From: Nocardioides sp. WS12
Lineage (GTDB): Bacteria; Actinomycetota; Actinomycetes; Propionibacteriales; Nocardioidaceae
Assembly (NCBI RefSeq): GCF_014108865.1
Contig: NZ_CP053928.1
Coordinates: forward strand, 1,426,001-1,490,000
DNA: 64,000 bases
Direction of reading: 5' to 3'
Shown here: positions 1 through 64,000 of the stretch, in pieces
How positions within the stretch are numbered: the first letter of the stretch is position 1
How the letters are laid out: every line of letters begins with the position of its first letter
Made by a program: the position numbers and the translations under genes
Notes under the pieces: generated by a model
Told to the model about the DNA's origin: nothing
The model's input: the letters and a program-made list of their open reading frames with translations, nothing else
Databases searched by the model: none

Positions 1-108
1 GACTGGACCTTCGGCCACGGCGTCCAGGTCGTCGGCTCGGTCGAGCTCTCGGGCAAGGGTGCGCAGCGGGTTGCTGCCGGCGAGGTACTCGCTGGTTCGG
101 AAGGCTGA
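1..108 (+). CDS. C-terminal end of UTP-glucose-1-phosphate uridylyltransferase (UDPGP family), partial
   Basis: The window opens inside a gene; frame 1 reads 35 codons to TGA at 106-108. The tail has the pattern of the short left-handed beta-helix that ends eukaryotic-type UDP-glucose pyrophosphorylases: a GxVTFG-like strand (DWTFGHGV), a second turn (VVGSVELSG) and a closing AGEVL turn. A uridylyltransferase gene (galU) upstream of moeA and rimJ is also the known actinobacterial order. The enzyme would make UDP-glucose from UTP and glucose-1-phosphate in the cytoplasm. Only the tail is visible, so the family call rests on a short match plus synteny. Confidence 0.5.
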   Translation, partial: DWTFGHGVQVVGSVELSGKGAQRVAAGEVLAGSEG

Positions 109-112
109 CCCG

Positions 113-1333
113 TTGGCTGGATCGCCCGGGTCGACCGTGTCGGTCGAAGAGCACCGCGCCCGGATCCTTGGCACGGTCGCCCCGTTGACGCGCTTCGACA
201 TGGTGGCGCTGGCCGACGCGATCGGTCGAGTACTGGCAGCCGATGTGACAGCCCTGCTGTCGGTACCGCCGTTCGACCATGCGGCGATGGACGGTTTCGC
301 GGTCCGAGCCGCCGACGTCGTTGCCGCCTCCGAGGCGACGCCCGTCGACCTGCCCGTCGCCGGCGTGATCGCAGCAGGCGATCAGGTCCTGCCGCTTCCC
401 GAGGGTGCGGCCATCCGGATCATGACCGGAGCTCCGGTGCCCCCGGGCACGGACGTGGTCATCCCCTTCGAGTGGACGACGGGCGCCGATCCGGTGCGGA
501 TCCTGCGGACCGCCGCGACGGGTCGCCACATCCGCAAGGAGGGCGAGGACGTCGCCGCCGGCGAGATCGCGCTGCGCGCCGACACCCGCCTCGGTCCCCC
601 GCAGATCGGCCTGCTCACGTCCGTTGGGGTGCGGGAGGTGCCGGTGCATCCGCGGCCCCTTCTCGCCGTCATCTCCACCGGCGCCGAACTGGTCGACGGC
701 CAGATCCCCGACAGCAACACCGCGACCCTGGCCTCGGCCGGTCGCGCGACCGGCGCCGACGTCACAGCCTTCGGACCGGTGGCCGACGACCCGGCGATCT
801 TCCGCGAGCAGTTGCAGAAGGCCGCCGAGGTGTCCGACCTGGTCGTGACGACGGGCGGCGTCTCCGCCGGCGACCACGACGTGGTGAAGGCCGCGCTGCG
901 CGACGCCGACGGCTTCTGGTTCGGCCCCGTTGCCATGAAGCCCGGCCGTCCGCAGGGCTTCGGCGTCGTGCCGACGTCGGACGGGCGGCAGGTTCCGGTG
1001 GTCACCCTGCCGGGCACGCCCGTGGCCGCCTACGCCTCCTTCCTGTTGTACGTCGTCCCGGCGCTCCACGTCCTCGCTGGACGCGAGGTCGCGCGCCAGA
1101 CGGCCGCACTCGCTGCGCCGGTCGAGGGTGCCGATCGCACCGTCCTGCTGCCTGGCCTGTTCGACCACGAGGGCCGGATCGCCCCGCTGCCGGGGCACGC
1201 CGGCCACTCGCAACGGTTGCTCGCCGTGGCCGATGCATTGCTCGTCGTACCCGCGACCGGAAAGGTGGTGCCCGAGGGCACCACCGTCGAGGTCCTGCCG
1301 CTCCACCCCGAGGAGGACCGAGATGGCCGATGA
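113..1333 (+). CDS. moeA: Molybdopterin molybdenumtransferase MoeA / gephyrin-like Glp
   Basis: A MoeA/gephyrin-family protein of 406 residues, the normal length. Family motifs in order are PPFDHAAMDGFAVRAADV, MTGAPVPPGTDVVIPFEW, STGAELVDG, TTGGVSAGDHDVVKAAL, KPGRPQGFG and LPGTPVAAYASF. MoeA inserts molybdate into adenylylated molybdopterin. The TTG at 113 was chosen because GGAAGG lies about 8 bases upstream, directly after the preceding stop; a GTG at 137 is the alternative. The stop overlaps moaC. Because the set galU-moeA-rimJ-glpR is the locus of the corynebacterial gephyrin-like division protein Glp and its membrane receptor, this protein may act in division instead of, or besides, cofactor synthesis. 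Confidence 0.9.
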   Translation: MAGSPGSTVSVEEHRARILGTVAPLTRFDMVALADAIGRVLAADVTALLSVPPFDHAAMDGFAVRAADVVAASEATPVDLPVAGVIAAGDQVLPLPEGAAIRIMTGAPVPPGTDVVIPFEWTTGADPVRILRTAATGRHIRKEGEDVAAGEIALRADTRLGPPQIGLLTSVGVREVPVHPRPLLAVISTGAELVDGQIPDSNTATLASAGRATGADVTAFGPVADDPAIFREQLQKAAEVSDLVVTTGGVSAGDHDVVKAALRDADGFWFGPVAMKPGRPQGFGVVPTSDGRQVPVVTLPGTPVAAYASFLLYVVPALHVLAGREVARQTAALAAPVEGADRTVLLPGLFDHEGRIAPLPGHAGHSQRLLAVADALLVVPATGKVVPEGTTVEVLPLHPEEDRDGR

Positions 1334-1808
1334 CGCCACCCAGCCACGGTTGACCCATGTCGACGCCAGTGGCGCTGCGCGGATGGTCGACGTGTCCGCG
1401 AAGGACGTCACGCACAGGGTCGCGAGCGCGTCCGGCCGCGTCCTGGTCTCGGCCGAGGTCATCGGACTGCTGCGCGGCGAAGGCGTGCCGAAGGGCGACG
1501 CCCTGGCCGTCGCGCGGATCGCCGGGATCATGGGCGCCAAGCAGACGCCCGCGCTCATCCCGCTCTGCCACCCGCTCGCCATCTCCGGTGTCACCGTCGA
1601 CCTGTCCGTCGCCGACGACGCCGTCGAGATCCTGGCCACCGTGAAGACCACCGATCGGACGGGCGTCGAGATGGAGGCGCTCACCGCCGTCTCCGTCGCC
1701 GCGCTCACCGTCGTCGACATGGTCAAGGCCGTCGACAAGGCCGCGGTCATCACCGACATCCAGGTCGAGACCAAGTCCGGCGGCAAGTCCGGGGACTACA
1801 CCCGATGA
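1323..1808 (+). CDS. moaC: Cyclic pyranopterin monophosphate synthase MoaC
   Basis: MoaC (161 residues) converts the cyclised GTP product of MoaA to cyclic pyranopterin monophosphate in molybdenum cofactor synthesis. The sequence shows SAKDVTHRVA near the N-terminus, the LIPLCHPL motif and the C-terminal signature MEALTAVSVAALTVVDMVKA, whose Asp and Lys (DMVK) correspond to the essential acid/base residues of the E. coli enzyme. It starts with ATG inside the last codons of moeA (11-base overlap) and overlaps the next gene by 4 bases, so it is translationally coupled in one operon. Confidence 0.95.
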   Translation: MADDATQPRLTHVDASGAARMVDVSAKDVTHRVASASGRVLVSAEVIGLLRGEGVPKGDALAVARIAGIMGAKQTPALIPLCHPLAISGVTVDLSVADDAVEILATVKTTDRTGVEMEALTAVSVAALTVVDMVKAVDKAAVITDIQVETKSGGKSGDYTR

Positions 1809-2284
1809 CTGGCCTGCCTGCGACGGTGATCGTTGCGTCGAACCGCGCCGCCGCTGGTGTGTACGACGACACGACCGGCCCGCTGATCGTCGATGCCTTG
1901 CAGGGACTGGGCTTTGTCGTCGCCGCGCCCGTGGTCTGCCCGGACGGGGAACCGGTCGGGGAAGCCATCGCCGCGGCGGTCGCTGCCGGCGCGCGCGTCG
2001 TCCTCACGACCGGTGGCACCGGACTCACCCCGACCGATCGCACTCCCGAGGCCACCCGGCCACTGCTGGACCGCGAGGTCCCGGGCGTGGCCGAGGCGAT
2101 CCGCGCCGCCGGTGTCGCAAAGGGCGTGCCGACGGCCGCGTTGTCCCGTGGCGTTGCCGGCATCGCCGGACAGACGCTCGTGGTCAACCTGCCGGGCTCG
2201 CGCGGTGGCGTGAAGGACGCGCTCGCCGTCCTCGAACCCGTGCTGGTGCACGCAGTCGAGCAGATTGTCGGGAGCGACCATTGA
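1805..2284 (+). CDS. mog: Molybdopterin adenylyltransferase (Mog/MoaB family)
   Basis: The 159-residue product is a MoCF_biosynth-domain protein. It carries VIVASNRAAAG at the N-terminus, the nucleotide/pterin-binding TTGGTGLTPTDRTPEAT segment and a conserved LPGSRGGVKDAL near the C-terminus. Mog adenylylates molybdopterin before metal insertion by MoeA. ATG overlaps the moaC stop (ATGA), and its own stop overlaps the TTG of the next gene. Choosing between MogA and MoaB from the sequence alone is not safe; in actinobacteria either name is used for this single-domain protein. Confidence 0.88.
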   Translation: MTGLPATVIVASNRAAAGVYDDTTGPLIVDALQGLGFVVAAPVVCPDGEPVGEAIAAAVAAGARVVLTTGGTGLTPTDRTPEATRPLLDREVPGVAEAIRAAGVAKGVPTAALSRGVAGIAGQTLVVNLPGSRGGVKDALAVLEPVLVHAVEQIVGSDH

Positions 2285-2943
2285 GTGGCGTACGCCGCGA
2301 GCGTTCGCCCCGTGAGCGGACGATCGTGGCCGTGCCCGGACGGGCCTGGCCGAACGAACTGACCTCGGGCTCCGACCCGGTGGTCCGGCTGCGTCCGATT
2401 CGCCGCAGTGACGCCCGGCCGTGGCGCGCCGCCCGCCGCCGCAATGCCCTGTGGCTGGGGCCCTGGGACGCCACCGCGCCTCCTGGCGCCGATGCCCGCC
2501 CCCTGACGTTCCGAGGGCTGACCAAGCGACTGTCCCGCGCGGCGCGGAAGGGGACGACGTACCCCTTCGTTGTGGAGGTGGACGGCAAGTTCGCCGGCCA
2601 GGTCAGCGTCAACAACATCGTGCGCGGCTCGGCGCAGTTCGCGTCCGTGGGTTACTGGATCGACCAGGACTTCGCCGGCAAGGGCGTGATCCCGCGCGCG
2701 GTCGCGATGGTGATCGACCACTGCTTCTTCGTGGCCGGGCTGCACCGGATCGAGATCTGCATCCGCCCGGAGAACACGAACTCCCTGCGGGTGGTGGAGA
2801 AACTCGGCATCCGCGAGATCGGGTACGCCCCGCTGTTCCTGCACATCGACGGCGAGTGGCGTGACCACCGGATCTTCGCGGTGGTCCGCGAGGAGGCGCC
2901 GCAGGGTGTGCTGATCAGGCTCGCGGAGGAACCCGAAGCTTGA
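2281..2943 (+). CDS. rimJ: GNAT acetyltransferase, RimJ/RimL type
   Basis: A GCN5-related N-acetyltransferase of 220 residues. The core shows the beta4 strand FVVEVDGKFAGQVSVNNI, the acetyl-CoA loop segment YWIDQDFAGKGVIPRAVAM, and a C-terminal HRIEICIRPENTNSLRVVEKLG as in RimJ/RimL proteins, which acetylate the N-termini of ribosomal and other proteins. Translation starts at TTG 2281 overlapping the mog stop. A rimJ-type gene between moeA and glpR is conserved in mycobacteria (Rv0994-Rv0996 order). The substrate here is unknown. Confidence 0.85.
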   Translation: MSGVRRERSPRERTIVAVPGRAWPNELTSGSDPVVRLRPIRRSDARPWRAARRRNALWLGPWDATAPPGADARPLTFRGLTKRLSRAARKGTTYPFVVEVDGKFAGQVSVNNIVRGSAQFASVGYWIDQDFAGKGVIPRAVAMVIDHCFFVAGLHRIEICIRPENTNSLRVVEKLGIREIGYAPLFLHIDGEWRDHRIFAVVREEAPQGVLIRLAEEPEA

Positions 2944-3038
2944 TCGACTCGGTCAAATCACACACGTCACACGAATCAATCTGTGACACACCGGTCGACA
3001 TGCGCCCCACTTTGAGGTAGCGCTCCTAACCTCTCGTT

Positions 3039-3908
3039 GTGGACCTGAGCGCACTGATCTTCGTCGCACTGGCGGTGGCGTGGGCCGTCTACCTCGTTCC
3101 GAAGGCGCTCAAGCAGCACGAAGAGGACGCCGACAGTCGATCTGTCGAGGGCTTCTCCGACCGCCTGCGAGTGCTCGCCCGTCGTGACGCGGTGTCGGCC
3201 ACCGAAGCCGAACTCGTGCCTGCCGGACGCAAGTCCTACGACACCTACGAGCCGACTGAGGACGTCGTGTCCGAAGACGGCCCCGCGAAGCCCGCGCCGG
3301 CGCCGCGTACCCGCCCCGACGAGCTCGGCAAGGTCCAGCGCCGGCTCCGCCAGGCGGCTGCCCGTCGTGCCGCCGAGCGTCGCCGCCGGGTCTTCAACGT
3401 CCTGCTGGCCGCCATCATCGTCACCTCTGCCCTGGCGATCGGCAGCGTCATTGGTGCCACCTGGATCCTGATCCCGGTCGTCCTGATGGGCGCCTGGCTC
3501 GTCGCATGCCGGCTCATGGTCAAGCGCGAGCGTGCCGCTCGCGCTGCTGCTCCGGTCCGCAAGCGCCGTCGCACCCTCGCTGACGAGGTCATCGAGGACG
3601 AGGACGCCGACGAGGACGACGACGAGAGCGACAACACCCAGGACATCCCGGTCGTCACCGCGGAACTGCTCGATGAGCCCGTCGCCGTGGACCCCGATGC
3701 CTGGACCCCCGTCCCCGTCCCCCTGCCGACGTACGTCGACAAGGCGCCCGCGGGACGCACCGTCCGCACCATCGACCTCGACTCCACCGGTGTGTGGAGT
3801 TCGGGCCGCAACGAGGCCGACTCGCAGCTGGCTCGCGAGGCCGACGCCCAGCGCGCCAAGGCCGAGCCGGACGCCGAGATCAAGCAGCGTCGCGCCTCCG
3901 GTTCCTGA
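3039..3908 (+). CDS. Membrane protein of the GlpR/SepX type (cell-division receptor candidate)
   Basis: The 289-residue product starts at GTG with a membrane segment (residues about 4-22), followed by a charged cytoplasmic stretch, then a helical hairpin of two membrane segments (about 125-165: LLAAIIVTSALAIGS and ILIPVVLMGAWLVAC), an acidic patch (DEDADEDDDES) and a long polar tail. This layout and its place after moeA and rimJ match Rv0996-type proteins; in Corynebacterium the equivalent (GLPR) is the membrane receptor of the gephyrin-like Glp in septum formation. Family membership is inferred from layout and synteny. It has a 95-base gap from the previous gene. Confidence 0.65.
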   Translation: MDLSALIFVALAVAWAVYLVPKALKQHEEDADSRSVEGFSDRLRVLARRDAVSATEAELVPAGRKSYDTYEPTEDVVSEDGPAKPAPAPRTRPDELGKVQRRLRQAAARRAAERRRRVFNVLLAAIIVTSALAIGSVIGATWILIPVVLMGAWLVACRLMVKRERAARAAAPVRKRRRTLADEVIEDEDADEDDDESDNTQDIPVVTAELLDEPVAVDPDAWTPVPVPLPTYVDKAPAGRTVRTIDLDSTGVWSSGRNEADSQLAREADAQRAKAEPDAEIKQRRASGS

Positions 3909-3942
3909 CGGGCCGCGCACCTTTCGCAGGAGGGGATCCGGA

Positions 3943-3972
3943 TTCGGACACCCGTGACTCGGGTGCTAACGT
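3943..3972 (+). promoter_or_regulatory. Candidate promoter of tRNA-Ala
   Basis: TTCGGA (3943-3948) and TAACGT (3967-3972) are separated by 18 bases and end 12 bases before the tRNA. The spacer holds the hairpin CACCCG-TGACT-CGGGTG (3949-3965), which could also end transcription from the upstream gene. Confidence 0.4.
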
Positions 3973-3984
3973 TTCCGCTTGCTT

Positions 3985-4061
<77 letters not shown>

Positions 4062-4066
4062 AGCAA

Positions 4067-4104
4067 CGAGAACCGGCAAGTCATCTCTGACCTGCCGGTT
4101 CTCG
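4067..4104 (+). terminator. Hairpin terminator after tRNA-Ala
   Basis: A perfect 12-bp inverted repeat (CGAGAACCGGCA at 4067-4078, complement at 4093-4104) with a 14-base loop, followed by CGTTTC. It lies 6 bases after the CCA end and would end tRNA transcription; it may also stop reading from the convergent integrase gene. Confidence 0.65.
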
Positions 4105-4143
4105 CGTTTCGGGGGTGGGGAGCGGGACTTCCACGGGCGGGAT

Positions 4144-5379
4144 TCACCGCGAAATCCCACCTCGCGTACCCCCGCGTACCCCCGCCCCGGTGGGGACCCG
4201 CGGACTGCCTGCCGCGTGCTCCGGCCGAGACTGTCGGATGCCTCCGCGGCGACGCCGTCCCCGCGTCCCCCAGTGCGTCCCCCGCCGCGTCCCCGCTGCT
4301 GCGGCGCCTTGCGACGGACCCTGTCTCGGGGCAGGTCCGCGGCCGGGATCGTTCAGCCGGTCCAGGCCCGCCTGGTCCGCCGAGGTGCCGAGAAAGTGCA
4401 GATAGCGGTTCGTGGTCGCGATCGACTCGTGACCCATCCAGGCCTGCACGGTTCCGGGGTCCACGCCGCGGGCCAGCCACAGGCACGCGGCGGTGTGGCG
4501 CAGGTCGTGGATGCGACGGCCTCCCGCGGTCTGTTCCCACTTGACTGTGCGCAACACCGCATTGCGATGCAGTTGAGAGCCGCCCGCCGTGGTGACCAGG
4601 AGATCGGTGGGCTCCTTGCCGGCCGCCATGCGCTGGATGATCGGCAGGACACGATCGGCCACCGGCACACGCCGCCCGCGGCGTCCCTTGGTGGCCTTGA
4701 CCGCGCCGCCTTCGGACTGCGAGCGGCGCACCAGTAGTCCGGGTGTGGGTACGTCGACCACGTCCTCCACCAGTGCGGCGCGCGCCTCGCCCCACCGCAT
4801 CCCGGTCCAGCCCAGCACGAGAAGGACGTCGGCCAGCTGCGGGTCGCGTTCCTTCCACAGCTCGTAAGTGGCCTCGAGCTCGGCCTCGGTCCACGGCCGC
4901 ATCTCGGTCGGTTCTTCCGAGGACCGCGGAACCTTCGTCGTGGTCACCGGATTGCGAACGACGGCCTTCTCCCGAACGCACCAGGCGAAGAAGGTCGACA
5001 GGCTCGCGCGGTACCTGGTCACCGAGCGCTCGCTGAGCCCGCGCTGGATCAGATGCTCGAACGAGCGCGCAATCTCCCGCTCCGACACGGCCGCCACGTG
5101 CATGAGCTGCATGCTCGTCGGCACCAACCGCTGAAGAGCTTGGTCGCTGCGGTACGTCTTCGCGGCGACGGTGAACTCACGAACGACCAACCACTCCTCG
5201 AGCAGCGTCCTCACCTGGCGGCGTCCCGCGCGGGGGTCGATCCCGCCGGCGAGCGCGGCCTTCTCCCGCGACAGCCACTCGCTCGCCTCGCGCTTCGTGT
5301 CGAAGGTCCGGCTGGCGATGAACTGCCGTCCGCTCTTCAGCCGCGCCCGGAAGCGACCGCTGGAAGTCTTCTCAATCAT
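4144..5379 (-). CDS. int: Tyrosine-type site-specific integrase
   Basis: A phage-type tyrosine recombinase of 411 residues. An arm-binding-like N-terminus (1-60), a SAM-like core-binding domain (about 60-155) and a catalytic domain follow. Catalytic residues visible are R195 (WTGMRWGEAR), K231 in the beta hairpin, H291-x-x-R294 (HDLRH), H317 (MGHESIATT) and nucleophile Y326. The last 75 or so residues are a Gly/Arg/Pro-rich low-complexity tail not expected in the family, possibly read-through beyond the original stop. It points towards tRNA-Ala, and a broken excisionase lies 18 bases upstream. Confidence 0.95.
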   Translation of the reverse strand: MIEKTSSGRFRARLKSGRQFIASRTFDTKREASEWLSREKAALAGGIDPRAGRRQVRTLLEEWLVVREFTVAAKTYRSDQALQRLVPTSMQLMHVAAVSEREIARSFEHLIQRGLSERSVTRYRASLSTFFAWCVREKAVVRNPVTTTKVPRSSEEPTEMRPWTEAELEATYELWKERDPQLADVLLVLGWTGMRWGEARAALVEDVVDVPTPGLLVRRSQSEGGAVKATKGRRGRRVPVADRVLPIIQRMAAGKEPTDLLVTTAGGSQLHRNAVLRTVKWEQTAGGRRIHDLRHTAACLWLARGVDPGTVQAWMGHESIATTNRYLHFLGTSADQAGLDRLNDPGRGPAPRQGPSQGAAAAGTRRGTHWGTRGRRRRGGIRQSRPEHAAGSPRVPTGAGVRGGTRGGISR

Positions 5380-5397
5380 GTGCGTCGATGCGCCCGA

Positions 5398-5577
5398 TCA
5401 GGACGCCCGTGAGAGCCAGAGCTCGACATCGCGGCGCCGGTAGCGCGGGCACGTTGGGGTCATCTACGTCACCCGTGGACCCATCCCGCATTGCCGCCAC
5501 CGGCACAGGGTCGACTCGGACACCCGGATCCACCGCGACAATTCGCCGCTGGTGAGAATCTCCTCCACCGTTTCCAT
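5398..5577 (-). pseudogene. xis: AlpA/excisionase-like HTH gene broken by an in-frame amber codon
   Basis: Reading the minus strand from ATG at 5577 gives 37 codons with an AlpA/MerR-type winged-helix start (ELSRWIRVSESTLCRWRQC, then GMGPRV), a TAG at 5466-5464, and then in the same frame MTPTCPRYRRRDVELWLSRA to TGA at 5400-5398. The two halves join without shift into the usual HTH excisionase layout (...GPR-x6-9-RYRRxDVExWL). The ORF is therefore a 59-codon excisionase interrupted at codon 38. Loss of excisionase would lock the element in place. Read-through, a downstream restart or a sequencing error are the alternatives. Confidence 0.6.
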
Positions 5578-5773
5578 CGGGCCACCTCCAACTTCCGGGT
5601 CGGCGATCCGCCGCCCACGACACCTTGATGTTCACCTAGGGACCGAAAGCGCCCTCGAGCGATCAACGGAGCCTGTGGAATCTCTGCAATTCACCGGGCT
5701 GCAGGGGATACATCGGAGTGGGCAGCCCGTGAATCGCTTTACAGATAACCACCGGAAGAGGCAGTATTCTGTT

Positions 5774-6460
5774 ATGGCGATCGGAGGGGACTTCCTGACG
5801 ACCCAGGAGGTGTCCGGTCTCTTGGGCGTCGAGGCGCGCCAGGTCCGCGGCCTCGCCGAGGCGGGGGCCATCACCCGCGTCGCGCGCGGAATCTTCGACC
5901 GCACCTCGGTGGAGCGCTACCGCGCCGAGCGCGGTTCGGGCCGGACCCGGACCTGGGCAGAGCACACTGCCTGGGGAGCCGTCGCCCTACTCTCGGGCGC
6001 GGCCCCGCTGGGCCTGGGTGATGTCCAGACGTCCCGGCTCCGCGCCGCCCTGCGCGACATCACCGACCCGACCGACCTGGCCCTCCGTCTGCGCGACCGC
6101 GCGAGCGTCACTACCTGGTCAGGCCACCGCTCCGTCATCGACCGCGTCCGCGCGGAACTCGTCGTCCCCGGCCGCCAGTGGCTCGGGCTCGTCGAGGACG
6201 CCACCATCGTCGATGGCTACATCCATGCCGACCGGATCGCTGACGTTGTGCGCCGCTGCCGGCTGGTCGAGGACACCACCGGGTTGATCACCCTGCGCTC
6301 CACGTCCATGGACATCGACTTCATCAAGTCCCTGGCGGCCTTGAACAGGACGCTCGCCGCTGTCGACGCCGCCACCTCCCTCGACCCGCGCGAACGAGGC
6401 GTGGGAGTGCAGGTCCTGCTTGGCCGGTTGGAGTTGTTCCGCGAGAACGGTAGGGGGTAA
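5774..6460 (+). CDS. AbiEi-like antitoxin / HTH protein
   Basis: A protein of 228 residues beginning with a small helix-turn-helix (LTTQEVSGLLGVEARQVRGL, then a wing-like GAITRVARGIFD turn), followed by a helical middle and a mixed C-terminal domain. HTH at the N-terminus, and a nucleotidyltransferase-like partner 10 bases downstream, fit the AbiEi/AbiEii type IV toxin-antitoxin arrangement in which the first protein represses the operon and counteracts the toxin. The ATG has GGAAGAGG upstream. The AbiEi assignment is by arrangement, not by a clear family motif. Confidence 0.55.
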   Translation: MAIGGDFLTTQEVSGLLGVEARQVRGLAEAGAITRVARGIFDRTSVERYRAERGSGRTRTWAEHTAWGAVALLSGAAPLGLGDVQTSRLRAALRDITDPTDLALRLRDRASVTTWSGHRSVIDRVRAELVVPGRQWLGLVEDATIVDGYIHADRIADVVRRCRLVEDTTGLITLRSTSMDIDFIKSLAALNRTLAAVDAATSLDPRERGVGVQVLLGRLELFRENGRG

Positions 6461-6470
6461 GCAACCGGGT

Positions 6471-7263
6471 ATGAAGCGCCCCATCATCGACGTCGCCGCC
6501 CCCGCGGGAGGCTGGCCCGACCCGTGGCCGAACGTCGCCGAGATTGCCGCGGTGCTGCCGACCGACAAGTGGACTCTGGTCGGCGGCCTGATGACCCAGT
6601 TGCACTCCATCCACCACGGGCTGGGGATCGTGCGCCCGACCAACGATGTCGACATCGTGCTGCACGTCGAGACGTCCCGCGGCGTCGCCGCCGAGACTGC
6701 GACCGCGCTGCGCTCGCTGGGCTACGAACTGCGTTCGGCCGTCGATCCGCGTGACAACACCGCGCACCGTTTCTACCGTGGCACCAGCAATGTCGACCTG
6801 GTCGCCAACGGTCCCGACGAGGCGGCGGAGGAGGTCGTCGACGTCTTGATCACCGACCACCACGCTCCGAAGGTCACCGAGCGGCTCGCCGGACGCGACA
6901 TGGTCCGCATCGAGGGCGGCACGCAGGCACTACGACGCACCATCAACGCGCGCCTGGAGATCGAGCCAGAAACCATCACCACAATCTCGGTACCCGGCGC
7001 GTTCGGTGCACTCGTCTTGAAGGCAGCCGCCTACAAGACGGGTCTCTCGCGACCCCGACCGCCATCTGCGCGACGCCGTGGCCCTGCTCGCCTGCATCGA
7101 TGACCCATTCGCCGAGCGCGAGGGCTTCACCGGATCCGACCGATCCCGGCTCCAGGCCCTGCGTACCCGGCTCACACCGGACAACATCTCCTGGACCGTG
7201 CTGACCGGCCAGCCCCGCATCGACGCCGAGACAGCCCTGGAGATACTCACCGACGAGATCTGA
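6471..7263 (+). pseudogene. AbiEii-like nucleotidyltransferase toxin, frameshifted
   Basis: The first 190 codons encode a nucleotidyltransferase-fold protein: TLVGGLMTQLHSI, then RPTNDVDIVLHV with the paired acidic residues (D-x-D) of this fold. After AAAYKT the frame changes. Reading on in the next frame gives SRDPDRHLRDAVALLACI and a sensible C-terminus ending in TDEI at TGA 7261-7263. Removing one G of the GGG at 7040-7042 restores a single 263-residue protein. In the frame as given, translation leaves the family at codon 191 and stops at 7103. Family is the MNT/AbiEii group; toxic activity is inferred. The toxin of the pair is thus probably dead, unless the extra G is a sequencing error. 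Confidence 0.65.
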
Positions 7264-7336
7264 CTCGGACGGCAGCCCAGCCGCGGTCATGGCTGACCAG
7301 CGGCCACGAGCATGGAACGCCGGACAGCGATGAGGA

Positions 7337-7382
7337 AGTGCCACACACCTGGTGCATTCTCGGTCGAGTTGCGTCCGGCGTA
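7337..7382. repeat. 46-bp inverted repeat, left copy
   Basis: Matches the reverse complement of 8239-8284 at 37 of 46 positions without gaps. The outer 14 bases (AGTGCCACACACCT) and inner 9 bases (TCCGGCGTA) are perfect. It begins 4 bases beyond the stop of the zinc-ribbon gene. Confidence 0.8.
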
Positions 7383-7386
7383 ATCG

Positions 7387-7731
7387 TCAGCGGCGCCAGC
7401 GCGTGCCTGGGCGGGGCCGGCGCAGACGCTCCAGTTCGTCGGCGACACTGCTCCACTTGGCCTCTCGCAATGCATCCCGGGCGTCGCGATCAGCGAGCTC
7501 GCGCAGGATGCGGCGGCAGGCGCCGGGGGAGTCCAGGACGGCACGGACATGCTCGTCGAGGCTCGTGGCTTCCTTGATGAACGTGACGGCGCTGTGGCCG
7601 GCTTCGGCGGCTCGGCGCTCCTCGGACGCGAGCCGGCGGCAGGCGCTGCTGCACCACCGTCGCGGACGGCCTGCACTCGGGCGGTCGGAGACGTGGAATG
7701 GCTTCCCGCAGCGAGGGCAGGTCGTGATCAC
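7387..7731 (-). CDS. Small zinc-ribbon protein of unknown function
   Basis: The 114-residue product starts (GTG) with a zinc-ribbon: TCPRCGKPF then RRWCSSACR, four cysteines in CxxC...CxxxC spacing, followed by a helical, Arg/Glu-rich tail. Such short CxxC...C proteins are common beside HTH genes in actinobacterial integrative elements, but I do not recognise a named family. Its start overlaps the stop of the HTH gene (GTGA), and its stop lies 4 bases from the left inverted repeat, so both genes form one tightly bounded unit. Confidence 0.7.
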   Translation of the reverse strand: MITTCPRCGKPFHVSDRPSAGRPRRWCSSACRRLASEERRAAEAGHSAVTFIKEATSLDEHVRAVLDSPGACRRILRELADRDARDALREAKWSSVADELERLRRPRPGTRWRR

Positions 7732-8051
7732 TGGTCGCGCTCCAGCGTGAGTGTCCAGTCCACGACGGCCCGGCGATGCCAGCGCAGGTGTTTGCCCAAC
7801 CGGAACCCCTTAGGCCCCAGTCCCTTGGCGCGCCAGGCGTAGATGGTCTTGACCGGTACGCCGAGGTATTCGGCCAGATCCGCGGCGGTCCAGAGACGTT
7901 CGCCCGTGCTGTCGTTCGCGGCATGCGCAGGAGTGACCGGTTGTGGCGAGGACGGCGCAACTCGTCGCCGCGGCGACGGCTTTGGCGGGGATTGCGGTGG
8001 CGGCTCGTCCCAGAGACTTGGTTGGTTCTGTCCGTGCTTGTCGTTCTTCAT
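7728..8051 (-). CDS. Helix-turn-helix (AlpA/MerR-type) DNA-binding protein
   Basis: The chosen ATG at 8051 has ACGAGG about 8 bases upstream and gives 107 residues; an upstream start would add 27. The first 50 residues are a Pro/Ser-rich linker. The C-terminal half is a winged-helix excisionase-type domain: LWTAADLAEYLGVPVKTIYA, then GPKGFRLGKHLRWHRRAVVDW. It probably acts as excisionase or regulator of the module. The inverted repeat at 8239-8284 sits 190 bases upstream and could be its binding site. Confidence 0.8.
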   Translation of the reverse strand: MKNDKHGQNQPSLWDEPPPQSPPKPSPRRRVAPSSPQPVTPAHAANDSTGERLWTAADLAEYLGVPVKTIYAWRAKGLGPKGFRLGKHLRWHRRAVVDWTLTLERDQ

Positions 8052-8238
8052 TGCAGCCTCGTCCCGATCCCGTGGGTGCCCGTTGCACCTCTGCTGGTCT
8101 CCAAAGGGCACGGGTCGCAACGCAGCGATCATTCGCCGACCGAGATCTCGTCGACAGAGTCAATCTGCAGGCGACTCAGCCGGTGGTCGGCGGAAGTGCG
8201 CCCCGATGGAAAGCAGCTTTCACAACCTGTGCGGGGAA

Positions 8239-8284
8239 TACGCCGGACGATTCCCATCCGACAATGCAAGAGGTGTGTGGCACT
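8239..8284. repeat. 46-bp inverted repeat, right copy
   Basis: Right partner of 7337-7382. Together they bound a 948-bp segment containing exactly the HTH and zinc-ribbon genes. No obvious short target duplication flanks the pair. Confidence 0.8.
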
Positions 8285-8509
8285 CGATCGTTTGCACTGC
8301 GGGTGGGGGACACCGAGCGTGAGCGTCGCGTGATGCCTATGTGCGATGAGGCTTCGATGAGATGCGGAGGTTTGGGCTCGTCGTCCTCGGATGCGAAAGG
8401 TCTCCTGGTGGCGCGCCGAGGCGCTTCTGCTTCGAACGCGACATCGACCACGCCCCTTCCTTGTCGGCCGCTCCATGGATGACTTCGGTGCATTGATGGA
8501 CGGGACTTA

Positions 8510-8525
8510 ATAACGAAGTTATAGT
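8510..8525 (+). promoter_or_regulatory. TetR-type operator overlapping the -10 box of the SDR gene
   Basis: ATAACGAAGTTAT (8510-8522) is a 5-bp palindrome with a 3-base centre. It overlaps TATAGT (8520-8525), a good -10 box lying only 6 bases before the ATG at 8532, which suggests a leaderless transcript. The same palindrome stands at 10097-10109 before the adjacent tetR and crotonase genes. Confidence 0.65.
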
Positions 8526-8531
8526 TATTGC

Positions 8532-9392
8532 ATGAGCCGAGACCTGCAGGGCCGATCCGTCATCGTCACCGGGGCCGCGCGCGGCATTGGGGAGCAGGTC
8601 GCTCGAACGGCAGTCGCTCGTGGTGCCCGGGTCGGCCTGGTGGGACTCGAGGCCGAGCGGCTGCGGGAGCTCGCCACCGATCTTGGTGAGAGCGCGGTCT
8701 GGCGTGAGGCCGACGTGCGTGATGGTGACGCGCTTCGCGCCGGCATAGACGGCTGTGCAGCGGACCTCGGCTCCGTCGACTTCCTGGTCGCCAACGCTGG
8801 CGTCGCTGCCTACGGCACCGTGCGCAACATCGACGAGGCATCGTTCGAGCGGGTGATTGACATCAACGTGAACGGCGTCTTCCGGACCTTGAAGTACGCG
8901 ACGCCCCATCTGGCGCAGAGTCACGGGCACGCGGTAGTCGTCGCGTCCGCACTGTCGTTCATGCCGTTGGCTGCAATGGCGTCGTACGGCGCCAGCAAGG
9001 CCGGGGTGGAGATGCTGGCGCTGGCCTATCGTCAGGAGGTTGCGCATCTCGGAGTGACGGTGGGCTTGGTGCATCCGTCGTGGATCGACACCGATCTGGT
9101 GCGCGGTGCCGAAGCCGACCTGCCGTCGTTCGCGGCGATGCGCCGGCGGCTGCCCTATCCGGGAAACGTCACGACCAGCGTGGATGACGCTGCTGCAGCC
9201 ATCGTCGATTCGCTGGTAGGTCGGCGGTCGCGGGTCTACGTCCCGCGTGCCGTCGGTGTCGCGAACTGGGCGCAGGGCCTGCTGAATTCCCCGGCGGCGT
9301 GGCCGTGGATGCGCCGCTTCGCAGCGCGGACGGTGCCGACCCTGGAGCGCGAGGTCGACACTCTCGGGCGCAACGATCAGCTGGTCCCGTAG
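8532..9392 (+). CDS. Short-chain dehydrogenase/reductase
   Basis: A classical SDR of 286 residues that oxidises or reduces an alcohol/ketone with NAD(P). It shows the cofactor motif TGAARGIG (residues 14-21), NAG in VANAGVAAYG, and the catalytic YGASK with a preceding Ser (SALSF). The C-terminal extension beyond about 250 residues is typical of the SDRs found beside steroid and terpenoid genes. No Shine-Dalgarno sequence is visible, in line with a leaderless mRNA. It is convergent with the tetR gene, their ends overlapping by 16 bases, and carries the same operator as that regulator. Confidence 0.88.
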   Translation: MSRDLQGRSVIVTGAARGIGEQVARTAVARGARVGLVGLEAERLRELATDLGESAVWREADVRDGDALRAGIDGCAADLGSVDFLVANAGVAAYGTVRNIDEASFERVIDINVNGVFRTLKYATPHLAQSHGHAVVVASALSFMPLAAMASYGASKAGVEMLALAYRQEVAHLGVTVGLVHPSWIDTDLVRGAEADLPSFAAMRRRLPYPGNVTTSVDDAAAAIVDSLVGRRSRVYVPRAVGVANWAQGLLNSPAAWPWMRRFAARTVPTLEREVDTLGRNDQLVP

Positions 9393-10048
9393 CGCGCCAG
9401 GGCTGCTTCGTGGGAGGCCAGGGCGCGCTCCGGGGTGTCGCCGAGGCCGACGCAGAAGGTCACGCCCATCGGGACCAGAACCTGGGTCAATGGGTCCTCG
9501 AACTCGACGAAGTGGTCGGCCAGTTCGAGGCTGATGTAGCCGTGGATGAAGCTCCAGGTGGAGGCTGCCACGACCTCGGGGTCGACGGCGGGGATCCGGC
9601 CGGATGTCACGAGGCGGGCGCAGGCGTCGGTCACGAGCGCGTAGGAAGCCTTGAAGCTGGGGGAGTGTCCGCTCAGCCGGGACCCTCCGCCGGCCGCGGG
9701 CCGGTAGGTCGCTCGAGTGGAGAGTCCGAACATCAGGTCGTAGAGGTGCGGGTTGGCCCGGGCGATCTGGCGGCAACGGGTGGCCATCGCGAAGAGGTCG
9801 GTCACCGGGTCGTCGGTCACCGGAACCTCTGCGAACGCCCGGCCAAGTTCCTCGAAACCGTGATCGGCCACGGCGCTGACGAGTTCGGGCACGCCGCCGA
9901 AGTGGCTGTAGACAACCATCGTCGACAGGCCACAGGCCGCGGCCACCGAGCGCACCTTGATGGCCGACGGGCCTTCCTCGGCGAGCAGCGTGACGGCGGC
10001 CGCCACCAGTCGCTCGGGCACGCTGCCGGAGATCTCGTCCACTGCCAT
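9377..10048 (-). CDS. TetR family transcriptional regulator
   Basis: The 223-residue product (a GTG at 10081 would add 11) has an N-terminal TetR HTH: VRSVAAACGLSTMVVYSHFG, where YSHF is the hallmark of recognition helix 3, followed by an all-helical ligand domain. It is divergent from the crotonase-hydrolase-ligase operon at 10142 and convergent with the SDR at 8532, and both of those promoters carry ATAACGAAGTTAT, so it likely represses both and itself. A paralogue at 29032-29700 guards the fused version of the same enzymes; the ligand-domain patterns (NPHLYDLMFGLSTR versus NPHRYDLMFGLSTR) are nearly identical, implying related ligands. Confidence 0.9.
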   Translation of the reverse strand: MAVDEISGSVPERLVAAAVTLLAEEGPSAIKVRSVAAACGLSTMVVYSHFGGVPELVSAVADHGFEELGRAFAEVPVTDDPVTDLFAMATRCRQIARANPHLYDLMFGLSTRATYRPAAGGGSRLSGHSPSFKASYALVTDACARLVTSGRIPAVDPEVVAASTWSFIHGYISLELADHFVEFEDPLTQVLVPMGVTFCVGLGDTPERALASHEAALARYGTS

Positions 10049-10083
10049 GGTCCTGATGCTTTCACTCGTGGGCTGGATCACCC

Positions 10084-10112
10084 TTGTCGTCCGTTCATAA
10101 CTTCGTTATTCT
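10084..10112 (+). promoter_or_regulatory. Promoter and TetR operator of the crotonase operon
   Basis: TTGTCG (10084-10089), 17-base spacer and TATTCT (10107-10112) form a good sigma-70-type promoter. The palindrome ATAACTTCGTTAT (10097-10109) fills the spacer and overlaps the -10 box, a standard repressor position. The ATG at 10142 has GAGGAAAG upstream. Confidence 0.7.
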
Positions 10113-10141
10113 AGCGGAACGCAACGAGGAAAGCAGGCGTC

Positions 10142-11116
10142 ATGGCGGAGAAGGAAACGGGTCACCTCGAGATCGAGGAACGCGGAGCAGTGGTCGTCGT
10201 ACGCATCGATGGCGGACCGCGGCAGGTGTTCGGCCCCGACATCGCCGCCGAACTGGAGACGCTGGTCGACCGGGTGGACCGCGACCCCGACATTCGCGCG
10301 GTGGTCTTCACGGGCACCCACCCGGACCGGTTCGTCAGCCACGCCGAGGTCCGTTGGCTCCAGGAGGGCGGCGCGGCTGTCCCGGCTGTCGGTCGACGAG
10401 GGGCATCGGCGCTCGCGCGCACGGCGTACGGCGTCAACAAGGCCAGTGCCGCGCTGGCCCCCGCCCTCCGCAACACCCCGCTGTGGCCGGCCGTCGAGCT
10501 CGAGAGCCTGCACCAGACGTTCCTCAAGATGAATCGCAGCGGCGTCATCTTCATAGCGGCACTCAACGGCTCAGCCCTGGGCCTGGGTGCGGAGTTCGCG
10601 TGGGCCAACGACCTGCGCGTGATGGCCGACGGCGACTACTTCATCGGGCAGCCCGAGATCCTGCTCGGCATCATGCCGGGCGGCGGCGGCACCCAGCGCC
10701 TCACTCGACTGATCGGCACCCACCGGTCGCTGGTTGCGATCCTGGAGGGCAAGCCGTTCACGCCGGCCGAAGCCCTTGCGTTCGGCGCGCTCGACGACGT
10801 CGTACCGCAGGAGGAAGTGCTGGATCGGGCGCTGGAACTGGCCGCGCACTTCGGGGCCCGCACCAAGGAATCGGTGGCCGCGATCAAGCGCGCCGTCTAC
10901 CTCGGCGGCTCGATGTCGCTGGAGGACGGCCTGCACGTGGAGCGCACCGAGTTCCTGAGGCAGGCCCTGTCGAAGGAAGGTCAGCGTCTGATGACGGGGT
11001 ACATGGCGGACACTGAGGCGAGCGGCGAGTTGCCGCTCTACAGCGGCGACACGTTCGAACGCGCCATCGCTGAGGGCTCGGTTCCCCGCACCCAGAGCGA
11101 GGTGTCGGCGCGATGA
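10142..11116 (+). CDS. Enoyl-CoA hydratase/isomerase (crotonase) family protein
   Basis: A crotonase-fold protein of 324 residues acting on acyl-CoA thioesters. The oxyanion-hole region ALNGSALGLGAEFAWANDLR carries E151, and GQPEILLGIMPGGGGTQRL carries E172, the positions of both catalytic glutamates of enoyl-CoA hydratase. A roughly 50-residue insertion (75-125) before the active site is unusual; the family is normally about 260 long. Stop and next start overlap (ATGA), and in the locus at 29803 the same two proteins are fused, so hydratase and hydrolase probably act in succession. The precise reaction (hydration, isomerisation or retro-aldol) cannot be read from the sequence. Confidence 0.85.
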   Translation: MAEKETGHLEIEERGAVVVVRIDGGPRQVFGPDIAAELETLVDRVDRDPDIRAVVFTGTHPDRFVSHAEVRWLQEGGAAVPAVGRRGASALARTAYGVNKASAALAPALRNTPLWPAVELESLHQTFLKMNRSGVIFIAALNGSALGLGAEFAWANDLRVMADGDYFIGQPEILLGIMPGGGGTQRLTRLIGTHRSLVAILEGKPFTPAEALAFGALDDVVPQEEVLDRALELAAHFGARTKESVAAIKRAVYLGGSMSLEDGLHVERTEFLRQALSKEGQRLMTGYMADTEASGELPLYSGDTFERAIAEGSVPRTQSEVSAR

Positions 11117-12015
11117 GCACCAAGAAGGTCACCCGCCTCGACGTCCGTTTCCCGTCCGGCGACGCGGACTGCGCGGCCTGGTTGCACCTGCCCGCCGGTG
11201 TCTCGTCGCCGCCCGTCGTGGTGATGGGCCACGGGCTGGGCGCCACCCGCGACATGCGCCTGGACGCGTACGGCGAGCGCTTCGCGCAGGCCGGGATCGC
11301 CGCACTCTCCTTCACCTACCGGCACTTCGGCGACAGCGGGGGTAGCCCCCGCCAACTGCTGTCCATCAAGCGCCAGCTCGCCGACTGGGACGCCGCGCTG
11401 GCTCACGTGCAGACCCGGACGGATGTTGATCCGACGCGGGTCGCCGTGTGGGGCAGTTCCTTCGGTGGGGGCCACGCCATCACCGTGGCCTCCCGGCACC
11501 CCGAACTCCGGGCAGCGGTCGCGCAGTGTCCCTTCACTGACGGCCTGGCCTCGGCGCGCGCACTCGGCCCGCGAGGAACGGCGAAGGTGCTGCCCTCCGT
11601 GGCGCGTGACGTCTTCGCAGCCGCCCGCGGCCGCGCTCCCGTCACGATCCCGCTGGCCGCCGCCCCCGGCGAACTCGCCCTGATGAACGCACCCGATGCG
11701 CTGGACGGCTACCTGGCTCTGGTGCCGGACGGCGGCACCTTCGTCAACGAGGTCGCCGCGCGGGTCGCCCCGACGATCACGACGTACCGCCCTGGTAAGG
11801 CCGCGCGCCGCGTGAAGCCGCCGATCCTGTTCTGCATCACCAATCACGACACGGTCACGCCGGCTGCCCAGACTCTCGCGTACGCGAAGACCGCTCCGCG
11901 CGGCGAGATCAAGGAGTACGACGCCGGCCACTTCGACATCTACCTGGGCGACGCCTTCGAGGACGTCGTCGCCGACCAGGTCGAGTTCCTGACCCGTCAC
12001 CTCCGGAAGGCCTGA
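11113..12015 (+). CDS. Alpha/beta hydrolase
   Basis: The 300-residue product is a serine hydrolase of the dienelactone-hydrolase/FrsA-like group. It has the oxyanion motif VVVMGHGLGATRD (about 36-47), nucleophile S116 in WGSSFGGG, an Asp in CITNHDTVTP and the catalytic His in YDAGHFDIY. It is cytoplasmic, with no signal peptide. It overlaps the crotonase gene by 4 bases and is followed after 5 bases by a CoA ligase. Likely tasks are thioester, ester or C-C bond hydrolysis of the crotonase product; this is inference from the fusion partner at 29803. Confidence 0.85.
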   Translation: MSTKKVTRLDVRFPSGDADCAAWLHLPAGVSSPPVVVMGHGLGATRDMRLDAYGERFAQAGIAALSFTYRHFGDSGGSPRQLLSIKRQLADWDAALAHVQTRTDVDPTRVAVWGSSFGGGHAITVASRHPELRAAVAQCPFTDGLASARALGPRGTAKVLPSVARDVFAAARGRAPVTIPLAAAPGELALMNAPDALDGYLALVPDGGTFVNEVAARVAPTITTYRPGKAARRVKPPILFCITNHDTVTPAAQTLAYAKTAPRGEIKEYDAGHFDIYLGDAFEDVVADQVEFLTRHLRKA

Positions 12016-12020
12016 TCCCG

Positions 12021-13511
12021 GTGCACCTTGCTTCCGTCCCTGATCACCGCGCACAAATGGACCCGAACGGTCGGGCTGTTTCCGATGCGGCCCGGTCGCT
12101 CACCAACGCGGACCTGCTCCAGCAGGTGGCCGCGGCAGCGGAGCACCTGCGCGACCTCGGTGTCGGGCCGGCCGACGTCGTGGCGCTCAAGCTCAGCAAC
12201 AGGGTCGAGTTCGTCGTACTCCTGTTCGCCGCATGGCGACTGGGCGCGACTGTCACCCCGGTGAATCCCGGTCTCACCGAGACCGAGGTCGCCCGGCAAC
12301 TCGATGACGCGAAGGCCCGCCTCCTTGTCGCCGAGAGCGAGGAGGATCTGTTCATGGAGTGTGCGGGCCTGGCCGTCGACAATCTGCGCCGCACGGCCCA
12401 CGACCCCATCCACGAGCCGAAGATCGATGACGCGGCGTTGGCTCTGCTGATCTACACGAGCGGGACCACCGGGGTGCCGAAGGGCGTGATGCTCGACCAC
12501 GCCAACCTGCAGGCGATGGTCGAGATGGGCCGGCAGGGACTCGGTGTCGGTGCTGACGACCGGTGTCTGCTGATCCTTCCGCTGTTCCATGTCAACGGCA
12601 TCGTGGTCAGCGTCCTGCTGCCGCTCGCCACGGGCGCGAGCGTGGTCATCGTGAGCCGGTTCAAGCCGCACACGTTCTTCGACCTGATCGAGGCCGAGCG
12701 GCCGACGTACTTCAGTGCGGTGCCCACGATCTACGCGATGCTGGCGGCGCGCCCGGCCGACGTCACTCCCGACACGTCCTCGGTGCGCTTCGCGGTCTGC
12801 GGAGCCGCCCCGGCGTCCGCCGAACTGTTGCAGCGCTTCGAGGACCGCTACGGGTTCCCCTTGATCGAGGGCTACGGCCTCTCCGAGGCGACCTGCGGTT
12901 CGACGATCAATCCGGTCGACGGACCACGTCGAGCCGGCACCGTCGGACTGCCCTTCCCCGGCCAGGAACTGCGGATCCTTGACGCCGACGGTGCCGAGGC
13001 GGCGCAGGGAACCGCCGGCGAGGTCGTCGTCCGCGGCGCGAACGTCATGCGCGGCTACCTCGGGCGACCCGACGAGACGGCGAAGGTCATCGTCGACGGC
13101 TGGCTGCACACCGGCGACGTCGGACTCCTCGACGCCGAGGGCTACCTCACCCTCGTCGGACGCTCGAAGGACATGATCATCCGCGGCGGCGAGAACATCT
13201 ATCCCAAGGAGATCGAGGACGTCCTCGCCGCGCACCCGTCCGTGCTCGAGGCAGCCGTCATCGGTGTGCCTGACCCGGTCTGGGGCGAGGTCGTCGTCGC
13301 GTACGTCGAAGCGTCGCCCGACCGCGTGATCGACGTCGATGACCTGAAGCGGCACTGCGCGTCGGAACTGTCCGGCTACAAGCGACCGGTCGCATTCCAC
13401 GTGCTCGACGCCCTGCCGCGCAATGCTGTCGGCAAGATCGCCAAACCCGTGCTGCGCACTTCTGCCCAGCGCAACGAGACCATCGAGAACCCTGCACAGA
13501 AGGTTGGCTGA
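12021..13511 (+). CDS. Acyl-CoA synthetase (AMP-forming, class I adenylate-forming)
   Basis: An ANL-superfamily ligase of 496 residues that activates a carboxylic acid with ATP and CoA. Motifs are the P-loop LIYTSGTTGVPKGVML, YGLSEATCG (A5), HTGDVG with GRSKDMIIRGGENIYPKEIE (A7-A8) and the acyl-adenylating Lys in PRNAVGKIAK. It begins at GTG. It is the third gene of the operon starting at 10142 and is followed one base later by a reductase gene. The side-chain specificity is unknown. Confidence 0.9.
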   Translation: MHLASVPDHRAQMDPNGRAVSDAARSLTNADLLQQVAAAAEHLRDLGVGPADVVALKLSNRVEFVVLLFAAWRLGATVTPVNPGLTETEVARQLDDAKARLLVAESEEDLFMECAGLAVDNLRRTAHDPIHEPKIDDAALALLIYTSGTTGVPKGVMLDHANLQAMVEMGRQGLGVGADDRCLLILPLFHVNGIVVSVLLPLATGASVVIVSRFKPHTFFDLIEAERPTYFSAVPTIYAMLAARPADVTPDTSSVRFAVCGAAPASAELLQRFEDRYGFPLIEGYGLSEATCGSTINPVDGPRRAGTVGLPFPGQELRILDADGAEAAQGTAGEVVVRGANVMRGYLGRPDETAKVIVDGWLHTGDVGLLDAEGYLTLVGRSKDMIIRGGENIYPKEIEDVLAAHPSVLEAAVIGVPDPVWGEVVVAYVEASPDRVIDVDDLKRHCASELSGYKRPVAFHVLDALPRNAVGKIAKPVLRTSAQRNETIENPAQKVG

Positions 13512-13512
13512 C

Positions 13513-14517
13513 ATGAAGGCATTCGTCGTCGAGAAGTACGGCAAGGACGGCCTCCGCGCGGTCGACGTACCCGAACCCCAAGTGGGTCCGCGTGACGTCC
13601 TGATCCGGGTTCGCGCCGCGAGCATCAACCCGCTGGACAAGATGGTCCGCAACGGCGAGTTCAAACAGTTGCTCAAGTACAAGACGCCGTTCGCGCTCGG
13701 CCACGACCTGGCGGGCGTGGTGGCCCGGGTCGGCGCTGACGTCCGGTCGTTCGCGGTCGGCGACGAGGTCTACGCACGCCCACGCGACCTGCGCATTGGC
13801 GCCTTCGCCGAGTCCATCGCGGTCGACCAGGACGACGTCGCCCTCAAGCCGGCCAGCCTCACCATGGAGGAGGCAGCCGCCGTACCGCTCGTGGCGCTCG
13901 CCGCGTGGCAGGCGCTGGTCGACGTGGCCGACGTGCAGCCCGGACAGAAGGTTCTCGTCCATGCCGGCGCGGGTGGCCTGGGCTCGACGGTCATCCAGGT
14001 CGCGCGGCACCTCGGCGCGCACGTCGCCACCACTGCTCGTGGGGACGAGGCCGACCGGCTCCGAGCCCTCGGTGCCGACGAGGTCATCGACTACACGACG
14101 ACCGACTTCGCTGACGTCCTCTCCGGATACGACGTCGTCCTTGACTCGCTCGGCGGCGAGAACCTGACGAAGTCCCTCACGGTGCTCAAGCCTGGGGGCC
14201 TGGCGATCAGCGTGGTCGGTCCTCCCGACCCGGCCTTCGCGTCACAACTCGGCCAGCCGTTGCTGAAGCCGGTCATGGCGGTGCTGGGTCGCAAGGTCCG
14301 CGCGCAGGCCCGGAAGCTCGGTGTCCGGTATTCGTTCTTCTTCATGCGGGCCGACGGCGCCCAACTCGCAGCCCTGGCCACGCTGTACGACGCCGGGGTG
14401 CTCAAGCCCGTGCTCGACCGCACCTTCCCGTTCGACCGCACCCTCGATGCGATGGCCTACGTCGAGCAGGGCAAGGCCAACGGCAAGATCGTCGTCACGC
14501 TCGAGGAAACCGCATGA
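13513..14517 (+). CDS. NADP-dependent quinone oxidoreductase-like enzyme (zinc-free MDR)
   Basis: A medium-chain dehydrogenase/reductase of 334 residues lacking zinc ligands. It shows the GroES-like start (IRVRAASINPLDKMVRNGE), GHDLAGVVARVG and the nucleotide-binding VLVHAGAGGLGSTVIQVARH. Such enzymes reduce enones or quinones, using NADPH. ATG follows the ligase stop by one base and its stop overlaps the next start (ATGA), so it is translated with the operon. The true start at 13513 fits the family N-terminus MKAFVVEKYG. Confidence 0.88.
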   Translation: MKAFVVEKYGKDGLRAVDVPEPQVGPRDVLIRVRAASINPLDKMVRNGEFKQLLKYKTPFALGHDLAGVVARVGADVRSFAVGDEVYARPRDLRIGAFAESIAVDQDDVALKPASLTMEEAAAVPLVALAAWQALVDVADVQPGQKVLVHAGAGGLGSTVIQVARHLGAHVATTARGDEADRLRALGADEVIDYTTTDFADVLSGYDVVLDSLGGENLTKSLTVLKPGGLAISVVGPPDPAFASQLGQPLLKPVMAVLGRKVRAQARKLGVRYSFFFMRADGAQLAALATLYDAGVLKPVLDRTFPFDRTLDAMAYVEQGKANGKIVVTLEETA

Positions 14518-15362
14518 TCGAGACACAGTCGGGTCGCACGGCCCTCGCCGCGCCCACCCGGCGGATCCAGGCAGCCGGCACCCACTTCGCCTACCGCGAC
14601 CACGGCCCCACCTCGGGCATCCCGGTCGTGTTCCTACACCACTTCACCGCGGTGATCGATGACTGGGACCCGCGCGTCATCGACGGCATCGCAGCCGACC
14701 GACGCGTGATCACCTTCGACAACCGGGGCATTGGTGGCTCGGGCGGACGGACGCCGGCCACCGTCGAGGCCATGGCTGACGACGCAATCGCGTTCCTGCG
14801 CGCCCTCGATCTCGGCCCTGTCGACCTGATGGGCTTCTCGCTCGGCGGCTTCGTCGCACAGGCCATCATCGAGCGTGAGCCCGCGCTGGTCCGTCGCCTG
14901 GTCCTGACCGGTACCGGCCCGGCAGGCGGAGCGGGCGTCGGTGAGTTCAACAGGCGGATGGCCAGCGACACCCTGCGTGGAGCGCTCACGTTGAGAGACC
15001 CCAAGCCGCTGCTCTTCTTCACCCGCACGCCGAACGGCAAGGCGGCCGCAGATGCCTACATGGCTCGGATCAGTGAACGCACCGACGACCGCGTCCGTCG
15101 TACGACGATCCGCAACGTCGCCGCGCAGATCACAGCAATCCACCGCTGGGGCGCCCGCGAACCCATGGACCTGACGGTGGTGGAGCATCCCGTGCTTGTC
15201 GCGAACGGTGAGGACGACCGGATGGTGCCGACGCGCAGCTCGTTCGACCTGGCGCACGACCTGCCGAATGCAACGCTGCGGATCTACCCCGACGCCGGTC
15301 ACGGCGGTGTGTTCCAGCACCACGACCGGTTCGTCGCGGACGTGCTGGCGTTCCTGCGCTGA
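14514..15362 (+). CDS. Alpha/beta hydrolase (first of three close paralogues)
   Basis: A 282-residue alpha/beta hydrolase with VVFLHHFTAVIDDWDPRVID in the oxyanion region, FDNRGIGGSGG, nucleophile Ser in MGFSLGGFVAQ, Asp in NGEDDRMVP and His in DAGHGGVFQHH. The HHFTAV signature replaces the usual HGxxG. Two paralogues with the same signature are at 19021-19857 and 21237-22088. It is the last gene of the operon from 10142 and probably cleaves an ester, lactone or C-C bond; substrate unknown. Confidence 0.87.
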   Translation: MIETQSGRTALAAPTRRIQAAGTHFAYRDHGPTSGIPVVFLHHFTAVIDDWDPRVIDGIAADRRVITFDNRGIGGSGGRTPATVEAMADDAIAFLRALDLGPVDLMGFSLGGFVAQAIIEREPALVRRLVLTGTGPAGGAGVGEFNRRMASDTLRGALTLRDPKPLLFFTRTPNGKAAADAYMARISERTDDRVRRTTIRNVAAQITAIHRWGAREPMDLTVVEHPVLVANGEDDRMVPTRSSFDLAHDLPNATLRIYPDAGHGGVFQHHDRFVADVLAFLR

Positions 15363-15390
15363 CATTGCCAGCGCAGGAACGCCCGACAGA

Positions 15391-16095
15391 TCAGCCGCGC
15401 AGCTCGGGGTAGAGCGCCTCGACGGGCTGGCTCAGTGCGGCCTTGACTCCGGCGGTCACCTCGTCGGCGATGACCTCGTACTCGCCGGCCTCGATGGCCG
15501 CGTACACGGCATGGACGAGGTCGGCCGGCTCCATCTTCGGGCCGTCCGCGTGCTCGGCCATCGCCGTGTCGACGTAGCCCATGTGGACTCCGACCACGTG
15601 GACGCCCTGGGGCGCCAGCTCGAGGCGGATCGAGTTGGTGGCCGACCAGAGGGCTGCCTTGGACGCGCTGTAGACGCCGCCGAAGGCGTACCAGCTCGCG
15701 ACCGAGTGCACGTCGACGATCACCGACGTCGCGTGCGCGGTGAGCACCGGAGCGAACGCCTTGGCCATGAGGACCGGCCCGAAGAAGTTGGTCTCCATGC
15801 CGTCGCGCAACTCGGCCTCGGTGAGTTCGAGGATGCTGGCGCTGGCGGGGAGGGAGCCGGCGTTGTTCACGAGCACCGTGACGTCGCTGGCCGCCGCGAC
15901 GACCGCGGCCACCGAGGCGGCATCGTTGACGTCGAGGGTCAGCGGCACGATGCGTTCGTCGTCCCAGGTGCGGGGCGTGCGGGCCGTTGCGTAGACCTTG
16001 GTGGCGCCGCGGGCCAGGGCGTCGTGGACGAACTCGGTTCCGATGCCGCCGTTGGCTCCGGTGACGAGGACGACGGCTTCCTTGAGTGAGGGCAT
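15391..16095 (-). CDS. Short-chain dehydrogenase/reductase
   Basis: An SDR of 234 residues with TGANGGIG at the N-terminus, VNNAG and catalytic YSASK. The start MPSLKEAVVLVTG at 16095 has AGGA about 11 bases upstream. It is about as long as, and clearly a paralogue of, the SDR at 26417-27109: both share YATARTPR-x-W-(D/N)-D and similar C-termini ending in ALYPxL. It is divergent from the tetR at 16189, with a shared operator half-site between them, so its expression is probably controlled by that regulator. Confidence 0.87.
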   Translation of the reverse strand: MPSLKEAVVLVTGANGGIGTEFVHDALARGATKVYATARTPRTWDDERIVPLTLDVNDAASVAAVVAAASDVTVLVNNAGSLPASASILELTEAELRDGMETNFFGPVLMAKAFAPVLTAHATSVIVDVHSVASWYAFGGVYSASKAALWSATNSIRLELAPQGVHVVGVHMGYVDTAMAEHADGPKMEPADLVHAVYAAIEAGEYEVIADEVTAGVKAALSQPVEALYPELRG

Positions 16096-16123
16096 GTGAG
16101 TCGGCTTCCTGAGTGGTTGAATG

Positions 16124-16139
16124 ACGGTCATAATATTAC
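16124..16139. promoter_or_regulatory. Candidate TetR operator (15391/16189 intergenic)
   Basis: ACGGTCATAATATTAC here matches 14 of 16 bases of ACGGTCGTTATATTAC on the minus strand at 16835-16850, in front of the OYE operon. The two sites bracket the tetR gene at 16189, suggesting a single regulator for both transcription units. Confidence 0.5.
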
Positions 16140-16188
16140 ACACGGCAGGTAATCGACTACGCTCTGATCAACAGTGAGGGGAGGCGTG

Positions 16189-16761
16189 ATGGCGCGCTAC
16201 GGCAGGGAACACAAGGAAGCGACGCGGCAACGCATCGTCGAATCGGCGGGCAATCGCTTCAAGCAGAGCGGCGTCGACGCCTCGGGCATCGCCACCCTCA
16301 TGGCCGAGGTCGGGCTGACGAATGGCGCGTTCTATGCGCACTTCGAATCCAAGGACGACCTCGTTGCGACCGTCGTCGCCGAGCAGGTGCGCGCCCAGGT
16401 GGAGCGGATCGCCGCCCTTCCTGCCGGCCGGGCCGGTGTCGAGGAATTCATCCGTGACTACCTGTCGGTGGAGCACCGCGACAACCCGGCGAGCGGCTGC
16501 CCCTCGGCTGCCCTGCTCGACGAGATCGCCCGGTTCACCGATGCCACCCGGCAGGGCTACACCGACGGCGCCGGCGCCATCATCGACGAGATCGCGACCC
16601 GGTTGTCGCCACGGAATCCGGCGGGAGCGCGCGCCCGGTCCATCGGCCTGTTCACGCTGTTGGTCGGCACCCTCCAGTTGTCGCGCGCCGTGGCGGACCA
16701 GGAGCTCTCGCTCGAGGTCCTGGCGTCCGGGATCGAGAACGCCCGCGCCTTCCTGCGCTGA
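16189..16761 (+). CDS. TetR family transcriptional regulator
   Basis: The 190-residue product carries a TetR HTH (IATLMAEVGLTNGAFYAHFE, recognition helix FYAHF) and a helical ligand domain that contains the PSAALLDEIAR segment often seen in regulators of redox and hydrolase genes. ATG at 16189 follows GGGGAGG; an upstream GTG would add 5 residues. Genes on both sides (SDR at 15391, OYE operon at 16878) carry the same operator-like sequence. Confidence 0.9.
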   Translation: MARYGREHKEATRQRIVESAGNRFKQSGVDASGIATLMAEVGLTNGAFYAHFESKDDLVATVVAEQVRAQVERIAALPAGRAGVEEFIRDYLSVEHRDNPASGCPSAALLDEIARFTDATRQGYTDGAGAIIDEIATRLSPRNPAGARARSIGLFTLLVGTLQLSRAVADQELSLEVLASGIENARAFLR

Positions 16762-16827
16762 CTCTGGTTCGTCCGGCCCGGACGTCGGGTGGATCGAGTC
16801 GGTCACACCCCCTTGCGCCAATTGTCG

Positions 16828-16851
16828 TACGATCGTAATATAACGACCGTA
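16828..16851. promoter_or_regulatory. Inverted-repeat operator before the OYE operon
   Basis: TACGATCGT (16828-16836) and ACGACCGTA (16843-16851) pair at 8 of 9 positions around AATATA. The site lies 26 bases before the ATG at 16878, next to the GAGGAGC-type ribosome site. Confidence 0.65.
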
Positions 16852-16877
16852 AGCCAATCGACGCATGAGGAGCACCG

Positions 16878-18125
16878 ATGTCCCCGCTCAGCGAACCCCT
16901 TGATCTCCCGTGCGGCGTACGGCTGCCGAATCGCATTGCAAAGGCGGCGCTGAGCGAGGCGCTGGGCGATGCCGGGAACTCGCCCGACGAGCGGCTCGTC
17001 ACGTTGTACCGCCGGTGGGCCCAGGGCGGCTACGGGCTGCTGATCACCGGCAACATCATGGTGGATCGCAACCATCTCGGAGAGCCGGGCAATGTGGTGA
17101 TCGAGGACGATCGTGCGCTCGCCCAGCTCACCGAATGGACCAAGGCGGCTCACGATGGCGGCGCGGCGATCTTCGCCCAGCTCAACCACCCCGGTCGGCA
17201 GTCCAACCTGCTCGCTGTCGGCCATACGCCGGTCGCTCCCAGTCCGGTGGCGCTCGCCATGCCCGGTGCCGCGACACCGCGCGAGCTCACCGCCGCCGAG
17301 ATCGAGGACATCATCGACCGGTTCGCGACGTCCGCCGCGGTCTGCGAAGAGGCCGGATTCGACGGCGTCCAGCTCCACGCCGCCCACGGCTACCTGATCA
17401 CCCAATTCCTCTCGCCGCTGACCAACCTGCGCACCGACGAATGGGGCGGCACGCCGGAGCGGCGGATGCGCTTCCTGATCGAGGTCGTCCGACGCGTCCG
17501 GCAGCGAGTGAGCCCCGGGTTCGCCGTCTCCGTGAAGCTGAACTCGGCGGACTTCCAGCGAGGTGGCTTCACCGAGGCGGACTCGCGGGCCGTCGTGGCC
17601 GCACTCGCCAGCGAGTCCGTGGACCTGATCGAGGTTTCCGGCGGCAACTACGAGTCGCCGGCGATGGGTGGCTCCGCCGCCTCCTCGACCAGGGCACGCG
17701 AGGCCTACTTCCTGGAGTACGCGCGGTCGGTTCGCGGCGAAGCCGGTGCCGTGCCGATCGCCGTGACGGGCGGGTTCCGGACCCGGTCCGCCATGGAGGA
17801 GGCGGTCAACGCAGGCGACTGCGATCTCGTGGGCATGGCGCGACCCACCGTGACCACCACCGACGCGGCTCACGGGATCCTGGACGGAAGTACATCGGTG
17901 CTGGAGACCCACGAGATCCAGGCCGGCATGCGGAAGCTTCTCGGCCGCGTCACCGATGTGCAGGCGCTCGACGGGTTCCTGAACATCAGCTGGAACGTCG
18001 ACCAGTTGCACCGACTCGCGCGCGGCCTCGAGCCCGATCTGGACCGCGGCGCACTGGCCACGGCCGTGGCGATGGTACGACGCAACGGCCGGGTGTCGTT
18101 CCGCCCGAAGCGCGGCGTCGCGTGA
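16878..18125 (+). CDS. NADH:flavin oxidoreductase / Old Yellow Enzyme family
   Basis: An FMN-binding TIM-barrel reductase (415 residues) that reduces activated C=C bonds or oxidised flavin substrates with NAD(P)H. Visible are the N-terminal RLPNRIAKAALSE, FAQLNHPGRQ, the substrate-binding VQLHAAHGYLITQFLSP (H-x-x-H) and the FMN-phosphate loop VTGGFRT. There is no iron-sulfur or second flavin domain, so it is the short class. It heads an operon with the SDR (GTGA overlap) and hydrolase that follow. Confidence 0.9.
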   Translation: MSPLSEPLDLPCGVRLPNRIAKAALSEALGDAGNSPDERLVTLYRRWAQGGYGLLITGNIMVDRNHLGEPGNVVIEDDRALAQLTEWTKAAHDGGAAIFAQLNHPGRQSNLLAVGHTPVAPSPVALAMPGAATPRELTAAEIEDIIDRFATSAAVCEEAGFDGVQLHAAHGYLITQFLSPLTNLRTDEWGGTPERRMRFLIEVVRRVRQRVSPGFAVSVKLNSADFQRGGFTEADSRAVVAALASESVDLIEVSGGNYESPAMGGSAASSTRAREAYFLEYARSVRGEAGAVPIAVTGGFRTRSAMEEAVNAGDCDLVGMARPTVTTTDAAHGILDGSTSVLETHEIQAGMRKLLGRVTDVQALDGFLNISWNVDQLHRLARGLEPDLDRGALATAVAMVRRNGRVSFRPKRGVA

Positions 18126-19024
18126 CCCGCGAGTCCCGTACGTCGTACGACCTCACCGACAGGGTCGTGCTCATCACCGGCGGCAACGGCGGCATCGGTG
18201 CGGCGACCGGGCGCGAACTGCTCCGCCGTGGCGCGCGGCTCGTGGTCGCTGACATCGACGCCACGACGCCTGAGAAGGCGGCGGCGCTGGGTGCGGACCG
18301 GGTGCTCGGCTGCGTCGCCGACGTCCGGAGCCGGTCCTCCCTCGACGACGTCGTGGCCCAGGCGGTGGACCGCTTCGGCCGCGTCGACATCGTGATGGCC
18401 AACGCCGGGCTGCTGGCCAAGGCGGCAACCCTGCGCAACACGCCGACCAGTGACGTCGAGGCGACGCTGGCGGTCAACGTGACCGGTGTCGTCAACACGG
18501 TCGCGGCCGGGATCGAGCAGGTGATCGAGAACCAGGGGCAGATCGTCCTGATCAGCTCGGTCTTCGCGTTCATCAACGGCATGGGGACCATCCCCTACGC
18601 GATGAGCAAGGCAGCCGTCGAACAGCTCGGCCGAGGGCTCCGACTCGAACTCGCCGACCACGACGTCTCCGTGCTGACGGCCTACTTCTCGCTCGTCGAC
18701 ACCGAGATGATCAAGCACGGCGTCGACGAGGACGACGTGGTCCTCGAACTTCTTTCGACCCTGCCGAAGCCGATGCTCAAGCGGGTCACTCCTGCGTCCG
18801 CCGCGACGGTGCTCGCCGACGGGCTCGAGCGACGCTCGGTCCGGGTCATCCACCCGAGCGTGTGGCGACCGGTCTCGGCGTTGCGAGGCCTCCTCGGCCC
18901 GAGTCTCGATGCGCGATTCGCCGGCGACCGCCGCATCCTCGACGTCCTCGCTCGCCTCGACGCACGTGGCGCTGCAGTTCCCGCACCCGTTCCCGCAGCA
19001 TCCTCACGAAGGAAGAAGTCATGA
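18122..19024 (+). CDS. Short-chain dehydrogenase/reductase
   Basis: The 300-residue SDR starts at GTG overlapping the OYE stop. Its motifs are LITGGNGGIGAATG, MANAG and catalytic YAMSK. It has a long C-terminal extension (ALRGLLGPSLDARFAGDRRI) like the SDRs at 8532 and 58021, resembling the group annotated near steroid and isoprenoid degradation genes. The stop overlaps the following hydrolase start (ATGA). It probably oxidises the hydroxyl partner of the OYE substrate. Confidence 0.87.
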   Translation: MTRESRTSYDLTDRVVLITGGNGGIGAATGRELLRRGARLVVADIDATTPEKAAALGADRVLGCVADVRSRSSLDDVVAQAVDRFGRVDIVMANAGLLAKAATLRNTPTSDVEATLAVNVTGVVNTVAAGIEQVIENQGQIVLISSVFAFINGMGTIPYAMSKAAVEQLGRGLRLELADHDVSVLTAYFSLVDTEMIKHGVDEDDVVLELLSTLPKPMLKRVTPASAATVLADGLERRSVRVIHPSVWRPVSALRGLLGPSLDARFAGDRRILDVLARLDARGAAVPAPVPAASSRRKKS

Positions 19025-19857
19025 CCACCTGGCGCGACACCCCGACCAAGACCATCACGATCGACGGCACCTCGTTCGCCTACCGGGAGCTGGGCACGCC
19101 GGGCGGCGTACCGGTGGTGTTCCTGCACCACTTCACGGCCGTCCTCGACGACTGGGACCCCCGGATCATCGACGGCGTCGCATCGCAGCACCACGTCATC
19201 GCCTTCGACAACCGCGGTGTCGGCTCGACCGGCTCCCGCGTCCCCAACGACCTCGAGCAGATGGGCGCCGACGCCATCGCGTTCATCCGGGCGCTCGAGT
19301 ACGACCAGGTCGACCTCTTCGGCTTCTCGCTCGGCGGCGCAGTGGCGCAGATGGTTGCGCTGGAGGAGCCCGGCCTGGTTCGCCGGATGGTGCTCGCTGG
19401 CACCGGCCCCCGTGGCGGTGGCGGTATCTGGAAGATGCCGTTCATCGTGGGCGGCGCCTACGCCAAGGCCTTCGCCACGCGCAAGGACCCCCGTCATTTC
19501 CTGTTCTTCCCCCGCAACGCCGAGGGCAAGACGGCGGCGAAGGAGTACTTCGCCCGTCTGGACGAACGCACGGGTGATCGCAGCAAGCCGGTCTCCCGAC
19601 AGGCAGCCGTTGCGCAGTTGCGGGCGATCACCACCGGCGGGCTGCACGCCCCCGATGACCTCTCGACCATCAAGGCGCCCGTCCTGGTTGCCAACGGCGA
19701 CCACGACCTGATGGTCGCCAGCGAGCACTCCGCCGACATGGCACGGCGATTCCCCGAGGCCCGATTGGTCGTCTATCCCAACTCGGGCCACGGCGGTGTC
19801 TTCCAGCACCACCGGGAGTTCGTGCCCGAGGTCCTCGCCTTCCTGGCCGACCAGTGA
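19021..19857 (+). CDS. Alpha/beta hydrolase (second of three paralogues)
   Basis: The 278-residue product shares VVFLHHFTAVLDDWDPRIID, FDNRGVG, nucleophile Ser in FGFSLGGAVAQ, Asp in NGDHDLMV and His in NSGHGGVFQHH with the hydrolase at 14514. Conservation of the whole HHFTAV region and the GHGGVFQHH block indicates recent common origin. It closes the OYE-SDR-hydrolase operon and probably hydrolyses the product of that pair. A 118-base gap with no recognisable feature follows. Confidence 0.87.
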   Translation: MTTWRDTPTKTITIDGTSFAYRELGTPGGVPVVFLHHFTAVLDDWDPRIIDGVASQHHVIAFDNRGVGSTGSRVPNDLEQMGADAIAFIRALEYDQVDLFGFSLGGAVAQMVALEEPGLVRRMVLAGTGPRGGGGIWKMPFIVGGAYAKAFATRKDPRHFLFFPRNAEGKTAAKEYFARLDERTGDRSKPVSRQAAVAQLRAITTGGLHAPDDLSTIKAPVLVANGDHDLMVASEHSADMARRFPEARLVVYPNSGHGGVFQHHREFVPEVLAFLADQ

Positions 19858-19975
19858 CCAAGCCGGACTTCGTCACCGTCGAAGACCCATCGCGTGGGCA
19901 ATCGGCATCGACAAGCCGCCGTTCCCGCACCTCCCTGCAGCCAATCACGCCGGACTCTGAGAATCGAGAAATCAC

Positions 19976-20800
19976 ATGCCATCCGTACTAGTGACCGGTG
20001 CCAGTCGAGGGATCGGTCTGGCCATCACCAAACACATGAGCGCTCGGGGCTGGCACGTCTATGCCACCGCTCGATCAGCCGCTGACCTTCACGTCCTCGA
20101 CGAGTTGCCGAATGTGTACTCCATCCAACTGGACATCACCGATCGGGCCGCCGTCGCTGACCTCTATCTGCATCTGCCGCCCAGGCTCGACGCCGTGGTC
20201 AACAACGCCGGGATCATCGTCCAGGGGCCTGTGGAGAGCGTTGCGCTCGATGACCTGTCGCGGCTGCTCGAGGTCAACGTCACAGCGCAGATAGCGGTTG
20301 TCCAGGCGGTGCTTCCTCAGCTCAGGGCGGCCCGAGGGCGGGTCGTGTTCATGTCCTCGGTCAGCGGGCTGATCACCATGCCGAGCACCGGCGCCTACAG
20401 CGCTTCTAAGTACGCCCTCGAGTCACTGGCCGACGCCCTCCGGATGGAACTGCGCCCGTGGGGGATACCGGTGTCGCTGATCGAGCCCGGCCCCACCCGC
20501 ACCGACATGTGGGGCGATGCTCTCGACGACTACGACCGCATGACCAGTGGCTTGAGCCCGGCTCACCGTGAGCTGTACGCATCGCACCTGGTCGGCACCC
20601 GCAAGCTCCTCGGCCGCATGCAGAAGCTTGCCGGTGATCCGGCAAAGGTCGTGTCGGCTGTTGATCGTGCTCTCACTTCCAGGCGCCCGAAGCGTCGCTA
20701 TCGATGCGACAACGTCAGTCGTGCACAACTGGCGTTCCTCGCCGTCACCCCGACCTCCGTCAGCGATGCCGTGTTTGCTGCCGCCACCACCTCGAAATGA
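19976..20800 (+). CDS. Short-chain dehydrogenase/reductase
   Basis: A 274-residue SDR with VLVTGASRGIG at the extreme N-terminus, VVNNAGI and catalytic YSASK; the following EPGPTRTDMW is typical of classical SDRs. The start is fixed by the Rossmann motif beginning at residue 4. The stop overlaps the next gene (ATGA), forming a run of SDR, DUF4345 membrane protein and hydrolase, all with 4-base overlaps. Confidence 0.87.
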   Translation: MPSVLVTGASRGIGLAITKHMSARGWHVYATARSAADLHVLDELPNVYSIQLDITDRAAVADLYLHLPPRLDAVVNNAGIIVQGPVESVALDDLSRLLEVNVTAQIAVVQAVLPQLRAARGRVVFMSSVSGLITMPSTGAYSASKYALESLADALRMELRPWGIPVSLIEPGPTRTDMWGDALDDYDRMTSGLSPAHRELYASHLVGTRKLLGRMQKLAGDPAKVVSAVDRALTSRRPKRRYRCDNVSRAQLAFLAVTPTSVSDAVFAAATTSK

Positions 20801-21240
20801 GTTCTCGCATGCCTACGTCCACCGAACTCCGCAGCCGACGACGCCTGCAGATCACTCTCGCGGTTCTTGCGGCGTTCCCGCTGGTCAGCGCCAGTCGAGA
20901 GATCACGCTCGGCGCACAGGGCGTGCCCGGTGGATCCCCTGAGGTCGCCCCGACCGTGGACAGTTCGCTGCGCTACGCCAACGTGTACAAGGCCGCCGTC
21001 GCACCGGTCATCTGGTCCCAGCTCGGACGGCTCGAGCAGTCGGCAACCGTGAACTATGCGCTGTCCAGCTTGTTCGTGGGCGGACTCGCACGCGTCAGGT
21101 CGTGGCAGCAACGTGGGCGGCCCCACCCGGTTGCGATGAGTGCGATCCTTCTCGAACTGGCCGCACCGCCGGCGTTGGTCCTGTGGCAGCGGCGCATCCG
21201 CGCCCGCTCAATTGCACTCACCCAGGGAGAGCTGTCATGA
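20797..21240 (+). CDS. DUF4345-like small membrane protein
   Basis: A 147-residue protein with hydrophobic segments near residues 18-32, 60-75, 85-100 and 115-130, separated by the motif SSLRYANVYKA and by GGLARVRSW-x6-RPHP, a pattern I associate with DUF4345. No catalytic residues are evident. It lies between an SDR and a hydrolase with 4-base overlaps on both sides, so it is co-translated; a role in handling a membrane-associated hydrophobic substrate is only a guess. Confidence 0.65.
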   Translation: MSSRMPTSTELRSRRRLQITLAVLAAFPLVSASREITLGAQGVPGGSPEVAPTVDSSLRYANVYKAAVAPVIWSQLGRLEQSATVNYALSSLFVGGLARVRSWQQRGRPHPVAMSAILLELAAPPALVLWQRRIRARSIALTQGELS

Positions 21241-22088
21241 GCAATGACCCGGTCATCACCTCGTACGCCCAGGCCCCGGCGCGCACCGTCACGGTCGGAG
21301 GCGTGACTTACGCGTACCGCGAGCTGGGTCCGAAGGGCGGCATCCCCGTCGTCTTCTTCGTGCACCTCGCCGCGACCCTGGACAACTGGGATCCCCGCAT
21401 CGTCGACCCCATTGCCCAGAACCGGCACGTCATCACCTTCGACCAGCGCGGCGTCGGCGCGTCGACCGGGAAGGTTGCGGACACGCTCGAAGAAACGGCC
21501 GATCACGCCTACGAGTTCATCGCGGCCCTCGGGTTCGAGAAGATCGACGTCTTCTCGTTCTCGATGGGCGGCATGATCGCTCAGGATCTGATCGTGAAGC
21601 ACCCCGATCTGGTCCGCAAGCTCGTCCTCACCGGAACCGGGCCGCGTGGCGGCAAGGACATGGACAAGGTCGTCGGTGTCACCTACTACGACATCCTCCG
21701 CGCGACCCTGACCCGGTCGGACCCCAAGGAGTTCCTGTTCTTCAACCGCGACGCGGCCGGCAAGGCGGCCGGGAAGGCGTTCGTGAAGCGGCTCCAGGAG
21801 CGCACGGTCGACCGTGACGAGGAGATCAGCCTCAAGGCTTTGCGGACCCAGTTGAAGGCGATTCAGGAGTTCGGCCGGTCTGCCCCTTCGGACCTGTCGA
21901 CGTTCACCCAGCCGACGCTGATCGCCAACGGCGACCACGACCGGATGGTACCGACGGTTCTCTCCGAGGACCTGCATCGCCGGATCAAGGGCAGCGAGTT
22001 GATCATCTACCCGGACTCCGGTCACGGCGGTGTCTTCCAGTACCACGAGCAGTTCGCCCCGCTCGCAGCAGCCTTCCTCGCGGACTGA
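21237..22088 (+). CDS. Alpha/beta hydrolase (third of three paralogues)
   Basis: The 283-residue product is the most diverged of the three: VVFFVHLAATLDNWDPRIVD replaces the HHFTAV version, nucleophile Ser is in FSFSMGGMIAQ, Asp in NGDHDRMVP and His in DSGHGGVFQYH. Start ATG overlaps the DUF4345 stop. It precedes a CoA ligase by 70 bases. Same inferred chemistry as the paralogues, but the change in the oxyanion region suggests a different substrate. Confidence 0.85.
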   Translation: MSNDPVITSYAQAPARTVTVGGVTYAYRELGPKGGIPVVFFVHLAATLDNWDPRIVDPIAQNRHVITFDQRGVGASTGKVADTLEETADHAYEFIAALGFEKIDVFSFSMGGMIAQDLIVKHPDLVRKLVLTGTGPRGGKDMDKVVGVTYYDILRATLTRSDPKEFLFFNRDAAGKAAGKAFVKRLQERTVDRDEEISLKALRTQLKAIQEFGRSAPSDLSTFTQPTLIANGDHDRMVPTVLSEDLHRRIKGSELIIYPDSGHGGVFQYHEQFAPLAAAFLAD

Positions 22089-22158
22089 CGGCCCAGAAGC
22101 TCGCATCGGCGTGGCTTCGCTGCATCTGTCCTGACGATCCATTCCTGGGAGATCAACC

Positions 22159-23724
22159 ATGTCGTCGTACAATCTTTCTCAGCTGCTCACCGAGTCGGCT
22201 GCCCGGAATCCAGATCGCATCGCTCTGGTGTTCGGGGAGACCCAGATCAGCTATGCGGAACTGGATGCCGCCTCCAACAAGGTGGCGAACCTGCTCGTGT
22301 CGCGGAACATCGAGCCGGGGGACAAGGTCGCCCTGTCGTGTCCCAACCTGCCGTACTTCACGATCGTGTACTTCGGAATTCTGAAGGTTGGGGCGACCGT
22401 GGTGCCGCTCAATGTTCTTCTGAAGGGACGCGAGGTTGCCTACCACCTGGCCGACTCTGAGGCCAGGGCGTACTTCGCGTTTGAGGGCACGGCCGACTTG
22501 CCGATCGGCGAGGAGGCGTGGCGTGGATTCCAGGAGAGTGATGGCTGCACCGAGTTCTTCCTGATCGAGTCGGGTGCGGGTGCCGGCGCCTGGGGCGACG
22601 GGGAACAGCCGGAGCGCCACGCCGCCGCGGTGTCCGGCCAGGCTGCGACCTTCGAGGTCGTGGCGCGCGATGAGGACGACACCGCGGTGATCCTCTACAC
22701 CTCCGGCACCACCGGTCAGCCCAAGGGAGCGGAGTTGCGGCACCGCAACATGCGTGACAACGCGCTTGCCGGATTCGATCTGTTCCGGTCGGATGTCGAG
22801 CGTCCGGACACCTATTTGTGCGTGCTGCCGCTGTTCCACTCGTTCGGACAGACGGTCATCCAGAACGGGGCCATCGCGTTCGGCGGCACCGTCGTGCTGC
22901 AGCCGCGCTTCGAGGCCCGCGCAGCGCTCGAACTGATGGTGAACCACGGTGTGACCTTCTTCGGCGGAGTCCCGACGATGTACTGGGGCCTGTTGGGAGC
23001 GCTCGACGACACGGTCGACGTCGCCAGCCTGACCAGGAACCTCCGGGTGGCGGTGGCCGGAGGTTCGGCACTCCCCGGCGAGATCCACAAGGCTTTCCGG
23101 GAGCGGTTCGGGGTGACGATCCTGGAGGGCTACGGGCTCTCCGAGACCTCGCCCGTCGCGTCCTTCTCGACGTACGGCGAAGAACCGCGGGTCGGTTCCA
23201 TCGGTGTTCCGATCAAGGGGGTTCAGATGAAACTCATCAACGAGGAATGGGCAGACGTCAAGGAGGTCGCGGGAGAGATCGGCGAGATCGCGATCAAGGG
23301 CCACAACGTCATGCGGGGCTACTACAACCGGCCCGAGGCAACCGAATGGGCCATCAAGGACGGGTGGTTCCGCACGGGCGATCTTGCCCGCAAGGACGAT
23401 GACGGGTTCTATTACATCGTCGATCGGTCGAAGGACATGATCATCCGCGGCGGGTTCAACGTCTATCCGCGCGAGATCGAGGAACTGCTCATGGAGCACC
23501 CGGCGGTCTCGATGGTTGCGGTCATCGGCGTGCCGCACGAGTCGCATGGCGAGGAGATCAAGGCCGTCGTCGTCCGGACTTCTGGGGACCAGACGACCGA
23601 AGCCGAACTGCGGTCCTGGTCCAAGGACCAGTTGGCCGCGTACAAGTACCCACGCATCGTCGAATTCGCCGATGCGCTACCCATGACCGCAACAGGGAAG
23701 GTGCTCAAGCGTGCGCTGAGCTAG
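22159..23724 (+). CDS. Long-chain/aryl acyl-CoA synthetase (AMP-forming)
   Basis: An adenylate-forming ligase of 521 residues with P-loop LYTSGTTGQPKGAELRHRNM, YGLSETSPVASFSTYG, FRTGDLARKDDDGFYYIVDR, RGGFNVYPREIE and the catalytic Lys in TATGKVLKR. It is a close duplicate of the ligase at 42861-44420; long blocks such as the region around SFGQTVIQNG are the same. ATG follows GGGAG by 8 bases. Substrate unknown; association with the SDR-hydrolase operon suggests activation of the acid released by the hydrolase. Confidence 0.92.
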   Translation: MSSYNLSQLLTESAARNPDRIALVFGETQISYAELDAASNKVANLLVSRNIEPGDKVALSCPNLPYFTIVYFGILKVGATVVPLNVLLKGREVAYHLADSEARAYFAFEGTADLPIGEEAWRGFQESDGCTEFFLIESGAGAGAWGDGEQPERHAAAVSGQAATFEVVARDEDDTAVILYTSGTTGQPKGAELRHRNMRDNALAGFDLFRSDVERPDTYLCVLPLFHSFGQTVIQNGAIAFGGTVVLQPRFEARAALELMVNHGVTFFGGVPTMYWGLLGALDDTVDVASLTRNLRVAVAGGSALPGEIHKAFRERFGVTILEGYGLSETSPVASFSTYGEEPRVGSIGVPIKGVQMKLINEEWADVKEVAGEIGEIAIKGHNVMRGYYNRPEATEWAIKDGWFRTGDLARKDDDGFYYIVDRSKDMIIRGGFNVYPREIEELLMEHPAVSMVAVIGVPHESHGEEIKAVVVRTSGDQTTEAELRSWSKDQLAAYKYPRIVEFADALPMTATGKVLKRALS

Positions 23725-23819
23725 CGAAACTGTCGCCTCACGGGCGGGTAGGGCGGATGCGGCAAGCCTCCGCCCGCCGACTGAACCAACGGCTCACGAC
23801 AGCACCTACCCCCTTCCCA

Positions 23820-25238
23820 TCACAGGTTGATCATGTGGCCGATGAGGCCGTGGAACCCCTCTTGGAGGGCCTCTCCGAGGGTGGGATGGGTGTGGACGTT
23901 GCGTGCCAGTTCAGCAGCGGTGAGGTCCCACTTCTGTGCGAGCGTGAGTTCGGGCAGAAGTTCGGCCACGTCGGCACCGACGAGGTGGGCGCCCAGGAGT
24001 TCTCCGTGTTCGGTGCTCGCGATCAGCTTGATGAATCCGCTGGGGTCGCCGAGGCCTTGGGCTTTGCCGTTCGCTGTGAAAGGGAACTTCGCGACGGTTA
24101 TGTCGTGTCCGTCGTCGATGGCCTGCTGCTCGGTCAGCCCGAACGAGGCGACTTGGGGTTGGGAGAAGGTGGCTCTTGGCATCATGCGGTAGTCCGTGAT
24201 GGGCATCGTCTCTGCGCCGGCGATGGTTTCGGCGGCGACGACGCCTTGGGCCTCGGCGACGTGGGCGAGTTGGAGTTTGGCGGTCACATCGCCGATGGCG
24301 TACAGGTGCGGGATGGTGGTGCGCAGCTGTTCATCGATGCGGATGGCGCCGTGGTCGGTCAGTTCGATGCCGGTGTTCTCCAGGCCGTAACCGCGTGTGC
24401 GAGGTGTGAAGCCGACTGACATCAGCACGCGACGAGTGTCGATGGTGTGGGTGGATCCCGACGCGTCGACGTAGGTCACTGAGACGCCCTCCTTGGTGGT
24501 GTCGTCGTTGTCGTGATCCTCGATGGACCTCACCTTGGTGGAGGTCAAGATGGTGATGCCGAGTTTCCGGTACTGGCGGGCGATCTCTTTGGAGACTTCT
24601 GGGTCCTCGTTGGGTAGTACCCGATCGGCGTACTCGATCAGGGTCACCGTGACGCCGTAGTTGACCATGACGTAGGCGAATTCCATGCCGATGGCACCAG
24701 CTCCGACGATCACGATTGAGTCGGGCAGTTCGCGCTCGAGGATCTGGGATTCGTAGGTGACGACGTTGGTGCTCAGTGCGACGCCCGGCAGCAGCCGGAC
24801 TTCTGATCCGGTTGCGATGATGGCGTCGTCGAACGTGAGGACCCGGGTGTCGCCGGTCGTCGTGGTGACCGCGAGGGTGCGGGCGTCGAGGAAGGATCCG
24901 TGGCCGTCGATTTCGACGATCTTGTTCTTCTTCATCAGGAAGTGGACGCCTTTGACGCGTCCGTCGGCTACGGCGCGGCTGCGGTCGAAAGCCGCCCCGT
25001 AGTCGAAGTTCACTTGACCGGAGATCCCGAACACCTCGGCGCGGCGTTGGACCGTGTGAGCCAACTCGGCGTTGCGCAGCAGCGCCTTGGACGGGATGCA
25101 CCCGACGTTCAGGCACACCCCTCCCCAGTACTTGGACTCGACGACCGCGACCGACTTGCCGAGTTGTGCCGCTCGAATAGCGGCGACATATCCGCCCGGG
25201 CCGGCGCCGAGGACAACGACGTCGTAGTGAGTGTTCAT
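23820..25238 (-). CDS. lpdA: Dihydrolipoamide dehydrogenase
   Basis: A class I flavoprotein disulfide reductase, 472 residues from [16 protein letters not shown]. The redox-active disulfide is C42/C47 in [12 protein letters not shown], the second nucleotide domain begins with [13 protein letters not shown], and the C-terminus has the His-Glu dyad in [13 protein letters not shown]. It oxidises dihydrolipoamide on an acyltransferase or H protein, giving NADH. No E1/E2 genes stand near it; here it follows an OYE, SDR and thiolase in one minus-strand run, so a dedicated electron-transfer role is possible. An upstream start would add 8 residues. Confidence 0.92.
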
Positions 25239-25258
25239 GCTGGCACCGTCTGGCACTG

Positions 25259-26347
25259 TCACGACGGTGAGGATTCGGCCAGCGTGGGGTAGTCGAGGTA
25301 GCCCTTCGGGCCGCCGGCGTAGAGAGTGGCGGGATCCAGATCGTTGAACGGCGCATCGTCACGGAGCCGCTCGACCACGTCGGGGTTGGCCAGTGCGAAC
25401 TGCCCGAGAGGGGCGACGTCGGCCAGGCCGGCCTCGACGTACTCGGCGATCTCGTCGCGGGTTCGCCCGTAGCGCAACACCAGCAGCGCGGTGGGCCACA
25501 CCTCACGGAACGACCGAAGCAGTTCTTCGTCGCCCAGGTGATGCACGTGCAGGTACGCCAGGTTCAACGGCGCGAGTTCGGCGACAAGATGCCGGTACTG
25601 AGCACGGATCTCCTCGGAGTCGCCTTCAGCGAGCCCGCCGAGGGGAATGCCAGGCGAGATACGGATGCCGGTGCGCTCCGGTCCGATCGCCTCGGCAACG
25701 GCACGCGCGACCTCTACGACGAACCGGGAGCGGTTCTGGATCGAGCCGCCGTACTCGTCGGTGCGCTGGTTCGCGTTCGGAGCCAAGAACTGGTGCAGCA
25801 GGTATCCGTTCGCGCCGTGGATCTCGACCCCGTCGGCTCCTGCATCGACAGCAGACTTGGCCGCCTGGGCGAACTCGGCGACCACCCCGGCGATCTCGGT
25901 GGTGGTCAACTCCCGGGGGATCGGTGTCTTCTGCATTCCCGTTGGAGTGAAGAAATCCTGATCGGCCGAGATCGCCGATGGCGCCACCGGCACGCGGTGG
26001 TGGGGCGTGTTGTCGGGGTGCGACATCCGACCCACGTGCATGAGCTGGACGAACAGATGGCCGCCCTTGTCGTGCACCGCGTCTGTGACGCGTCGCCAGC
26101 CCTCGACGTGCTCGGGCCGGTAGACACCGGGCGTGTTCAGGTACCCCTGGCCATCATCCGAGGGCTGCGTTCCCTCGGTGATGAGCAGGCCGAGGGAGGC
26201 TCGCTGGGCGTAGTACTGGGCCATGATCTCGCTCGGGGTCCCGTCGGCCTGTGCCCGGCTGCGAGTCATCGGAGCAAGGGCAAGACGGTGGGACAGCGTG
26301 AGCTTCCCGAGAGTGAGCGGCTCCCACAGGGTCGGGCTGGTCGTCAT
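25259..26347 (-). CDS. Alkene reductase (Old Yellow Enzyme family)
   Basis: An FMN-dependent ene-reductase (362 residues) of the NemA/XenB type. It shows [20 protein letters not shown], the FMN-contacting [21 protein letters not shown], the H-x-x-N pair in [16 protein letters not shown] and the C-terminal loop [12 protein letters not shown]. It reduces alpha,beta-unsaturated carbonyls with NADPH. ATG 26347 has AAGGATG upstream. It precedes lpdA by 20 bases. Unlike the OYE at 16878, it carries His-Asn rather than His-His as the substrate-binding pair. Confidence 0.92.
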
Positions 26348-26416
26348 CAGGTGCATCCTTGGTTGTTGGGCCACCGACAGCATGGGTGCCGGTGAAGTTG
26401 AGGTGAGCGGTAGCGG

Positions 26417-27109
26417 TCAGCGCGCCAGCTGCGGGTAGAGCGCTTCGATGGGAGCCGCCAAGCCAGCCTTGACCTGCACCGACAGGTCGTCTGCGAGCAC
26501 TTCGAAGGCCCCTGCGGCGATGCCGTCGTAGGCCTTTCGGACGATGTCGGCCGGATCGTTCTTGGCGACGTCAAGGCCTGCCGTCATGGGGGTGTCGGTG
26601 TAGCCGAGGTGGAGTGAGGTCACCAGGGTGCCTTGGTCGGCGAGGGCGACTCGTTGGGTGTTGGTGGCGGACCAGAGCGCGGCCTTGGTGGCGCTGTAGC
26701 CGTCGCCGATGCCGATCCACGACAACACGGACAGCACGTTGAGCAGGGCCCCTCCGCCGTTGGCGGCGAGAGCCGGCGTGAAGGCTCCGGCGACGGCGAG
26801 GGGTCCGAAGAAGTTCACCTCGAACAGGTCGCGCAGGTCAGGGTTGTCGTTCAACACGGTCGAGCCGTTCGAGCTGCCGGCGTTGTTGACGACCAGCGTC
26901 ACGTCGGTTGCGGCGGCTGCGGCGGCGGCCACGGACGCGGGATCCGTGACGTCCAGGGCGAGGGTCACGACGCGCGGGTCGTTCCACTCGCGTGGCGTGC
27001 GTGCGGTCGCGTACACGGTGCGTGCGCCGCGTTCGAGGGCCTGCTCCACGAAATGTGTGCCGAGCCCTCCGTTTGCTCCGGTGACGAGAACGACGTCGAA
27101 GACTGCCAT
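26417..27109 (-). CDS. Short-chain dehydrogenase/reductase
   Basis: A 230-residue SDR with LVTGANGGLG near the N-terminus, VVNNAG and catalytic YSATK. The start at 27109 is right after the thiolase stop (one base gap) and the Rossmann motif begins at residue 8. It is the paralogue of the SDR at 15391 (shared YATARTPR and LALDV/LTLDV blocks). In this thiolase-led operon it probably acts as a hydroxyacyl or secondary alcohol dehydrogenase. Confidence 0.87.
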   Translation of the reverse strand: MAVFDVVLVTGANGGLGTHFVEQALERGARTVYATARTPREWNDPRVVTLALDVTDPASVAAAAAAATDVTLVVNNAGSSNGSTVLNDNPDLRDLFEVNFFGPLAVAGAFTPALAANGGGALLNVLSVLSWIGIGDGYSATKAALWSATNTQRVALADQGTLVTSLHLGYTDTPMTAGLDVAKNDPADIVRKAYDGIAAGAFEVLADDLSVQVKAGLAAPIEALYPQLAR

Positions 27110-27110
27110 T

Positions 27111-28277
27111 TCAGATCCTTTCGATGATGGTTGCGTTGGCCAGGCCGCCGGCTTCGCACATGACCTGGAGGCCGTAGCGGCCCTCGCGCTGTTCGAGAAC
27201 GTTGAGGAGAGTCGTGGCCAGGCGGGCACCAGAGCCGCCCAGGGGATGACCGATGGAGATCGCGCCGCCGTTGATGTTGACCTTGTCCAGAGAGGCGCCG
27301 GTCTCGGCCTGCCAGGCGAGTACGACGGACGCGAATGCCTCGTTGACTTCAAAGGCGTCGATGTCGGCAATCGTGAGACCCGCGCGAGCGAGGACCTTCT
27401 GGGTTGCCGGGATGATCCCGGTGAGCATGAAGAGGGGGTCGTCACCGGCGACGGCGAAGGAGTGCACGCGTGCGCGGGCCCGGAGTCCGTGCGCCTCTGC
27501 TGCTGCCTGTGACATCACCAGCAGCGCGGCGGCACCGTCGTTGACGGGAGAACTGTTGCCGGCGGTCACCTTCCAGTCGATCTCGGGGAAGCGCTGGCTC
27601 CAGTGGTCGTCCTGGAACGCGAGGCGCAGTCCGGCAAGCGAGTCGGACGTGGTGTCGGGACGGATCGCCTCGTCGGTGGCGAGGTCGTTGACCTTCACGA
27701 TCTCGCCGTCGAACAGGCCGTCCTTCCACGCCGTGGCGGCACGCTGGTGCGACATGGCGGCGTACTCGTCGAGCTGGGCGCGGGAAAGGCCCCACTTGGC
27801 AGCAATGAGTTCCGCGGAGATCCCTTGCGGGATGAGACCGGGGGCGTAGCGCTGGGCGACGGACGGCCCGGCGAAGTCCTTGCCGGCAAACTGGGTGCCC
27901 ATCGGGATGCGCGACATCGACTCGACTCCCGAGGCCACCGCGACGTCGTACGCGCCGGCAATCACGCCCTGTGCCGCGAAGTGGAGTGCCTGCTGGCTCG
28001 AGCCACACTGACGGTCCACGGTCACGCCTGGCACCGACTCCGGGTAACCCGCAGCGAGGAGTCCCCAGCGTGCGGTGTTGCCGGACTGTTCGCCGACCTG
28101 GGCGACGGCGCCGCTGATGACGTCGTCGATGGTTGCGGGGTCGATGCCCGTGCGCTCGACCAATGCGCGCAGGGGGGCCGCGTGGAGGTCGACAGGATGG
28201 ATCTCGGCGTAGGCGCCACCGGGCTTGCCTTTGGCAACGGGAGTGCGGACTGCGTCGACGATGACGGCAGGATTCAT
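27111..28277 (-). CDS. Thiolase (acetyl-CoA C-acyltransferase)
   Basis: A thiolase of 388 residues that cleaves 3-ketoacyl-CoA with CoA. It has nucleophile C91 in VTVDRQCGSSQQALH, GNSSPVNDGAAAL, the His in GHPLGGSGARL and the second Cys in MCEAGG, where most degradative thiolases have C-x-G-x-G. ATG at 28277 has GGAG at a spacing of 9. First gene of the minus-strand operon thiolase-SDR-OYE-lpdA, divergent from an HxlR regulator with palindromic sites between. Confidence 0.93.
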   Translation of the reverse strand: MNPAVIVDAVRTPVAKGKPGGAYAEIHPVDLHAAPLRALVERTGIDPATIDDVISGAVAQVGEQSGNTARWGLLAAGYPESVPGVTVDRQCGSSQQALHFAAQGVIAGAYDVAVASGVESMSRIPMGTQFAGKDFAGPSVAQRYAPGLIPQGISAELIAAKWGLSRAQLDEYAAMSHQRAATAWKDGLFDGEIVKVNDLATDEAIRPDTTSDSLAGLRLAFQDDHWSQRFPEIDWKVTAGNSSPVNDGAAALLVMSQAAAEAHGLRARARVHSFAVAGDDPLFMLTGIIPATQKVLARAGLTIADIDAFEVNEAFASVVLAWQAETGASLDKVNINGGAISIGHPLGGSGARLATTLLNVLEQREGRYGLQVMCEAGGLANATIIERI

Positions 28278-28355
28278 GAGCGATGGCTCCTTCATGTGGG
28301 CGGCATCCGAGTCGTTGCCGAGGAGAGGGTCAATGCTGAACCCTATGCGCAGTTA

Positions 28356-28403
28356 GTTGGAATTTCCAACCTACTTGGTTGTGAAGTCCAACTCATCTAG
28401 GGT
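28356..28403. promoter_or_regulatory. HxlR operator region and leaderless promoter
   Basis: A near-perfect palindrome GTTGGAATTTCCAAC (28356-28370) is followed by a second TTGG-N9-CCAA site (28375-28391). TTGGTT (28375-28380), 17 bases, TAGGGT (28398-28403) form a promoter only 6 bases before the ATG at 28410, so the regulator mRNA is probably leaderless and self-controlled. Confidence 0.6.
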
Positions 28404-28409
28404 GGGGGC

Positions 28410-28853
28410 ATGTCATCCCAGGTTCGGCCATGTTCGGTCGCACGCACGCTCGAGATGGTGGGAGCGAAGTGGACATTGCTCGTCGTCCGCGAACTACTGC
28501 TCGGCAACCACCGATTCGACGCGATCGTGGGTTACACCGGCGCGCCCCGCGACATCCTGACCTCCAGGCTGCGCAGTCTGGAGGCTGAAGGGTTCGTCGC
28601 TCGGGTGCAGTATCAAGCGCGTCCGCCGCGTTTCGAATACCACCTCACCGATCTCGGTCACTCGCTCGGGCCGATCGTCGCCATGATGCGCGAGTTCGGC
28701 GATCGCAACCTGGCAGACGAGTCGGGCCCGCCGATGAGGTTCGAGCATGCCTGTGGCGAGGAGTACCACGCCGTCGTGGCGTGCAAGGCCTGCGGCCAGG
28801 TCGTCCGTCGTGGTGAGATCCGCCGTATTGAGACTGCCGCGGCCTCCTCGTGA
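28410..28853 (+). CDS. HxlR family transcriptional regulator
   Basis: A winged-helix regulator of 147 residues with the HxlR signature: CSVARTLEMVGAKWTLLVVR, RFDAI...GAPRDILTSRLRSLE and YHLTDLGHSL. The C-terminal third adds Cys-containing HACGEEYHA and ACKACGQ, giving three or four cysteines that could bind zinc or sense redox state. It is divergent from the thiolase operon, which it most likely controls. A 178-base gap without visible features separates it from the next gene. Confidence 0.88.
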   Translation: MSSQVRPCSVARTLEMVGAKWTLLVVRELLLGNHRFDAIVGYTGAPRDILTSRLRSLEAEGFVARVQYQARPPRFEYHLTDLGHSLGPIVAMMREFGDRNLADESGPPMRFEHACGEEYHAVVACKACGQVVRRGEIRRIETAAASS

Positions 28854-29031
28854 ACAATGCATGCGACCCGGCCGTCTGAAGGACCGCTGAACATCACCTA
28901 CCCGGAGCAGTTGCGCCCGCTCCCGGCGCCGGCGTCATCGTGGCCCTGATCGATGTGGGCGGCATGACGGCTGGAGTGATTGGCCCCGGTCGCCGTTCTG
29001 TCCCGTGCTGCAGTCCCGAGTGGCGTGCGGC

Positions 29032-29700
29032 CTAGGGTGCGGCGAGAGCGACAGCGTGCGAGGCTGCTGCGGATTCGTGCGAATCGCCGTGCATGGTCAG
29101 CACGTTCGTGGTCAGGGGTCGGAGGACGTCCTGAACGGGGCTGGCTCGGTGAGCCAGATGCTGGCCGAGTTCCAGGGTGAGGAATCCATGGACGCAGCAC
29201 CACAACTGATCGGCCACCTCATCCGGGTCCGTGGCGCGTGACAGCCTGCCCGCCTGGACCGCACGCTCACAGGCCCGAACAAGATGGCTGTACGTCGTTC
29301 GAAAGGCTCCTGATCGGCGGTCGGCTGACTCGGCTTCCCAGGACCGGTAAGTCCCACGGGTTGAGAGACCGAACATCAGATCGTAACGATGGGGATTGTC
29401 CTGGGCGAACTGCCTCATCGCCAAGGCATGGCTGAACAGGTCGGCAACGGGATCGGGGGACTCGACCAGTCCGACGAATTCAGCTGAAAGGTCCTCGAAG
29501 CCGCGTTCAACAACGGCATGCATCAGTTCAGGCAGGCCGCCGAGGTGGTGGTAGACCGCGCTTGACGACAGCCCGGCAGCGGTTGCCACGGTGCGGGCCT
29601 GGAGCTCGGACGGCCCGTGCCGTGCGAGCAAGTCGGTAGCGGCAGTCACTAGCAGGTCAGTGGCCTGGGTCTTGCTCAGCCGGCGTGCGCTCTGGGTCAT
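29032..29700 (-). CDS. TetR family transcriptional regulator
   Basis: The 222-residue product has TVATAAGLSSSAVYHHLGGL as HTH (YHHL recognition helix) and a ligand domain with NPHRYDLMFGLSTRGTYRSW closely matching the regulator at 9377-10048. It is divergent from the crotonase-hydrolase fusion gene and its promoter region holds the same TAACGAAGTT core, so the two regulators and operators were evidently copied together with the enzymes. A start 6 codons upstream is possible. Confidence 0.9.
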   Translation of the reverse strand: MTQSARRLSKTQATDLLVTAATDLLARHGPSELQARTVATAAGLSSSAVYHHLGGLPELMHAVVERGFEDLSAEFVGLVESPDPVADLFSHALAMRQFAQDNPHRYDLMFGLSTRGTYRSWEAESADRRSGAFRTTYSHLVRACERAVQAGRLSRATDPDEVADQLWCCVHGFLTLELGQHLAHRASPVQDVLRPLTTNVLTMHGDSHESAAASHAVALAAP

Positions 29701-29740
29701 GGCTCCACATCGTGTCATTCGTGCCGAGTTGGCGAGACGG

Positions 29741-29793
29741 TTGCCGGATCGGACTGGCGGCACTAGTATTCCATCACTCTGTAACGAAGTTCC
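29741..29793 (+). promoter_or_regulatory. Promoter and TetR operator of the fusion operon
   Basis: TTGCCG (29741-29746), 17 bases, TAGTAT (29764-29769). GTAACGAAGTTCC (29781-29793) just downstream keeps the TAACGAAGTT core of the operators at 8510 and 10097. AAGGAG precedes the ATG pair at 29803/29806. Confidence 0.6.
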
Positions 29794-29802
29794 ACAAGGA
29801 GC

Positions 29803-31761
29803 ATGATGGACATCGAATTCACCTTCCCCTCGATCGAGGTGCGGCGCCACGGGCAGCACGTCCTGGTGGCTCGGTTGTGCACTGATCTCCATGGACTTCT
29901 GGGCCGGGATGCCGCCCGCGACCTTGCGTTGTTCGTGAAGAAGGCGGATCGAGACCCCAGCGTTCGTGCCGTGGTGCTGACGGGCTCCCACCCGGAGCGC
30001 TTCGTGGGTCACGCTGACCTGGCGTGGTTGCAGGAGGACGGATCGGTTGTCCCGCCCCTGGGTCGCCGGGTGATGTCCGCCGTGGTGTGGCTCGCGCTGA
30101 TGCTGAACTCCAACCCGATCACGAGGTGGGTCGCCCGGCGCACTCCGGTTCAGGGCGCTCTCCAACTCGACGACATGCACAAAACGCTCAACCTCATGTC
30201 GACCAGCTCAACCATTTTCGTGGCGGCGCTGAACGGGTCCGCCCTGGGGCTGGGCGCAGAGATCGCGTGGGCCTGCGATGTGCGGGTGATGGCTGACGGT
30301 GACTACGTGATCGGCCATTTGGAGGTTCTGTTGGGCTTCGCGCCCGGCGCCGGGGGAACCCAACGTCTGACAACGCTCGTGGGTCCGCACCGCGCGCGGC
30401 GACTCATGCTGGAAGGGTCGCCCTTGTCACCCGCCGAGGCCCTGCGGCTCGGTGTGGTGGATGAGGTCGTACCCACGTCGGAAGTAGTGCAGGTGGGAGT
30501 GCGTCAGGCAGAGATCCTCGCAGCTCGACCCCAGTCGGCGATCGGTGCGATCAAGCGCTCCGTGAATGCTGGCATCACTCGCGGGCTCCGCTCAGGCTTG
30601 CGGTGGGAGCGCAGCGAGTTCTTGTCCTCGCTTCCGCAACGGGAAGCCCAACAGATCATGCTCGACTACCTGAGCGACACCGAACGCGACGGCGAGCTGC
30701 CCGTCTACCGATCAGGAGGCTACGGAAGCGCGTTGGCCCGCGGCCGAGCCAACGGGGGAGAGCCAGAGCTCGATCCCAGCCCGGCGCCGAAGCTGCCCGA
30801 TAGTGCGACCTATGGTGTCCAGACGGTGCAGTTCAGGTCTGGTTCGTCGTGGTGTCGAGCCTGGCTCTATGTTCCTCACCACGCTGGGGCTGATTCCCCA
30901 GTGCCGGTGGTCGTGATGGGCCACGGTTTGGGTGCAACTCGCGATCTGGGACTGGCTCCTTACGCGGAAGAGTTCGCCGATCGGGGCATGGCCGCCTTGG
31001 TCTTCACCTACCGAGGTCTGGGTGACAGTGGTGGGCATCCGCGGCAGATCCTCTCGATGAAGCGACAGCTCCAGGACTGGGACGCAGCGATCGCGCACGC
31101 AGTCTCGCTCCCTCAGTTGGACAGCGAGCGGATGGCGATCTGGGGGAGTTCGCTGGGTGGTGGACATGCGATCGCCACGGCGGCACGTCATCCAGAGTTG
31201 GCGGCGATGGTCGCCCAGTGCCCCTTCACCGACGGCGTCGCCTCCGCCCTCGCGCTCGGACCGGGCAAGTCGATGGCACTCGCCTCGCCGATCGTGCGTG
31301 ATCTCGTTGCTGTGGCGCGTCGTCGGCCGGCTGTCATGGTCCCGATCGCAGCGGTTCCCGGCGGGGCAGGCTTGATGAGCACGGTCGACGCCCTGAAGGG
31401 GATGCACGCGCTGGTTCCCGTCGGGCATCAGTGGCGCAACGAAGCGGCGGCGCGCAGTGTCCTGAGCGTCCTTGGCTACCGGCCGGGCCGCTCCGCGCAC
31501 CGCATCGCCGTCCCGTCCCTGATCTGCATCAGCACAACCGACACGGTGGCGCCACCGAAAACGGCCGAACGGCAACTCCGGCGATCGCCGTACGCCGACG
31601 TACGCACCTATGAGGCGGGGCACTTCGCCTTCTACGTCGGTGCCGCATTCGACCAATTGGTCACGGAGCAGGCGGAGTTCCTCGAAGCGCACCTGAGGCC
31701 CGATGTACGGGGCGCTCCGACGATCAGCGCGTCGAGGGGCAGCGATGAGCAGACTCCATGA
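29803..31761 (+). CDS. Crotonase-alpha/beta hydrolase fusion protein
   Basis: A 652-residue two-domain enzyme. Residues 1-312 are a crotonase with ALNGSALGLGAEIAWACD (E153) and GHLEVLLGFAPGAGGTQRL (E174); residues about 335-640 are an alpha/beta hydrolase with VVVMGHGLGATRD, nucleophile S450 in WGSSLGGG and His in YEAGHFAFY. The 20-residue Pro-rich linker is GGEPELDPSPAPKLP. The halves correspond in order and length to the separate overlapping genes at 10142 and 11113, so this is a true fusion of a functional pair. It begins an operon with an SCP2-like protein, an LDI-family protein and a DUF169 protein. Confidence 0.9.
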   Translation: MMDIEFTFPSIEVRRHGQHVLVARLCTDLHGLLGRDAARDLALFVKKADRDPSVRAVVLTGSHPERFVGHADLAWLQEDGSVVPPLGRRVMSAVVWLALMLNSNPITRWVARRTPVQGALQLDDMHKTLNLMSTSSTIFVAALNGSALGLGAEIAWACDVRVMADGDYVIGHLEVLLGFAPGAGGTQRLTTLVGPHRARRLMLEGSPLSPAEALRLGVVDEVVPTSEVVQVGVRQAEILAARPQSAIGAIKRSVNAGITRGLRSGLRWERSEFLSSLPQREAQQIMLDYLSDTERDGELPVYRSGGYGSALARGRANGGEPELDPSPAPKLPDSATYGVQTVQFRSGSSWCRAWLYVPHHAGADSPVPVVVMGHGLGATRDLGLAPYAEEFADRGMAALVFTYRGLGDSGGHPRQILSMKRQLQDWDAAIAHAVSLPQLDSERMAIWGSSLGGGHAIATAARHPELAAMVAQCPFTDGVASALALGPGKSMALASPIVRDLVAVARRRPAVMVPIAAVPGGAGLMSTVDALKGMHALVPVGHQWRNEAAARSVLSVLGYRPGRSAHRIAVPSLICISTTDTVAPPKTAERQLRRSPYADVRTYEAGHFAFYVGAAFDQLVTEQAEFLEAHLRPDVRGAPTISASRGSDEQTP

Positions 31762-32320
31762 CGGTCTCCTGTTCCTGCTTCTGCGAGGACTCGGCTTCCT
31801 GATGAGCACCGGATCACGATTCATGCCATCCCTGCGCTCCCAGATCACCAGGTCCATGACGTTCGAGGTGTCAGCGGGGGACAACGTCTGCCAATACTGG
31901 GAGTTCGACGCAACCCACCGCCGAATTCGCTCCGGCTCAGGTCCGAGTCGTCAGCCCGATGGTGCAGTCCACTTCCAGAGCAGCGGACTTGCCCTGCGGG
32001 CGCTCACCTCAACCACGACCGTGGATCGAGTCGTGACGGGCATTCACCGAGGCTCGGTCACCTTGCAGGGAAGCGCATTCGTGCTGCTGTGGTTCCACGG
32101 ATTGACCCGCAAGTTCGTCAAGCGTGGTCGCACAGCAGGGCCGAACTACGAGCTTCCCCACCGCTATCTCGAGCCCGATCCGAATACATGGGGCGGCGAG
32201 TCCGTCGTCATCGAGCCAGCCGTGACACGGCTCGCCCCTGAGTGGACCGATGCGTGGCGCGCACGATCCACCCTTCTGCAGGTGCGATCCACCACCGACG
32301 AACCAGTTCTGGAGCCTTGA
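31745..32320 (+). CDS. SCP2-like (sterol carrier type) protein, tentative
   Basis: A 191-residue protein starting inside the end of the fusion gene (17-base overlap). A hydrophobic N-terminus (LLFLLLRGLGFLMS) is followed by a segment whose pattern resembles SCP2 domains: PDGAVHFQSSGLALRALT, then GIHRGSVTLQGSAFVLLWFH, with the RGxVxLxG turn. SCP2 domains bind acyl-CoA or sterol-like lipids. The match is by eye and weak; an unrelated lipid-binding or membrane-associated protein is possible. Position directly before the LDI-family gene suggests substrate presentation. Confidence 0.45.
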   Translation: MSRLHDGLLFLLLRGLGFLMSTGSRFMPSLRSQITRSMTFEVSAGDNVCQYWEFDATHRRIRSGSGPSRQPDGAVHFQSSGLALRALTSTTTVDRVVTGIHRGSVTLQGSAFVLLWFHGLTRKFVKRGRTAGPNYELPHRYLEPDPNTWGGESVVIEPAVTRLAPEWTDAWRARSTLLQVRSTTDEPVLEP

Positions 32321-32322
32321 CG

Positions 32323-33903
32323 ATGGAGTTCACACGAAGGACGACCACACACGTCAGCCAGGGACAACATTCCATGAGGACGAGCACTCGGCAGGCTGGG
32401 CTCAACGACCGCTCACTGGGTTGGCTGCGGTTCATGTGGGACAAGGCCACCACGCCTGACGACTGGTCCGATCAGGGCACACCTCACGCGTGGTGGGACC
32501 GCTACAGCGAGCCCCCCATGTGCGCGTTCCCGAGATTCGACGTTGCCGAGATGGGCTACGTCCTGCCCATGATGATCGAGGCGACGCCAGCGTGGCGCGA
32601 AGGGTACATCCGAATCCTCGATGAGCTGATTGCCCGCTACCAGTCCTTCTGGGGCGCCATTGACTGGAACACCCTCATCGGCCCTGACCCCAACGTGGAT
32701 CGGTATCCGCCGGAATGGCTGATGGTGATCCCCGAACACCTGCGGGGGAGCTATCCGCCACCCGGATGGACAGGCAACGGGATCGAACCCTGGGGACTGC
32801 AGCCGGACCCGATCGGTTGCGACGGCAACCTCTTTTACCGCGGCTGGTTGACGCTCCTGATGAGCATCCGTCGCTACATCTCCGGGGACTCGACCGAAGC
32901 GGACTCGTTCCAGGTGACGGGATATCAAAACCGGAAGTTCACGTGGAGTCACGAGCGGATGGCGCAGTTCATGTCGAACCAACTCGTGGCTCGACCGCAG
33001 GGCGCCCACTGTGAGAACACCAAGATCTGGCCGTTCTGCATGAGTGCGGCGGGCCTCGGACTGCAGTTGTACGACGCCGTGCTCGGAACGTCCGTGAATG
33101 ACGCGTTCCGGGGATGGATCAAATACGCCGAACAGCACTACATGGGGCGCGACCGCCACGGCCGGATCGACTGGGTTGCCTTCTACTACGACCCCATCGA
33201 GGACGCGACCATGACGTTCCCCGGGGCCGTCAACGCGTACAGCTCCCTGATCCTGCTCCATTACCTCACTCCGCAGGACCAGCAGTTGGGCATCGACCTG
33301 TACGAATCCTCGATGCGTCGACTCGGCTGGAGTAACCCGAAGATCCCGGTCGTGCAACTGGCTGATGACCCTCAACTGCTCTCCACCGGGCTGTGGATGG
33401 CTCGCGAACTCGGAGATCAGGTCACCTGGGACCGGCTCCGCGAGGTGGCGGAGCGCGAGTTCGAACCACGGTGGTTCGGCGAGGATGACTCCCGCTTCGC
33501 CTTCTGGTTCCAGGAGTCCACCCAGTGGCCCCGCGGACAACTCAATGCCACCATGATGATGGTCGAATGTGCCGAGCCCGGAGCATGGTCGCGGGTGTTC
33601 AACTCGCCGAACCTGGACATGCACCACCAACCGACTGTCCACGGCGTCGACTATCCGACGGTCGGCATCCGGCGAACCCATCACGACGCCGGGCGCGGTG
33701 CCCTGGAGATTGACACCTATGCCGCGACCCCGCGACTGCGGGGCACGAACACGTCGTTCGTCGTCAACCAACTCCCGGTGCTCGATCGTCTGAGCGTGCA
33801 TCTCGACGGTCGACCTCACTCAGCGTGGAAGCCCGAGGGTTCGACGTCCATCCGCATCGACCTCAGCGTCGACTCCCACCATGTCCTCATCACCTACCTG
33901 TGA
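32323..33903 (+). CDS. Linalool dehydratase/isomerase (LDI) family protein
   Basis: A 526-residue soluble protein rich in Trp and Tyr, with the LDI pattern: CENTKIWPFCMSAAGLGLQL carries C230 and C239, nine residues apart like the active-site cysteines of Castellaniella LDI (C170/C179), followed by the YDAVLGT helix. LDI reversibly dehydrates the tertiary alcohol linalool to myrcene and isomerises it to geraniol without cofactor; it forms an (alpha/alpha)6 barrel. Here no periplasmic signal peptide is visible, unlike the Castellaniella enzyme. ATG follows GGAGCC. Family assignment is from motif memory and needs a profile search; substrate may be another isoprenoid or steroid alcohol. Confidence 0.65.
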   Translation: MEFTRRTTTHVSQGQHSMRTSTRQAGLNDRSLGWLRFMWDKATTPDDWSDQGTPHAWWDRYSEPPMCAFPRFDVAEMGYVLPMMIEATPAWREGYIRILDELIARYQSFWGAIDWNTLIGPDPNVDRYPPEWLMVIPEHLRGSYPPPGWTGNGIEPWGLQPDPIGCDGNLFYRGWLTLLMSIRRYISGDSTEADSFQVTGYQNRKFTWSHERMAQFMSNQLVARPQGAHCENTKIWPFCMSAAGLGLQLYDAVLGTSVNDAFRGWIKYAEQHYMGRDRHGRIDWVAFYYDPIEDATMTFPGAVNAYSSLILLHYLTPQDQQLGIDLYESSMRRLGWSNPKIPVVQLADDPQLLSTGLWMARELGDQVTWDRLREVAEREFEPRWFGEDDSRFAFWFQESTQWPRGQLNATMMMVECAEPGAWSRVFNSPNLDMHHQPTVHGVDYPTVGIRRTHHDAGRGALEIDTYAATPRLRGTNTSFVVNQLPVLDRLSVHLDGRPHSAWKPEGSTSIRIDLSVDSHHVLITYL

Positions 33904-33923
33904 ACTCGCACGAAGGAAATCTC

Positions 33924-34604
33924 ATGTCGCCCTACGCAGACCTCAACAACCGTCTTGGCGCTCTGCTGACCCTCACCAGTGCGCCCGTCGCGGTCACCTT
34001 CAGGGAAACTGCCCCGTCGGGAGACGTGGATCCAGTCGCACCAGCGCCGGCTGGGTGTTGCTTCTGGGCGCCCGCCCGGGAGCAACGTCTTGACACCATT
34101 CCTGCCGACCACGCGAACTGCAGCGTGGGCAGCTACACCCACGGCCTCCTGCCGTTGGCGGAGGCCGCAGCAGGAGCAGACACCGCTGCTCTGCTGGCCA
34201 GTGGGTGGGTGGGCGAAGCCGATCTCGTGGGCGCCCCGGTGCTGCCGTTCGCCCCGGCATCGATCACCTACGAACCCCTGGCGGAGGCGACCAGTCCCGA
34301 TGTCGTCCTGCTGCGGCTCACGGCGTCTGCTGTGATGACACTTGCAGGAGCGATTCCGGAGCTGAAGTTGGTGCCCAAACCGCAGTGTGTCATCGTCCCG
34401 CTCGCCTACTCAGGCGAGGTCGCCGTCAGCCCGGGCTGTGCGGTGAGCCGGACCCGGACTTCGTTGCCCGACGATGAAATGACGTGCGCTGTGCCGGCGG
34501 CGAATCTCCATTCGTTCATCGATCGGTTGACCGCCTCGAGTGTGGCCGATCGAGCAGTCAGCGAGTTCGCGGCAGCCGACATGGCAGCCAACTTCAGCGG
34601 TTGA
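33924..34604 (+). CDS. DUF169 family protein
   Basis: A 226-residue protein with the DUF169 features: an N-terminal LxSAPVAVTF segment, GCCFWAPA, DHANCSVGSYTHG (conserved D-H-x-x-C-x-x-G) and a late SPGCAVSRTRTSLPDDEM. Cysteines in three conserved places suggest metal or cluster binding, but the biochemical role of the family is unknown. GAAGGA lies 7 bases before the ATG. It closes the fusion-SCP2-LDI operon and so may serve the same reaction sequence. Confidence 0.78.
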   Translation: MSPYADLNNRLGALLTLTSAPVAVTFRETAPSGDVDPVAPAPAGCCFWAPAREQRLDTIPADHANCSVGSYTHGLLPLAEAAAGADTAALLASGWVGEADLVGAPVLPFAPASITYEPLAEATSPDVVLLRLTASAVMTLAGAIPELKLVPKPQCVIVPLAYSGEVAVSPGCAVSRTRTSLPDDEMTCAVPAANLHSFIDRLTASSVADRAVSEFAAADMAANFSG

Positions 34605-34704
34605 ACCCTTGGCGCGCGCCCGGGTCGAGCTGCCGACCATGGCGTCGTGCAGGTGGAGGTTCGCGCGAGGCATGAGCCGAGCCGCTGACCGCCGAAGGAG
34701 CGGC

Positions 34705-35520
34705 TCACGTGCCGATGGCCTCGTTGAACAGACCTGCATAGAACAGCTGGGCAATGATCGTGGCCGAGGCACTGATCAGCATCAGGTTGACGAGCATGGA
34801 CTGCGCCGTGGCATGGCCGACGCCCACAGGTCCGCCCTCCGCGGTGTACCCGAAGTAGCAGGAAACAAGTGTCACGATCACGGCCACGATGGTCGCCCAG
34901 AGCACTGCGATGGTGAGGTCGCGTGGGCTCTGGAACAGGAACAGGACGTAGTGGTACCCGCCCGGGGACACGGCGCCGAGCGCGTCGACGAAGAAGAACT
35001 TCGACGCGGCGAAGTGAATGCCCAGTGCGATGGTGAACATCGGCGGAACCACCACGATCGCGGCCATCAGGCGGGTTCCTACCAGGAACGGCAGGGACTG
35101 GACGCCCATCACCTCCATGCCGTCGATCTCCTCACTGATCCGCATGGCACCGAGCTCGGCAACGGTGCCGCAGCCGGCCTTTGCCGCCAGGACCCACCCG
35201 AACACGATCTGGGAGATCCCACGCATCATGGGCACCGCAGTGATGGAGCCCACGTAGCTCTCCAGCCCGATCCCTTCGAAGAGGAAGGTCCCGGTGATGC
35301 CAATGAGCGCCCCGAGCATGAAGAGCATGAAGAAGACGACCGGTGCATTCGACTTGATCATCAGCCCGACCTGCCGCATCACTTCGCTCGGGTAGAGCCG
35401 GAGCGCGGTGGGGACGGACTTGAACGCCTGGACAGAGAAGGAAACGAGCGAGCCCGCTCCCCGCAGAAGTGATGTGCCGGGCGCGTCGGATCCGGGAGCG
35501 CTGGTCCGGTCGGTGCTCAT
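34705..35520 (-). CDS. YrbE/MlaE-type ABC transporter permease (second subunit)
   Basis: A 271-residue permease with four to five membrane segments and the MlaE coupling motif ISEEIDGMEVMGVQSLPFLV facing the ATPase. Such YrbE proteins work in pairs with MCE proteins and an MceG/Mkl ATPase to import lipids such as sterols. The start overlaps the stop of its partner (ATGA). No MCE gene follows in the window, although YrbE pairs normally precede six of them. Confidence 0.9.
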   Translation of the reverse strand: MSTDRTSAPGSDAPGTSLLRGAGSLVSFSVQAFKSVPTALRLYPSEVMRQVGLMIKSNAPVVFFMLFMLGALIGITGTFLFEGIGLESYVGSITAVPMMRGISQIVFGWVLAAKAGCGTVAELGAMRISEEIDGMEVMGVQSLPFLVGTRLMAAIVVVPPMFTIALGIHFAASKFFFVDALGAVSPGGYHYVLFLFQSPRDLTIAVLWATIVAVIVTLVSCYFGYTAEGGPVGVGHATAQSMLVNLMLISASATIIAQLFYAGLFNEAIGT

Positions 35521-36392
35521 CGGAATCCTCCGAGTTCGGGGAAAAGGCCCAGGACGACTGCGTTGTAGCCCAACTGGAGGACGAACAGTGCGAGGAAGCA
35601 GACCACCACGCTCTGGTTGACCGCGCGGCCAAGGCCGGTCGATCCCCCCTGGGCGTGGAGGCCCTTGTAACTGGAGACGGTGGCGATGATCGTCCCGGCC
35701 AGCAAGCAGTTGACCACCATGGCGATCAGTTCGGTCTGACTCTGATTGATCCACAGGAACGAGTAGAAGTCGGGAGACTCGATCCCACCGATGAAGCTGG
35801 CGGCGAATTGGCAGGAGAGGATCGCGATCCACTGGGCAGGGATGCTGAGGAGGGTTGTGATGAGGATGACCGCGACGACCTTCGGCAGCACCAGGACCCG
35901 GATCGGGTCCACCCCCATGACCACCATGGCGTCGAGTTCCTCGCGGACCTTTCTCGAGCCGAGTTCGGCTGTGATCGAGGCTCCGATCACGCCTGCGACC
36001 AGCAGGGTGGAGACCCATACCGTGAAGGTTCGCGTGCAGTGGACGACCAGGAGTGGTCCGAAGTACTCACCCACACCGGCAAGGTTGACGAACTGCATGC
36101 CTGTGGTCGCGAGCGCTGTGAGGAAGCCGAAGATCCCGACCGCGATCGCGAACCACGACTTCGTGATGGTGAAGTGCATCTGCTCCACGACATCGCCCCA
36201 GTAGCCGCGTGGGTTCCGTACGGCGCTCCGCAAGACCTTGCCCAGCAACATCGCCATCCCGCCGACCTCGGCGACAAGGTCCCGGGGCCCGGACGGGATG
36301 AGGGCGACGGCGCGGTTCAGCCGGCCGTCGTATGGCCCCCCGGCCTCGATCGGCGGCCCTTCCGGAAGCACGCGCTGACTGCGTTCACGCAC
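35517..36392 (-). CDS. YrbE/MlaE-type ABC transporter permease (first subunit)
   Basis: A 291-residue permease starting at GTG, with an N-terminal amphipathic region (DLVAEVGGMAMLLGKVL), membrane segments at roughly 75-95, 110-130, 165-195, 215-235 and 255-280, and the coupling helix VREELDAMVVMGVDPIRVLV typical of YrbE A subunits. It overlaps the upstream membrane protein gene by 8 bases and its partner by 4. It should form the heterodimeric lipid-import channel with the protein at 34705. Confidence 0.9.
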   Translation of the reverse strand: MRERSQRVLPEGPPIEAGGPYDGRLNRAVALIPSGPRDLVAEVGGMAMLLGKVLRSAVRNPRGYWGDVVEQMHFTITKSWFAIAVGIFGFLTALATTGMQFVNLAGVGEYFGPLLVVHCTRTFTVWVSTLLVAGVIGASITAELGSRKVREELDAMVVMGVDPIRVLVLPKVVAVILITTLLSIPAQWIAILSCQFAASFIGGIESPDFYSFLWINQSQTELIAMVVNCLLAGTIIATVSSYKGLHAQGGSTGLGRAVNQSVVVCFLALFVLQLGYNAVVLGLFPELGGFR

Positions 36393-37161
36393 GGCCGGGC
36401 TCCCAACCGGCAGCGAGGGCTTCCTGGCGGATCGCTCGCAACAGCGCCCACGTCATCACGGGGAACCAGCTGCCGAAGGCAGCGGCGGGAATCCAGAACC
36501 CGATCATCCCGGTCCACGCGAACACGCCGTCGTGGAAGAAGACGATGAGTGATGCCGGGAGCACCAGGAACGAGAGCCAAAGACTGAACCACGCGATCCA
36601 ACGGGGAAAGACAGGCTCATCGGTTCCGTCGCCGAGTGTGACCACGGCGATCGCGACCAACTGACCCACGACCGGCGGCCACGGAAGGATGAGCAGGATG
36701 TAGGAGAAGTCGTTCATGAGGAGGGTGATCTCGGCAGGCCGTTCGGGCCGAAAGGCACCCACCATGAAGAAGACCATCGGCACGATCGAGATCACGGTCA
36801 CGACGATCCCGGAGCCGAACTGGAGCGCGGACATCATCGGAACGCCCGGTTCTGCCCGCCGCATCTGGAGGCTGACCACCAGCGAGAACGGCAGCGTGAG
36901 GAAGGCGCCGCCCATGGCCAGGGTCAGCCCGATCAGACGCAGCGTCTGGTTGGACGCATAGTGCTCAGCGACCTGTGCAGCGGAGTCCGTCGCGGGGACG
37001 AGCGGAATGAAGCCGGCCATCAGACCCCACCCACCGAAGAGACAGAGCGTGAACACCGGTCCGCACCAGGCCATCACGACCTGCACCTGACGCGCGCGTT
37101 CGGCTTGTCTCCTCCGCAGGTCGGGAGCAGCCGATTCCGGTGACTGCACGATCTGGCTCAT
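36385..37161 (-). CDS. Polytopic membrane protein of unknown function
   Basis: A 258-residue protein with about six predicted membrane segments (for instance VVMAWCGPVFTLCLFGGWGL and IVVTVISIVPMVFFMVG) and a cytoplasmic, Arg-rich N-terminus. I do not recognise the family. It overlaps the YrbE pair and should be co-transcribed with it, suggesting a part in the same uptake system in place of, or in addition to, MCE proteins. The start MSQIVQSPES was chosen over one 16 codons earlier because it follows GGAGCCGCC. Confidence 0.6.
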   Translation of the reverse strand: MSQIVQSPESAAPDLRRRQAERARQVQVVMAWCGPVFTLCLFGGWGLMAGFIPLVPATDSAAQVAEHYASNQTLRLIGLTLAMGGAFLTLPFSLVVSLQMRRAEPGVPMMSALQFGSGIVVTVISIVPMVFFMVGAFRPERPAEITLLMNDFSYILLILPWPPVVGQLVAIAVVTLGDGTDEPVFPRWIAWFSLWLSFLVLPASLIVFFHDGVFAWTGMIGFWIPAAAFGSWFPVMTWALLRAIRQEALAAGWEPGRA

Positions 37162-37212
37162 GGGGCGGCTCCTGTGGGTGCGATGACGTGATGGGCACCA
37201 CATTCGCATTCT

Positions 37213-37246
37213 TTGAAGATCTTTTCAATACTGAAAGAACGTTCAG
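37213..37246. promoter_or_regulatory. Tandem palindromes in the TetR/YrbE intergenic region
   Basis: TTGAA-GATCTT-TTCAA (37213-37228) and CTGAA-AGAACG-TTCAG (37231-37246) have the same form: 5-bp arms, 6-bp spacer, centres 18 bases apart. This is a likely double operator for the TetR at 37323 controlling itself and the divergent transport operon. Confidence 0.6.
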
Positions 37247-37322
37247 ATTGCCGAGGTCGGCCGACCGCCTCCCGCACCCACCTACAGCTTTCGCGTCCCG
37301 TGTCCCGGCTACGCTGGCGACC

Positions 37323-37985
37323 ATGGCCAGAGCCAGTGTGGGGAACAACCGAGCCGACCTTCGTCGCGCTCGCACCCGACGTCTTCTGGTCGCGGCCGGC
37401 CGCGAGCTGGTCGCGAGCAAGGGCGTGGCCGGTCTGCGGATCCAGGACATCACCGAGCAGGCCGACGTCGCCCTGGGGTCGTTCTACAACCATTTCGCCA
37501 GCAAGGACGAGCTGGTCGAAGCCGTTGTCGAGGAGTCCCTCGCCGAGATGGCTTCGACCGCCGGCATCAACGACGGAAATCGGCACCAGGATCCCGCGGT
37601 GACCGCGGCGCTCGCGGTGCTCCGGATCGTCGGGATCGCCTTCTCCGACCCCGAACTGGCTCGTCTCCTCGTACGCCTGGACCACTCTGATCTGGTCTAC
37701 GCCCGTGCGCTACGGCCCCAGGCGTCCGAGGTCGTCCGGGCTGGTATGGAGGTCGGGCGATTCTTCATACCCGATGTCGACGTCGTCGTGCACACGGTCG
37801 TGGCTGGGTCCCTTGCCCTGATCCGCCGAATCCTCGATGGCGAGCACGACGCGTCCGTGGTTTCGCTCCAGGCCGAGCTGACCCTGCGGCTGCTGGGGCT
37901 CGGTGTCGACGAGGCCGCCGAGATTGCGCGCAGGTGCGTCGAGATCCGGCCAGACGGCGACCAAGATCGGATGGTGCTGCCGTGA
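37323..37985 (+). CDS. TetR family transcriptional regulator
   Basis: A 220-residue regulator with RIQDITEQADVALGSFYNHF as HTH and a helical ligand-binding domain. ATG 37323 was chosen for the family-typical start ahead of helix 1 (ARTRRLLVAAGRELVASKG); a start at 37140 would add 61 unrelated residues. It is divergent from the membrane protein/YrbE operon and convergent with the PucR gene. Confidence 0.88.
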   Translation: MARASVGNNRADLRRARTRRLLVAAGRELVASKGVAGLRIQDITEQADVALGSFYNHFASKDELVEAVVEESLAEMASTAGINDGNRHQDPAVTAALAVLRIVGIAFSDPELARLLVRLDHSDLVYARALRPQASEVVRAGMEVGRFFIPDVDVVVHTVVAGSLALIRRILDGEHDASVVSLQAELTLRLLGLGVDEAAEIARRCVEIRPDGDQDRMVLP

Positions 37986-38001
37986 CCGCTGTGTCACCGG
38001 G

Positions 38002-39231
38002 TCAGGCGCGGAAAGCGCTGGTCGTATTCGGAGGCGAGCCCATCCAGTGCGCGATCTCCAGAGCAACTCCGATTTCGAGGCTGTTGGAGCCGAGTGCCAT
38101 GGGAAGCATCTCCTCTGCGCGCTGAATGCGATTGAGGATGGTGTTGCGGTGGGCGAAAAGTGCCCGTGCGGTACGCGACGCGTTGAACTGTTCGCGAATG
38201 TAGGTGCGCAGGGTGGTCCGCAATTCGGGGTCGGCCATCGCCAGCGGCCCCAACGTCCGGGAGACGAACTCGCGGGCCTTCGCATCGTCCTGGGTGGCGA
38301 GGGCGACGAGCTGGATGTCGGCGAAGCGGGCCACTTGCAGGTCCGGCAATCGCTGGGCCAGACGTTGCGTTTCGATGGCATCGAGATGGCTGCGCCGGAA
38401 GCCCTCGACGCCAGTGTCCTCAGGGCCGATCGCAATCCGCACTCCGTCGATCTGTGCTGTTGCGGCGGCGATGGCGGCGATGTCGATGGAGCCCGCATTC
38501 GCGAGCCAGGTCCACAGTGATGAGGAGCTGGCGATGACGTGCAGTGTCTGTCGCGCGTTGGTGGTCGTGCCCAGGGCCTCCGCCGCGCGTTGCAGTGCGC
38601 GGCGGTCTGAGTCCCGCGGATCCATCCACAGGACCGCGGCCGTGTGGCGGCGGTCGAACCGGTACCCGAGGCGTTCGCTGGCCCGGTCGGTGGTGATGGG
38701 TGCCCCTTCGAGGATGAGGCTCACGGTCTCGAGCTTCTGGGCGTGGGTTCCCCGGGTCAGGCCGGCGCGTTCGGACTCGAGCAGTTCGGTCAGTGCGACG
38801 AGCGTGGCGTCGATGTAGCGGGCCAATGAGCCGGCGGCAATGTCGAGGGCCTGCTCCAGCGTGGCCGGGTCCGACGAGGCGGTGAAGGCCAGTCGCGTCC
38901 AGTTCCGCCACAACGCCGTGTGGCCAGCGTGATAGGCGGGTGCGAGGTCATGGGCCACCCCCAGGCGGAAGGCGTCCCGGGCGATGCCGACCACTTCGGT
39001 GCTCAGGTTGACGGGCACCGGACCGCTCGGGTCGCGCAGGAGTGACGCCGCCCAGTGCAGGATGTTGCTGCGGGTGCTCGCCATGACTTCCGCGGACAAC
39101 GAAGGCTCGGTCCGGAACATGTCGCGGATCGCGGCGAACACGGCGTCGTCCTGGTTCGCCAGGACGTCGGCAGGTTCCTCGAGCAGCAGTTCGGACACCC
39201 GACGGATGACGTCTGCGGTCGCGCTGGTCAT
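38002..39231 (-). CDS. PucR/CdaR family transcriptional regulator
   Basis: A 409-residue regulator with a helical N-terminal sensing region, a GGDEF-like middle (about 200-290, FDRRHTAAVLWMDPRD) and a C-terminal PucR HTH: LRTYIREQFNASRTARALFA then HRNTILNRIQRAEEML. PucR proteins usually activate adjacent catabolic genes in response to the substrate. It is divergent from the 3-hydroxyacyl-CoA dehydrogenase/BVMO operon at 39397, its probable target. ATG 39231 follows GGAG by 10 bases. Confidence 0.88.
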   Translation of the reverse strand: MTSATADVIRRVSELLLEEPADVLANQDDAVFAAIRDMFRTEPSLSAEVMASTRSNILHWAASLLRDPSGPVPVNLSTEVVGIARDAFRLGVAHDLAPAYHAGHTALWRNWTRLAFTASSDPATLEQALDIAAGSLARYIDATLVALTELLESERAGLTRGTHAQKLETVSLILEGAPITTDRASERLGYRFDRRHTAAVLWMDPRDSDRRALQRAAEALGTTTNARQTLHVIASSSSLWTWLANAGSIDIAAIAAATAQIDGVRIAIGPEDTGVEGFRRSHLDAIETQRLAQRLPDLQVARFADIQLVALATQDDAKAREFVSRTLGPLAMADPELRTTLRTYIREQFNASRTARALFAHRNTILNRIQRAEEMLPMALGSNSLEIGVALEIAHWMGSPPNTTSAFRA

Positions 39232-39396
39232 CGGGGTCCGCTCCGTCACGATGCTGAGGCTACCAATCCGTGCGTGGGCAAAGTGCCCATCCACATGCCG
39301 CGTTTCTAGGCGGATCGTCCTTGTCGGGAGGAGGTCGCTGGCTGGATGGTTGTGACGTCCGACACAGCGGGCGCAGGCGAAAGGAAACGAGTATCC

Positions 39397-40344
39397 ATGT
39401 CCTCACTCGACAATTTGACGGTCCTGGGATCGGGAGTGCTGGGTGGGCAGATTGCCTGGCACAGCGCATACAAGGCAAAGAAGGTCGTCGTGTACGACAT
39501 CGATCTGGATGCCATCGACCGATGCCGCGCAACCCACGACCAGTACGCCGCGATCTACCTGTCGGAAGTGGGAGCGAGCGAGGCAGACATCGTCGCCACG
39601 CGCCAGCGCCTGACCTTCACGACCGACCTGGCCGCAGCAGTGGCCGAAGCCGACCTGGTGATCGAAGCGGTGCCGGAGGTACGCGAGATCAAGTCCGCCG
39701 TCTACCGAGACATGGCCGGCCTCTTGCCCGCCCACACGTTGTTGGCGACCAACTCCTCCACCCTTCTTCCGAGCGACTTCGCAAAGGACACCGGCCGCGC
39801 CGACAAGTTCTGTGCACTCCACTTCGGCAACGGGATCTGGACCATGAATTTCGCTGAGGTGATGGCCCATCCCGGATCGTCGCGGGAGACGCTCACGCAG
39901 GTCACCGAGTTCGCCGTCGAGATCGGGATGGTGCCGATCCCGGTGCTCAAGGAGCACAACGGCTACATCGTCAACAGCTGGTTCGTGCCCCTGCTCAATG
40001 CGGCACAGACACTCGTGACCAACGGCATCGCCAGGCCCGAGGACGTGGACCGCACCTTCATGATCGGAGGTCGGGCGGTGGGCCCGCTGGGCATGATGGA
40101 CATGGTCGGGATGAAGACCTCCTACGACGTCCTCGCCCTGTGGGGCAAGGAACTGGGCGACGCTCAGATGAGCGCCAACGCGGACTACATCAAGGAGCGC
40201 TTCCTCGACAAGGGATTGCTGGGCGTCCCCACCGGTGAGGGCTACTACACCTACCCCGAGCCCGCCTACGCACATCCCGGCTTCCTCGACATTCCCGACA
40301 TCGCGGACTTGCCGGACTTCGTTGCCTCGATGCTGCCGCTCTGA
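39397..40344 (+). CDS. 3-hydroxyacyl-CoA dehydrogenase (NAD-dependent)
   Basis: A 315-residue enzyme of the 3HCDH superfamily. It has the NAD motif VLGSGVLGGQIAWHSAY at residues 7-23, ADLVIEAVPE, NSSTLLPS and a catalytic-position His in ALHFGNGIWTMNFAEVM, where typical enzymes read HFFNP; the C-terminal domain follows (GRAVGPLGMMDMVGM). The altered HFGN motif suggests a non-standard hydroxy-acid or acyl-CoA substrate. AAAGGAAAC precedes the ATG. First gene of an operon with BVMO, hydrolase and CoA ligase. Confidence 0.85.
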   Translation: MSSLDNLTVLGSGVLGGQIAWHSAYKAKKVVVYDIDLDAIDRCRATHDQYAAIYLSEVGASEADIVATRQRLTFTTDLAAAVAEADLVIEAVPEVREIKSAVYRDMAGLLPAHTLLATNSSTLLPSDFAKDTGRADKFCALHFGNGIWTMNFAEVMAHPGSSRETLTQVTEFAVEIGMVPIPVLKEHNGYIVNSWFVPLLNAAQTLVTNGIARPEDVDRTFMIGGRAVGPLGMMDMVGMKTSYDVLALWGKELGDAQMSANADYIKERFLDKGLLGVPTGEGYYTYPEPAYAHPGFLDIPDIADLPDFVASMLPL

Positions 40345-40378
40345 GCCCACCTCTCTCGTACTGAAAGTGACATTCGCA

Positions 40379-41917
40379 ATGAACCAGAACACACAAGCGC
40401 CTCCTACCTTCGAGCACGTCGACGTCCTGGTGGTGGGAGCCGGCCTCACCGGCATCGGCACGGGCTACCACCTGAAGACCTTGCAGCCTGACAAGACGTT
40501 CGCGATCGTCGAGGCGCGTGACGCGATCGGTGGGACCTGGGACCTGTTTCGGTATCCGGGCATTCGGTCGGACGCCGACCTGCACACCTTCGGCTTCGGC
40601 TTCAAGCCGTGGACTCGCGACAACGCGATCGCGAACGCCGACGAGATCCTCGAGTACCTGCAGGAAACGATCGACGAAAACGACCTGGCGCGGCACCTGC
40701 ACCTCGGCCACAAGGTCATCTCTGCGAACTTCTCGTCGGAGGAGGCGCGGTGGATCGTCACCATCGAGCGCAGCATCGACGGCCACAGGTTCGAAGTCTC
40801 GTGCGGCATGTTGTTCTCAGCGGCTGGCTATTACGACGTCGACAACGGGTACACCCCTCACTTCGAGGGACGCGATCGGTTCCGTGGCGAGCTCGTGCAC
40901 CCGCAGCACTGGCCGGAGGATCTCGACTACACAGGCAAGAAGGTCGTTGTCATCGGTAGCGGCGCGACTGCGGTGACCCTGATTCCGGTCATGGCGGAGA
41001 CGGCTGGCCATGTCACCATGCTCCAGCGCTCACCCTCCTATGTGATGCCCGCTCCTCGCCAGGACCCCATCGCCAACGGCTTGCGCCGACTGCTTCCTGC
41101 GAAGGCCGCATACGCCGTCACGCGGGCGATCAACATCAACAAGCAGTACATGCTCTACAACGCCAGTCGACGCTTTCCCAAGCAGATGCGGGCGCTCGTG
41201 CGCAGGGTCAATGTGAACGCCCTTCCCGACGGCTACGACGTGGACACGCACTTCAAGCCGAACTACGCGCCGTGGGACCAGCGGATGTGCGTGGTGCCTG
41301 ACTCTGACCTCTTCAACGCCATCGCCGACGGGTCAGCCTCCGTCGTCACTGACCACATTGAATGCTTCACCGAGAACGGAGTCCTGCTGAAGTCCGGGGC
41401 CGAGCTCGAGGCCGACCTGATCGTCACAGCCACCGGCCTCAACATGGTGCCCTTCGGCAAGATCCCGCTCCACGTGAACGGTGAGCAGGTGAACCTGCAT
41501 GACCAGATGTCGTACAAGGGCCTCATGGTCAGCGACGTGCCCAACTTCGTCTTCACCATTGGATACGTCAACCACGCCTGGACACTCAAGGCCGACCTGG
41601 TCGCCCAGTGGTTCTGTCGCCTCCTGGGCCACATGGACCGGCACGGCCTCACGACCGCCACACCTGTGGTCGACGACCCGACCCTGACCCGGGCGCCGCT
41701 GATCAACATGGGCACCGGATACGTCAATCGCGCGATGCACCTGTTCCCGCAGCAGGGGTCCCACGGACCGTGGAAGCTGGACCAGGACTACAAGCTCGAT
41801 CGCACCATGCTTGGGAAGGACCCCATCGAGGATCAGGCACTTCAGTTCGCCGGCACCCATGTCCAGGAGGCAGCGGTGGCCCTGGCTGCAGTCGGCCCGG
41901 CGAGCGCACGCCGATGA
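40379..41917 (+). CDS. Baeyer-Villiger monooxygenase (type I, FAD/NADPH)
   Basis: A 512-residue flavoprotein inserting oxygen next to a ketone. It has the FAD Rossmann motif VVGAGLTGIG (G20-x-G22-x-x-G25), GGTWDLFRYPG, the type I BVMO fingerprint F168-x-G170-xxx-H174-xxx-W178-P and the NADPH motif VIGSGATAVT. It lies between a hydroxyacyl dehydrogenase and a hydrolase, overlapping the latter by 4 bases (ATGA). A ketone-to-ester/lactone step followed by hydrolysis is the classic route for cyclic ketones and terpenoid ketones, and this gene pair fits it. Confidence 0.92.
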   Translation: MNQNTQAPPTFEHVDVLVVGAGLTGIGTGYHLKTLQPDKTFAIVEARDAIGGTWDLFRYPGIRSDADLHTFGFGFKPWTRDNAIANADEILEYLQETIDENDLARHLHLGHKVISANFSSEEARWIVTIERSIDGHRFEVSCGMLFSAAGYYDVDNGYTPHFEGRDRFRGELVHPQHWPEDLDYTGKKVVVIGSGATAVTLIPVMAETAGHVTMLQRSPSYVMPAPRQDPIANGLRRLLPAKAAYAVTRAININKQYMLYNASRRFPKQMRALVRRVNVNALPDGYDVDTHFKPNYAPWDQRMCVVPDSDLFNAIADGSASVVTDHIECFTENGVLLKSGAELEADLIVTATGLNMVPFGKIPLHVNGEQVNLHDQMSYKGLMVSDVPNFVFTIGYVNHAWTLKADLVAQWFCRLLGHMDRHGLTTATPVVDDPTLTRAPLINMGTGYVNRAMHLFPQQGSHGPWKLDQDYKLDRTMLGKDPIEDQALQFAGTHVQEAAVALAAVGPASARR

Positions 41918-42834
41918 CGACCCCGACCTTCGTCACCGTCGCCGGCCGACCTACCCGCGTCCGCATCGAGGGCGACCCGGCCAACTCCCCGGTGGTGCTG
42001 CTCCACGGGATCGGCCGCAGCCTCGAGGACTGGGGACCGCAATACGCACGCATGCGCGCACACCATCGCGTGATCGCGTTGGACCTCGCTGGATCCGGGT
42101 TCTCTGCTCGCTCGCCCGAACCGACCACGCTGGAGGTGCTGGCCCGTGGGGTGCTGGAAACCCTCGATGTGCTCGGCGAGCTGCGTCCGGTACACCTGAT
42201 GGGCAACTCACTGGGCGGCGCGGTCGCCATGCAGGTCGTCGCTTTGGCTCCCGATCGGGTGACCAGCCTCGTGTTGGTGAACAGCGCGGGCTTCGGGGCG
42301 GAGGTTGCTTTGCCGCTGCGTCTGTTGGCCGTCCCGCTCCTGGGAGAACTTGCGGTGCGACGAACGACCCGAGGCAGTGCGCGGATGGCTGAGCTCCTCA
42401 ACTTCGCCGATTCCACGCTCGTGACCCCGGCTCGTATCGACCATGCTCTTGCGATCGCGGAACAGCCCGACGCCAGCACGGTGCTCCTCGAGACCGTTCG
42501 GGCGCTCGCCACCTTCCGTCGCATCAGCCATGGTTGGCGCGAACGACTCATCGCGGCGACCGCCGAACACGCGCGGCCGACCCTCGCAGTCTGGGGTGAT
42601 CAGGACCGCGTCCTTCCAGCGCATCATCTCAACGCCGTACGGCGGGCCTTCCCGCACGCCGACACAGAACTCTTCGCCGGCATCGGTCACATGCCCCAGA
42701 TCGAGTGTCCCGAGGACTTCGCCAACCGCGTTCTTGCGTTCCTCCGGGACGTCGAACGTGCCACCCCCCTGACGCGAGCGCGGTCCACCACTCGCGGTGC
42801 ACCGCGTCGACGCAAGGCCGCCGCCACCGCCTGA
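41914..42834 (+). CDS. Alpha/beta hydrolase (probable esterase/lactonase)
   Basis: A 306-residue hydrolase with VVLLHGIGRSLEDW, LDLAGSGFS, nucleophile Ser in LMGNSLGGAVAM, Asp in WGDQDRVLP and His in GIGHMPQIE. It starts within the BVMO stop codon, so translation is coupled; hydrolysis of the ester or lactone made by the BVMO is the obvious job. Unrelated in its motifs to the HHFTAV hydrolases of the 14-22 kb region. Confidence 0.88.
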   Translation: MTTPTFVTVAGRPTRVRIEGDPANSPVVLLHGIGRSLEDWGPQYARMRAHHRVIALDLAGSGFSARSPEPTTLEVLARGVLETLDVLGELRPVHLMGNSLGGAVAMQVVALAPDRVTSLVLVNSAGFGAEVALPLRLLAVPLLGELAVRRTTRGSARMAELLNFADSTLVTPARIDHALAIAEQPDASTVLLETVRALATFRRISHGWRERLIAATAEHARPTLAVWGDQDRVLPAHHLNAVRRAFPHADTELFAGIGHMPQIECPEDFANRVLAFLRDVERATPLTRARSTTRGAPRRRKAAATA

Positions 42835-42860
42835 GAACCCATCCCTAGGAGAACACCACC

Positions 42861-44420
42861 ATGCCTGCGTACAACCTGTCCGAACTGCTGACGCGGACAA
42901 CCGCGCGAAACCCGGAACGCACAGCCATCGTCTTCGGCGACAGCCGGATCACCTATGCGGAGTTGCACGCCGCCTCCAACCAGGTGGCCAACCTGCTGGT
43001 TTCGCGCGGTATCGGGCCGGGCGACAAGGTTGCCCTGTCGTGCCCCAACCTGCCCTACTTCACGATCGTGTACTTCGGCATCCTCAAGGCCGGCGCGACG
43101 GTGGTGCCGCTGAACGTGCTGCTGAAGGGTCGCGAGGTCGCGTACCACCTCGCCGATTCGGACGCCAAGGCGTACTTTGCGTTCGAGGGCACTGCCGATC
43201 TGCCGATCGGGGAACACGCGTGGCACGGCTATCAGGAGAACGAGGGCTGTGCCGAGTTCTTCCTGATCGAATCGGGGACCGGCGACTGGGGCCCAGGGGG
43301 ACGTCCCGAGAGCTACTCGACGGCAGTCGCACAACAGCCAACAACCTTCGAGATCGTTCCGCGGGACGAGGAGGACACGGCCGTGATCCTCTACACGTCT
43401 GGCACGACGGGCCAGCCGAAGGGCGCGGAGTTGCGCCACCGCAACATGCGGGACAACGCCCTCGCTGGCGTGAACTTGTTCCGATCGGACGTCGAGCGCC
43501 CGGACACCTACCTGTGCGTCCTGCCTCTGTTCCATTCCTTCGGACAGACCGTCATCCAGAACGGCGCGCTCGCGTTCGGTGGCACGATCGTCCTGCAGCC
43601 GCGCTTCGAGGCCCGTTCCGCCCTTGAGCTGATGGTTGCCAACGGAGTGACCTTCTTCGCTGGCGTGCCGACGATGTACTGGGGACTGCTGGGGGCGCTC
43701 GACGAGACGGTCGACATCACCGCAGTGACGAGCTCTCTGCGAGTGGCGGTCGCCGGTGGTTCGGCCCTTCCCGGTGAAATTCACAAGGCGTTCCAGGACC
43801 GATTCGGCGTCACGATCCTGGAAGGCTATGGCCTGTCCGAGACCTCGCCGATCGCGTCGTTCTCGACGTACGGCGACGTTCCGCGCGTGGGCTCGATCGG
43901 CACCCCGATCGAGGGTGTCGAGATGAAACTCATCGACGAGGACTGGGCCGACATCAAGGATGTCGCGGGCGAGATCGGCGAGATCGCGATCAGGGGTCAC
44001 AACGTCATGAAGGGCTACTACAACCGGCCCGACGCGACCGACTGGGCCATCCGGGACGGGTGGTTCCGGTCAGGCGACCTCGCCCGCAAGGACGACGACG
44101 GGTTCTACTACATCGTCGATCGGTCGAAGGACATGATCATCCGTGGCGGCTTCAACGTCTATCCCCGCGAGATCGAGGAGTTGCTCATGGAGCATCCGGC
44201 CGTCTCGTTGGTGGCGGTCATCGGAGTCCCGCACGAGTCGAATGGCGAGGAGATCAAGGCCGTCGTTGTCCGAACGGCCGGCGACGACACGACTGCCGAG
44301 GAACTTGTTTCATGGGCCAGGAGCCAACTGGCGGCGTACAAGTACCCACGCATCGTGGAGTTCGTCGACGCCCTGCCCATGACGGCGACGGGAAAGATTC
44401 TGAAGCGCGAACTGGCCTGA
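42861..44420 (+). CDS. Acyl-CoA synthetase (AMP-forming), paralogue of 22159-23724
   Basis: The 519-residue ligase has LYTSGTTGQPKGAELRHRNM, YGLSETSPIASFSTYG, FRSGDLARKDDDGFYYIVDR, RGGFNVYPREIE and the catalytic Lys in TATGKILKR. Long blocks are identical to the ligase at 22159, and the upstream GGAGAACACCACC spacing is also similar, pointing to a recent duplication. Here it activates the acid released by the BVMO-hydrolase pair. Confidence 0.92.
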   Translation: MPAYNLSELLTRTTARNPERTAIVFGDSRITYAELHAASNQVANLLVSRGIGPGDKVALSCPNLPYFTIVYFGILKAGATVVPLNVLLKGREVAYHLADSDAKAYFAFEGTADLPIGEHAWHGYQENEGCAEFFLIESGTGDWGPGGRPESYSTAVAQQPTTFEIVPRDEEDTAVILYTSGTTGQPKGAELRHRNMRDNALAGVNLFRSDVERPDTYLCVLPLFHSFGQTVIQNGALAFGGTIVLQPRFEARSALELMVANGVTFFAGVPTMYWGLLGALDETVDITAVTSSLRVAVAGGSALPGEIHKAFQDRFGVTILEGYGLSETSPIASFSTYGDVPRVGSIGTPIEGVEMKLIDEDWADIKDVAGEIGEIAIRGHNVMKGYYNRPDATDWAIRDGWFRSGDLARKDDDGFYYIVDRSKDMIIRGGFNVYPREIEELLMEHPAVSLVAVIGVPHESNGEEIKAVVVRTAGDDTTAEELVSWARSQLAAYKYPRIVEFVDALPMTATGKILKRELA

Positions 44421-44442
44421 CAAGTCCCGTTGCCGTGGGGCA

Positions 44443-45456
44443 TCAGCGCTCGTCGCTGGTGCCCTGGCCGCGACGACGCGCGCGCAACTGCCGGGGAGAC
44501 TCGTCGTACCAGCGCCGACAGGCCCGCGTGTAGCTGCTCTGTTCGGAATAGCCGAGCGCGCTCGCGATCTGGGAGACCTGCATTCCGGTCGCGGACAGTT
44601 GCCACGCCAACTCCTTGCGGACGTCGTCCAGGATCTCCTCGAAGGTGGTTCCTGAGTCAGCGAGCCGGCGCTGGAGCACCCGCGGATGCAATGCCATCGC
44701 CCGCGCCGCCGCGGCGAGGCTTGCTTGATTGACGACCAAGAGGCGGCGGGTCAGGTCCCGGACATGATCAGCTGCCTCTTGGTCGGGGCCGATTCCCGCG
44801 AGGTACCGCTCGGCGAGTGCGAGTGCCGCGGCGTCACGCCCCAGGATGGTCTGATTGACCACGCGATGGGGAAGGTGGACGGAGTTCAGTTCCGCCTCGA
44901 ACTCGACCGGACAGCCGAACATCTCCCAATAGCTGGAGTTCGGTGAGATTCGTCGGTGCTGCATGGTGACCCGCACAGGTACGAAGTCGACGCCGAGCAT
45001 CAGCCGGAAGGCATCCAGGGAAATGCCGAGACCTTTCTCGACCCACTGGTCGTGCCGTGCGAGTTGACGCACGGAGGTGGTGAGGGTGAAGACCGCCTGC
45101 TCCGACCCGCGGATCAGTTCGACGTGGTCCGTGGGTGCGATGTTGTGCAGGAACCGGGAGACGCCATCAATGGCGGAGCCGACCGTCTCCGCGTTGCGGA
45201 TGATGACCGCGACCGGGCCAAGAATCTGGACGCCCTGTTCCCGGGCCAGGCGCATGCCGAAGTCGGAGCAATTCATCGCCTCAGCCGCGTCGGCGACCAC
45301 CGCTGCGGCCGCTGCGCTGGAGAGGAATGCGTCGTAGTCACCTGCGGCAGCCGGATCGATCCCGCGGGCGCGCAGCAGCGCCTTGCCATCGCCGCCGAGG
45401 CTCGAGACCAACGCCTGGAAGTTGAGGAGTGCGGTTCCTCGGATGAGCGGGCCCAT
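44443..45456 (-). CDS. AraC family transcriptional regulator (OruR-like)
   Basis: A 337-residue regulator with the arabinose-binding-like N-terminal region of the OruR/ArgR subgroup (ILGPVAVIIRNAETVGSAID) and a C-terminal AraC HTH pair (SLAAAARAMALHPRVLQRRL and VSQIASALGYSEQSSYTRAC, ending RRWYDESPRQLR). Typically an activator responding to a substrate. It is divergent from the ADH-cupin-epoxide hydrolase operon at 45573. The gap has a direct repeat AATTGTC (two copies), a possible binding site. Confidence 0.9.
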   Translation of the reverse strand: MGPLIRGTALLNFQALVSSLGGDGKALLRARGIDPAAAGDYDAFLSSAAAAAVVADAAEAMNCSDFGMRLAREQGVQILGPVAVIIRNAETVGSAIDGVSRFLHNIAPTDHVELIRGSEQAVFTLTTSVRQLARHDQWVEKGLGISLDAFRLMLGVDFVPVRVTMQHRRISPNSSYWEMFGCPVEFEAELNSVHLPHRVVNQTILGRDAAALALAERYLAGIGPDQEAADHVRDLTRRLLVVNQASLAAAARAMALHPRVLQRRLADSGTTFEEILDDVRKELAWQLSATGMQVSQIASALGYSEQSSYTRACRRWYDESPRQLRARRRGQGTSDER

Positions 45457-45572
45457 AGTCGCCAATTGTCAAATAATTGTCGCTCAAAGGCAAGTTTGAG
45501 GGTCGAGTCGGTGCCAGCATCGTGATCACCGTCACAGCCGTGCCGCGTGGGTCTCACAGCAGGAGTTCAGCG

Positions 45573-46655
45573 ATGTCAATGAATGTCGTCAGCATGGTCA
45601 ACGGGGAACTGGAGGTGGTCCAGGTCCCGATCCCGAAGCCCGGCCCGGGGGAGGTGCTGGTCAAAACGCTCGCCGTCGGTATCTGCGGGAGCGACCTGCA
45701 TGCCCTCAAGCATGGCGCCGACCTGGTCGCAGGCGTGCACGCTGTCAGTGGAATCGAACTCTTCAAGCTCGACGAGCCCGTCGTCATGGGGCATGAGTTC
45801 TGCGCCGAAGTGGTCGAGTACGGACCCGACACCCGTGGGACGCTCGGACCTGGCACCAGGGTGACCTCGGTCCCCTTCCTTCTGCGCCCGCCGGTTCTCC
45901 TGCTCGGCTATGCCGGGTACGAGACGCCGGGCGCGTACGCCGAGTACATGCTGCTGTCCGAGGACCTCCTGCTCCCGGTGCCGGACGAAGTTCCCAACGA
46001 GATCGCTGCACTGGCCGAACCCCTCGCGGTGGCGCTGCACGCCGTCAACCGAGGCGCAGTCGGCGCCGACGACGTCCCGATCGTCATTGGCTGTGGCCCG
46101 ATCGGGCTGGCGGTCATTGCGATTCTCAAGATGCGGGGAATCGGCCCGATCGTGGCCGCGGACTTCTCGCCGACGCGTCGGGCGCTTGCCGAGAAGCTCG
46201 GCGCAGACGTTGTCGTCGACCCGGCGGAGACCTCGCCGTATGAAGCATGGAATTCGATCGCGGCGACCGATGACCCGGCCCGGATCGGCCGACAGACAAC
46301 GATGTTCCCAGGCGCCGCTTTCCGTCCGTCCGTGGTGTTCGAGTGTGTCGGCGTTCCCGGAGTGATCCAGCAGATCCTGGCGGGCGCCGCACCTTGCTCG
46401 AAGGTGGTTGTCGCCGGCGTATGCATGGAACAGGACGCGTTCCAGCCGACCTATGCCCTCCTGAAGGAGATCGACGTGGTCTTCTGCATGGCCTACACGC
46501 CCGACGAGTTCGCTCAGGCGCTGGGTCATCTGGCCGCTGGGGAACTGGAAATCGCTCCGCTGATCACCAGTCACGTTGGCCTCGACGAGGTGCCCGAAGC
46601 ATTCACCAGGCTGGCCGCCCCGGGGCGCGACGCCAAGATCATCGTCATCCCCTGA
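45573..46655 (+). CDS. Zinc-dependent alcohol dehydrogenase (MDR)
   Basis: A 360-residue medium-chain dehydrogenase. Catalytic zinc ligands C38 (GICGSDLHA) and H74/E75 (MGHEF) are present, and the NAD motif reads VIGCGPIGLAVI. The usual four-cysteine structural zinc lobe is missing, as in a minor group of bacterial MDRs. GGAG lies 8 bases before the ATG at 45573. First gene of the operon with cupin and epoxide hydrolase; likely oxidises a secondary alcohol made by epoxide opening. Confidence 0.88.
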   Translation: MSMNVVSMVNGELEVVQVPIPKPGPGEVLVKTLAVGICGSDLHALKHGADLVAGVHAVSGIELFKLDEPVVMGHEFCAEVVEYGPDTRGTLGPGTRVTSVPFLLRPPVLLLGYAGYETPGAYAEYMLLSEDLLLPVPDEVPNEIAALAEPLAVALHAVNRGAVGADDVPIVIGCGPIGLAVIAILKMRGIGPIVAADFSPTRRALAEKLGADVVVDPAETSPYEAWNSIAATDDPARIGRQTTMFPGAAFRPSVVFECVGVPGVIQQILAGAAPCSKVVVAGVCMEQDAFQPTYALLKEIDVVFCMAYTPDEFAQALGHLAAGELEIAPLITSHVGLDEVPEAFTRLAAPGRDAKIIVIP

Positions 46656-46671
46656 GAGAAGGAGTTTCCTC

Positions 46672-47208
46672 ATGACCGCAACAGCCAACGAGACCGCGAG
46701 CAAGGTGCCCGTCTTCTCTCTCCCGCAGACAGAACTCCTCACCGTCAACGTGAGTGACATCCCGGTGCTCAAGGACTCCCTGGGGCCCGGCATTGACTTC
46801 CAGCCGCTGTTCCTCGATCCCGAGATCGGGGTGTGGTCGGTCATCGGAACATTCGCACCGGGCTCCGAACTGCCCATCCACCTGCACACCGGACCGGTGC
46901 ACGGCTTCACCCTGAAGGGGGAGTGGATCTACAAGGAATACCCCGACCAGCCGCAGACCGCCGGCTCGTACCTCTATGAACCGGCTTCCTCGGTGCACAC
47001 CTTCGCGGTGCCGAGAACCGCGACCGAGCCGACCGTGGTGCTCTTCATCATCTACGGAGCCAACGTCAGTTTCACCGAAGAGGGCCAGTTCCACTCGGTG
47101 CTGGATGCCGTCACGGTCATGAAGTTGACCGAGCAATGCGCGCAGGCTCAGGGCATCGCGCCGGTCAACTACCTGACCGGCGGCTCCGCGAAGTTCAGCG
47201 TCGACTGA
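46672..47208 (+). CDS. Cupin protein similar to 2,4'-dihydroxyacetophenone dioxygenase
   Basis: A 178-residue single-cupin protein. Metal-ligand candidates are H70 and H72 (LPIHLHTGPVHGFTLKG), with H77 and H109 (SSVHTF) as the second cupin motif. Length and the HLHTGPVHGFTLKGEW block are like 2,4'-dihydroxyacetophenone dioxygenase, a non-haem iron enzyme that cleaves an aliphatic C-C bond next to a ketone. GGAG precedes the ATG by 8 bases. Activity is inferred; the cupin superfamily is broad. Confidence 0.65.
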   Translation: MTATANETASKVPVFSLPQTELLTVNVSDIPVLKDSLGPGIDFQPLFLDPEIGVWSVIGTFAPGSELPIHLHTGPVHGFTLKGEWIYKEYPDQPQTAGSYLYEPASSVHTFAVPRTATEPTVVLFIIYGANVSFTEEGQFHSVLDAVTVMKLTEQCAQAQGIAPVNYLTGGSAKFSVD

Positions 47209-47210
47209 TC

Positions 47211-48272
47211 ATGGGACCCTTGCACTGGGAAGAGCGAACCGTTCGAGCCAATGGCCAACGCATCCACCTGCAGATCGCAGGATCCTCGGGGCCTGTCGTG
47301 CTGATGTGCCACGGCTTCCCTGAGTCGTCGTACTCCTGGCGCCACCAGTTGGACGCGTTGTCGGCGGCCGGATATCGCGCGGTAGCCATGGACATGCGCG
47401 GCTACGGCCGTTCTTCCAAGCCGTCCGAACCCGCCGCCTATCGAATCACCGAGCTGGTTGCAGATTGCGTCGGAGTCATTGAGGCCCTGGAGGAATCCCA
47501 GGCAGTGATCGTCGGTCACGACTTCGGTGCACCGGTGGCCTGGACCGCCGCATGGACCCGGCCTGACGTGTTCCGCGCCGTCGTGGGCATGAGTGTGCCC
47601 TTTGGCGGCCGGGGGCTGGCCGCGCTGCCCGGCGACCCGTTCGGTGAACGCCGCCCGAGCGTCGCTCATCAGGCGATCGCGGGACCAGACGCGATGTTCT
47701 ACCAGGACTACTTCGCGCTTCCCGGCGGAGTCGCCGAGCGCGAGTTCGAGCAGGACCTTCGCGCCTGGCTGACCAGTGCACTGTTCAGTCTGTCGGCCGA
47801 CAGGCCGCTACCGCCAGAGTTGGTTGGGGTCGACCTGACGACCCTCCCGCCCGAGTTCCTCCTCGGATTCGTTCGCGGGTCCATGTGCGTCCCGCGCGGG
47901 CAGGGCTTTTCGGGGAACCTTGAGCACCCGGAGGTGCTCCCGGACTGGCTTGGCCAGGACGACCTCGACCACCTGGTGCAGGAACTGGAGCGCTCCGGGC
48001 TGACCGCTCCGCTGAACTGGTACGCCAACGCCGACCTGAGCTGGGAGGTTCTCGGCGAGTTCGACGGCAAGCCGCTCACCGTTCCGGCACTCTTCATCGG
48101 CGGCGACCGCGACGTGGCCACGATCTGGAGTCAGGAGGCGATCGCCAGGGCCAAGGAGCATGTGCATGACCTGCGCGGTTCGGTCATCGTGCCGAACTGC
48201 GGCCACTGGATTCAGCAAGAGCGCCCCGACGTGGTCAACAGAGAACTGTTGGCATTCCTGGCAGGTCTCTGA
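47211..48272 (+). CDS. Epoxide hydrolase (alpha/beta hydrolase fold)
   Basis: A 353-residue soluble epoxide hydrolase type protein: oxyanion motif HGFPES (34-39), nucleophile D104 in VGHDFGAPVAW, charge-relay Asp in GGDRDVAT and His in NCGHWIQQE; a Tyr-rich lid around FYQDYFALPGG supplies epoxide-activating tyrosines. It adds water to an epoxide to give a diol. Two bases separate it from the cupin gene. Substrate could be a terpene epoxide, given the neighbouring LDI and BVMO loci. Confidence 0.88.
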   Translation: MGPLHWEERTVRANGQRIHLQIAGSSGPVVLMCHGFPESSYSWRHQLDALSAAGYRAVAMDMRGYGRSSKPSEPAAYRITELVADCVGVIEALEESQAVIVGHDFGAPVAWTAAWTRPDVFRAVVGMSVPFGGRGLAALPGDPFGERRPSVAHQAIAGPDAMFYQDYFALPGGVAEREFEQDLRAWLTSALFSLSADRPLPPELVGVDLTTLPPEFLLGFVRGSMCVPRGQGFSGNLEHPEVLPDWLGQDDLDHLVQELERSGLTAPLNWYANADLSWEVLGEFDGKPLTVPALFIGGDRDVATIWSQEAIARAKEHVHDLRGSVIVPNCGHWIQQERPDVVNRELLAFLAGL

Positions 48273-48302
48273 GCGCACGGCGACCTGCGGGCCAGTGGTG
48301 GT

Positions 48303-48770
48303 TCAGCGGCGGGAGCCGACGACCACGTCGTCCTCATCCACGGCGTGGCCGGCTCCGCACCGGACCTCGACCTGCACCGGCTCCCCGCAGTCCGCATGGG
48401 TGACCGTGGGTCCGCCACCTTGGGTGTGGGTGGCGCCCCACTGCAGCAGCGACAACACGACGGGAAGCAGGTCGTGGCCGGCGTCGGTCAGCGCGTACGC
48501 GTGCCTGGTCCGCTGGCCGGGTTCGCGGTACGGCTCCTTGGCCAGGATTCCGATGTCGACAAGTTGCCGCAACCGCTGCGCGGCCACTGCCTCAGTCACG
48601 CCGACCCGCTTGACGAGTGAGTCGAAACGAGAGGCTCCGTAGAAGATCTCGCGCAGCAGCAGGAGCGTGGTGCGGTTGCCGATCACTTGGAGTGTGCGGT
48701 CGATGGGACAGCGATCGCCCAGCGCGACGTCTCCGCGCTGTGCGAGCCGGCCGGTCAGACGAACAGTCAT
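48303..48770 (-). CDS. HxlR family transcriptional regulator
   Basis: A 155-residue winged-helix protein with CPIDRTLQVIGNRTTLLLLR, RFDSLVKRVGVTEAVAAQRL and YALTDAGHDLLPV. It ends with a Cys-containing VRCGAGHAV segment like the HxlR at 28410. It is divergent from the MFS exporter gene, and an inverted repeat covers the exporter promoter and start, so it most likely represses the exporter. Confidence 0.88.
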   Translation of the reverse strand: MTVRLTGRLAQRGDVALGDRCPIDRTLQVIGNRTTLLLLREIFYGASRFDSLVKRVGVTEAVAAQRLRQLVDIGILAKEPYREPGQRTRHAYALTDAGHDLLPVVLSLLQWGATHTQGGGPTVTHADCGEPVQVEVRCGAGHAVDEDDVVVGSRR

Positions 48771-48784
48771 GACCACAGCCTAAC

Positions 48785-48826
48785 TTGCCGAAACCATAGT
48801 CAGCCACCTAGAGTCTCTGGCTATGG
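48785..48826 (+). promoter_or_regulatory. Leaderless promoter and HxlR operator of the MFS gene
   Basis: TTGCCG (48785-48790), 18 bases, TAGAGT (48809-48814), 8 bases before the ATG at 48823: a leaderless promoter. The inverted repeat CCATAGTCAG (48794-48803)/CTGGCTATGG (48817-48826), 9 of 10 paired, spans the spacer and start codon. Confidence 0.6.
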
Positions 48827-50208
48827 CAATCCAGAGTCAGCGGATCGTGACCGCAGTACTGATCGGTGCGGCGTTCCTTGCCGGCGTCGACCTCTTCATC
48901 GTCAACGTCGCCTTCGACGAGATCGGCAGCGACTTCGCCGGCACGAACCTCTCCGAGCTGAGCTGGATCCTCAACGCCTACGCCGTCGTGTACGCCGCGC
49001 TGCTCGTCCCGATGGGCAGACTGGCGGATCGCGCGGGACAGAAGCGCGGGTTCGTGGCCGGAATGATCCTGTTCATCGCAGCCAGCCTGGCCTGTGGCTT
49101 CGCGCCGGGGATCTGGTGGCTGGTGGGCTTCCGCGTCCTGCAGGCAGTCGGAGCCGCGGCGATGACCCCGGCCAGTCTCGGCCTGCTGCTCGCTGCGGTG
49201 GCACCGGACAAGCGGGCATCGGCGGCACGGCTGTGGGCCATGACTGGCGCGGTTGCTGCGGCCCTCGGCCCGGCGCTCGGTGGGGGACTGGTGCAACTGT
49301 CGTGGCAGTGGGCGTTCTGGATCAACCTGCCGATCGGGCTGGTGCTGGTGTACGGCGCGCTCCGCTTCGTCCCGGACGTCCGACACAACGAGGGCACGCC
49401 GCTGCCCGACCTGGCGGGCGCCGCGGTGCTCGTGCTGGCCGTGGGTGGGCTTGTTCTCGGACTCGTCCAGGCGAGCGACTGGGGATGGACGTCGGCGCGC
49501 GTGCTGGGCGCCTTCGCGGTGTCCGTCGTCGCCACGGCGGTCTTTGCCCGGCGCACCGCGCGGCATCCGTCGCCGATCATCGCGCCGGCCCTGCTCGCCG
49601 TGCCCGCCTTCCGGTGGGCCAGCCTGGCCACGCTGGTCTTCAACACGGGCTTCGGTGCCGCCCTGCTCGGCGCGATCCTCTGGCTGCAACTCGCCTGGGA
49701 GTACGACGCATTGCAGACCGGCCTGGCGATTGCGCTCGGGCCACTCGCCGTGCCGATCACCTCGGTGCTCGCACACCGACAGTTCCCCCGTGCGCGACCC
49801 GGCCACATGATCGCGGCCGGCAGCCTCGTCTTCGCCGCGTCGGCGCTGTGGCAGGCGCTGGCGCTCAACCCGGAGCCGGCCTACTGGACAACCTTCTTGC
49901 CCGCCTGGGTGCTCGGCGGCATCGGTGTCGGTCTGGCCATGCCGAACCTCCTGGCAGCGGCGGCCGCGACCCTGCCGCCCGCACAGTCCTCCACGGGCGG
50001 CGGGATCGTGACGATGGCCCGTCAGGTCGGCCTGGTCCTCGGAGTCAGCATGCTGGTGACGATCGTTGGTGGCGCGGACCCCGAGGAGGCATTCAGATAC
50101 GCATGGCTCGCTGTCGCCGGCTGCATGCTCCTCGCCGCCATCGCAGCGCTGCGCCTTTCGAGGGTGACTCCTGTGCCGTCCGCCGAACCGATTGCGGTGG
50201 CCGCCTGA
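48823..50208 (+). CDS. MFS transporter (DHA2/EmrB type)
   Basis: A 461-residue polytopic protein with about 14 membrane segments. The N-terminus has ILNAYAVVYAALLVPMGRLA and DRAGQKRGF, the family A-loop motif, and LQAVGAAAMTPASLGLLLA matches motif C of drug/H+ antiporters. Likely exports a toxic substrate or intermediate. It is under divergent HxlR control; no gene lies downstream in its operon. Confidence 0.9.
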   Translation: MAIQSQRIVTAVLIGAAFLAGVDLFIVNVAFDEIGSDFAGTNLSELSWILNAYAVVYAALLVPMGRLADRAGQKRGFVAGMILFIAASLACGFAPGIWWLVGFRVLQAVGAAAMTPASLGLLLAAVAPDKRASAARLWAMTGAVAAALGPALGGGLVQLSWQWAFWINLPIGLVLVYGALRFVPDVRHNEGTPLPDLAGAAVLVLAVGGLVLGLVQASDWGWTSARVLGAFAVSVVATAVFARRTARHPSPIIAPALLAVPAFRWASLATLVFNTGFGAALLGAILWLQLAWEYDALQTGLAIALGPLAVPITSVLAHRQFPRARPGHMIAAGSLVFAASALWQALALNPEPAYWTTFLPAWVLGGIGVGLAMPNLLAAAAATLPPAQSSTGGGIVTMARQVGLVLGVSMLVTIVGGADPEEAFRYAWLAVAGCMLLAAIAALRLSRVTPVPSAEPIAVAA

Positions 50209-50242
50209 GGCGACGCGGCGGCGTTGCGGTCCGAGGGGCGCG

Positions 50243-50839
50243 TCAGGTGAGGTAACTGCGGACCAAGCGCTGCAGGCCGTCGATGAATTGGGCCTCGTCA
50301 ACGGCGGCGGCCTCAAGTGAGTCGCGTAGTCGGTTGGCTGTGGGCGCTTGCGGGAGGGCGCCGAAGTGTCGGCCGGACCGTGACATCCGGTACAGGCTGG
50401 TGCCCAGGGTGAAGTTGACGAGGCTGACCATTGCGTTGGCGGCGCGATCGTCGTCGATGCCGGCGTCGATCAAGGCGCCAAAGAGCTCCTCTCCGAGCAG
50501 CGTCGCGGTCGGCCCTTCGATGGGTCGCTGGGACATGACATGAGCGAGCGCGGGGTGTGCGAGATGCAGCCGGTGGAACGCAGTGAAGAACGTGACCAAG
50601 CCTGTTTCCAGGTCGTCAGGTACGTCCAGATCGATCAATGCGCGCAATGACTCGTCGGCGATCAGGTCGAGCAGTTCTTCCTTGTTCCGTACGTGGTGGT
50701 AGATCGCCATCGGGGTCACCTTGAGCCGACCGGCCAGTGCGCGCATGGACAGCTTGTCGACCCCGTCAGTGTCTGCGATCGCGAGTGCTGCATCGACGAC
50801 TACTGCGACGTCGAGACCTGCCGAGTTCCGGGCGACCAC
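50243..50839 (-). CDS. TetR family transcriptional regulator
   Basis: A 198-residue regulator with MRALAGRLKVTPMAIYHHVR (YHHV recognition helix) and a helical C-terminal domain. The GTG at 50839 has GAAAGG 8 bases upstream; a start at 50893 would add 18 Phe-rich residues. It is divergent from the AttH-like/kinase operon at 50957, mirroring the TetR at 55780 on the other side of the locus. Confidence 0.88.
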   Translation of the reverse strand: MVARNSAGLDVAVVVDAALAIADTDGVDKLSMRALAGRLKVTPMAIYHHVRNKEELLDLIADESLRALIDLDVPDDLETGLVTFFTAFHRLHLAHPALAHVMSQRPIEGPTATLLGEELFGALIDAGIDDDRAANAMVSLVNFTLGTSLYRMSRSGRHFGALPQAPTANRLRDSLEAAAVDEAQFIDGLQRLVRSYLT

Positions 50840-50849
50840 GCGACCACCT

Positions 50850-50863
50850 TTCAAAAATTTGAA
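50850..50863. promoter_or_regulatory. Palindrome before the TetR at 50839
   Basis: TTCAAA-AA-TTTGAA, 6-bp perfect arms, lies in the leader of the regulator gene and is a plausible autoregulatory operator. Confidence 0.5.
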
Positions 50864-50956
50864 TGAAGTATAAAAAAACTCTTGCAGACTCAAGGGGTCC
50901 GTCGTAGGGTGCGCCTATACAGCGTACAGGTACGGACCGGTTGATGAAGGAGTGCC

Positions 50957-51850
50957 ATGGGCAACGAAACCCTCGACACATGGGGGCCGCTGGCAACCCC
51001 ATTCCAGACGGCGGTGCCGGAGGATCCACGGCCCTGGCGGGACAATGCGTTCTTCTGCTTCTGGGACCCGGCGCACGAGTTGTACGGCGTGGCGCATGTT
51101 TCAGGTTCTCCGAATGCCGACTCCGGACGACGGGCACGAGTCACCGTCCAGGTCGGCCGGGAGCTGGTCGAGATCGTGGAGCCGCTGGAGCACGGCACCT
51201 GGCAGAGCGAGTCGATCTCGTTCGAGGCCGAGACCAGATTGACGGTCAATCATCCTGACCTGTCCGGAGTTCTCGCGGGGGTGCCGTTGCACGGGTTGGC
51301 GACGTTTGCCGGCGACGCCGAAGTGGCCACGCTCAGCCTGGACCCCGCCCAACCGGTCCAGCACCACCAGCGCAGTGCCTTGGTCACGGGCGAGCTGACG
51401 TTCAGGGGCCGCATCCTCGCAGTCGAGGGCGCCGGATACCGCGATCGCAGTTGGGGCTACCGCGACGAGTCCGCGACCATGCGTGAGTACGTCGGGCTCA
51501 TGTGGGTCTTTCCTGACCTCTCGATCTCCGCTCTCAAATTGCTCGTGCCCGGTCGCGACCCCGTCACGGTTGGATTTGTCAGTGGTCCTGGCGGCGCTGA
51601 ACGCGTGACCGGACTCGCGATCCACAGGGACGGGTCCGGGCATCTCTCTCGCGCCCAGGTGACGACAGCGTCCGGGCGCACCCTCGACGTGCAGTCAACG
51701 CGCCGGCCCGCAACGTTCTGGTGCCCCATGGGCCCCGACGACCAAGCCGGACCGACGCTCAGCGCCTACGACCAGTTCGACCACCTCGTTGCGGAGGGGA
51801 CCGCAGGCATCGGCCTGACCGAGCAAGGCATCCTCCGCCAAATCGTCTGA
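50957..51850 (+). CDS. AttH/CrtC-like protein of unknown function (DUF7064-type motif)
   Basis: A 297-residue soluble, beta-rich protein. The hallmark is GAGYRDRSWGYRD (158-170), equivalent to GVGFRDHSHGPRD in the protein at 54665, the motif of the AttH/hydroxyneurosporene-synthase-like beta-barrel group. N-terminal WRDNAFFCFWDP also has a counterpart there (WSETMYFSVWNP). The biochemical role is unknown; relatives act on or bind isoprenoid-like molecules. GAAGGAG lies before ATG. It is co-directional with an APH-type kinase 24 bases on. Confidence 0.6.
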   Translation: MGNETLDTWGPLATPFQTAVPEDPRPWRDNAFFCFWDPAHELYGVAHVSGSPNADSGRRARVTVQVGRELVEIVEPLEHGTWQSESISFEAETRLTVNHPDLSGVLAGVPLHGLATFAGDAEVATLSLDPAQPVQHHQRSALVTGELTFRGRILAVEGAGYRDRSWGYRDESATMREYVGLMWVFPDLSISALKLLVPGRDPVTVGFVSGPGGAERVTGLAIHRDGSGHLSRAQVTTASGRTLDVQSTRRPATFWCPMGPDDQAGPTLSAYDQFDHLVAEGTAGIGLTEQGILRQIV

Positions 51851-51874
51851 CCCACAACCACCAGGAGAAACCCG

Positions 51875-52990
51875 ATGGCACTGATCAACTCCCTCGACCC
51901 GGGCAAGGTCGCCGATCAACTCGGCGCGTGGCTCATGAACACCTTGCCCGGTGTGAGCGACATCAGTTTCACTGACGTCTACATCCCGTCGAGCAATGGC
52001 ATGTCCAGTGAGTCGGTCCTCATGGAAGCCGAGTGGACGGTTGACGGAGCGCGCGTCAAGCAGGGACTCGTCGCGCGCGTTGCGCCAACCAGCGGCGGCC
52101 TCTTCCCCGACTACGACCTGGAGCGGGAGGCCACGGTCATGAATGCCATCGCCACCGGCACCGCTGCCTCGGCCCCGAAGGTTGTCGCCGTCGACACGAC
52201 TGGTGACGTCTTGGGCGCGCCGTTCCTTCTCATGGAGCGTGCTTACGGCGAGGTGCCGTCCGACGACCCGCCGTACACGGTGTCGGGGTGGGTCATGGAC
52301 CTGGACGATGCACAACGTGCCACCCTCTACGACAATGCGCTGGCGGCTCTGGCGCAGATTGGCCAGGGTGACGTCAAGGCATTGGGCCTGGAGTTCCTGG
52401 TCGACCCCGCGTTGGGAGAGTCGCCCACCGACCGCCTTCTCGCCTATTGGCGGAACTTCTATTCCTGGGCAGGCAACGGTCGCACGAGTCCGACCATCGA
52501 CGCTGCCTGGGAATGGCTTGAGGTGAATCGCCCCGCAGTCGAGAGCGCGCCCGCGGTCTGTTGGGGAGACGCTCGGCTGGGCAACCTCATGTTCGGACCC
52601 GAGCAAGAAGTAACCGGAGTCTTCGACTGGGAGCTCGCGCAAGTCGGGCCGCACGAGTTCGACCTCGGCTTCCTGCTCTTCACCACACGTACCTGGAGCC
52701 AGGGACTTGGCGTTCCTCTTCCTGGTGGGTTCCCCGACCCGGCGACCGCTGTTCGTCGGTATGAGGAGCTGAGCGGCCTCAAGGTCCAAAGCATCGATTG
52801 GTGGGAGGCATTCGCCGGCGTGCGATGCGCGATCCTCCTCCTGCGAGTCGGGAACCTGTTGATCGAGCTCGGTGCCCTTCCGCAGGACGCCGCGCTGCCC
52901 TTGGCAAATCCGGCTTCGGTTGCGCTGGCTCAAGTCCTGGGCCTACCGGCGCCCAGCCAGCAGGCTGCGTGGATCACCGGTAGTCGCTGA
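51875..52990 (+). CDS. Phosphotransferase (APH/choline kinase-like) family protein
   Basis: A kinase-fold protein of 371 residues. The catalytic loop reads VCWGDARLGNLMF (Asp in WGD where most have HGD, Asn retained), and the metal-binding GVFDWELA follows. The His-to-Trp/Cys change in the catalytic loop is shared by many APH-like proteins linked to acyl-CoA dehydrogenases. It should phosphorylate a hydroxyl group; neighbours argue for a small hydrophobic alcohol rather than an antibiotic. Ribosome site CAGGAG. Terminated by a strong hairpin 24 bases downstream. Confidence 0.83.
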   Translation: MALINSLDPGKVADQLGAWLMNTLPGVSDISFTDVYIPSSNGMSSESVLMEAEWTVDGARVKQGLVARVAPTSGGLFPDYDLEREATVMNAIATGTAASAPKVVAVDTTGDVLGAPFLLMERAYGEVPSDDPPYTVSGWVMDLDDAQRATLYDNALAALAQIGQGDVKALGLEFLVDPALGESPTDRLLAYWRNFYSWAGNGRTSPTIDAAWEWLEVNRPAVESAPAVCWGDARLGNLMFGPEQEVTGVFDWELAQVGPHEFDLGFLLFTTRTWSQGLGVPLPGGFPDPATAVRRYEELSGLKVQSIDWWEAFAGVRCAILLLRVGNLLIELGALPQDAALPLANPASVALAQVLGLPAPSQQAAWITGSR

Positions 52991-53013
52991 CCAGACCCAG
53001 TCCTGAACGCGAG

Positions 53014-53063
53014 AACCTCCGAAGGGAGTCGGGCCTGGAAAGGCCGGGCTCCCTTCGGAGGTT
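53014..53063. terminator. Strong bidirectional terminator
   Basis: A perfect 15-bp inverted repeat (AACCTCCGAAGGGAG at 53014-53028, complement at 53049-53063) with a nested GGCCT/AGGCC stem inside and T-rich ends on both sides. It separates the convergent kinase and PEP-swivel genes. Confidence 0.88.
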
Positions 53064-53087
53064 TCGTTTGTTCAACCAGGCTCCCGG

Positions 53088-54668
53088 CTACCGAGGGTCT
53101 GGCCTGAGCGCCTCCCTCGTTGATGGACTGATCACGGCAATGTCGCCCGTGCGACCGTCGATGCGGATGATGTCGCCGGTCTTCAGCCGGGTGGTCGCGT
53201 CGGCGACGTTGATGACGCAGGGGACGCCAAGCTCACGTGCAAGGATCGCGCCGTGGCTGAGTGCACTGCCGACCTCGATCACAGCGCCGGCGGCGAGCAT
53301 GAAGGTGGAGGCCCAACTGGGATCGGTGGTGCGGCAGACCAGGATCTCGCCAGGTTCGAGCTCGTCGATGACGGGATCGACCACGACTCGTGCGGGTCCT
53401 TCGACGACGCCGGTGCTCGCGGCGATCCCGCGGAGCGGATTGTTCGGGTCGGTGCTGCTCAGGGGAGTGTCACCAGCATTGGCCGTAGGGGTGCCGTACC
53501 ACGTCGCCGGGATCGGTGTCCGCGTGTGCGCGTCGTGCGCTGCGCGTCGGTGAGCGACGATGGCAGCGAGGTCATCGGGCGGTCGAACAAGTTCCTCAAT
53601 CGTGAGGAAGAGAACGTCGTCTTCGGCCGTCACCGCGCCGCGGCTGACCAGGTCGTGTGCGGCGACCTGTACGGCCATGCGGGCGGTGTCGGCCGCGAGG
53701 AGTACTCCCTTGCGGCCGGCCTCGCGCAACGGCATGAACCGCAGCCCGGCCCGGAGGAGCAGCTTCGCCAACGGTACGCGAGGCCCGCTCACGGCCGCGA
53801 GAAGTTCGTTCGTCGCGCGCTGCCGCTCCGTTCGAACCTGTCCGCCACGGTCTTCTGGCGTCGATTCAGCAAACGAAGCGATCAGACGATGCACCGGGGC
53901 CGGGTCGACGCGCCACGATGGGATGGCAATCTCGGCGGCACCCTGGCCGTGGTACCCGTGTTCGCCGAGGAAGGTCTGGAGTTCGATCTTGCCGGCGGCG
54001 AGTGCTTGGAGGTCGTTCAGCATGGCGCGTTCCTCCAGGTCGTCGAATCCGGTCAGCAGCGAAAGTTCAAGGCCCTCGAGTTCGTGGATGCGGCAGAGAT
54101 GGGCGAGCTGGTCATGGCAACCTTGCGCAAGCATGGTTCCGACGCCGTGCCAGTGGAAGTTGTGGGTCAACGCATCACGCGATGCGAGCAACACGTCGGC
54201 GGCACCAGCGAGATCCCGCGGTGGCGTGGACAGGGTCGATCTCCACAGGGTGGTGCTGGCGTCCCGCGCGGCGTGGACCTCACGGACGACGCGTGCCGCC
54301 GCTATGGGCATGCGAAGGGCGACATGCGGATAGCGACGTCGAGAGCGCAGGGATGGAATGTCCTCGCGGGCCGAGCCGAACATCTGTTGCTCGAGCGCGT
54401 CGCCGGAAGTGCCGGGAATCTTGTCGGCGGTCGCCCGCCACGTGTCGAGGTTGATCGCGACTCGGCCGCTGAACACATCCAGAAACCGGCGATCCGGGCG
54501 GGTGGGAACACCGAGTTCGCTGGCGTGGAGGACACCAACCTCATGAAACGAGCGGCGCAGCCCGACTTCGAGCGCTGAATCGAACAGGCTCCACGTCATG
54601 GGGGTCACGACGCCCGGCAATGCCTCGCTCGCGTTGACTGTCGTCCAGAAGGGAGCAGGCATGGTCAT
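53088..54668 (-). CDS. PEP-utilizing-enzyme swivel-domain protein without ATP-grasp domain
   Basis: A 526-residue protein whose last 100 residues form a phosphohistidine swivel domain, GSALSHGAILARELGVPCVI with H472, as in PEP synthase and rifampicin phosphotransferase. The N-terminal 400 residues start with EALPGVVTPMTWSL, a pattern of the substrate-binding domain of rifampicin phosphotransferase-like proteins. No ATP-grasp domain is present, so it needs a separate phosphate donor or acts only as binding protein. The start overlaps the stop of the AttH-like gene (ATGA); a start 26 codons upstream is less likely. Confidence 0.78.
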   Translation of the reverse strand: MTMPAPFWTTVNASEALPGVVTPMTWSLFDSALEVGLRRSFHEVGVLHASELGVPTRPDRRFLDVFSGRVAINLDTWRATADKIPGTSGDALEQQMFGSAREDIPSLRSRRRYPHVALRMPIAAARVVREVHAARDASTTLWRSTLSTPPRDLAGAADVLLASRDALTHNFHWHGVGTMLAQGCHDQLAHLCRIHELEGLELSLLTGFDDLEERAMLNDLQALAAGKIELQTFLGEHGYHGQGAAEIAIPSWRVDPAPVHRLIASFAESTPEDRGGQVRTERQRATNELLAAVSGPRVPLAKLLLRAGLRFMPLREAGRKGVLLAADTARMAVQVAAHDLVSRGAVTAEDDVLFLTIEELVRPPDDLAAIVAHRRAAHDAHTRTPIPATWYGTPTANAGDTPLSSTDPNNPLRGIAASTGVVEGPARVVVDPVIDELEPGEILVCRTTDPSWASTFMLAAGAVIEVGSALSHGAILARELGVPCVINVADATTRLKTGDIIRIDGRTGDIAVISPSTREALRPDPR

Positions 54669-55684
54669 CGCGCCTCCGGCGAAGGCAGCAGACGGCTCCG
54701 GTAGTCGCGTTCGAGCATCCCGTAGGCGACGTCGCCGTCCGGCCATTCGAGGCGGATCATGCTCTCGGTCAAGACGAGCGGGTCGGGGTGAAATGCTGCG
54801 AGGCCGTTGATGTTGATGTTGGGTTCGATGAGCGACACGGTCAGGCCGTGCAGCACCTCGCCGGTCAGCACGAGATCGTCACCGACATGGACAGTGATCC
54901 CGCGCGGTGAATGCGTGACCGGGTCCTGGAGGCCGATCATGGAGCCTGTGGCGAACAGTTGATAGCCATCGCTCTCGGAGTAGGTGGCGAAGGTCCGGTG
55001 GTCCACCGATCCGTCTTGCCTCCAGTTGACCAGTCCGTGCGCGACGCGACCCGTCGTCGGCGAGACGACATTGAAGAAGTGATCGCCGCCGAGCGAGGTG
55101 AAGTCTCGCGGGCCGTGCGAGTGATCGCGGAAACCGACCCCGTCCAGGCGCCAGGAACGCTCGCCGACACGCAGTTCGCCCGTCGTGCGGAACGCTTGCT
55201 CGTGGTGCATGTGCGCCCAGCTGAGGTCGGTGATCCCCAACGCACGGTCCATGTCCCACACCGGAGAGATCGCATTCAGTTCGACGTCGAACGCAAACGG
55301 CAGACATGGACCAGCCCCGACCGGCCCCTGTGCCGTGCGCTCGGTCGTGGTCGCTTCGCCTGCGCCATCGAAACTCAGCGTCCATCGCGTCAGCGGCTCC
55401 TCGCAGCGGACTGTCAGGTTCCCCGTTGATGGACCCCGTCGATCCACCGGGCGGCCCCATGACATGTCCATCAACAAGGCGCCGTCAGGGAGTAGTGCGG
55501 CGGTTTGTGCCCACCACAGGTCGGGATCTTCGGGGCAGCGGCCGGTGTGGATCCAGACCCCTACGCCAGCGTCCGGATTCCACACGCTGAAGTACATCGT
55601 CTCGCTCCACCCAGCAACGCCTTCTGGCGGCGCGTGCAGTAGATCGTGCTCTCCGTCCACATCGAACGGATTGACCTGCGCCAC
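54665..55684 (-). CDS. AttH/CrtC-like protein of unknown function (DUF7064-type motif)
   Basis: A 339-residue beta-rich protein with GVGFRDHSHGPRD at 182-194 and WSETMYFSVWNPD near the N-terminus, the same hallmarks as the protein at 50957 but longer. The GTG at 55684 has GGAG 10 bases upstream; starts up to 55747 are possible but would run into the operator region. It is translationally coupled to the PEP-swivel gene and divergent from a TetR. Function unknown; a lipocalin-like enzyme or binding protein for a hydrophobic substrate is the best guess. Confidence 0.6.
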   Translation of the reverse strand: MAQVNPFDVDGEHDLLHAPPEGVAGWSETMYFSVWNPDAGVGVWIHTGRCPEDPDLWWAQTAALLPDGALLMDMSWGRPVDRRGPSTGNLTVRCEEPLTRWTLSFDGAGEATTTERTAQGPVGAGPCLPFAFDVELNAISPVWDMDRALGITDLSWAHMHHEQAFRTTGELRVGERSWRLDGVGFRDHSHGPRDFTSLGGDHFFNVVSPTTGRVAHGLVNWRQDGSVDHRTFATYSESDGYQLFATGSMIGLQDPVTHSPRGITVHVGDDLVLTGEVLHGLTVSLIEPNININGLAAFHPDPLVLTESMIRLEWPDGDVAYGMLERDYRSRLLPSPEAR

Positions 55685-55741
55685 GTCGACCACACTCCTC
55701 GTCGGTGACGGCGGGGGATGTCCTCGCCGATCCATAACTCT

Positions 55742-55754
55742 GTACAACCGTTAC
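55742..55754. promoter_or_regulatory. Palindromic operator before the TetR at 55780
   Basis: GTACAACCGTTAC is a palindrome of the form GTNNAAC-C-GTTNNAC. It sits between two imperfect direct repeats TAACTCTGTAC and TTACTCTATAC in the 95-base divergent promoter region. Confidence 0.5.
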
Positions 55755-55779
55755 TCTATACGAGCGCTACCATGAAGTC

Positions 55780-56445
55780 ATGCCCCGTCGTGGTCCGAGT
55801 CGTACGTTCAACGCTGACCTGTTCCTCGACGCCGCGCTCGAGATCGCCGACGTCGACGGAACCGGCGCGATCAACATCCGGGCGCTCACCGCGGCCATCA
55901 ATGTCAGCCCGATGACGATCTACACCTATTTCGAGAACAAGGAGGGCCTCCTCGACGCGATGGTCCAGCGTGCTCTGGATGGCGTCGCACACACGCCCGA
56001 TCCCGCCGTTCCGTGGCAGGAGCAAATGGCCGCCGCGATGCGCTCGATGCACGCCGCCTTTATCGCGCACCCCAGCCTCGCTGAACTTCTCCTGCGCCGC
56101 CCGACTTCAGACCCGATGCTCGACCCGATCCGCGAATCCATGTTCGCGACGCTTCTCGATGCCGGGTTCGACGAGACTTCGACCGTCCAGGCCATCGGAC
56201 TGCTCACCGACCATCTCGTCGGCGCCGCCATCCGTGAACACCGTCGACATGCTGACACCGACGAACGAGCCCGCCTGGATCGACTCCCGCCCGACATCTA
56301 TCCCCGGCTACGTCAGGTCGCGCGCCAATACGGCATCTCTCAACACGACTGGATCGCTGGTTACGAAAACGACCTGAGCTTCCTGATCAACGCGATCGAA
56401 CGCCTGAAGGGGTCAGCCAGCGGTGATCAGGTTCTCCTTTCCTAG
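55780..56445 (+). CDS. TetR family transcriptional regulator
   Basis: A 221-residue regulator with IRALTAAINVSPMTIYTYFE as HTH (YTYF recognition helix) and a helical ligand domain. The first residues MPRRGPSRTFNADLFLDAAL match the usual start. It is divergent from the AttH-like/PEP-swivel operon and convergent with the carboxyltransferase gene, which ends 37 bases away. Confidence 0.9.
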   Translation: MPRRGPSRTFNADLFLDAALEIADVDGTGAINIRALTAAINVSPMTIYTYFENKEGLLDAMVQRALDGVAHTPDPAVPWQEQMAAAMRSMHAAFIAHPSLAELLLRRPTSDPMLDPIRESMFATLLDAGFDETSTVQAIGLLTDHLVGAAIREHRRHADTDERARLDRLPPDIYPRLRQVARQYGISQHDWIAGYENDLSFLINAIERLKGSASGDQVLLS

Positions 56446-56482
56446 GTACGACGTGAGGTCAGGGGAGCGGCCAGTCCGGCAG

Positions 56483-58018
56483 TCACAGCGGCGCGACGCT
56501 GTGGCGACGAGGCGTGAAGGTGTCCATCAATCGATGCCGCGGTAGCACCGCGAGCAGGTCGGCGAGCCAGTCGCGGGTCTTGCTCGGCCGGATCACGGCG
56601 TCGTACCCGAAGCCCTCGGCGCCGCGCACCGCGCCGAGCTGTCCGCGGTACTGCTCGATCAATTCCGTACGACGACCGGCTGGATCCGGCGCAGCGGCAA
56701 GATCGCGCTGGAAGACGAGCTCGACCGCCGTTTCGACGGCCATGACGGCGGTTTCGGCGTGGGGCCAGGCGACCACCAGTTCGGGGTGGAAGGTGCGGCC
56801 GCCGGACATCATCACGTATCCACCGCCGTACCCCTTGCGGACGACGACAGTGAAGGTCGGCACGGTGGCGGCCCCCAGTTCCAGGGACAACCGGGCGCTT
56901 GAGCGGGCCAGGCCGGACTGCTCCGCTTCGGCACCCACGGCCATGCCGGGCAGGTCCATCAGGACGAGGATCGGCAGGCCGAACGCATCGCACAGCGATA
57001 CCAGGCGGGCCGCCTTGTCGGCGGCCGCGGCGTCGAGCATGCCTGCCTTGGAGAGTGGCTGATTGGCGATGATGCCGATCGGGCGGCCCTCGATGCGAGC
57101 GAGGGCGGTGAGCAGGTTCGGCGCGAAGGCCGACTTGAGCGCCACCACGCTGTCGTCGTCGACGATGCCGGCGACCACCTCGGACATGTCGTAGCCGACG
57201 CGCAGGTTCGCCGGCACGGCATCGTCGAGCGACCGCGCGGCGTCGGCCCGGGGGAGCGCCGGGACCTCTCGGGGGAGTTCGGCCTCGGCGTTCGAGGGGA
57301 GCAGGTCGAGGTACCAGCGCAGGGCCTCGAGCGCCTCCTCCTCGGTGTCGACGGCCGCGTCGATCGTGCCGTACGACGCCTGGGCATCCGGCCCGTTGAG
57401 GACGTCCGCATCGGTCGTCTCGCCCGTGGCCGCGCGCACCAGTGCAGGCGGTGCCATGCCCAGGGACGCGATGCCGCGGACCGCGACGACGTAGTCGCAC
57501 AACGATGCGGCAATCGTGGGTTGGCCGTAGCCCGGCCCGAGGATCGCCGCGACCATCGGCACCCACCCGCTGAGCCGGGTCTGGGCCTGCTGGATGTCGA
57601 AGCCACCGGCGAAGTCGCGGGCGTCGAGGCCTTCATGGATCCGGTGCCCGCCGCCGTCGAACAGCATCACCAGCGGGTGCCCGCGGGTCGCCGCGATCTC
57701 CATCGCCCGGCGCTGCTTCTCGTTGCCGATCAGGCCGTTGCTGCCACCGGCCGACATGAAGTCGGTCGCGACCACGACGACCGGCCGTTCGTCGATGCGG
57801 GCCGTACCGATGATGATGCCGTCGGCGAGGATCGGCTGCCCGTCGGGACCGGGCTCGTCGGGGCGCGCGAGCGCGCCGATCTCCCGGAAGCTCCCGTCGT
57901 CGACGAGCAGTGCGATCCGTTCGCGCGCTGTCCGCTTGCCCCGCCCGTGTTGACGTCGTACGGCGTCCGGTCGGGCCGAGTCGTAAAGGGCTGCCGTGGC
58001 GAGTTCGTGCGGCAACAC
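56483..58018 (-). CDS. Acyl-CoA carboxylase carboxyltransferase (beta) subunit
   Basis: A 511-residue carboxyltransferase of the AccD/PccB/MccB type that moves CO2 from biotin to an acyl-CoA. Two crotonase-like halves are visible: DGGGHRIHEGLDARDFAGGF with oxyanion Gly residues in the first, and LPGMAVGAEAEQSGLARSSA and VVRKGYGGGYVMMSGG in the second. GTG start. No biotin carboxylase (alpha) subunit is near, so it must borrow one. It follows an SDR by 2 bases. Whether it serves propionyl-, methylcrotonyl- or geranyl-type CoA cannot be decided by eye. Confidence 0.88.
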   Translation of the reverse strand: MLPHELATAALYDSARPDAVRRQHGRGKRTARERIALLVDDGSFREIGALARPDEPGPDGQPILADGIIIGTARIDERPVVVVATDFMSAGGSNGLIGNEKQRRAMEIAATRGHPLVMLFDGGGHRIHEGLDARDFAGGFDIQQAQTRLSGWVPMVAAILGPGYGQPTIAASLCDYVVAVRGIASLGMAPPALVRAATGETTDADVLNGPDAQASYGTIDAAVDTEEEALEALRWYLDLLPSNAEAELPREVPALPRADAARSLDDAVPANLRVGYDMSEVVAGIVDDDSVVALKSAFAPNLLTALARIEGRPIGIIANQPLSKAGMLDAAAADKAARLVSLCDAFGLPILVLMDLPGMAVGAEAEQSGLARSSARLSLELGAATVPTFTVVVRKGYGGGYVMMSGGRTFHPELVVAWPHAETAVMAVETAVELVFQRDLAAAPDPAGRRTELIEQYRGQLGAVRGAEGFGYDAVIRPSKTRDWLADLLAVLPRHRLMDTFTPRRHSVAPL

Positions 58019-58020
58019 GG

Positions 58021-58863
58021 TCAGCTCTTGCTGATCCGCTCGTTGTACGCCGCCCGGCCGGACTGGTCGATGTCGAGGAACGTGTTGTAGGCGCCGAGTC
58101 GCCGGTTGAGGAAGTCGCGCATCCGGCGTCCGGTCAGGGCCTGGGTGAAGGTGATCTGGCGCAGGGACTTCGGCAGGTAGACGTCGAGGTGCTTCTTCTC
58201 GATCGCCTCGGCAATGCCCTTCGCGACGTCCTCGGGCTCGACGTTCTTGAGGAACTTCGTGCCCTTCGTGCCGGCGACCAGATCGGTGTTGGTGAAGGAC
58301 GGCATCACGCAGGTGAAGTCGATGCCCCGGGCGCCGAACTCGAGACGGGCGCCCTCGGTGAGGGCGATGATGCCGGCCTTGTGGGAGCAGTAGTAGAGCC
58401 CACCGGGCACCGCCGCCTTGCCGGCGACCGACGCGACGTTGACGATGTGGCCGGAGCCGTTCGCGATCATGTCGGGCAGGGCGGCGCGCATGCCCAAGGT
58501 GGGGCCGAGCAGGTTGATCTCCATGGCGCGGCGGACGGTCGGCTCTGCGATGTCGAGGAAGTGCCCGATCGGCATGACGCCGGCGTTGTTGATGAGCACG
58601 TCGAGGCCGCCCATCGCCTGCTTGGCATCGGCGAGGAAGCTCGCGAAGGACTCGCTGTCGGTGACGTCGATGTGGTGCGCGGTCACGTCGGCACCGATGG
58701 AGGTTGCGGCGTCCTTGGCTGAGTCGGCGTCGATGTCGCCGATCGCGACGAGTGCACCGCGGCGGTGCAACTCCTCTGCGGTCGCGCGTCCGATGCCACG
58801 GCCCGCGCCGGTGATCGCGATCCGCTTCCCGCTCAGGGTGCGGATTCCGGTCGATGAGCTCAT
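58021..58863 (-). CDS. Short-chain dehydrogenase/reductase
   Basis: A 280-residue SDR with AITGAGRGIG, INNAGVMP, and catalytic Tyr/Lys in LYYCSHKAG. The C-terminal LTGRRMRDFLNRRLGAYNTFLDI extension is characteristic of the long SDRs found beside P450s and acyl-CoA synthetases in mycobacteria. It is divergent from the ligase-P450-ALDH operon and likely oxidises the alcohol formed by the P450. ATG 58863 follows GGAGGCGAC. Confidence 0.88.
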   Translation of the reverse strand: MSSSTGIRTLSGKRIAITGAGRGIGRATAEELHRRGALVAIGDIDADSAKDAATSIGADVTAHHIDVTDSESFASFLADAKQAMGGLDVLINNAGVMPIGHFLDIAEPTVRRAMEINLLGPTLGMRAALPDMIANGSGHIVNVASVAGKAAVPGGLYYCSHKAGIIALTEGARLEFGARGIDFTCVMPSFTNTDLVAGTKGTKFLKNVEPEDVAKGIAEAIEKKHLDVYLPKSLRQITFTQALTGRRMRDFLNRRLGAYNTFLDIDQSGRAAYNERISKS

Positions 58864-58935
58864 GTCGCCTCCAAGGTTTTTAATAGAGAATCAGAAAAGT
58901 GACGACCTGGCAAGGTGCCCTCTGGACGTCGAGCA

Positions 58936-58947
58936 TAACTCAGGTTA
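58936..58947. promoter_or_regulatory. Palindrome between the SDR and ligase-P450 operons
   Basis: TAAC-TCAG-GTTA lies in the 182-base divergent region. The promoter of the TetR at 63352, cut by the window end, holds a related CATAACCTAAC; a common regulator is possible. Confidence 0.35.
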
Positions 58948-59045
58948 CGGTACTTTGTGACACCCCACACAACCCGCAGATTCTTGGGACCGCGGTGCGA
59001 GTGGAGGTTGGAATCTCATCTCTGATCGAATTTGGAAGGTGCCCG

Positions 59046-60581
59046 ATGTATCCAGGAGTCCACGCCGCGACCAACCCCGACCACCCGGCCGTCGTGATGA
59101 CCGGCTCGGGTCGGACGCTGACCTACGGCCAGCTCGATGACCGGTCAGCTGCCCTCGCCAGCGCGCTGAACGGCCTCGGTCTGCGCAAGGGCGACGTCGT
59201 CGCCATGCTCACCGACAACGCCGCGGAATGCTTCGAGATCTACTGGGCGTGCATGCGCTCGGGTCTCTACATCACGCCCGTCAATCGCAACCTGTCCGCG
59301 GACGAGGTCGCCTACATCGTCAAGGACAGCGGCGCCTCTGCGCTGATCGTGGCGGCCGCCGTGCCGATCGCCGGACGGGTTCGCGAGTTGGCCCCCGATG
59401 TTGCCCACGCCTTCGCCTTCGGTGGCGAGGTTGCCGGTTACGCGTCGTACGACGACCTGATCGCGAACGCGGGCGAGCGGCTCGCTGACCAGCCCCGCGG
59501 CTCGGACATGATGTATTCGTCGGGCACCACCGGACGCCCGAAAGGCGTCAAGCAGGCAATGCTCCCGATCCAGATCGACCAGCCCGGGGACCCGATCACC
59601 GGCCTGCTGGGCGGCCCGTTCAAGGTCGGCCCGGCCGACGTCTACCTGCAGCCGGCGCCGGTCTATCACGCCGCGCCTCTCAAGTGGAGTGGCGCGGTGC
59701 ACGCCCTCGGCGGCACCGTCGTGATGATGGAGAAGTTCGACGCCGAGGGCGCCCTCGCCGCCATCGAGAAGTACGGCGTCACCTGCGCCCAGTTCGTCCC
59801 GACCATGTTCGTCCGGATGCTCCAGCTCCCCGAGGAGACGCGGGCGAAGTACGCGCACGGCACGCTGCGCCTGGCCGTCCATGCCGCCGCTCCGTGTCCG
59901 CCGGACGTGAAGCAGGCGATGATCGACTGGTGGGGCCCGGTGGTCTTCGAGTACTACGGCTCCACCGAGCAGAACGGCATCACCTTCATCTCCTCGCCCG
60001 AGTGGCTCACCAAGCGCGGCTCGGTCGGCAAGGCGATGATCGGCATCACCCACATCTGCGATGACGAAGGCGTGGAGCTCGCTGCCGGCGAGGTCGGCAC
60101 GGTCTACTTCGAGCGCGACATCAGGCCCTTCGAGTACCACAACGACCCGGACAAGACCGACGAGGCGACGCACCCGCAGCACGGCACATGGACCGCCGTT
60201 GGCGACCTGGGCTATCTCGACGAGGACGGATACCTGTTCCTCACCGACCGCAAGGCGTTCACGATCATCTCGGGCGGAGTGAACATCTACCCCGCCGAGG
60301 TCGAGGCCGTGCTCACGCTGCACCCGGACATCTACGACGTGGCCGTGATCGGCGTGCCCGACGAGGAGATGGGCCAGTCGGTCAAGGCGGTCGTTCAGCT
60401 CAAGGACCCGTCCGCGGCCAGCGACGAGCTGGCCCAGTCGATCATCGACTACACCCGCGAACGGATCGCCCGCTTCAAGGCGCCGCGTTCCGTTGACTTC
60501 ATTGCCGAGATCCCTCGGCTCCCCACCGGCAAGCTCGTCAAGCGCGAGCTCGAGAAGCTCTACGTCCCCACTGGAGTCTGA
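59046..60581 (+). CDS. Acyl-CoA synthetase (AMP-forming)
   Basis: A 511-residue adenylate-forming ligase with P-loop MMYSSGTTGRPKGVKQ, YYGSTEQNGI, GDLGYLDEDGYLFLTDRKAF, GGVNIYPAEVE and the catalytic Lys in LPTGKLVKRE. It belongs to the FadD-like group with short N-terminus (MYPGVHAATNPDHPAVVM). GGAAGG lies 7 bases before the ATG at 59046. Two bases separate it from the P450 gene. It would activate a P450/ALDH-produced carboxylic acid. Confidence 0.92.
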   Translation: MYPGVHAATNPDHPAVVMTGSGRTLTYGQLDDRSAALASALNGLGLRKGDVVAMLTDNAAECFEIYWACMRSGLYITPVNRNLSADEVAYIVKDSGASALIVAAAVPIAGRVRELAPDVAHAFAFGGEVAGYASYDDLIANAGERLADQPRGSDMMYSSGTTGRPKGVKQAMLPIQIDQPGDPITGLLGGPFKVGPADVYLQPAPVYHAAPLKWSGAVHALGGTVVMMEKFDAEGALAAIEKYGVTCAQFVPTMFVRMLQLPEETRAKYAHGTLRLAVHAAAPCPPDVKQAMIDWWGPVVFEYYGSTEQNGITFISSPEWLTKRGSVGKAMIGITHICDDEGVELAAGEVGTVYFERDIRPFEYHNDPDKTDEATHPQHGTWTAVGDLGYLDEDGYLFLTDRKAFTIISGGVNIYPAEVEAVLTLHPDIYDVAVIGVPDEEMGQSVKAVVQLKDPSAASDELAQSIIDYTRERIARFKAPRSVDFIAEIPRLPTGKLVKRELEKLYVPTGV

Positions 60582-60583
60582 CC

Positions 60584-61852
60584 ATGACGCTTGCACAGGG
60601 CACCGACAACAACGCCCGCACCTTCCACCCGAACAGCATCTCGGAACTGGCCTTCTGGTCCGGCACGGCCGAGGAACGCGAGATCACCTTCCAGAAGCTT
60701 CGCGCCGAGGCTCCGATCAGCTGGCACCCGCCCATCGAGGGCGCTCTCATCCCCTCGGAGAACCCGGGTGTCTGGGTGGTGACCAGCCACGCGCTGATCC
60801 AGGAGGTCAGCAAGAACACCCAGCTGTTCTGCTCGGGCCAGGGCTTCCAGATGGAGGAGGTCCCCGAGGACGTCAACGAGGCCGCCGGCAGCTTCCTCGG
60901 CATGGACGCGCCGCGGCACCCCGTCCTGCGTCGCCTGGTCAGCTCGGCCTTCACCCCCAAGCGGGTCAAGGCCATCGAGGATCAGATCAAGCGCCAGGCC
61001 CACGACATCGTCACGAACCTGCTCGAGCACCCCGAGGGTGACTTCGTCGAGATGGTCTCCAAGCGGCTGCCGATGTGGACGATCTACGAGATGGTCGGCC
61101 TCACCGACATCGACAAGCGGCTCGAGGCCGCCCACCACGCCGACGGCATGGTCTCCTGGGCTGACGAAGAAGTGGCCGCTGGCCGGGAGCCCGGCGAGGT
61201 GCTCAACGAGTCCCTCGTCGGCCTGTTGATGATGGGCATGGAGCTCGCCGAGGAGCGCCGCAACAATCCGCAGGACGACCTGATGACGGGCCTGGTCAAC
61301 GCCGAGGTCGAGGGCCAGAAGCTCACCGACGACGAGATCGGCGCGTTCTTCGTGCTGCTCTCCGTCGCGGGCAACGACACCACGCGCAACTCGATCAGCC
61401 TCACCATGCGGGCGCTGAACCAGTTCCCCGAGCAGAAGGCGCTCCTCCTGGAGGACTACGAAGGCCGCATTGGTACGGCGATCGAGGAGTTCGTCCGCTG
61501 GGTGACGCCGGTGATGACCTTCCGTCGTACGGCGACCGAGGACACCGTTCTCGGTGGCCAGCAGATCAAGGCGGGGGACTGGATCGCGATGATCTACTCC
61601 TCCGGCAACCGGGACGAGTCGGTGTTCGAGAACGCCGACCAGTTCGACATCCTGCGCGACCCGAACCCGCACGTCGGCTTCGGGGGCGGCGGCCCGCACT
61701 TCTGCATGGGCAACTTTGTGGCCAAGATCCAGCTGCGCGAGATCTTCGACAACCTGCTTCGTCGTGCGCCCAACCTGGAACTCGGCGAGCCCGAGTACCT
61801 CACCGGCAACTTCGTGCGGGCCGTCAAGCGGATGCCCTACACCCTCCGATGA
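60584..61852 (+). CDS. Cytochrome P450
   Basis: A 422-residue soluble P450. I-helix VAGNDTTR (262-268), K-helix E302-F-V-R305, and haem loop FGGGGPHFCMGN with C374 are intact. The GGGGPHFCMG loop and overall length are as in the CYP124/125/142 group, which hydroxylates terminal methyl groups of isoprenoid or sterol side chains; that substrate class is inference. No ferredoxin or reductase gene is next to it, so electron partners come from elsewhere. Flanked by a ligase and an aldehyde dehydrogenase on the same strand. Confidence 0.93.
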   Translation: MTLAQGTDNNARTFHPNSISELAFWSGTAEEREITFQKLRAEAPISWHPPIEGALIPSENPGVWVVTSHALIQEVSKNTQLFCSGQGFQMEEVPEDVNEAAGSFLGMDAPRHPVLRRLVSSAFTPKRVKAIEDQIKRQAHDIVTNLLEHPEGDFVEMVSKRLPMWTIYEMVGLTDIDKRLEAAHHADGMVSWADEEVAAGREPGEVLNESLVGLLMMGMELAEERRNNPQDDLMTGLVNAEVEGQKLTDDEIGAFFVLLSVAGNDTTRNSISLTMRALNQFPEQKALLLEDYEGRIGTAIEEFVRWVTPVMTFRRTATEDTVLGGQQIKAGDWIAMIYSSGNRDESVFENADQFDILRDPNPHVGFGGGGPHFCMGNFVAKIQLREIFDNLLRRAPNLELGEPEYLTGNFVRAVKRMPYTLR

Positions 61853-61881
61853 CACTGCGCCGAGGCGCTGAAAGGTTGATC

Positions 61882-63288
61882 ATGGCCAAGTCCACTGGCA
61901 CACCCAAGGCCGCAGCAGCGGTCGCAGACGCGGGTCTCGAGGACCTGATGGCACGCCTGCGCGCGACGTACGCCTCGGGTCGGACGCGCAGCTACGAATG
62001 GCGCAAGGCGCAGCTCGAAGGACTGCTGCGGTTCTGTGCCGAGCGTGAGACCGACATCGCCGAGGCGCTGGCTGCTGACCTGGGCCGGAGTTCGTTCGAG
62101 GCCTGGTTCGGTGACATCGCGCCGCCGAAGGGTGAGGCCGAGCTGGCCATCAAGCACCTGAAGCGGTGGATGCGTCCGCAGCGGCGTCGGGTGCCGTTGA
62201 CCCAGATGCCGGCCAGTGCCCGGATCCAGTACGAGCCGCTCGGCGTCGCGCTGGTGATCGGCCCCTGGAACTACCCGGTCAACCTGTCGCTCGGCCCGAT
62301 GGTCGCCGCACTGGCCGCGGGCAACTGCGTGGTCCTCAAGCCCTCCGAGGTCGCTCCCGCCACGTCACGCCTTCTGGCCGAGGCGTTGCCGGAGTACCTC
62401 GACAAGGACGCCGTTGCGGTGGTCGAGGGCGACGGCATCACCACCCAGGCCCTGCTCGCGCTCGGTTTCGACCACGCGTTCTTCACGGGTGGCACCGAGA
62501 TCGGCCGCAAGATCATGGCGGGTGCTGCGAACACGCTGACACCGGTCATCCTCGAACTCGGCGGCAAGAGCCCCGCGATCGTCACGGCGGATGCCGACCT
62601 CGACGTCGTCGCGCGCCGGATCGCCTGGGTGAAGCTGATGAACTCCGGCCAGACCTGCATCGCGCCCGACTACGTGCTGGTGCAGGAGTCGGTCAAGGAA
62701 GCGCTGGTCGCGAAGATCCGCGACACGATGGCGGCCTTCACGATCGAGGAAGGCCCCAAGCGGATCGTCAACCAGCGTCAGTTCGACCGGCTGGCGGGCT
62801 ATCTGCAGAGCACCAAGGGCACCATCGTCGCCGGAGGAGGGACGGACGCGACGGCTCTCACCATCGAGCCGACGATCCTCGTCGACCCGGACCCCGACGA
62901 GCCGGCGATGACCGAGGAGATCTTCGGTCCGATCTTGCCGGTCCGCAGTTTCGAGACCGTCGACGAGGTCATCGGCTTCGTCAACGGTCGCCCCAAGCCG
63001 CTCGGGCTCTACGTGTTCAGCAAGGACCGTGCGGTGGCCGAGCGGATCGTCGAGCAGATCCCCGCAGGCGGGGCCGTGGTCAACCACTGCGCGATCCACT
63101 ACCTCATCCCGAGTCTGCCCTTCGGTGGCGTCGGGGCGAGCGGCATGGGCGCGTACCACGGTGAATGGGGCTTCCAAGCCCTCAGTCACCGCAAGTCAGT
63201 GGCTGTGAAGGGCTTCCGTCCCGATCCGGCGCTGGTCTACCCGCCGTACGGCCCGAAGGCACGCGCGCTGATGCGCCGCTTGTTCTGA
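61882..63288 (+). CDS. Aldehyde dehydrogenase (ALDH3-like)
   Basis: A 468-residue class 3-type aldehyde dehydrogenase. It has VIGPWNYPVNLSLGP, FFTGGTEIGRKIM, the general-base Glu in LELGGKSPAIV and nucleophile Cys in NSGQTCIAPDYV; the LPFGGVGASGMGAYHG C-terminus is family-typical. It oxidises fatty or aromatic aldehydes with NAD(P). ATG 61882 was chosen since AGG is just upstream; a start 11 codons earlier is possible. It completes the ligase-P450-ALDH operon. Confidence 0.92.
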   Translation: MAKSTGTPKAAAAVADAGLEDLMARLRATYASGRTRSYEWRKAQLEGLLRFCAERETDIAEALAADLGRSSFEAWFGDIAPPKGEAELAIKHLKRWMRPQRRRVPLTQMPASARIQYEPLGVALVIGPWNYPVNLSLGPMVAALAAGNCVVLKPSEVAPATSRLLAEALPEYLDKDAVAVVEGDGITTQALLALGFDHAFFTGGTEIGRKIMAGAANTLTPVILELGGKSPAIVTADADLDVVARRIAWVKLMNSGQTCIAPDYVLVQESVKEALVAKIRDTMAAFTIEEGPKRIVNQRQFDRLAGYLQSTKGTIVAGGGTDATALTIEPTILVDPDPDEPAMTEEIFGPILPVRSFETVDEVIGFVNGRPKPLGLYVFSKDRAVAERIVEQIPAGGAVVNHCAIHYLIPSLPFGGVGASGMGAYHGEWGFQALSHRKSVAVKGFRPDPALVYPPYGPKARALMRRLF

Positions 63289-63304
63289 TCGCTTGTTCTG
63301 ATCT

Positions 63305-63346
63305 CGACAGGCTCGATCAACGGGAAGCCGTTGGTCGAGCCTGTCG
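63305..63346. terminator. Long hairpin terminator, REP-like
   Basis: CGACAGGCTCGATCAACGG (63305-63323) pairs with 63328-63346 at 18 of 19 positions around a GAAG loop. It lies between the convergent ALDH and TetR genes. The sequence resembles a palindrome dispersed in many actinobacterial genomes, from memory. Confidence 0.75.
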
Positions 63347-63351
63347 GGACC

Positions 63352-63909
63352 TCAGGCCTCGGCCCGGGCGTCGGCCAGAATGTGTTGCAGCGACCAGAGC
63401 AGGTGCTCGCGACCGTGCCGTCCGGCGATCATCTCGTAGCCGATCAGGGTGCTCAGGCCCCAGACGGTGAACCGTTCGGCCTGCTCGGCGCCGACGATCT
63501 GCGTCATCGCCTCGTTGACGACCTGGTAGCGCCCGTCGTCGACCTTGCGCTGCACGATGGCGACGCGCTCATCGACGCCCGCCCAGACCCGGATTGCTGC
63601 CTCGGTCTGGTGCATCAGTTCGGCGGTGGCGTCGGCGAGTTGCAACAGCCGGTCGACCGGGTCTTCGGTCTTGCGGACGATCTCGACGGTCTGTTGGGTG
63701 CGCTCGTCCAGCCAGGCGTCGAGCAGCGCGTCGGTGAAGTCCTGCCAGTTGTCGAACGAGTGGTAGAAGGATCCGGTCGTGACGCCGAGCTTCTTGCACA
63801 GGGGAGCGAGCTTCAGTGCGCCATAGCCATCGGTCGCGAGGATCTCGTTGGCACCCTCGAACCACGAAGCACGCAACGCCTCGTTGCGGCGGACCTGCCG
63901 TTCAGTCAT
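63352..63909 (-). CDS. TetR family transcriptional regulator
   Basis: A 185-residue regulator with LAPLCKKLGVTTGSFYHSFD as HTH (YHSF recognition helix) and a helical C-terminal domain containing a WAGVDERVAIVQRKVDDGRY segment. ATG 63909 lies 91 bases before the window end, so its promoter is only partly visible. It is convergent with the P450 operon and may regulate that operon or a divergent gene beyond the window. Confidence 0.88.
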   Translation of the reverse strand: MTERQVRRNEALRASWFEGANEILATDGYGALKLAPLCKKLGVTTGSFYHSFDNWQDFTDALLDAWLDERTQQTVEIVRKTEDPVDRLLQLADATAELMHQTEAAIRVWAGVDERVAIVQRKVDDGRYQVVNEAMTQIVGAEQAERFTVWGLSTLIGYEMIAGRHGREHLLWSLQHILADARAEA

Positions 63910-64000
63910 GGCTGACTCCTCAACTCTCGACGGTCATCGTAGGGCGTCGTCGGTCGTCGGGACCGGACCCGGTGACACCTCTTCCACCATAACCTAACTT

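Follow-up and report, generated by a model that had tools for sequence, protein, structure and literature searches.

Does the joining of a crotonase and an alpha/beta-hydrolase in one gene mean that the two enzymes act on the same intermediate? The question is raised by a locus of Nocardioides sp. WS12, located in a stretch of 64,000 nucleotides that we analysed as a whole (the window). According to the original prediction, one gene carries both enzymes, their counterparts lie elsewhere in the window as separate overlapping genes, and this double arrangement points to a common intermediate.

The fused gene and its separate counterparts

The segments considered are the following (for operon types, see below).

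29803..31761, + strand: fused crotonase / alpha/beta-hydrolase gene, 652 aa (BLASTP and Pfam)
29803..30741, + strand: crotonase half, with E153 (30259-30261), E174 (30322-30324) and a helical insert at about residues 80-117
30742..30822, + strand: linker of about 25 residues (about 314-340)
30823..31701, + strand: alpha/beta-hydrolase half, with S450 (31150-31152), D580 (31540-31542) and H607 (31621-31623)
10142..11116, + strand: separate crotonase, in a paralogous operon
11113..12015, + strand: separate hydrolase
12021..13511, + strand: acyl-CoA synthetase, found behind the split pair in most relatives

The fused gene is a single uninterrupted reading frame of 652 codons. In BLASTP comparisons, residues 11-314 are 48% identical to the product of 10142-11116 (E 6e-90) and residues 342-632 are 54% identical to that of 11113-12015 (E 2e-103). 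The profiles follow in series, ECH_1 (E 2.6e-32) and then Hydrolase_4/Abhydrolase_1 (E 4.9e-15 / 7.6e-12). The first part of the original prediction is thus confirmed, as is the stop-start overlap of four bases in the separate copy (ATGA at 11113-11116). With 112.6 bits for ECH_1 and 55.9 bits for Hydrolase_4, against a cut-off of 27 in both cases, the halves belong to the crotonase and alpha/beta-hydrolase superfamilies, respectively. Scores stayed under the cut-offs of the named NCBIfam equivalogs for enoyl-CoA hydratase, the best ones shown being 102.7 bits against 363 for the fusion and 117.5 against 355 for the split crotonase.

The halves are indeed joined by the Pro-rich linker that had been proposed. 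However, it is not new sequence throughout, as its initial part is similar to the tail with which the type-F crotonase of Gordonia naturally ends. Between the conserved GGY motif and the hydrolase strand lie 105 bases in the fusion versus 103 in the split genes of a relative (G051). This small net change in length, together with the loss of the stop and of the start, brought both frames into register. No usable hydrolase start codon is left at the expected place in the linker, and the sole in-frame candidate nearby, GTG 30826, lies within the first strand of the modelled hydrolase fold.

Could the fusion be a sequencing or assembly error, the true genes being split as in the relatives? The fused form is known from a single genome, and a TAG at 30801, in another frame of the linker, could end a shifted crotonase frame. 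We nevertheless regard this explanation as highly improbable. The genome is one contig of 5.17 Mb, and GTG 30826 could hardly serve as a hydrolase start. Moreover, the triplet aligned with the Gordonia crotonase stop is also altered, so that a single base error would not restore the split form.

Operons, relatives and descent

The two copies lie in two paralogous operons, whose further elements are listed here.

8510..8522, no strand assigned: second perfect operator ATAACGAAGTTAT, before the SDR gene 8532-9392
9377..10081, - strand: divergent TetR of the split operon (profile and gene context)
10097..10109, no strand assigned: perfect operator ATAACTTCGTTAT; the genome has only two such sites
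29032..29700, - strand: divergent TetR of the fusion operon, 222 aa, ATG at 29700
29780..29794, + strand: degenerate operator TGTAACGAAGTTCCA, before the fusion and identical before the Gordonia orthologue
31745..32320, + strand: SCP2-like protein by visual assignment (no Pfam match), its likely start overlapping the fusion end by 17 bp
32323..33903, + strand: Ldi (linalool dehydratase/isomerase-like) protein (profile and gene context)
33825..34604, + strand: DUF169 protein, final conserved gene of the fusion operon (profile and gene context)

The separate pair belongs to type A (SDR / TetR, crotonase, hydrolase, CoA ligase, often with QOR, OYE and more hydrolases nearby), its CoA ligase position being occupied here by the acyl-CoA synthetase, which was assigned by profile and gene context. 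This operon is found in most genomes carrying the pair and on two Rhodococcus opacus plasmids. The fusion belongs to type F (TetR / crotonase, hydrolase, SCP2-like, Ldi-like, DUF169), found in four genomes. Regulator and operator are duplicated, as had been noticed from the sequence. The two TetR proteins are 45% identical over 196 aa, and the 10-bp operator core TAACGAAGTT is present at both operons, with three copies in the window (8511; 10099, - strand; 29782) versus 0.01 expected, every one of which precedes the SDR, the split or the fusion transcription unit. The longer ATAACnnnGTTAT stands before most type-A operons and has exactly two copies (8510 and 10097) in the 5.17 Mb genome; judging by the copy at 8510-8522, the SDR gene is in the same regulon as the split pair.

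In our trees, both halves of the fusion cluster with their unfused type-F counterparts in G051 and in another relative, G273, and not with the split copy of the same genome. Support for the hydrolase type-F clade is 100/98, and the crotonase placement is less resolved. The "two independent arrangements" of the original prediction therefore stand as two paralogous operons, while the fusion itself is, by these trees, a single event within the second. Type F is fused here and split in G051. In Gordonia asplenii, the SCP2-like gene directly follows the crotonase and there is no hydrolase. In G273 (L083:1074-2200), the hydrolase is preceded only by an apparent C-terminal remnant of a crotonase, further copies of which lie elsewhere in that genome. 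With the pair split in one relative, the hydrolase absent in a second and the crotonase decayed in a third, the two genes, though strongly linked in the split operon, need not occur together in the lineage where the fusion arose. The Ldi-like protein, a member of a conserved actinobacterial group, is 64-78% identical to its type-F counterparts in Gordonia asplenii, G051 and G273.

We surveyed about 1,285 distinct genomes, from the genus, family, order and class as well as from the family and genus of Gordonia. In about 30 genomes, from several families of actinobacteria, the split genes stood side by side in different frames and mostly with an overlap, and the fused form was found in one genome only. 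Since only the best few candidates were scored per genome, this does not establish exhaustively that the fused form is rare. Nearly all split junctions are an ATGA (4-bp overlap), a TGATG (1-bp overlap) or a gap of at most about 8 bp, always out of frame; on one plasmid (L124), the hydrolase ATG lies 8 bp past the crotonase stop. The hydrolase is directly behind the crotonase in 33 of the 44 homologues read in context (this genome excluded), a set partly picked with the whole fusion as query. When the crotonase half alone was used, the hydrolase adjoined 9 of 15 close homologues and was absent beside the other six. The hydrolase belongs to a far larger family than this crotonase does, and in two cases a hydrolase is found with a CoA ligase and no crotonase. 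As to whether the two domains rarely occur together, the picture is thus mixed. No hydrolase relative was found in the viral contigs searched.

Two observations concern the hydrolase family itself. In two genomes (L098 and L100, from G137 and G103), the hydrolase sits on a long branch beside a normal crotonase, which suggests that one partner alone was replaced or is changing fast. At another locus (L111:9584-12089), a hydrolase paralogue with 43% identity in the same genome has a BVMO-like gene and an SDR as neighbours, a context that hints at ester or lactone hydrolysis within the family.

A mirror-tree comparison of the split operon with six control genes gave a crotonase-hydrolase distance correlation no higher than those with SDR, QOR and ACS. 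An apparent excess (0.86 versus 0.57-0.63 for ACS) had come from mixing both operon types, and disappeared once the comparison was restricted to the split operon. This comparison therefore reveals nothing beyond operon co-inheritance. Of the claim that the two proteins act on one intermediate, the functional link is supported, by the conserved pair in some 30 genomes and one fusion, but the coupling is not above that of other cluster genes. The halves might then merely share a pathway, without a common intermediate, in which case the fusion would be a chance joining of neighbours with co-expression as its only benefit. The single fused case, the crotonases without hydrolase and the hydrolases without crotonase, and the absence of excess co-evolution are all consistent with this. 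However, gene order and the mostly overlapping junctions are kept across several families, and the fusion retains both active sites (see below), and we consider this reading as a whole rather unlikely.

Active sites and possible chemistry

By sequence and model, the fusion is shown to consist of two complete domains with their catalytic residues intact, descended from split type-F genes. In the crotonase half, E153 and E174, which align with the hydratase glutamates of 2pbp, are invariant in all 46 sequences compared, as are H70 and H126. In the hydrolase half, S450 is invariant in 48 alignment rows (including a truncated frame of 205 aa, L109), and D580 and H607 are found in 47 of the 48. The expectation that both active sites remain intact was thus borne out, these residues being conserved in essentially all of about 45 relatives.

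For the whole fusion, the joint alignment wrongly put the C-terminal portion of the crotonase rows onto the hydrolase; the halves were therefore modelled apart with AlphaFold, and the models carry no predicted domain interface. Mean pLDDT was 90.7 for the crotonase and 92.8 for the hydrolase, with a pTM of 0.90. The crotonase model matches enoyl-CoA hydratase 3rrv over the whole domain (Z 31.2, rmsd 1.9, 252 aligned) and has two additional helices, 88-102 and 105-112. The best match of the hydrolase model is 7qjm (Z 37.7, rmsd 2.3, 290 aligned); this structure, the thioesterase DcsB (Z 34.4, rmsd 2.3, 285 aligned) and GrgF (Z 33.9, rmsd 2.6, 283 aligned) rank above esterases and lipases.

Our preferred reading, to which we give about an even chance, is that of a bifunctional catabolic enzyme that arose by in-frame fusion of an adjacent pair. 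A crotonase and a hydrolase neighbouring each other in an ancestral TetR-controlled operon would have been joined in frame. The crotonase half, with its hydratase-type glutamates, would hydrate a bulky hydrophobic alpha,beta-unsaturated acyl-CoA, and the Ser-Asp-His triad of the hydrolase half would cleave the hydroxyacyl thioester so produced, or a lactone derived from it, to give the free acid. The catalytic residues are most simply read in terms of hydration and subsequent hydrolysis of a thioester or lactone. A precedent for this order is found in methacrylyl-CoA hydratase with hydroxyisobutyryl-CoA hydrolase. As crotonases form trimers or hexamers, the fusion would hold the hydrolase around the crotonase core at a 1:1 stoichiometry. 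Our results suggest that the two enzymes catalyse consecutive steps of one breakdown pathway, and we infer that the two halves act sequentially. Several points weigh against the preferred reading. Some crotonases of the subfamily, that of Gordonia included, have no adjacent hydrolase. The hydrolase fold spans esterases, lipases and lactonases besides thioesterases, and the paralogue beside the BVMO-like gene would rather fit lactone or ester hydrolysis. Finally, a thioesterase adjoining an acyl-CoA synthetase would be partly futile.

The gene content around the pair (Pfam, NCBIfam) includes SDRs, OYE-family reductases, CoA ligases, a thiolase, a hydroxyacyl-CoA dehydrogenase, a BVMO-like flavoprotein, an MlaE-type permease and the Ldi-like protein. 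Such reductases and dehydrogenases are typical of ring degradation, and the crotonase half could instead be a C-C bond hydrolase performing a reverse Dieckmann opening of a cyclic beta-keto acyl-CoA, after which the hydrolase would remove CoA or open a lactone. EchA20 and BadI are ring-opening hydrolases of the crotonase fold (PMC5380842), and the invariant additional H70 and H126 could serve other chemistry than hydration. We find this unlikely, as both hydratase-type glutamates are invariant and the closest solved sequences and structural matches of the crotonase half are ordinary enoyl-CoA hydratases. No beta-diketone hydrolase of the 6-oxocamphor type was prominent among the matches listed, although such a relation may exist.

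Judging by the OYE-type reductases, SDRs, BVMO-like enzyme, hydrolases and CoA ligases, the growth substrate may be alicyclic or terpenoid-like, and the MlaE-type permease, encoded with a neighbouring gene at 35517-37209, suggests that a hydrophobic substrate is imported. At one side lie a tRNA-Ala (cgc) gene (3985-4060) and, on the opposite strand, a phage-type integrase gene (4144-5379), likely an integration site edging the catabolic region. This flank and the catabolic gene content suggest a mobile or formerly mobile degradation island. Tentatively, and with more doubt than for hydration followed by hydrolysis as such, the fusion may be a composite enzyme of a kind not described before, in which a bulky or reactive CoA intermediate is channelled between hydratase and serine hydrolase as part of an equally undescribed alicyclic/terpenoid pathway of actinobacteria; the split pair of some 30 genomes would then form a two-protein complex.

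The fusion flags as likely partners two enzymes that are widespread among actinobacteria and filed merely as "enoyl-CoA hydratase" and "alpha/beta hydrolase". As a single polypeptide, it also offers a handle for finding out what is degraded by an uncharacterised catabolic cluster (SDR, crotonase, hydrolase, CoA ligase, QOR, OYE), and one operon family here displays splitting, loss and fusion.

Likeness to known systems

A literature search covering fused crotonases, Ldi-like genes and ring cleavage turned up neither the cluster nor the fusion. The crotonase half shares its fold and both catalytic glutamates with enoyl-CoA hydratases (PF00378), from which it differs by the extra helical segment at about 80-117, the invariant H70 and H126, and the attached hydrolase. 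The hydrolase half shares the whole-domain fold and the Ser-Asp-His triad of DcsB (7d78), GrgF (6lzh) and 7qjm. However, its identity to them is only 20-27%, and it sits in a catabolic island, whereas DcsB and GrgF are fungal biosynthetic enzymes. Its best NCBIfam match is the UilS family of N-acyl-homoserine lactonases (NF047920), with scores of 123.2 and 133.6 bits that remain far under the family cut-off of 400.

FadB and FadJ are natural fusions of a crotonase with the next enzyme acting on its product, a layout that this gene would share, and the crotonase half matches FadB-type alpha chains over the whole domain. Their partner is a hydroxyacyl-CoA dehydrogenase, a domain absent from the C-terminal half here, where the profiles identify an alpha/beta-hydrolase instead. 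RpfF, the DSF synthase, is a crotonase-fold enzyme that unites dehydration with thioester hydrolysis in one polypeptide (PMC6361424), and thus a precedent. The crotonase half also matches its fold (6dgn; Z 28.6, rmsd 2.4, 260 aligned). RpfF, however, relies on one crotonase active site working on acyl-ACP, whereas the fusion has two separate domains.

Follow-up and report, generated by a model that had tools for sequence, protein, structure and literature searches.

Gene Organization of the Locus

The window, i.e., the whole stretch of 64,000 nucleotides of the Nocardioides sp. WS12 genome that was analyzed, contains on its forward strand an operon that encodes, in this order, a crotonase (enoyl-CoA hydratase) fused to an alpha/beta hydrolase, a conserved protein of 191 aa, a protein related to linalool dehydratase/isomerase (LDI; hereafter, the window protein) and a DUF169 protein. 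This operon is kept in Nocardioides, Nocardia, Gordonia, Pseudonocardia and Streptomyces, some of its genes having been lost or split. The window protein is encoded by an open reading frame at 32323..33903 (+), and both these coordinates and the length of 526 aa, already given in an earlier note on this DNA, have been verified. The ATG at 32323 is separated from the stop codon of the preceding gene by 2 bases, and a GGAG sequence located 8 nt before it provides a good ribosome-binding site; the ATG at 32374 (residue 18) is an alternative possible start.

The fusion protein (652 aa; 29803..31761, +) is a crotonase-hydrolase fusion, as the earlier note had proposed, with matches to PF00378 and PF12146, and contains both catalytic Glu positions of the crotonase family as well as a nucleophile motif, G-S-S-L-G. 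Its counterparts in homologous loci are two separate genes (L009, L011), the crotonase only (L008) or the hydrolase only (L010). The 191-aa protein (31745..32320, +) has no Pfam match, but its gene lies beside that of the LDI-like protein in each of the close homologues, with 31–68% identity; its earlier description as SCP2-like is unsupported because none of seven orthologues matches an SCP2 family of Pfam, even at E<10. The DUF169 (COG2043) protein (33924..34604, +), correctly named from the start, matches PF02596 with 49.9 bits; its gene starts 20 nt past the stop codon of the LDI-like gene, with an AGGA ribosome-binding site, and is kept downstream in four other loci (L009, L010, L011 and L012).

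The two MlaE/YrbE permease genes that had been noticed on the other strand (34705..36392, −; PF02405) are convergent with the operon. The region 34705–37209 (−) contains them as an orphan pair, preceded by a gene for a membrane protein of 274 aa that has multiple helices and matches no Pfam family, and no MCE domain (PF02470) is encoded between genome positions 1379663 and 1548703. The whole genome (5.2 Mb) contains 72 MCE-domain matches, in roughly a dozen mce operons.

Upstream in the window, companion catabolic genes identified by synteny, Pfam matches and paralogy (8532..19857) encode an SDR, a TetR regulator, a crotonase and alpha/beta hydrolase pair, an acyl-CoA ligase, a zinc-type dehydrogenase, hydrolases and an OYE flavoenzyme. 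The crotonase-hydrolase pair of this cluster (10142–12015) is the second in the window and is paralogous to the fusion protein (48% and 54%), and the cluster is in large part common to the loci of Gordonia, Nocardioides immobilis and Nocardia vinacea. Synteny and the Pfam assignments, with their lipid and acyl-CoA catabolic genes, support the lipid-catabolic setting previously ascribed to the operon. On the other side of the operon, the genes at 39346–48272 encode a hydroxyacyl-CoA dehydrogenase, an FMO/BVMO-like flavoprotein, alpha/beta hydrolases, an acyl-CoA ligase, an AraC regulator and a zinc ADH, which looks like a cluster for ketone or alicyclic breakdown.

Genes found near the homologues in other genomes include those for a Rieske oxygenase (L009), an mce operon (L011), a P450 and a luciferase-like enzyme (L015) and an MpaB/Lcp-type oxygenase (L008); in Nocardia vinacea, an mce operon with Mce4_CUP1 domains is located directly downstream. 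Together with the CoA-catabolic genes, these oxygenase and uptake genes suggest aerobic breakdown of a hydrophobic compound through CoA esters. No terpenoid-diagnostic, sterol-specific or linalool/myrcene-specific gene was recognized in the neighborhood. In two lineages far apart from each other, a gene for a DUF3556 membrane protein lies near that of the LDI-like protein (L008:17507-19309 and L015:12431-14290); the one DUF3556 gene of the window genome is far from the window, at 0.73 Mb, some 20 kb from an AtuA-type operon. The latter (L031, genome positions 743000–762000) comprises genes for AtuA, an acyl-CoA dehydrogenase, a carboxyltransferase and a biotin carboxylase, with a P450 nearby, an acyclic-terpene-like set.

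Sequence Relationships and Fold

A single Pfam family, Ldi (PF18566), is detected in the window protein, with 41.3 bits over residues 161–384. Given that this score is above the curated cut-off of the family (26.1 bits) and that the E-value is 1.8e-10, the match is not due to chance; the NCBIfam search yielded no family. In the PDB, a sequence search with the window protein retrieved the LDI entries (4e-6) and one chance match, and when a profile of nine sequences was used, the value for LDI rose to 2.4e-16 with nothing else credible. When compared by hhalign with the LIS-type (linalool isomerase) Ldi proteins of Actinomycetota, the window protein aligned over residues 20–523 (432 columns, probability 99.4, E 1.4e-21). 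The profile search against the LDI Pfam family that the earlier note had called for therefore led to PF18566 and to no unrelated barrel family, and the assignment to the LDI family stands. The identity to LDI itself is only ~16–17%.

Two AlphaFold runs, with six input sequences each, produced weak models (mean pLDDT 55.3 and 54.4), and the first Foldseek match of such a model was LDI (5g1u, 4.2e-6). A second structure comparison also placed LDI first, with a Z-score of 14.4 for the full-length model, itself of low confidence. For the barrel alone, again in a low-confidence model, the Z-score against LDI was 14.9 over 285 residues (rmsd 4.5), compared to 12.8 for the next fold; the next-best folds are those of sugar epimerases. 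Thus, a structure prediction overlaid on LDI, the other check that had been suggested, returns LDI as the top fold, but the models are too weak for gauging whether C230 and C239 share a pocket. The predicted architecture comprises an (alpha/alpha)6 barrel (residues ~26–430) followed by a beta domain (residues ~430–526) that, in the model, resembles those of glycoside hydrolases.

Neither a hydrophobic segment nor a signal-like stretch exceeding the threshold was found in the window protein, in support of the cytoplasmic location suggested previously; most of the sampled proteins of LIS architecture have N-terminal hydrophobic segments. Taken together, the Pfam, PDB profile, hhalign and fold searches show that the window protein truly belongs to the LDI superfamily, as a divergent and soluble member. 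The label "LDI-like" holds for membership in the superfamily but not for identity with LDI, from which the protein differs by the replacement of an active-site His, the lack of a disulfide and its position in a deep, separate clade.

Catalytic Residues

The window protein contains cysteines only at positions 67, 166, 230, 239 and 416. Cys230 and Cys239, which the earlier note had singled out as a catalytic-like pair, align exactly with Cys170 and Cys179 of LDI, and Glu231 aligns with Glu171, so that the motif reads C-E-x7-C (codons at 33010..33039, +). In an alignment of 19 family proteins that range from near orthologues to proteins of LIS architecture, with LDI as the 20th sequence, both cysteines are kept in 19/19 as well as in LDI and are among only 13 window positions that are invariant over the 19. 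In one LIS-architecture protein (L029), Gln replaces the Glu that follows the first Cys. It has been demonstrated that swapping either catalytic Cys of LDI results in a folded yet inactive enzyme (PMC6600392).

Other parts of the LDI active site are not retained. His128 is counted among the key active-site residues of LDI (PMC12455561), but the aligned position is occupied by Trp in the seven closest homologues (Trp175 in the window protein; codon at 32845..32847, +), by Phe, Tyr or Trp in the others, and by His in LDI only. The absence of this His in the LIS-architecture proteins as well suggests that it is not required family-wide. The Cys48–Cys101 disulfide, which caps the channel and is essential in LDI, has no equivalent, with no Cys at the position of Cys101 in any aligned homologue. 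For Asp38 and Tyr44 of LDI, the N-terminal alignment is ambiguous, with D46, D47, D50 and D59 as candidate counterparts. The LDI enzyme proper (EC 4.2.1.127/5.4.4.4), a rare bacterial enzyme by which the terpene alcohol linalool is hydrated or dehydrated, is a homopentamer with the active site at the subunit interface.

Distribution and Evolution

Relatives are uncommon, being present in 2/216 genomes of the genus and 4/395 of the class, and the Ldi family as a whole is found in 7/396 genomes of the phylum. Homologues of named origin come from Gordonia asplenii (78% identity), N. immobilis (74%), Nocardia vinacea (71%), N. pocheonensis (70%), Pseudonocardia spinosispora (59%) and megaplasmids of two Streptomyces (57%); one genome of the same genus encodes a protein identical to that of N. 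immobilis. Mean column identity is 79% over six species. In Streptomyces sp. NBC_01136 (L014), the gene resides on a 1-Mb linear mobilizable plasmid and is annotated merely as encoding a hypothetical protein. A scan of viral contigs revealed no relative, and an apparent match in a Candidatus Omnitrophota sequence (L013) was discarded as false, the frame encoding an unrelated membrane protein.

In the phylogenetic tree, the window protein pairs with that of Gordonia (support 100/98) and the N. immobilis protein pairs with that of Nocardia. These pairings contradict the relationships between the organisms, suggesting horizontal transfer. Long, well supported branches separate the clade of the window protein from the LIS-type proteins and from LDI, which is represented in the tree by a fragment of 272 residues only. 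Another genome (G142; L006, L007) encodes three Ldi-superfamily paralogues, two of which are ~31% identical to the window protein and belong to a further subclade, and proteins of LIS architecture (L021, L023–L025, L027–L029) are scattered over several Actinomycetota families, with four in one genome (G631). A literature search, mostly limited to papers available without subscription, yielded no mention of PF18566 or of such an actinobacterial homologue.

Predicted Function

From the homology to LDI and the invariance of both cysteines, the likeliest chemistry of the window protein is an acid/base reaction in which a tertiary or allylic alcohol loses or gains water or has it moved. We consider it more likely than not, on the strength of sequence, fold ranking, the precedent of a cytosolic catalytic part in LIS, and gene context, that the protein is a cytoplasmic, cofactor-free tertiary/allylic alcohol (de)hydratase/isomerase that functions in the CoA-linked breakdown of an isoprenoid-type lipid, the choice of such a lipid as the substrate being a guess. 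C230 and C239, together with a nearby acid, would protonate the tertiary or allylic hydroxyl and pass on the proton; water would then be lost, added or moved on the branched isoprenoid-type chain, and the acyl-CoA ligases, crotonases, alpha/beta hydrolases, dehydrogenases and the OYE flavoenzyme would carry the product into CoA-dependent breakdown. The points against this reading are Trp175 in place of His128, the low identity to LDI, the ambiguous placement of Asp38 and Tyr44, the weak models and the lack of a terpenoid-diagnostic neighbor, and another scaffold could be involved.

The main competing possibility, which we regard as unlikely, is that the LDI fold and the Cys pair have been kept for a different chemistry, for example isomerization, ring opening or a lyase reaction on a cyclic or acyl-CoA product of the crotonases. 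The loss of His128 fits this possibility, as do the C-terminal beta domain and long inserts, both absent from LDI, the rank of sugar epimerases as next-best folds, and the two crotonase/alpha-beta-hydrolase pairs of the cluster, possibly a ring- or C-C-cleaving combination. However, the sampled LIS-architecture proteins also lack this His, so that its loss need not imply new chemistry, and the invariant Cys pair favors the same acid/base step.

It is improbable that the window protein is a true LDI or LIS that interconverts myrcene, linalool and geraniol and feeds an acyclic-terpene (Atu-like) pathway. The catalytic Cys pair is shared, the cytosolic domain of Thauera LIS has the same size, and the same genome encodes an AtuA-type operon at 0.75 Mb; yet the protein belongs to a deep separate clade that has lost His128 and the disulfide, the Atu-like genes are 0.7 Mb distant, the operon shows no geraniol/geranial dehydrogenase signature, and there are no Atu genes among the annotated neighbors of the homologues.

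That a sterol side chain is dehydrated, or its 25-hydroxyl shifted, an option also considered in the earlier note, seems quite improbable. An LDI-like enzyme has been proposed to perform a 25- to 26-hydroxy shift in Sterolibacterium, whereas characterized actinobacteria use an NADH-dependent C26-hydroxylase instead (PMC3691188). Furthermore, no steroid-specific gene is found among the annotated neighbors. The YrbE permeases next door and the mce operon with Mce4_CUP1 downstream in Nocardia vinacea might point to sterols but carry little weight because the genome encodes 72 MCE domains, and we rejected the YrbE neighbors as sterol evidence, the pair in the window having no nearby MCE partner. 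Finally, the idea of a non-enzymatic or degenerate relative, for which the His replacement alone speaks, is very improbable in view of the high column identity over six species, the 13 superfamily-invariant residues and the conserved operon.

Returning to the (de)hydratase/isomerase reading, we tentatively envisage a third class of the LDI superfamily: soluble, cytoplasmic, cofactor-free (de)hydratases/isomerases that might rely on two Cys and a Glu without the His, convert an isoprenoid or alicyclic intermediate, present as an acid or linked to CoA, in an unrecognized aerobic pathway with crotonase, hydrolase and DUF169 partners, and have spread horizontally in Actinomycetota. Only two characterized enzymes of the superfamily appear in the literature consulted, the exported, oxygen-sensitive LDI and the membrane-anchored LIS. 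LDI is in demand as a route to dienes and chiral tertiary alcohols, and a soluble, disulfide-free clade in aerobic hosts would be an easier biocatalyst to handle. Such a clade would also help to tell the residues that are indispensable for eliminating water without a cofactor from those that are not, and it may mark an undescribed lipid or terpenoid pathway in soil actinobacteria.

Comparison with Known Enzymes

N-acetylglucosamine and cellobiose 2-epimerases and GH127 share with the window protein the general (alpha/alpha)6 barrel and a C-terminal beta domain of glycoside hydrolase type, but no sequence relation to them was found and their Z-scores are 12.8 or lower. The LDI of Castellaniella defragrans (LinD, PF18566, PDB 5HLR/5G1U) has the barrel fold, the C-E-x7-C motif and the profile match in common with the window protein. 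In contrast to LDI, to which it is ~16–17% identical, the window protein has Trp in place of His128, lacks the Cys48–Cys101 disulfide and the signal peptide, contains an extra C-terminal beta domain and is encoded in a different gene context.

The LIS of Thauera linaloolentis 47Lol consists of four N-terminal membrane helices and a cytosolic part of 505 aa, is active in the reduced form only and has no detected cofactor (PMC4791888). The membrane helices are absent from the window protein, and its clade differs from that of the LIS-architecture proteins. The likeness to the ~505-aa cytosolic part of Thauera LIS is by description, the alignment having been made with LIS-architecture proteins of Actinomycetota. 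Given that the hhalign span includes the C-terminal domain, and considering the build of LIS, the window protein comes nearest, in its overall architecture, to the cytosolic portion of LIS free of its membrane anchor.
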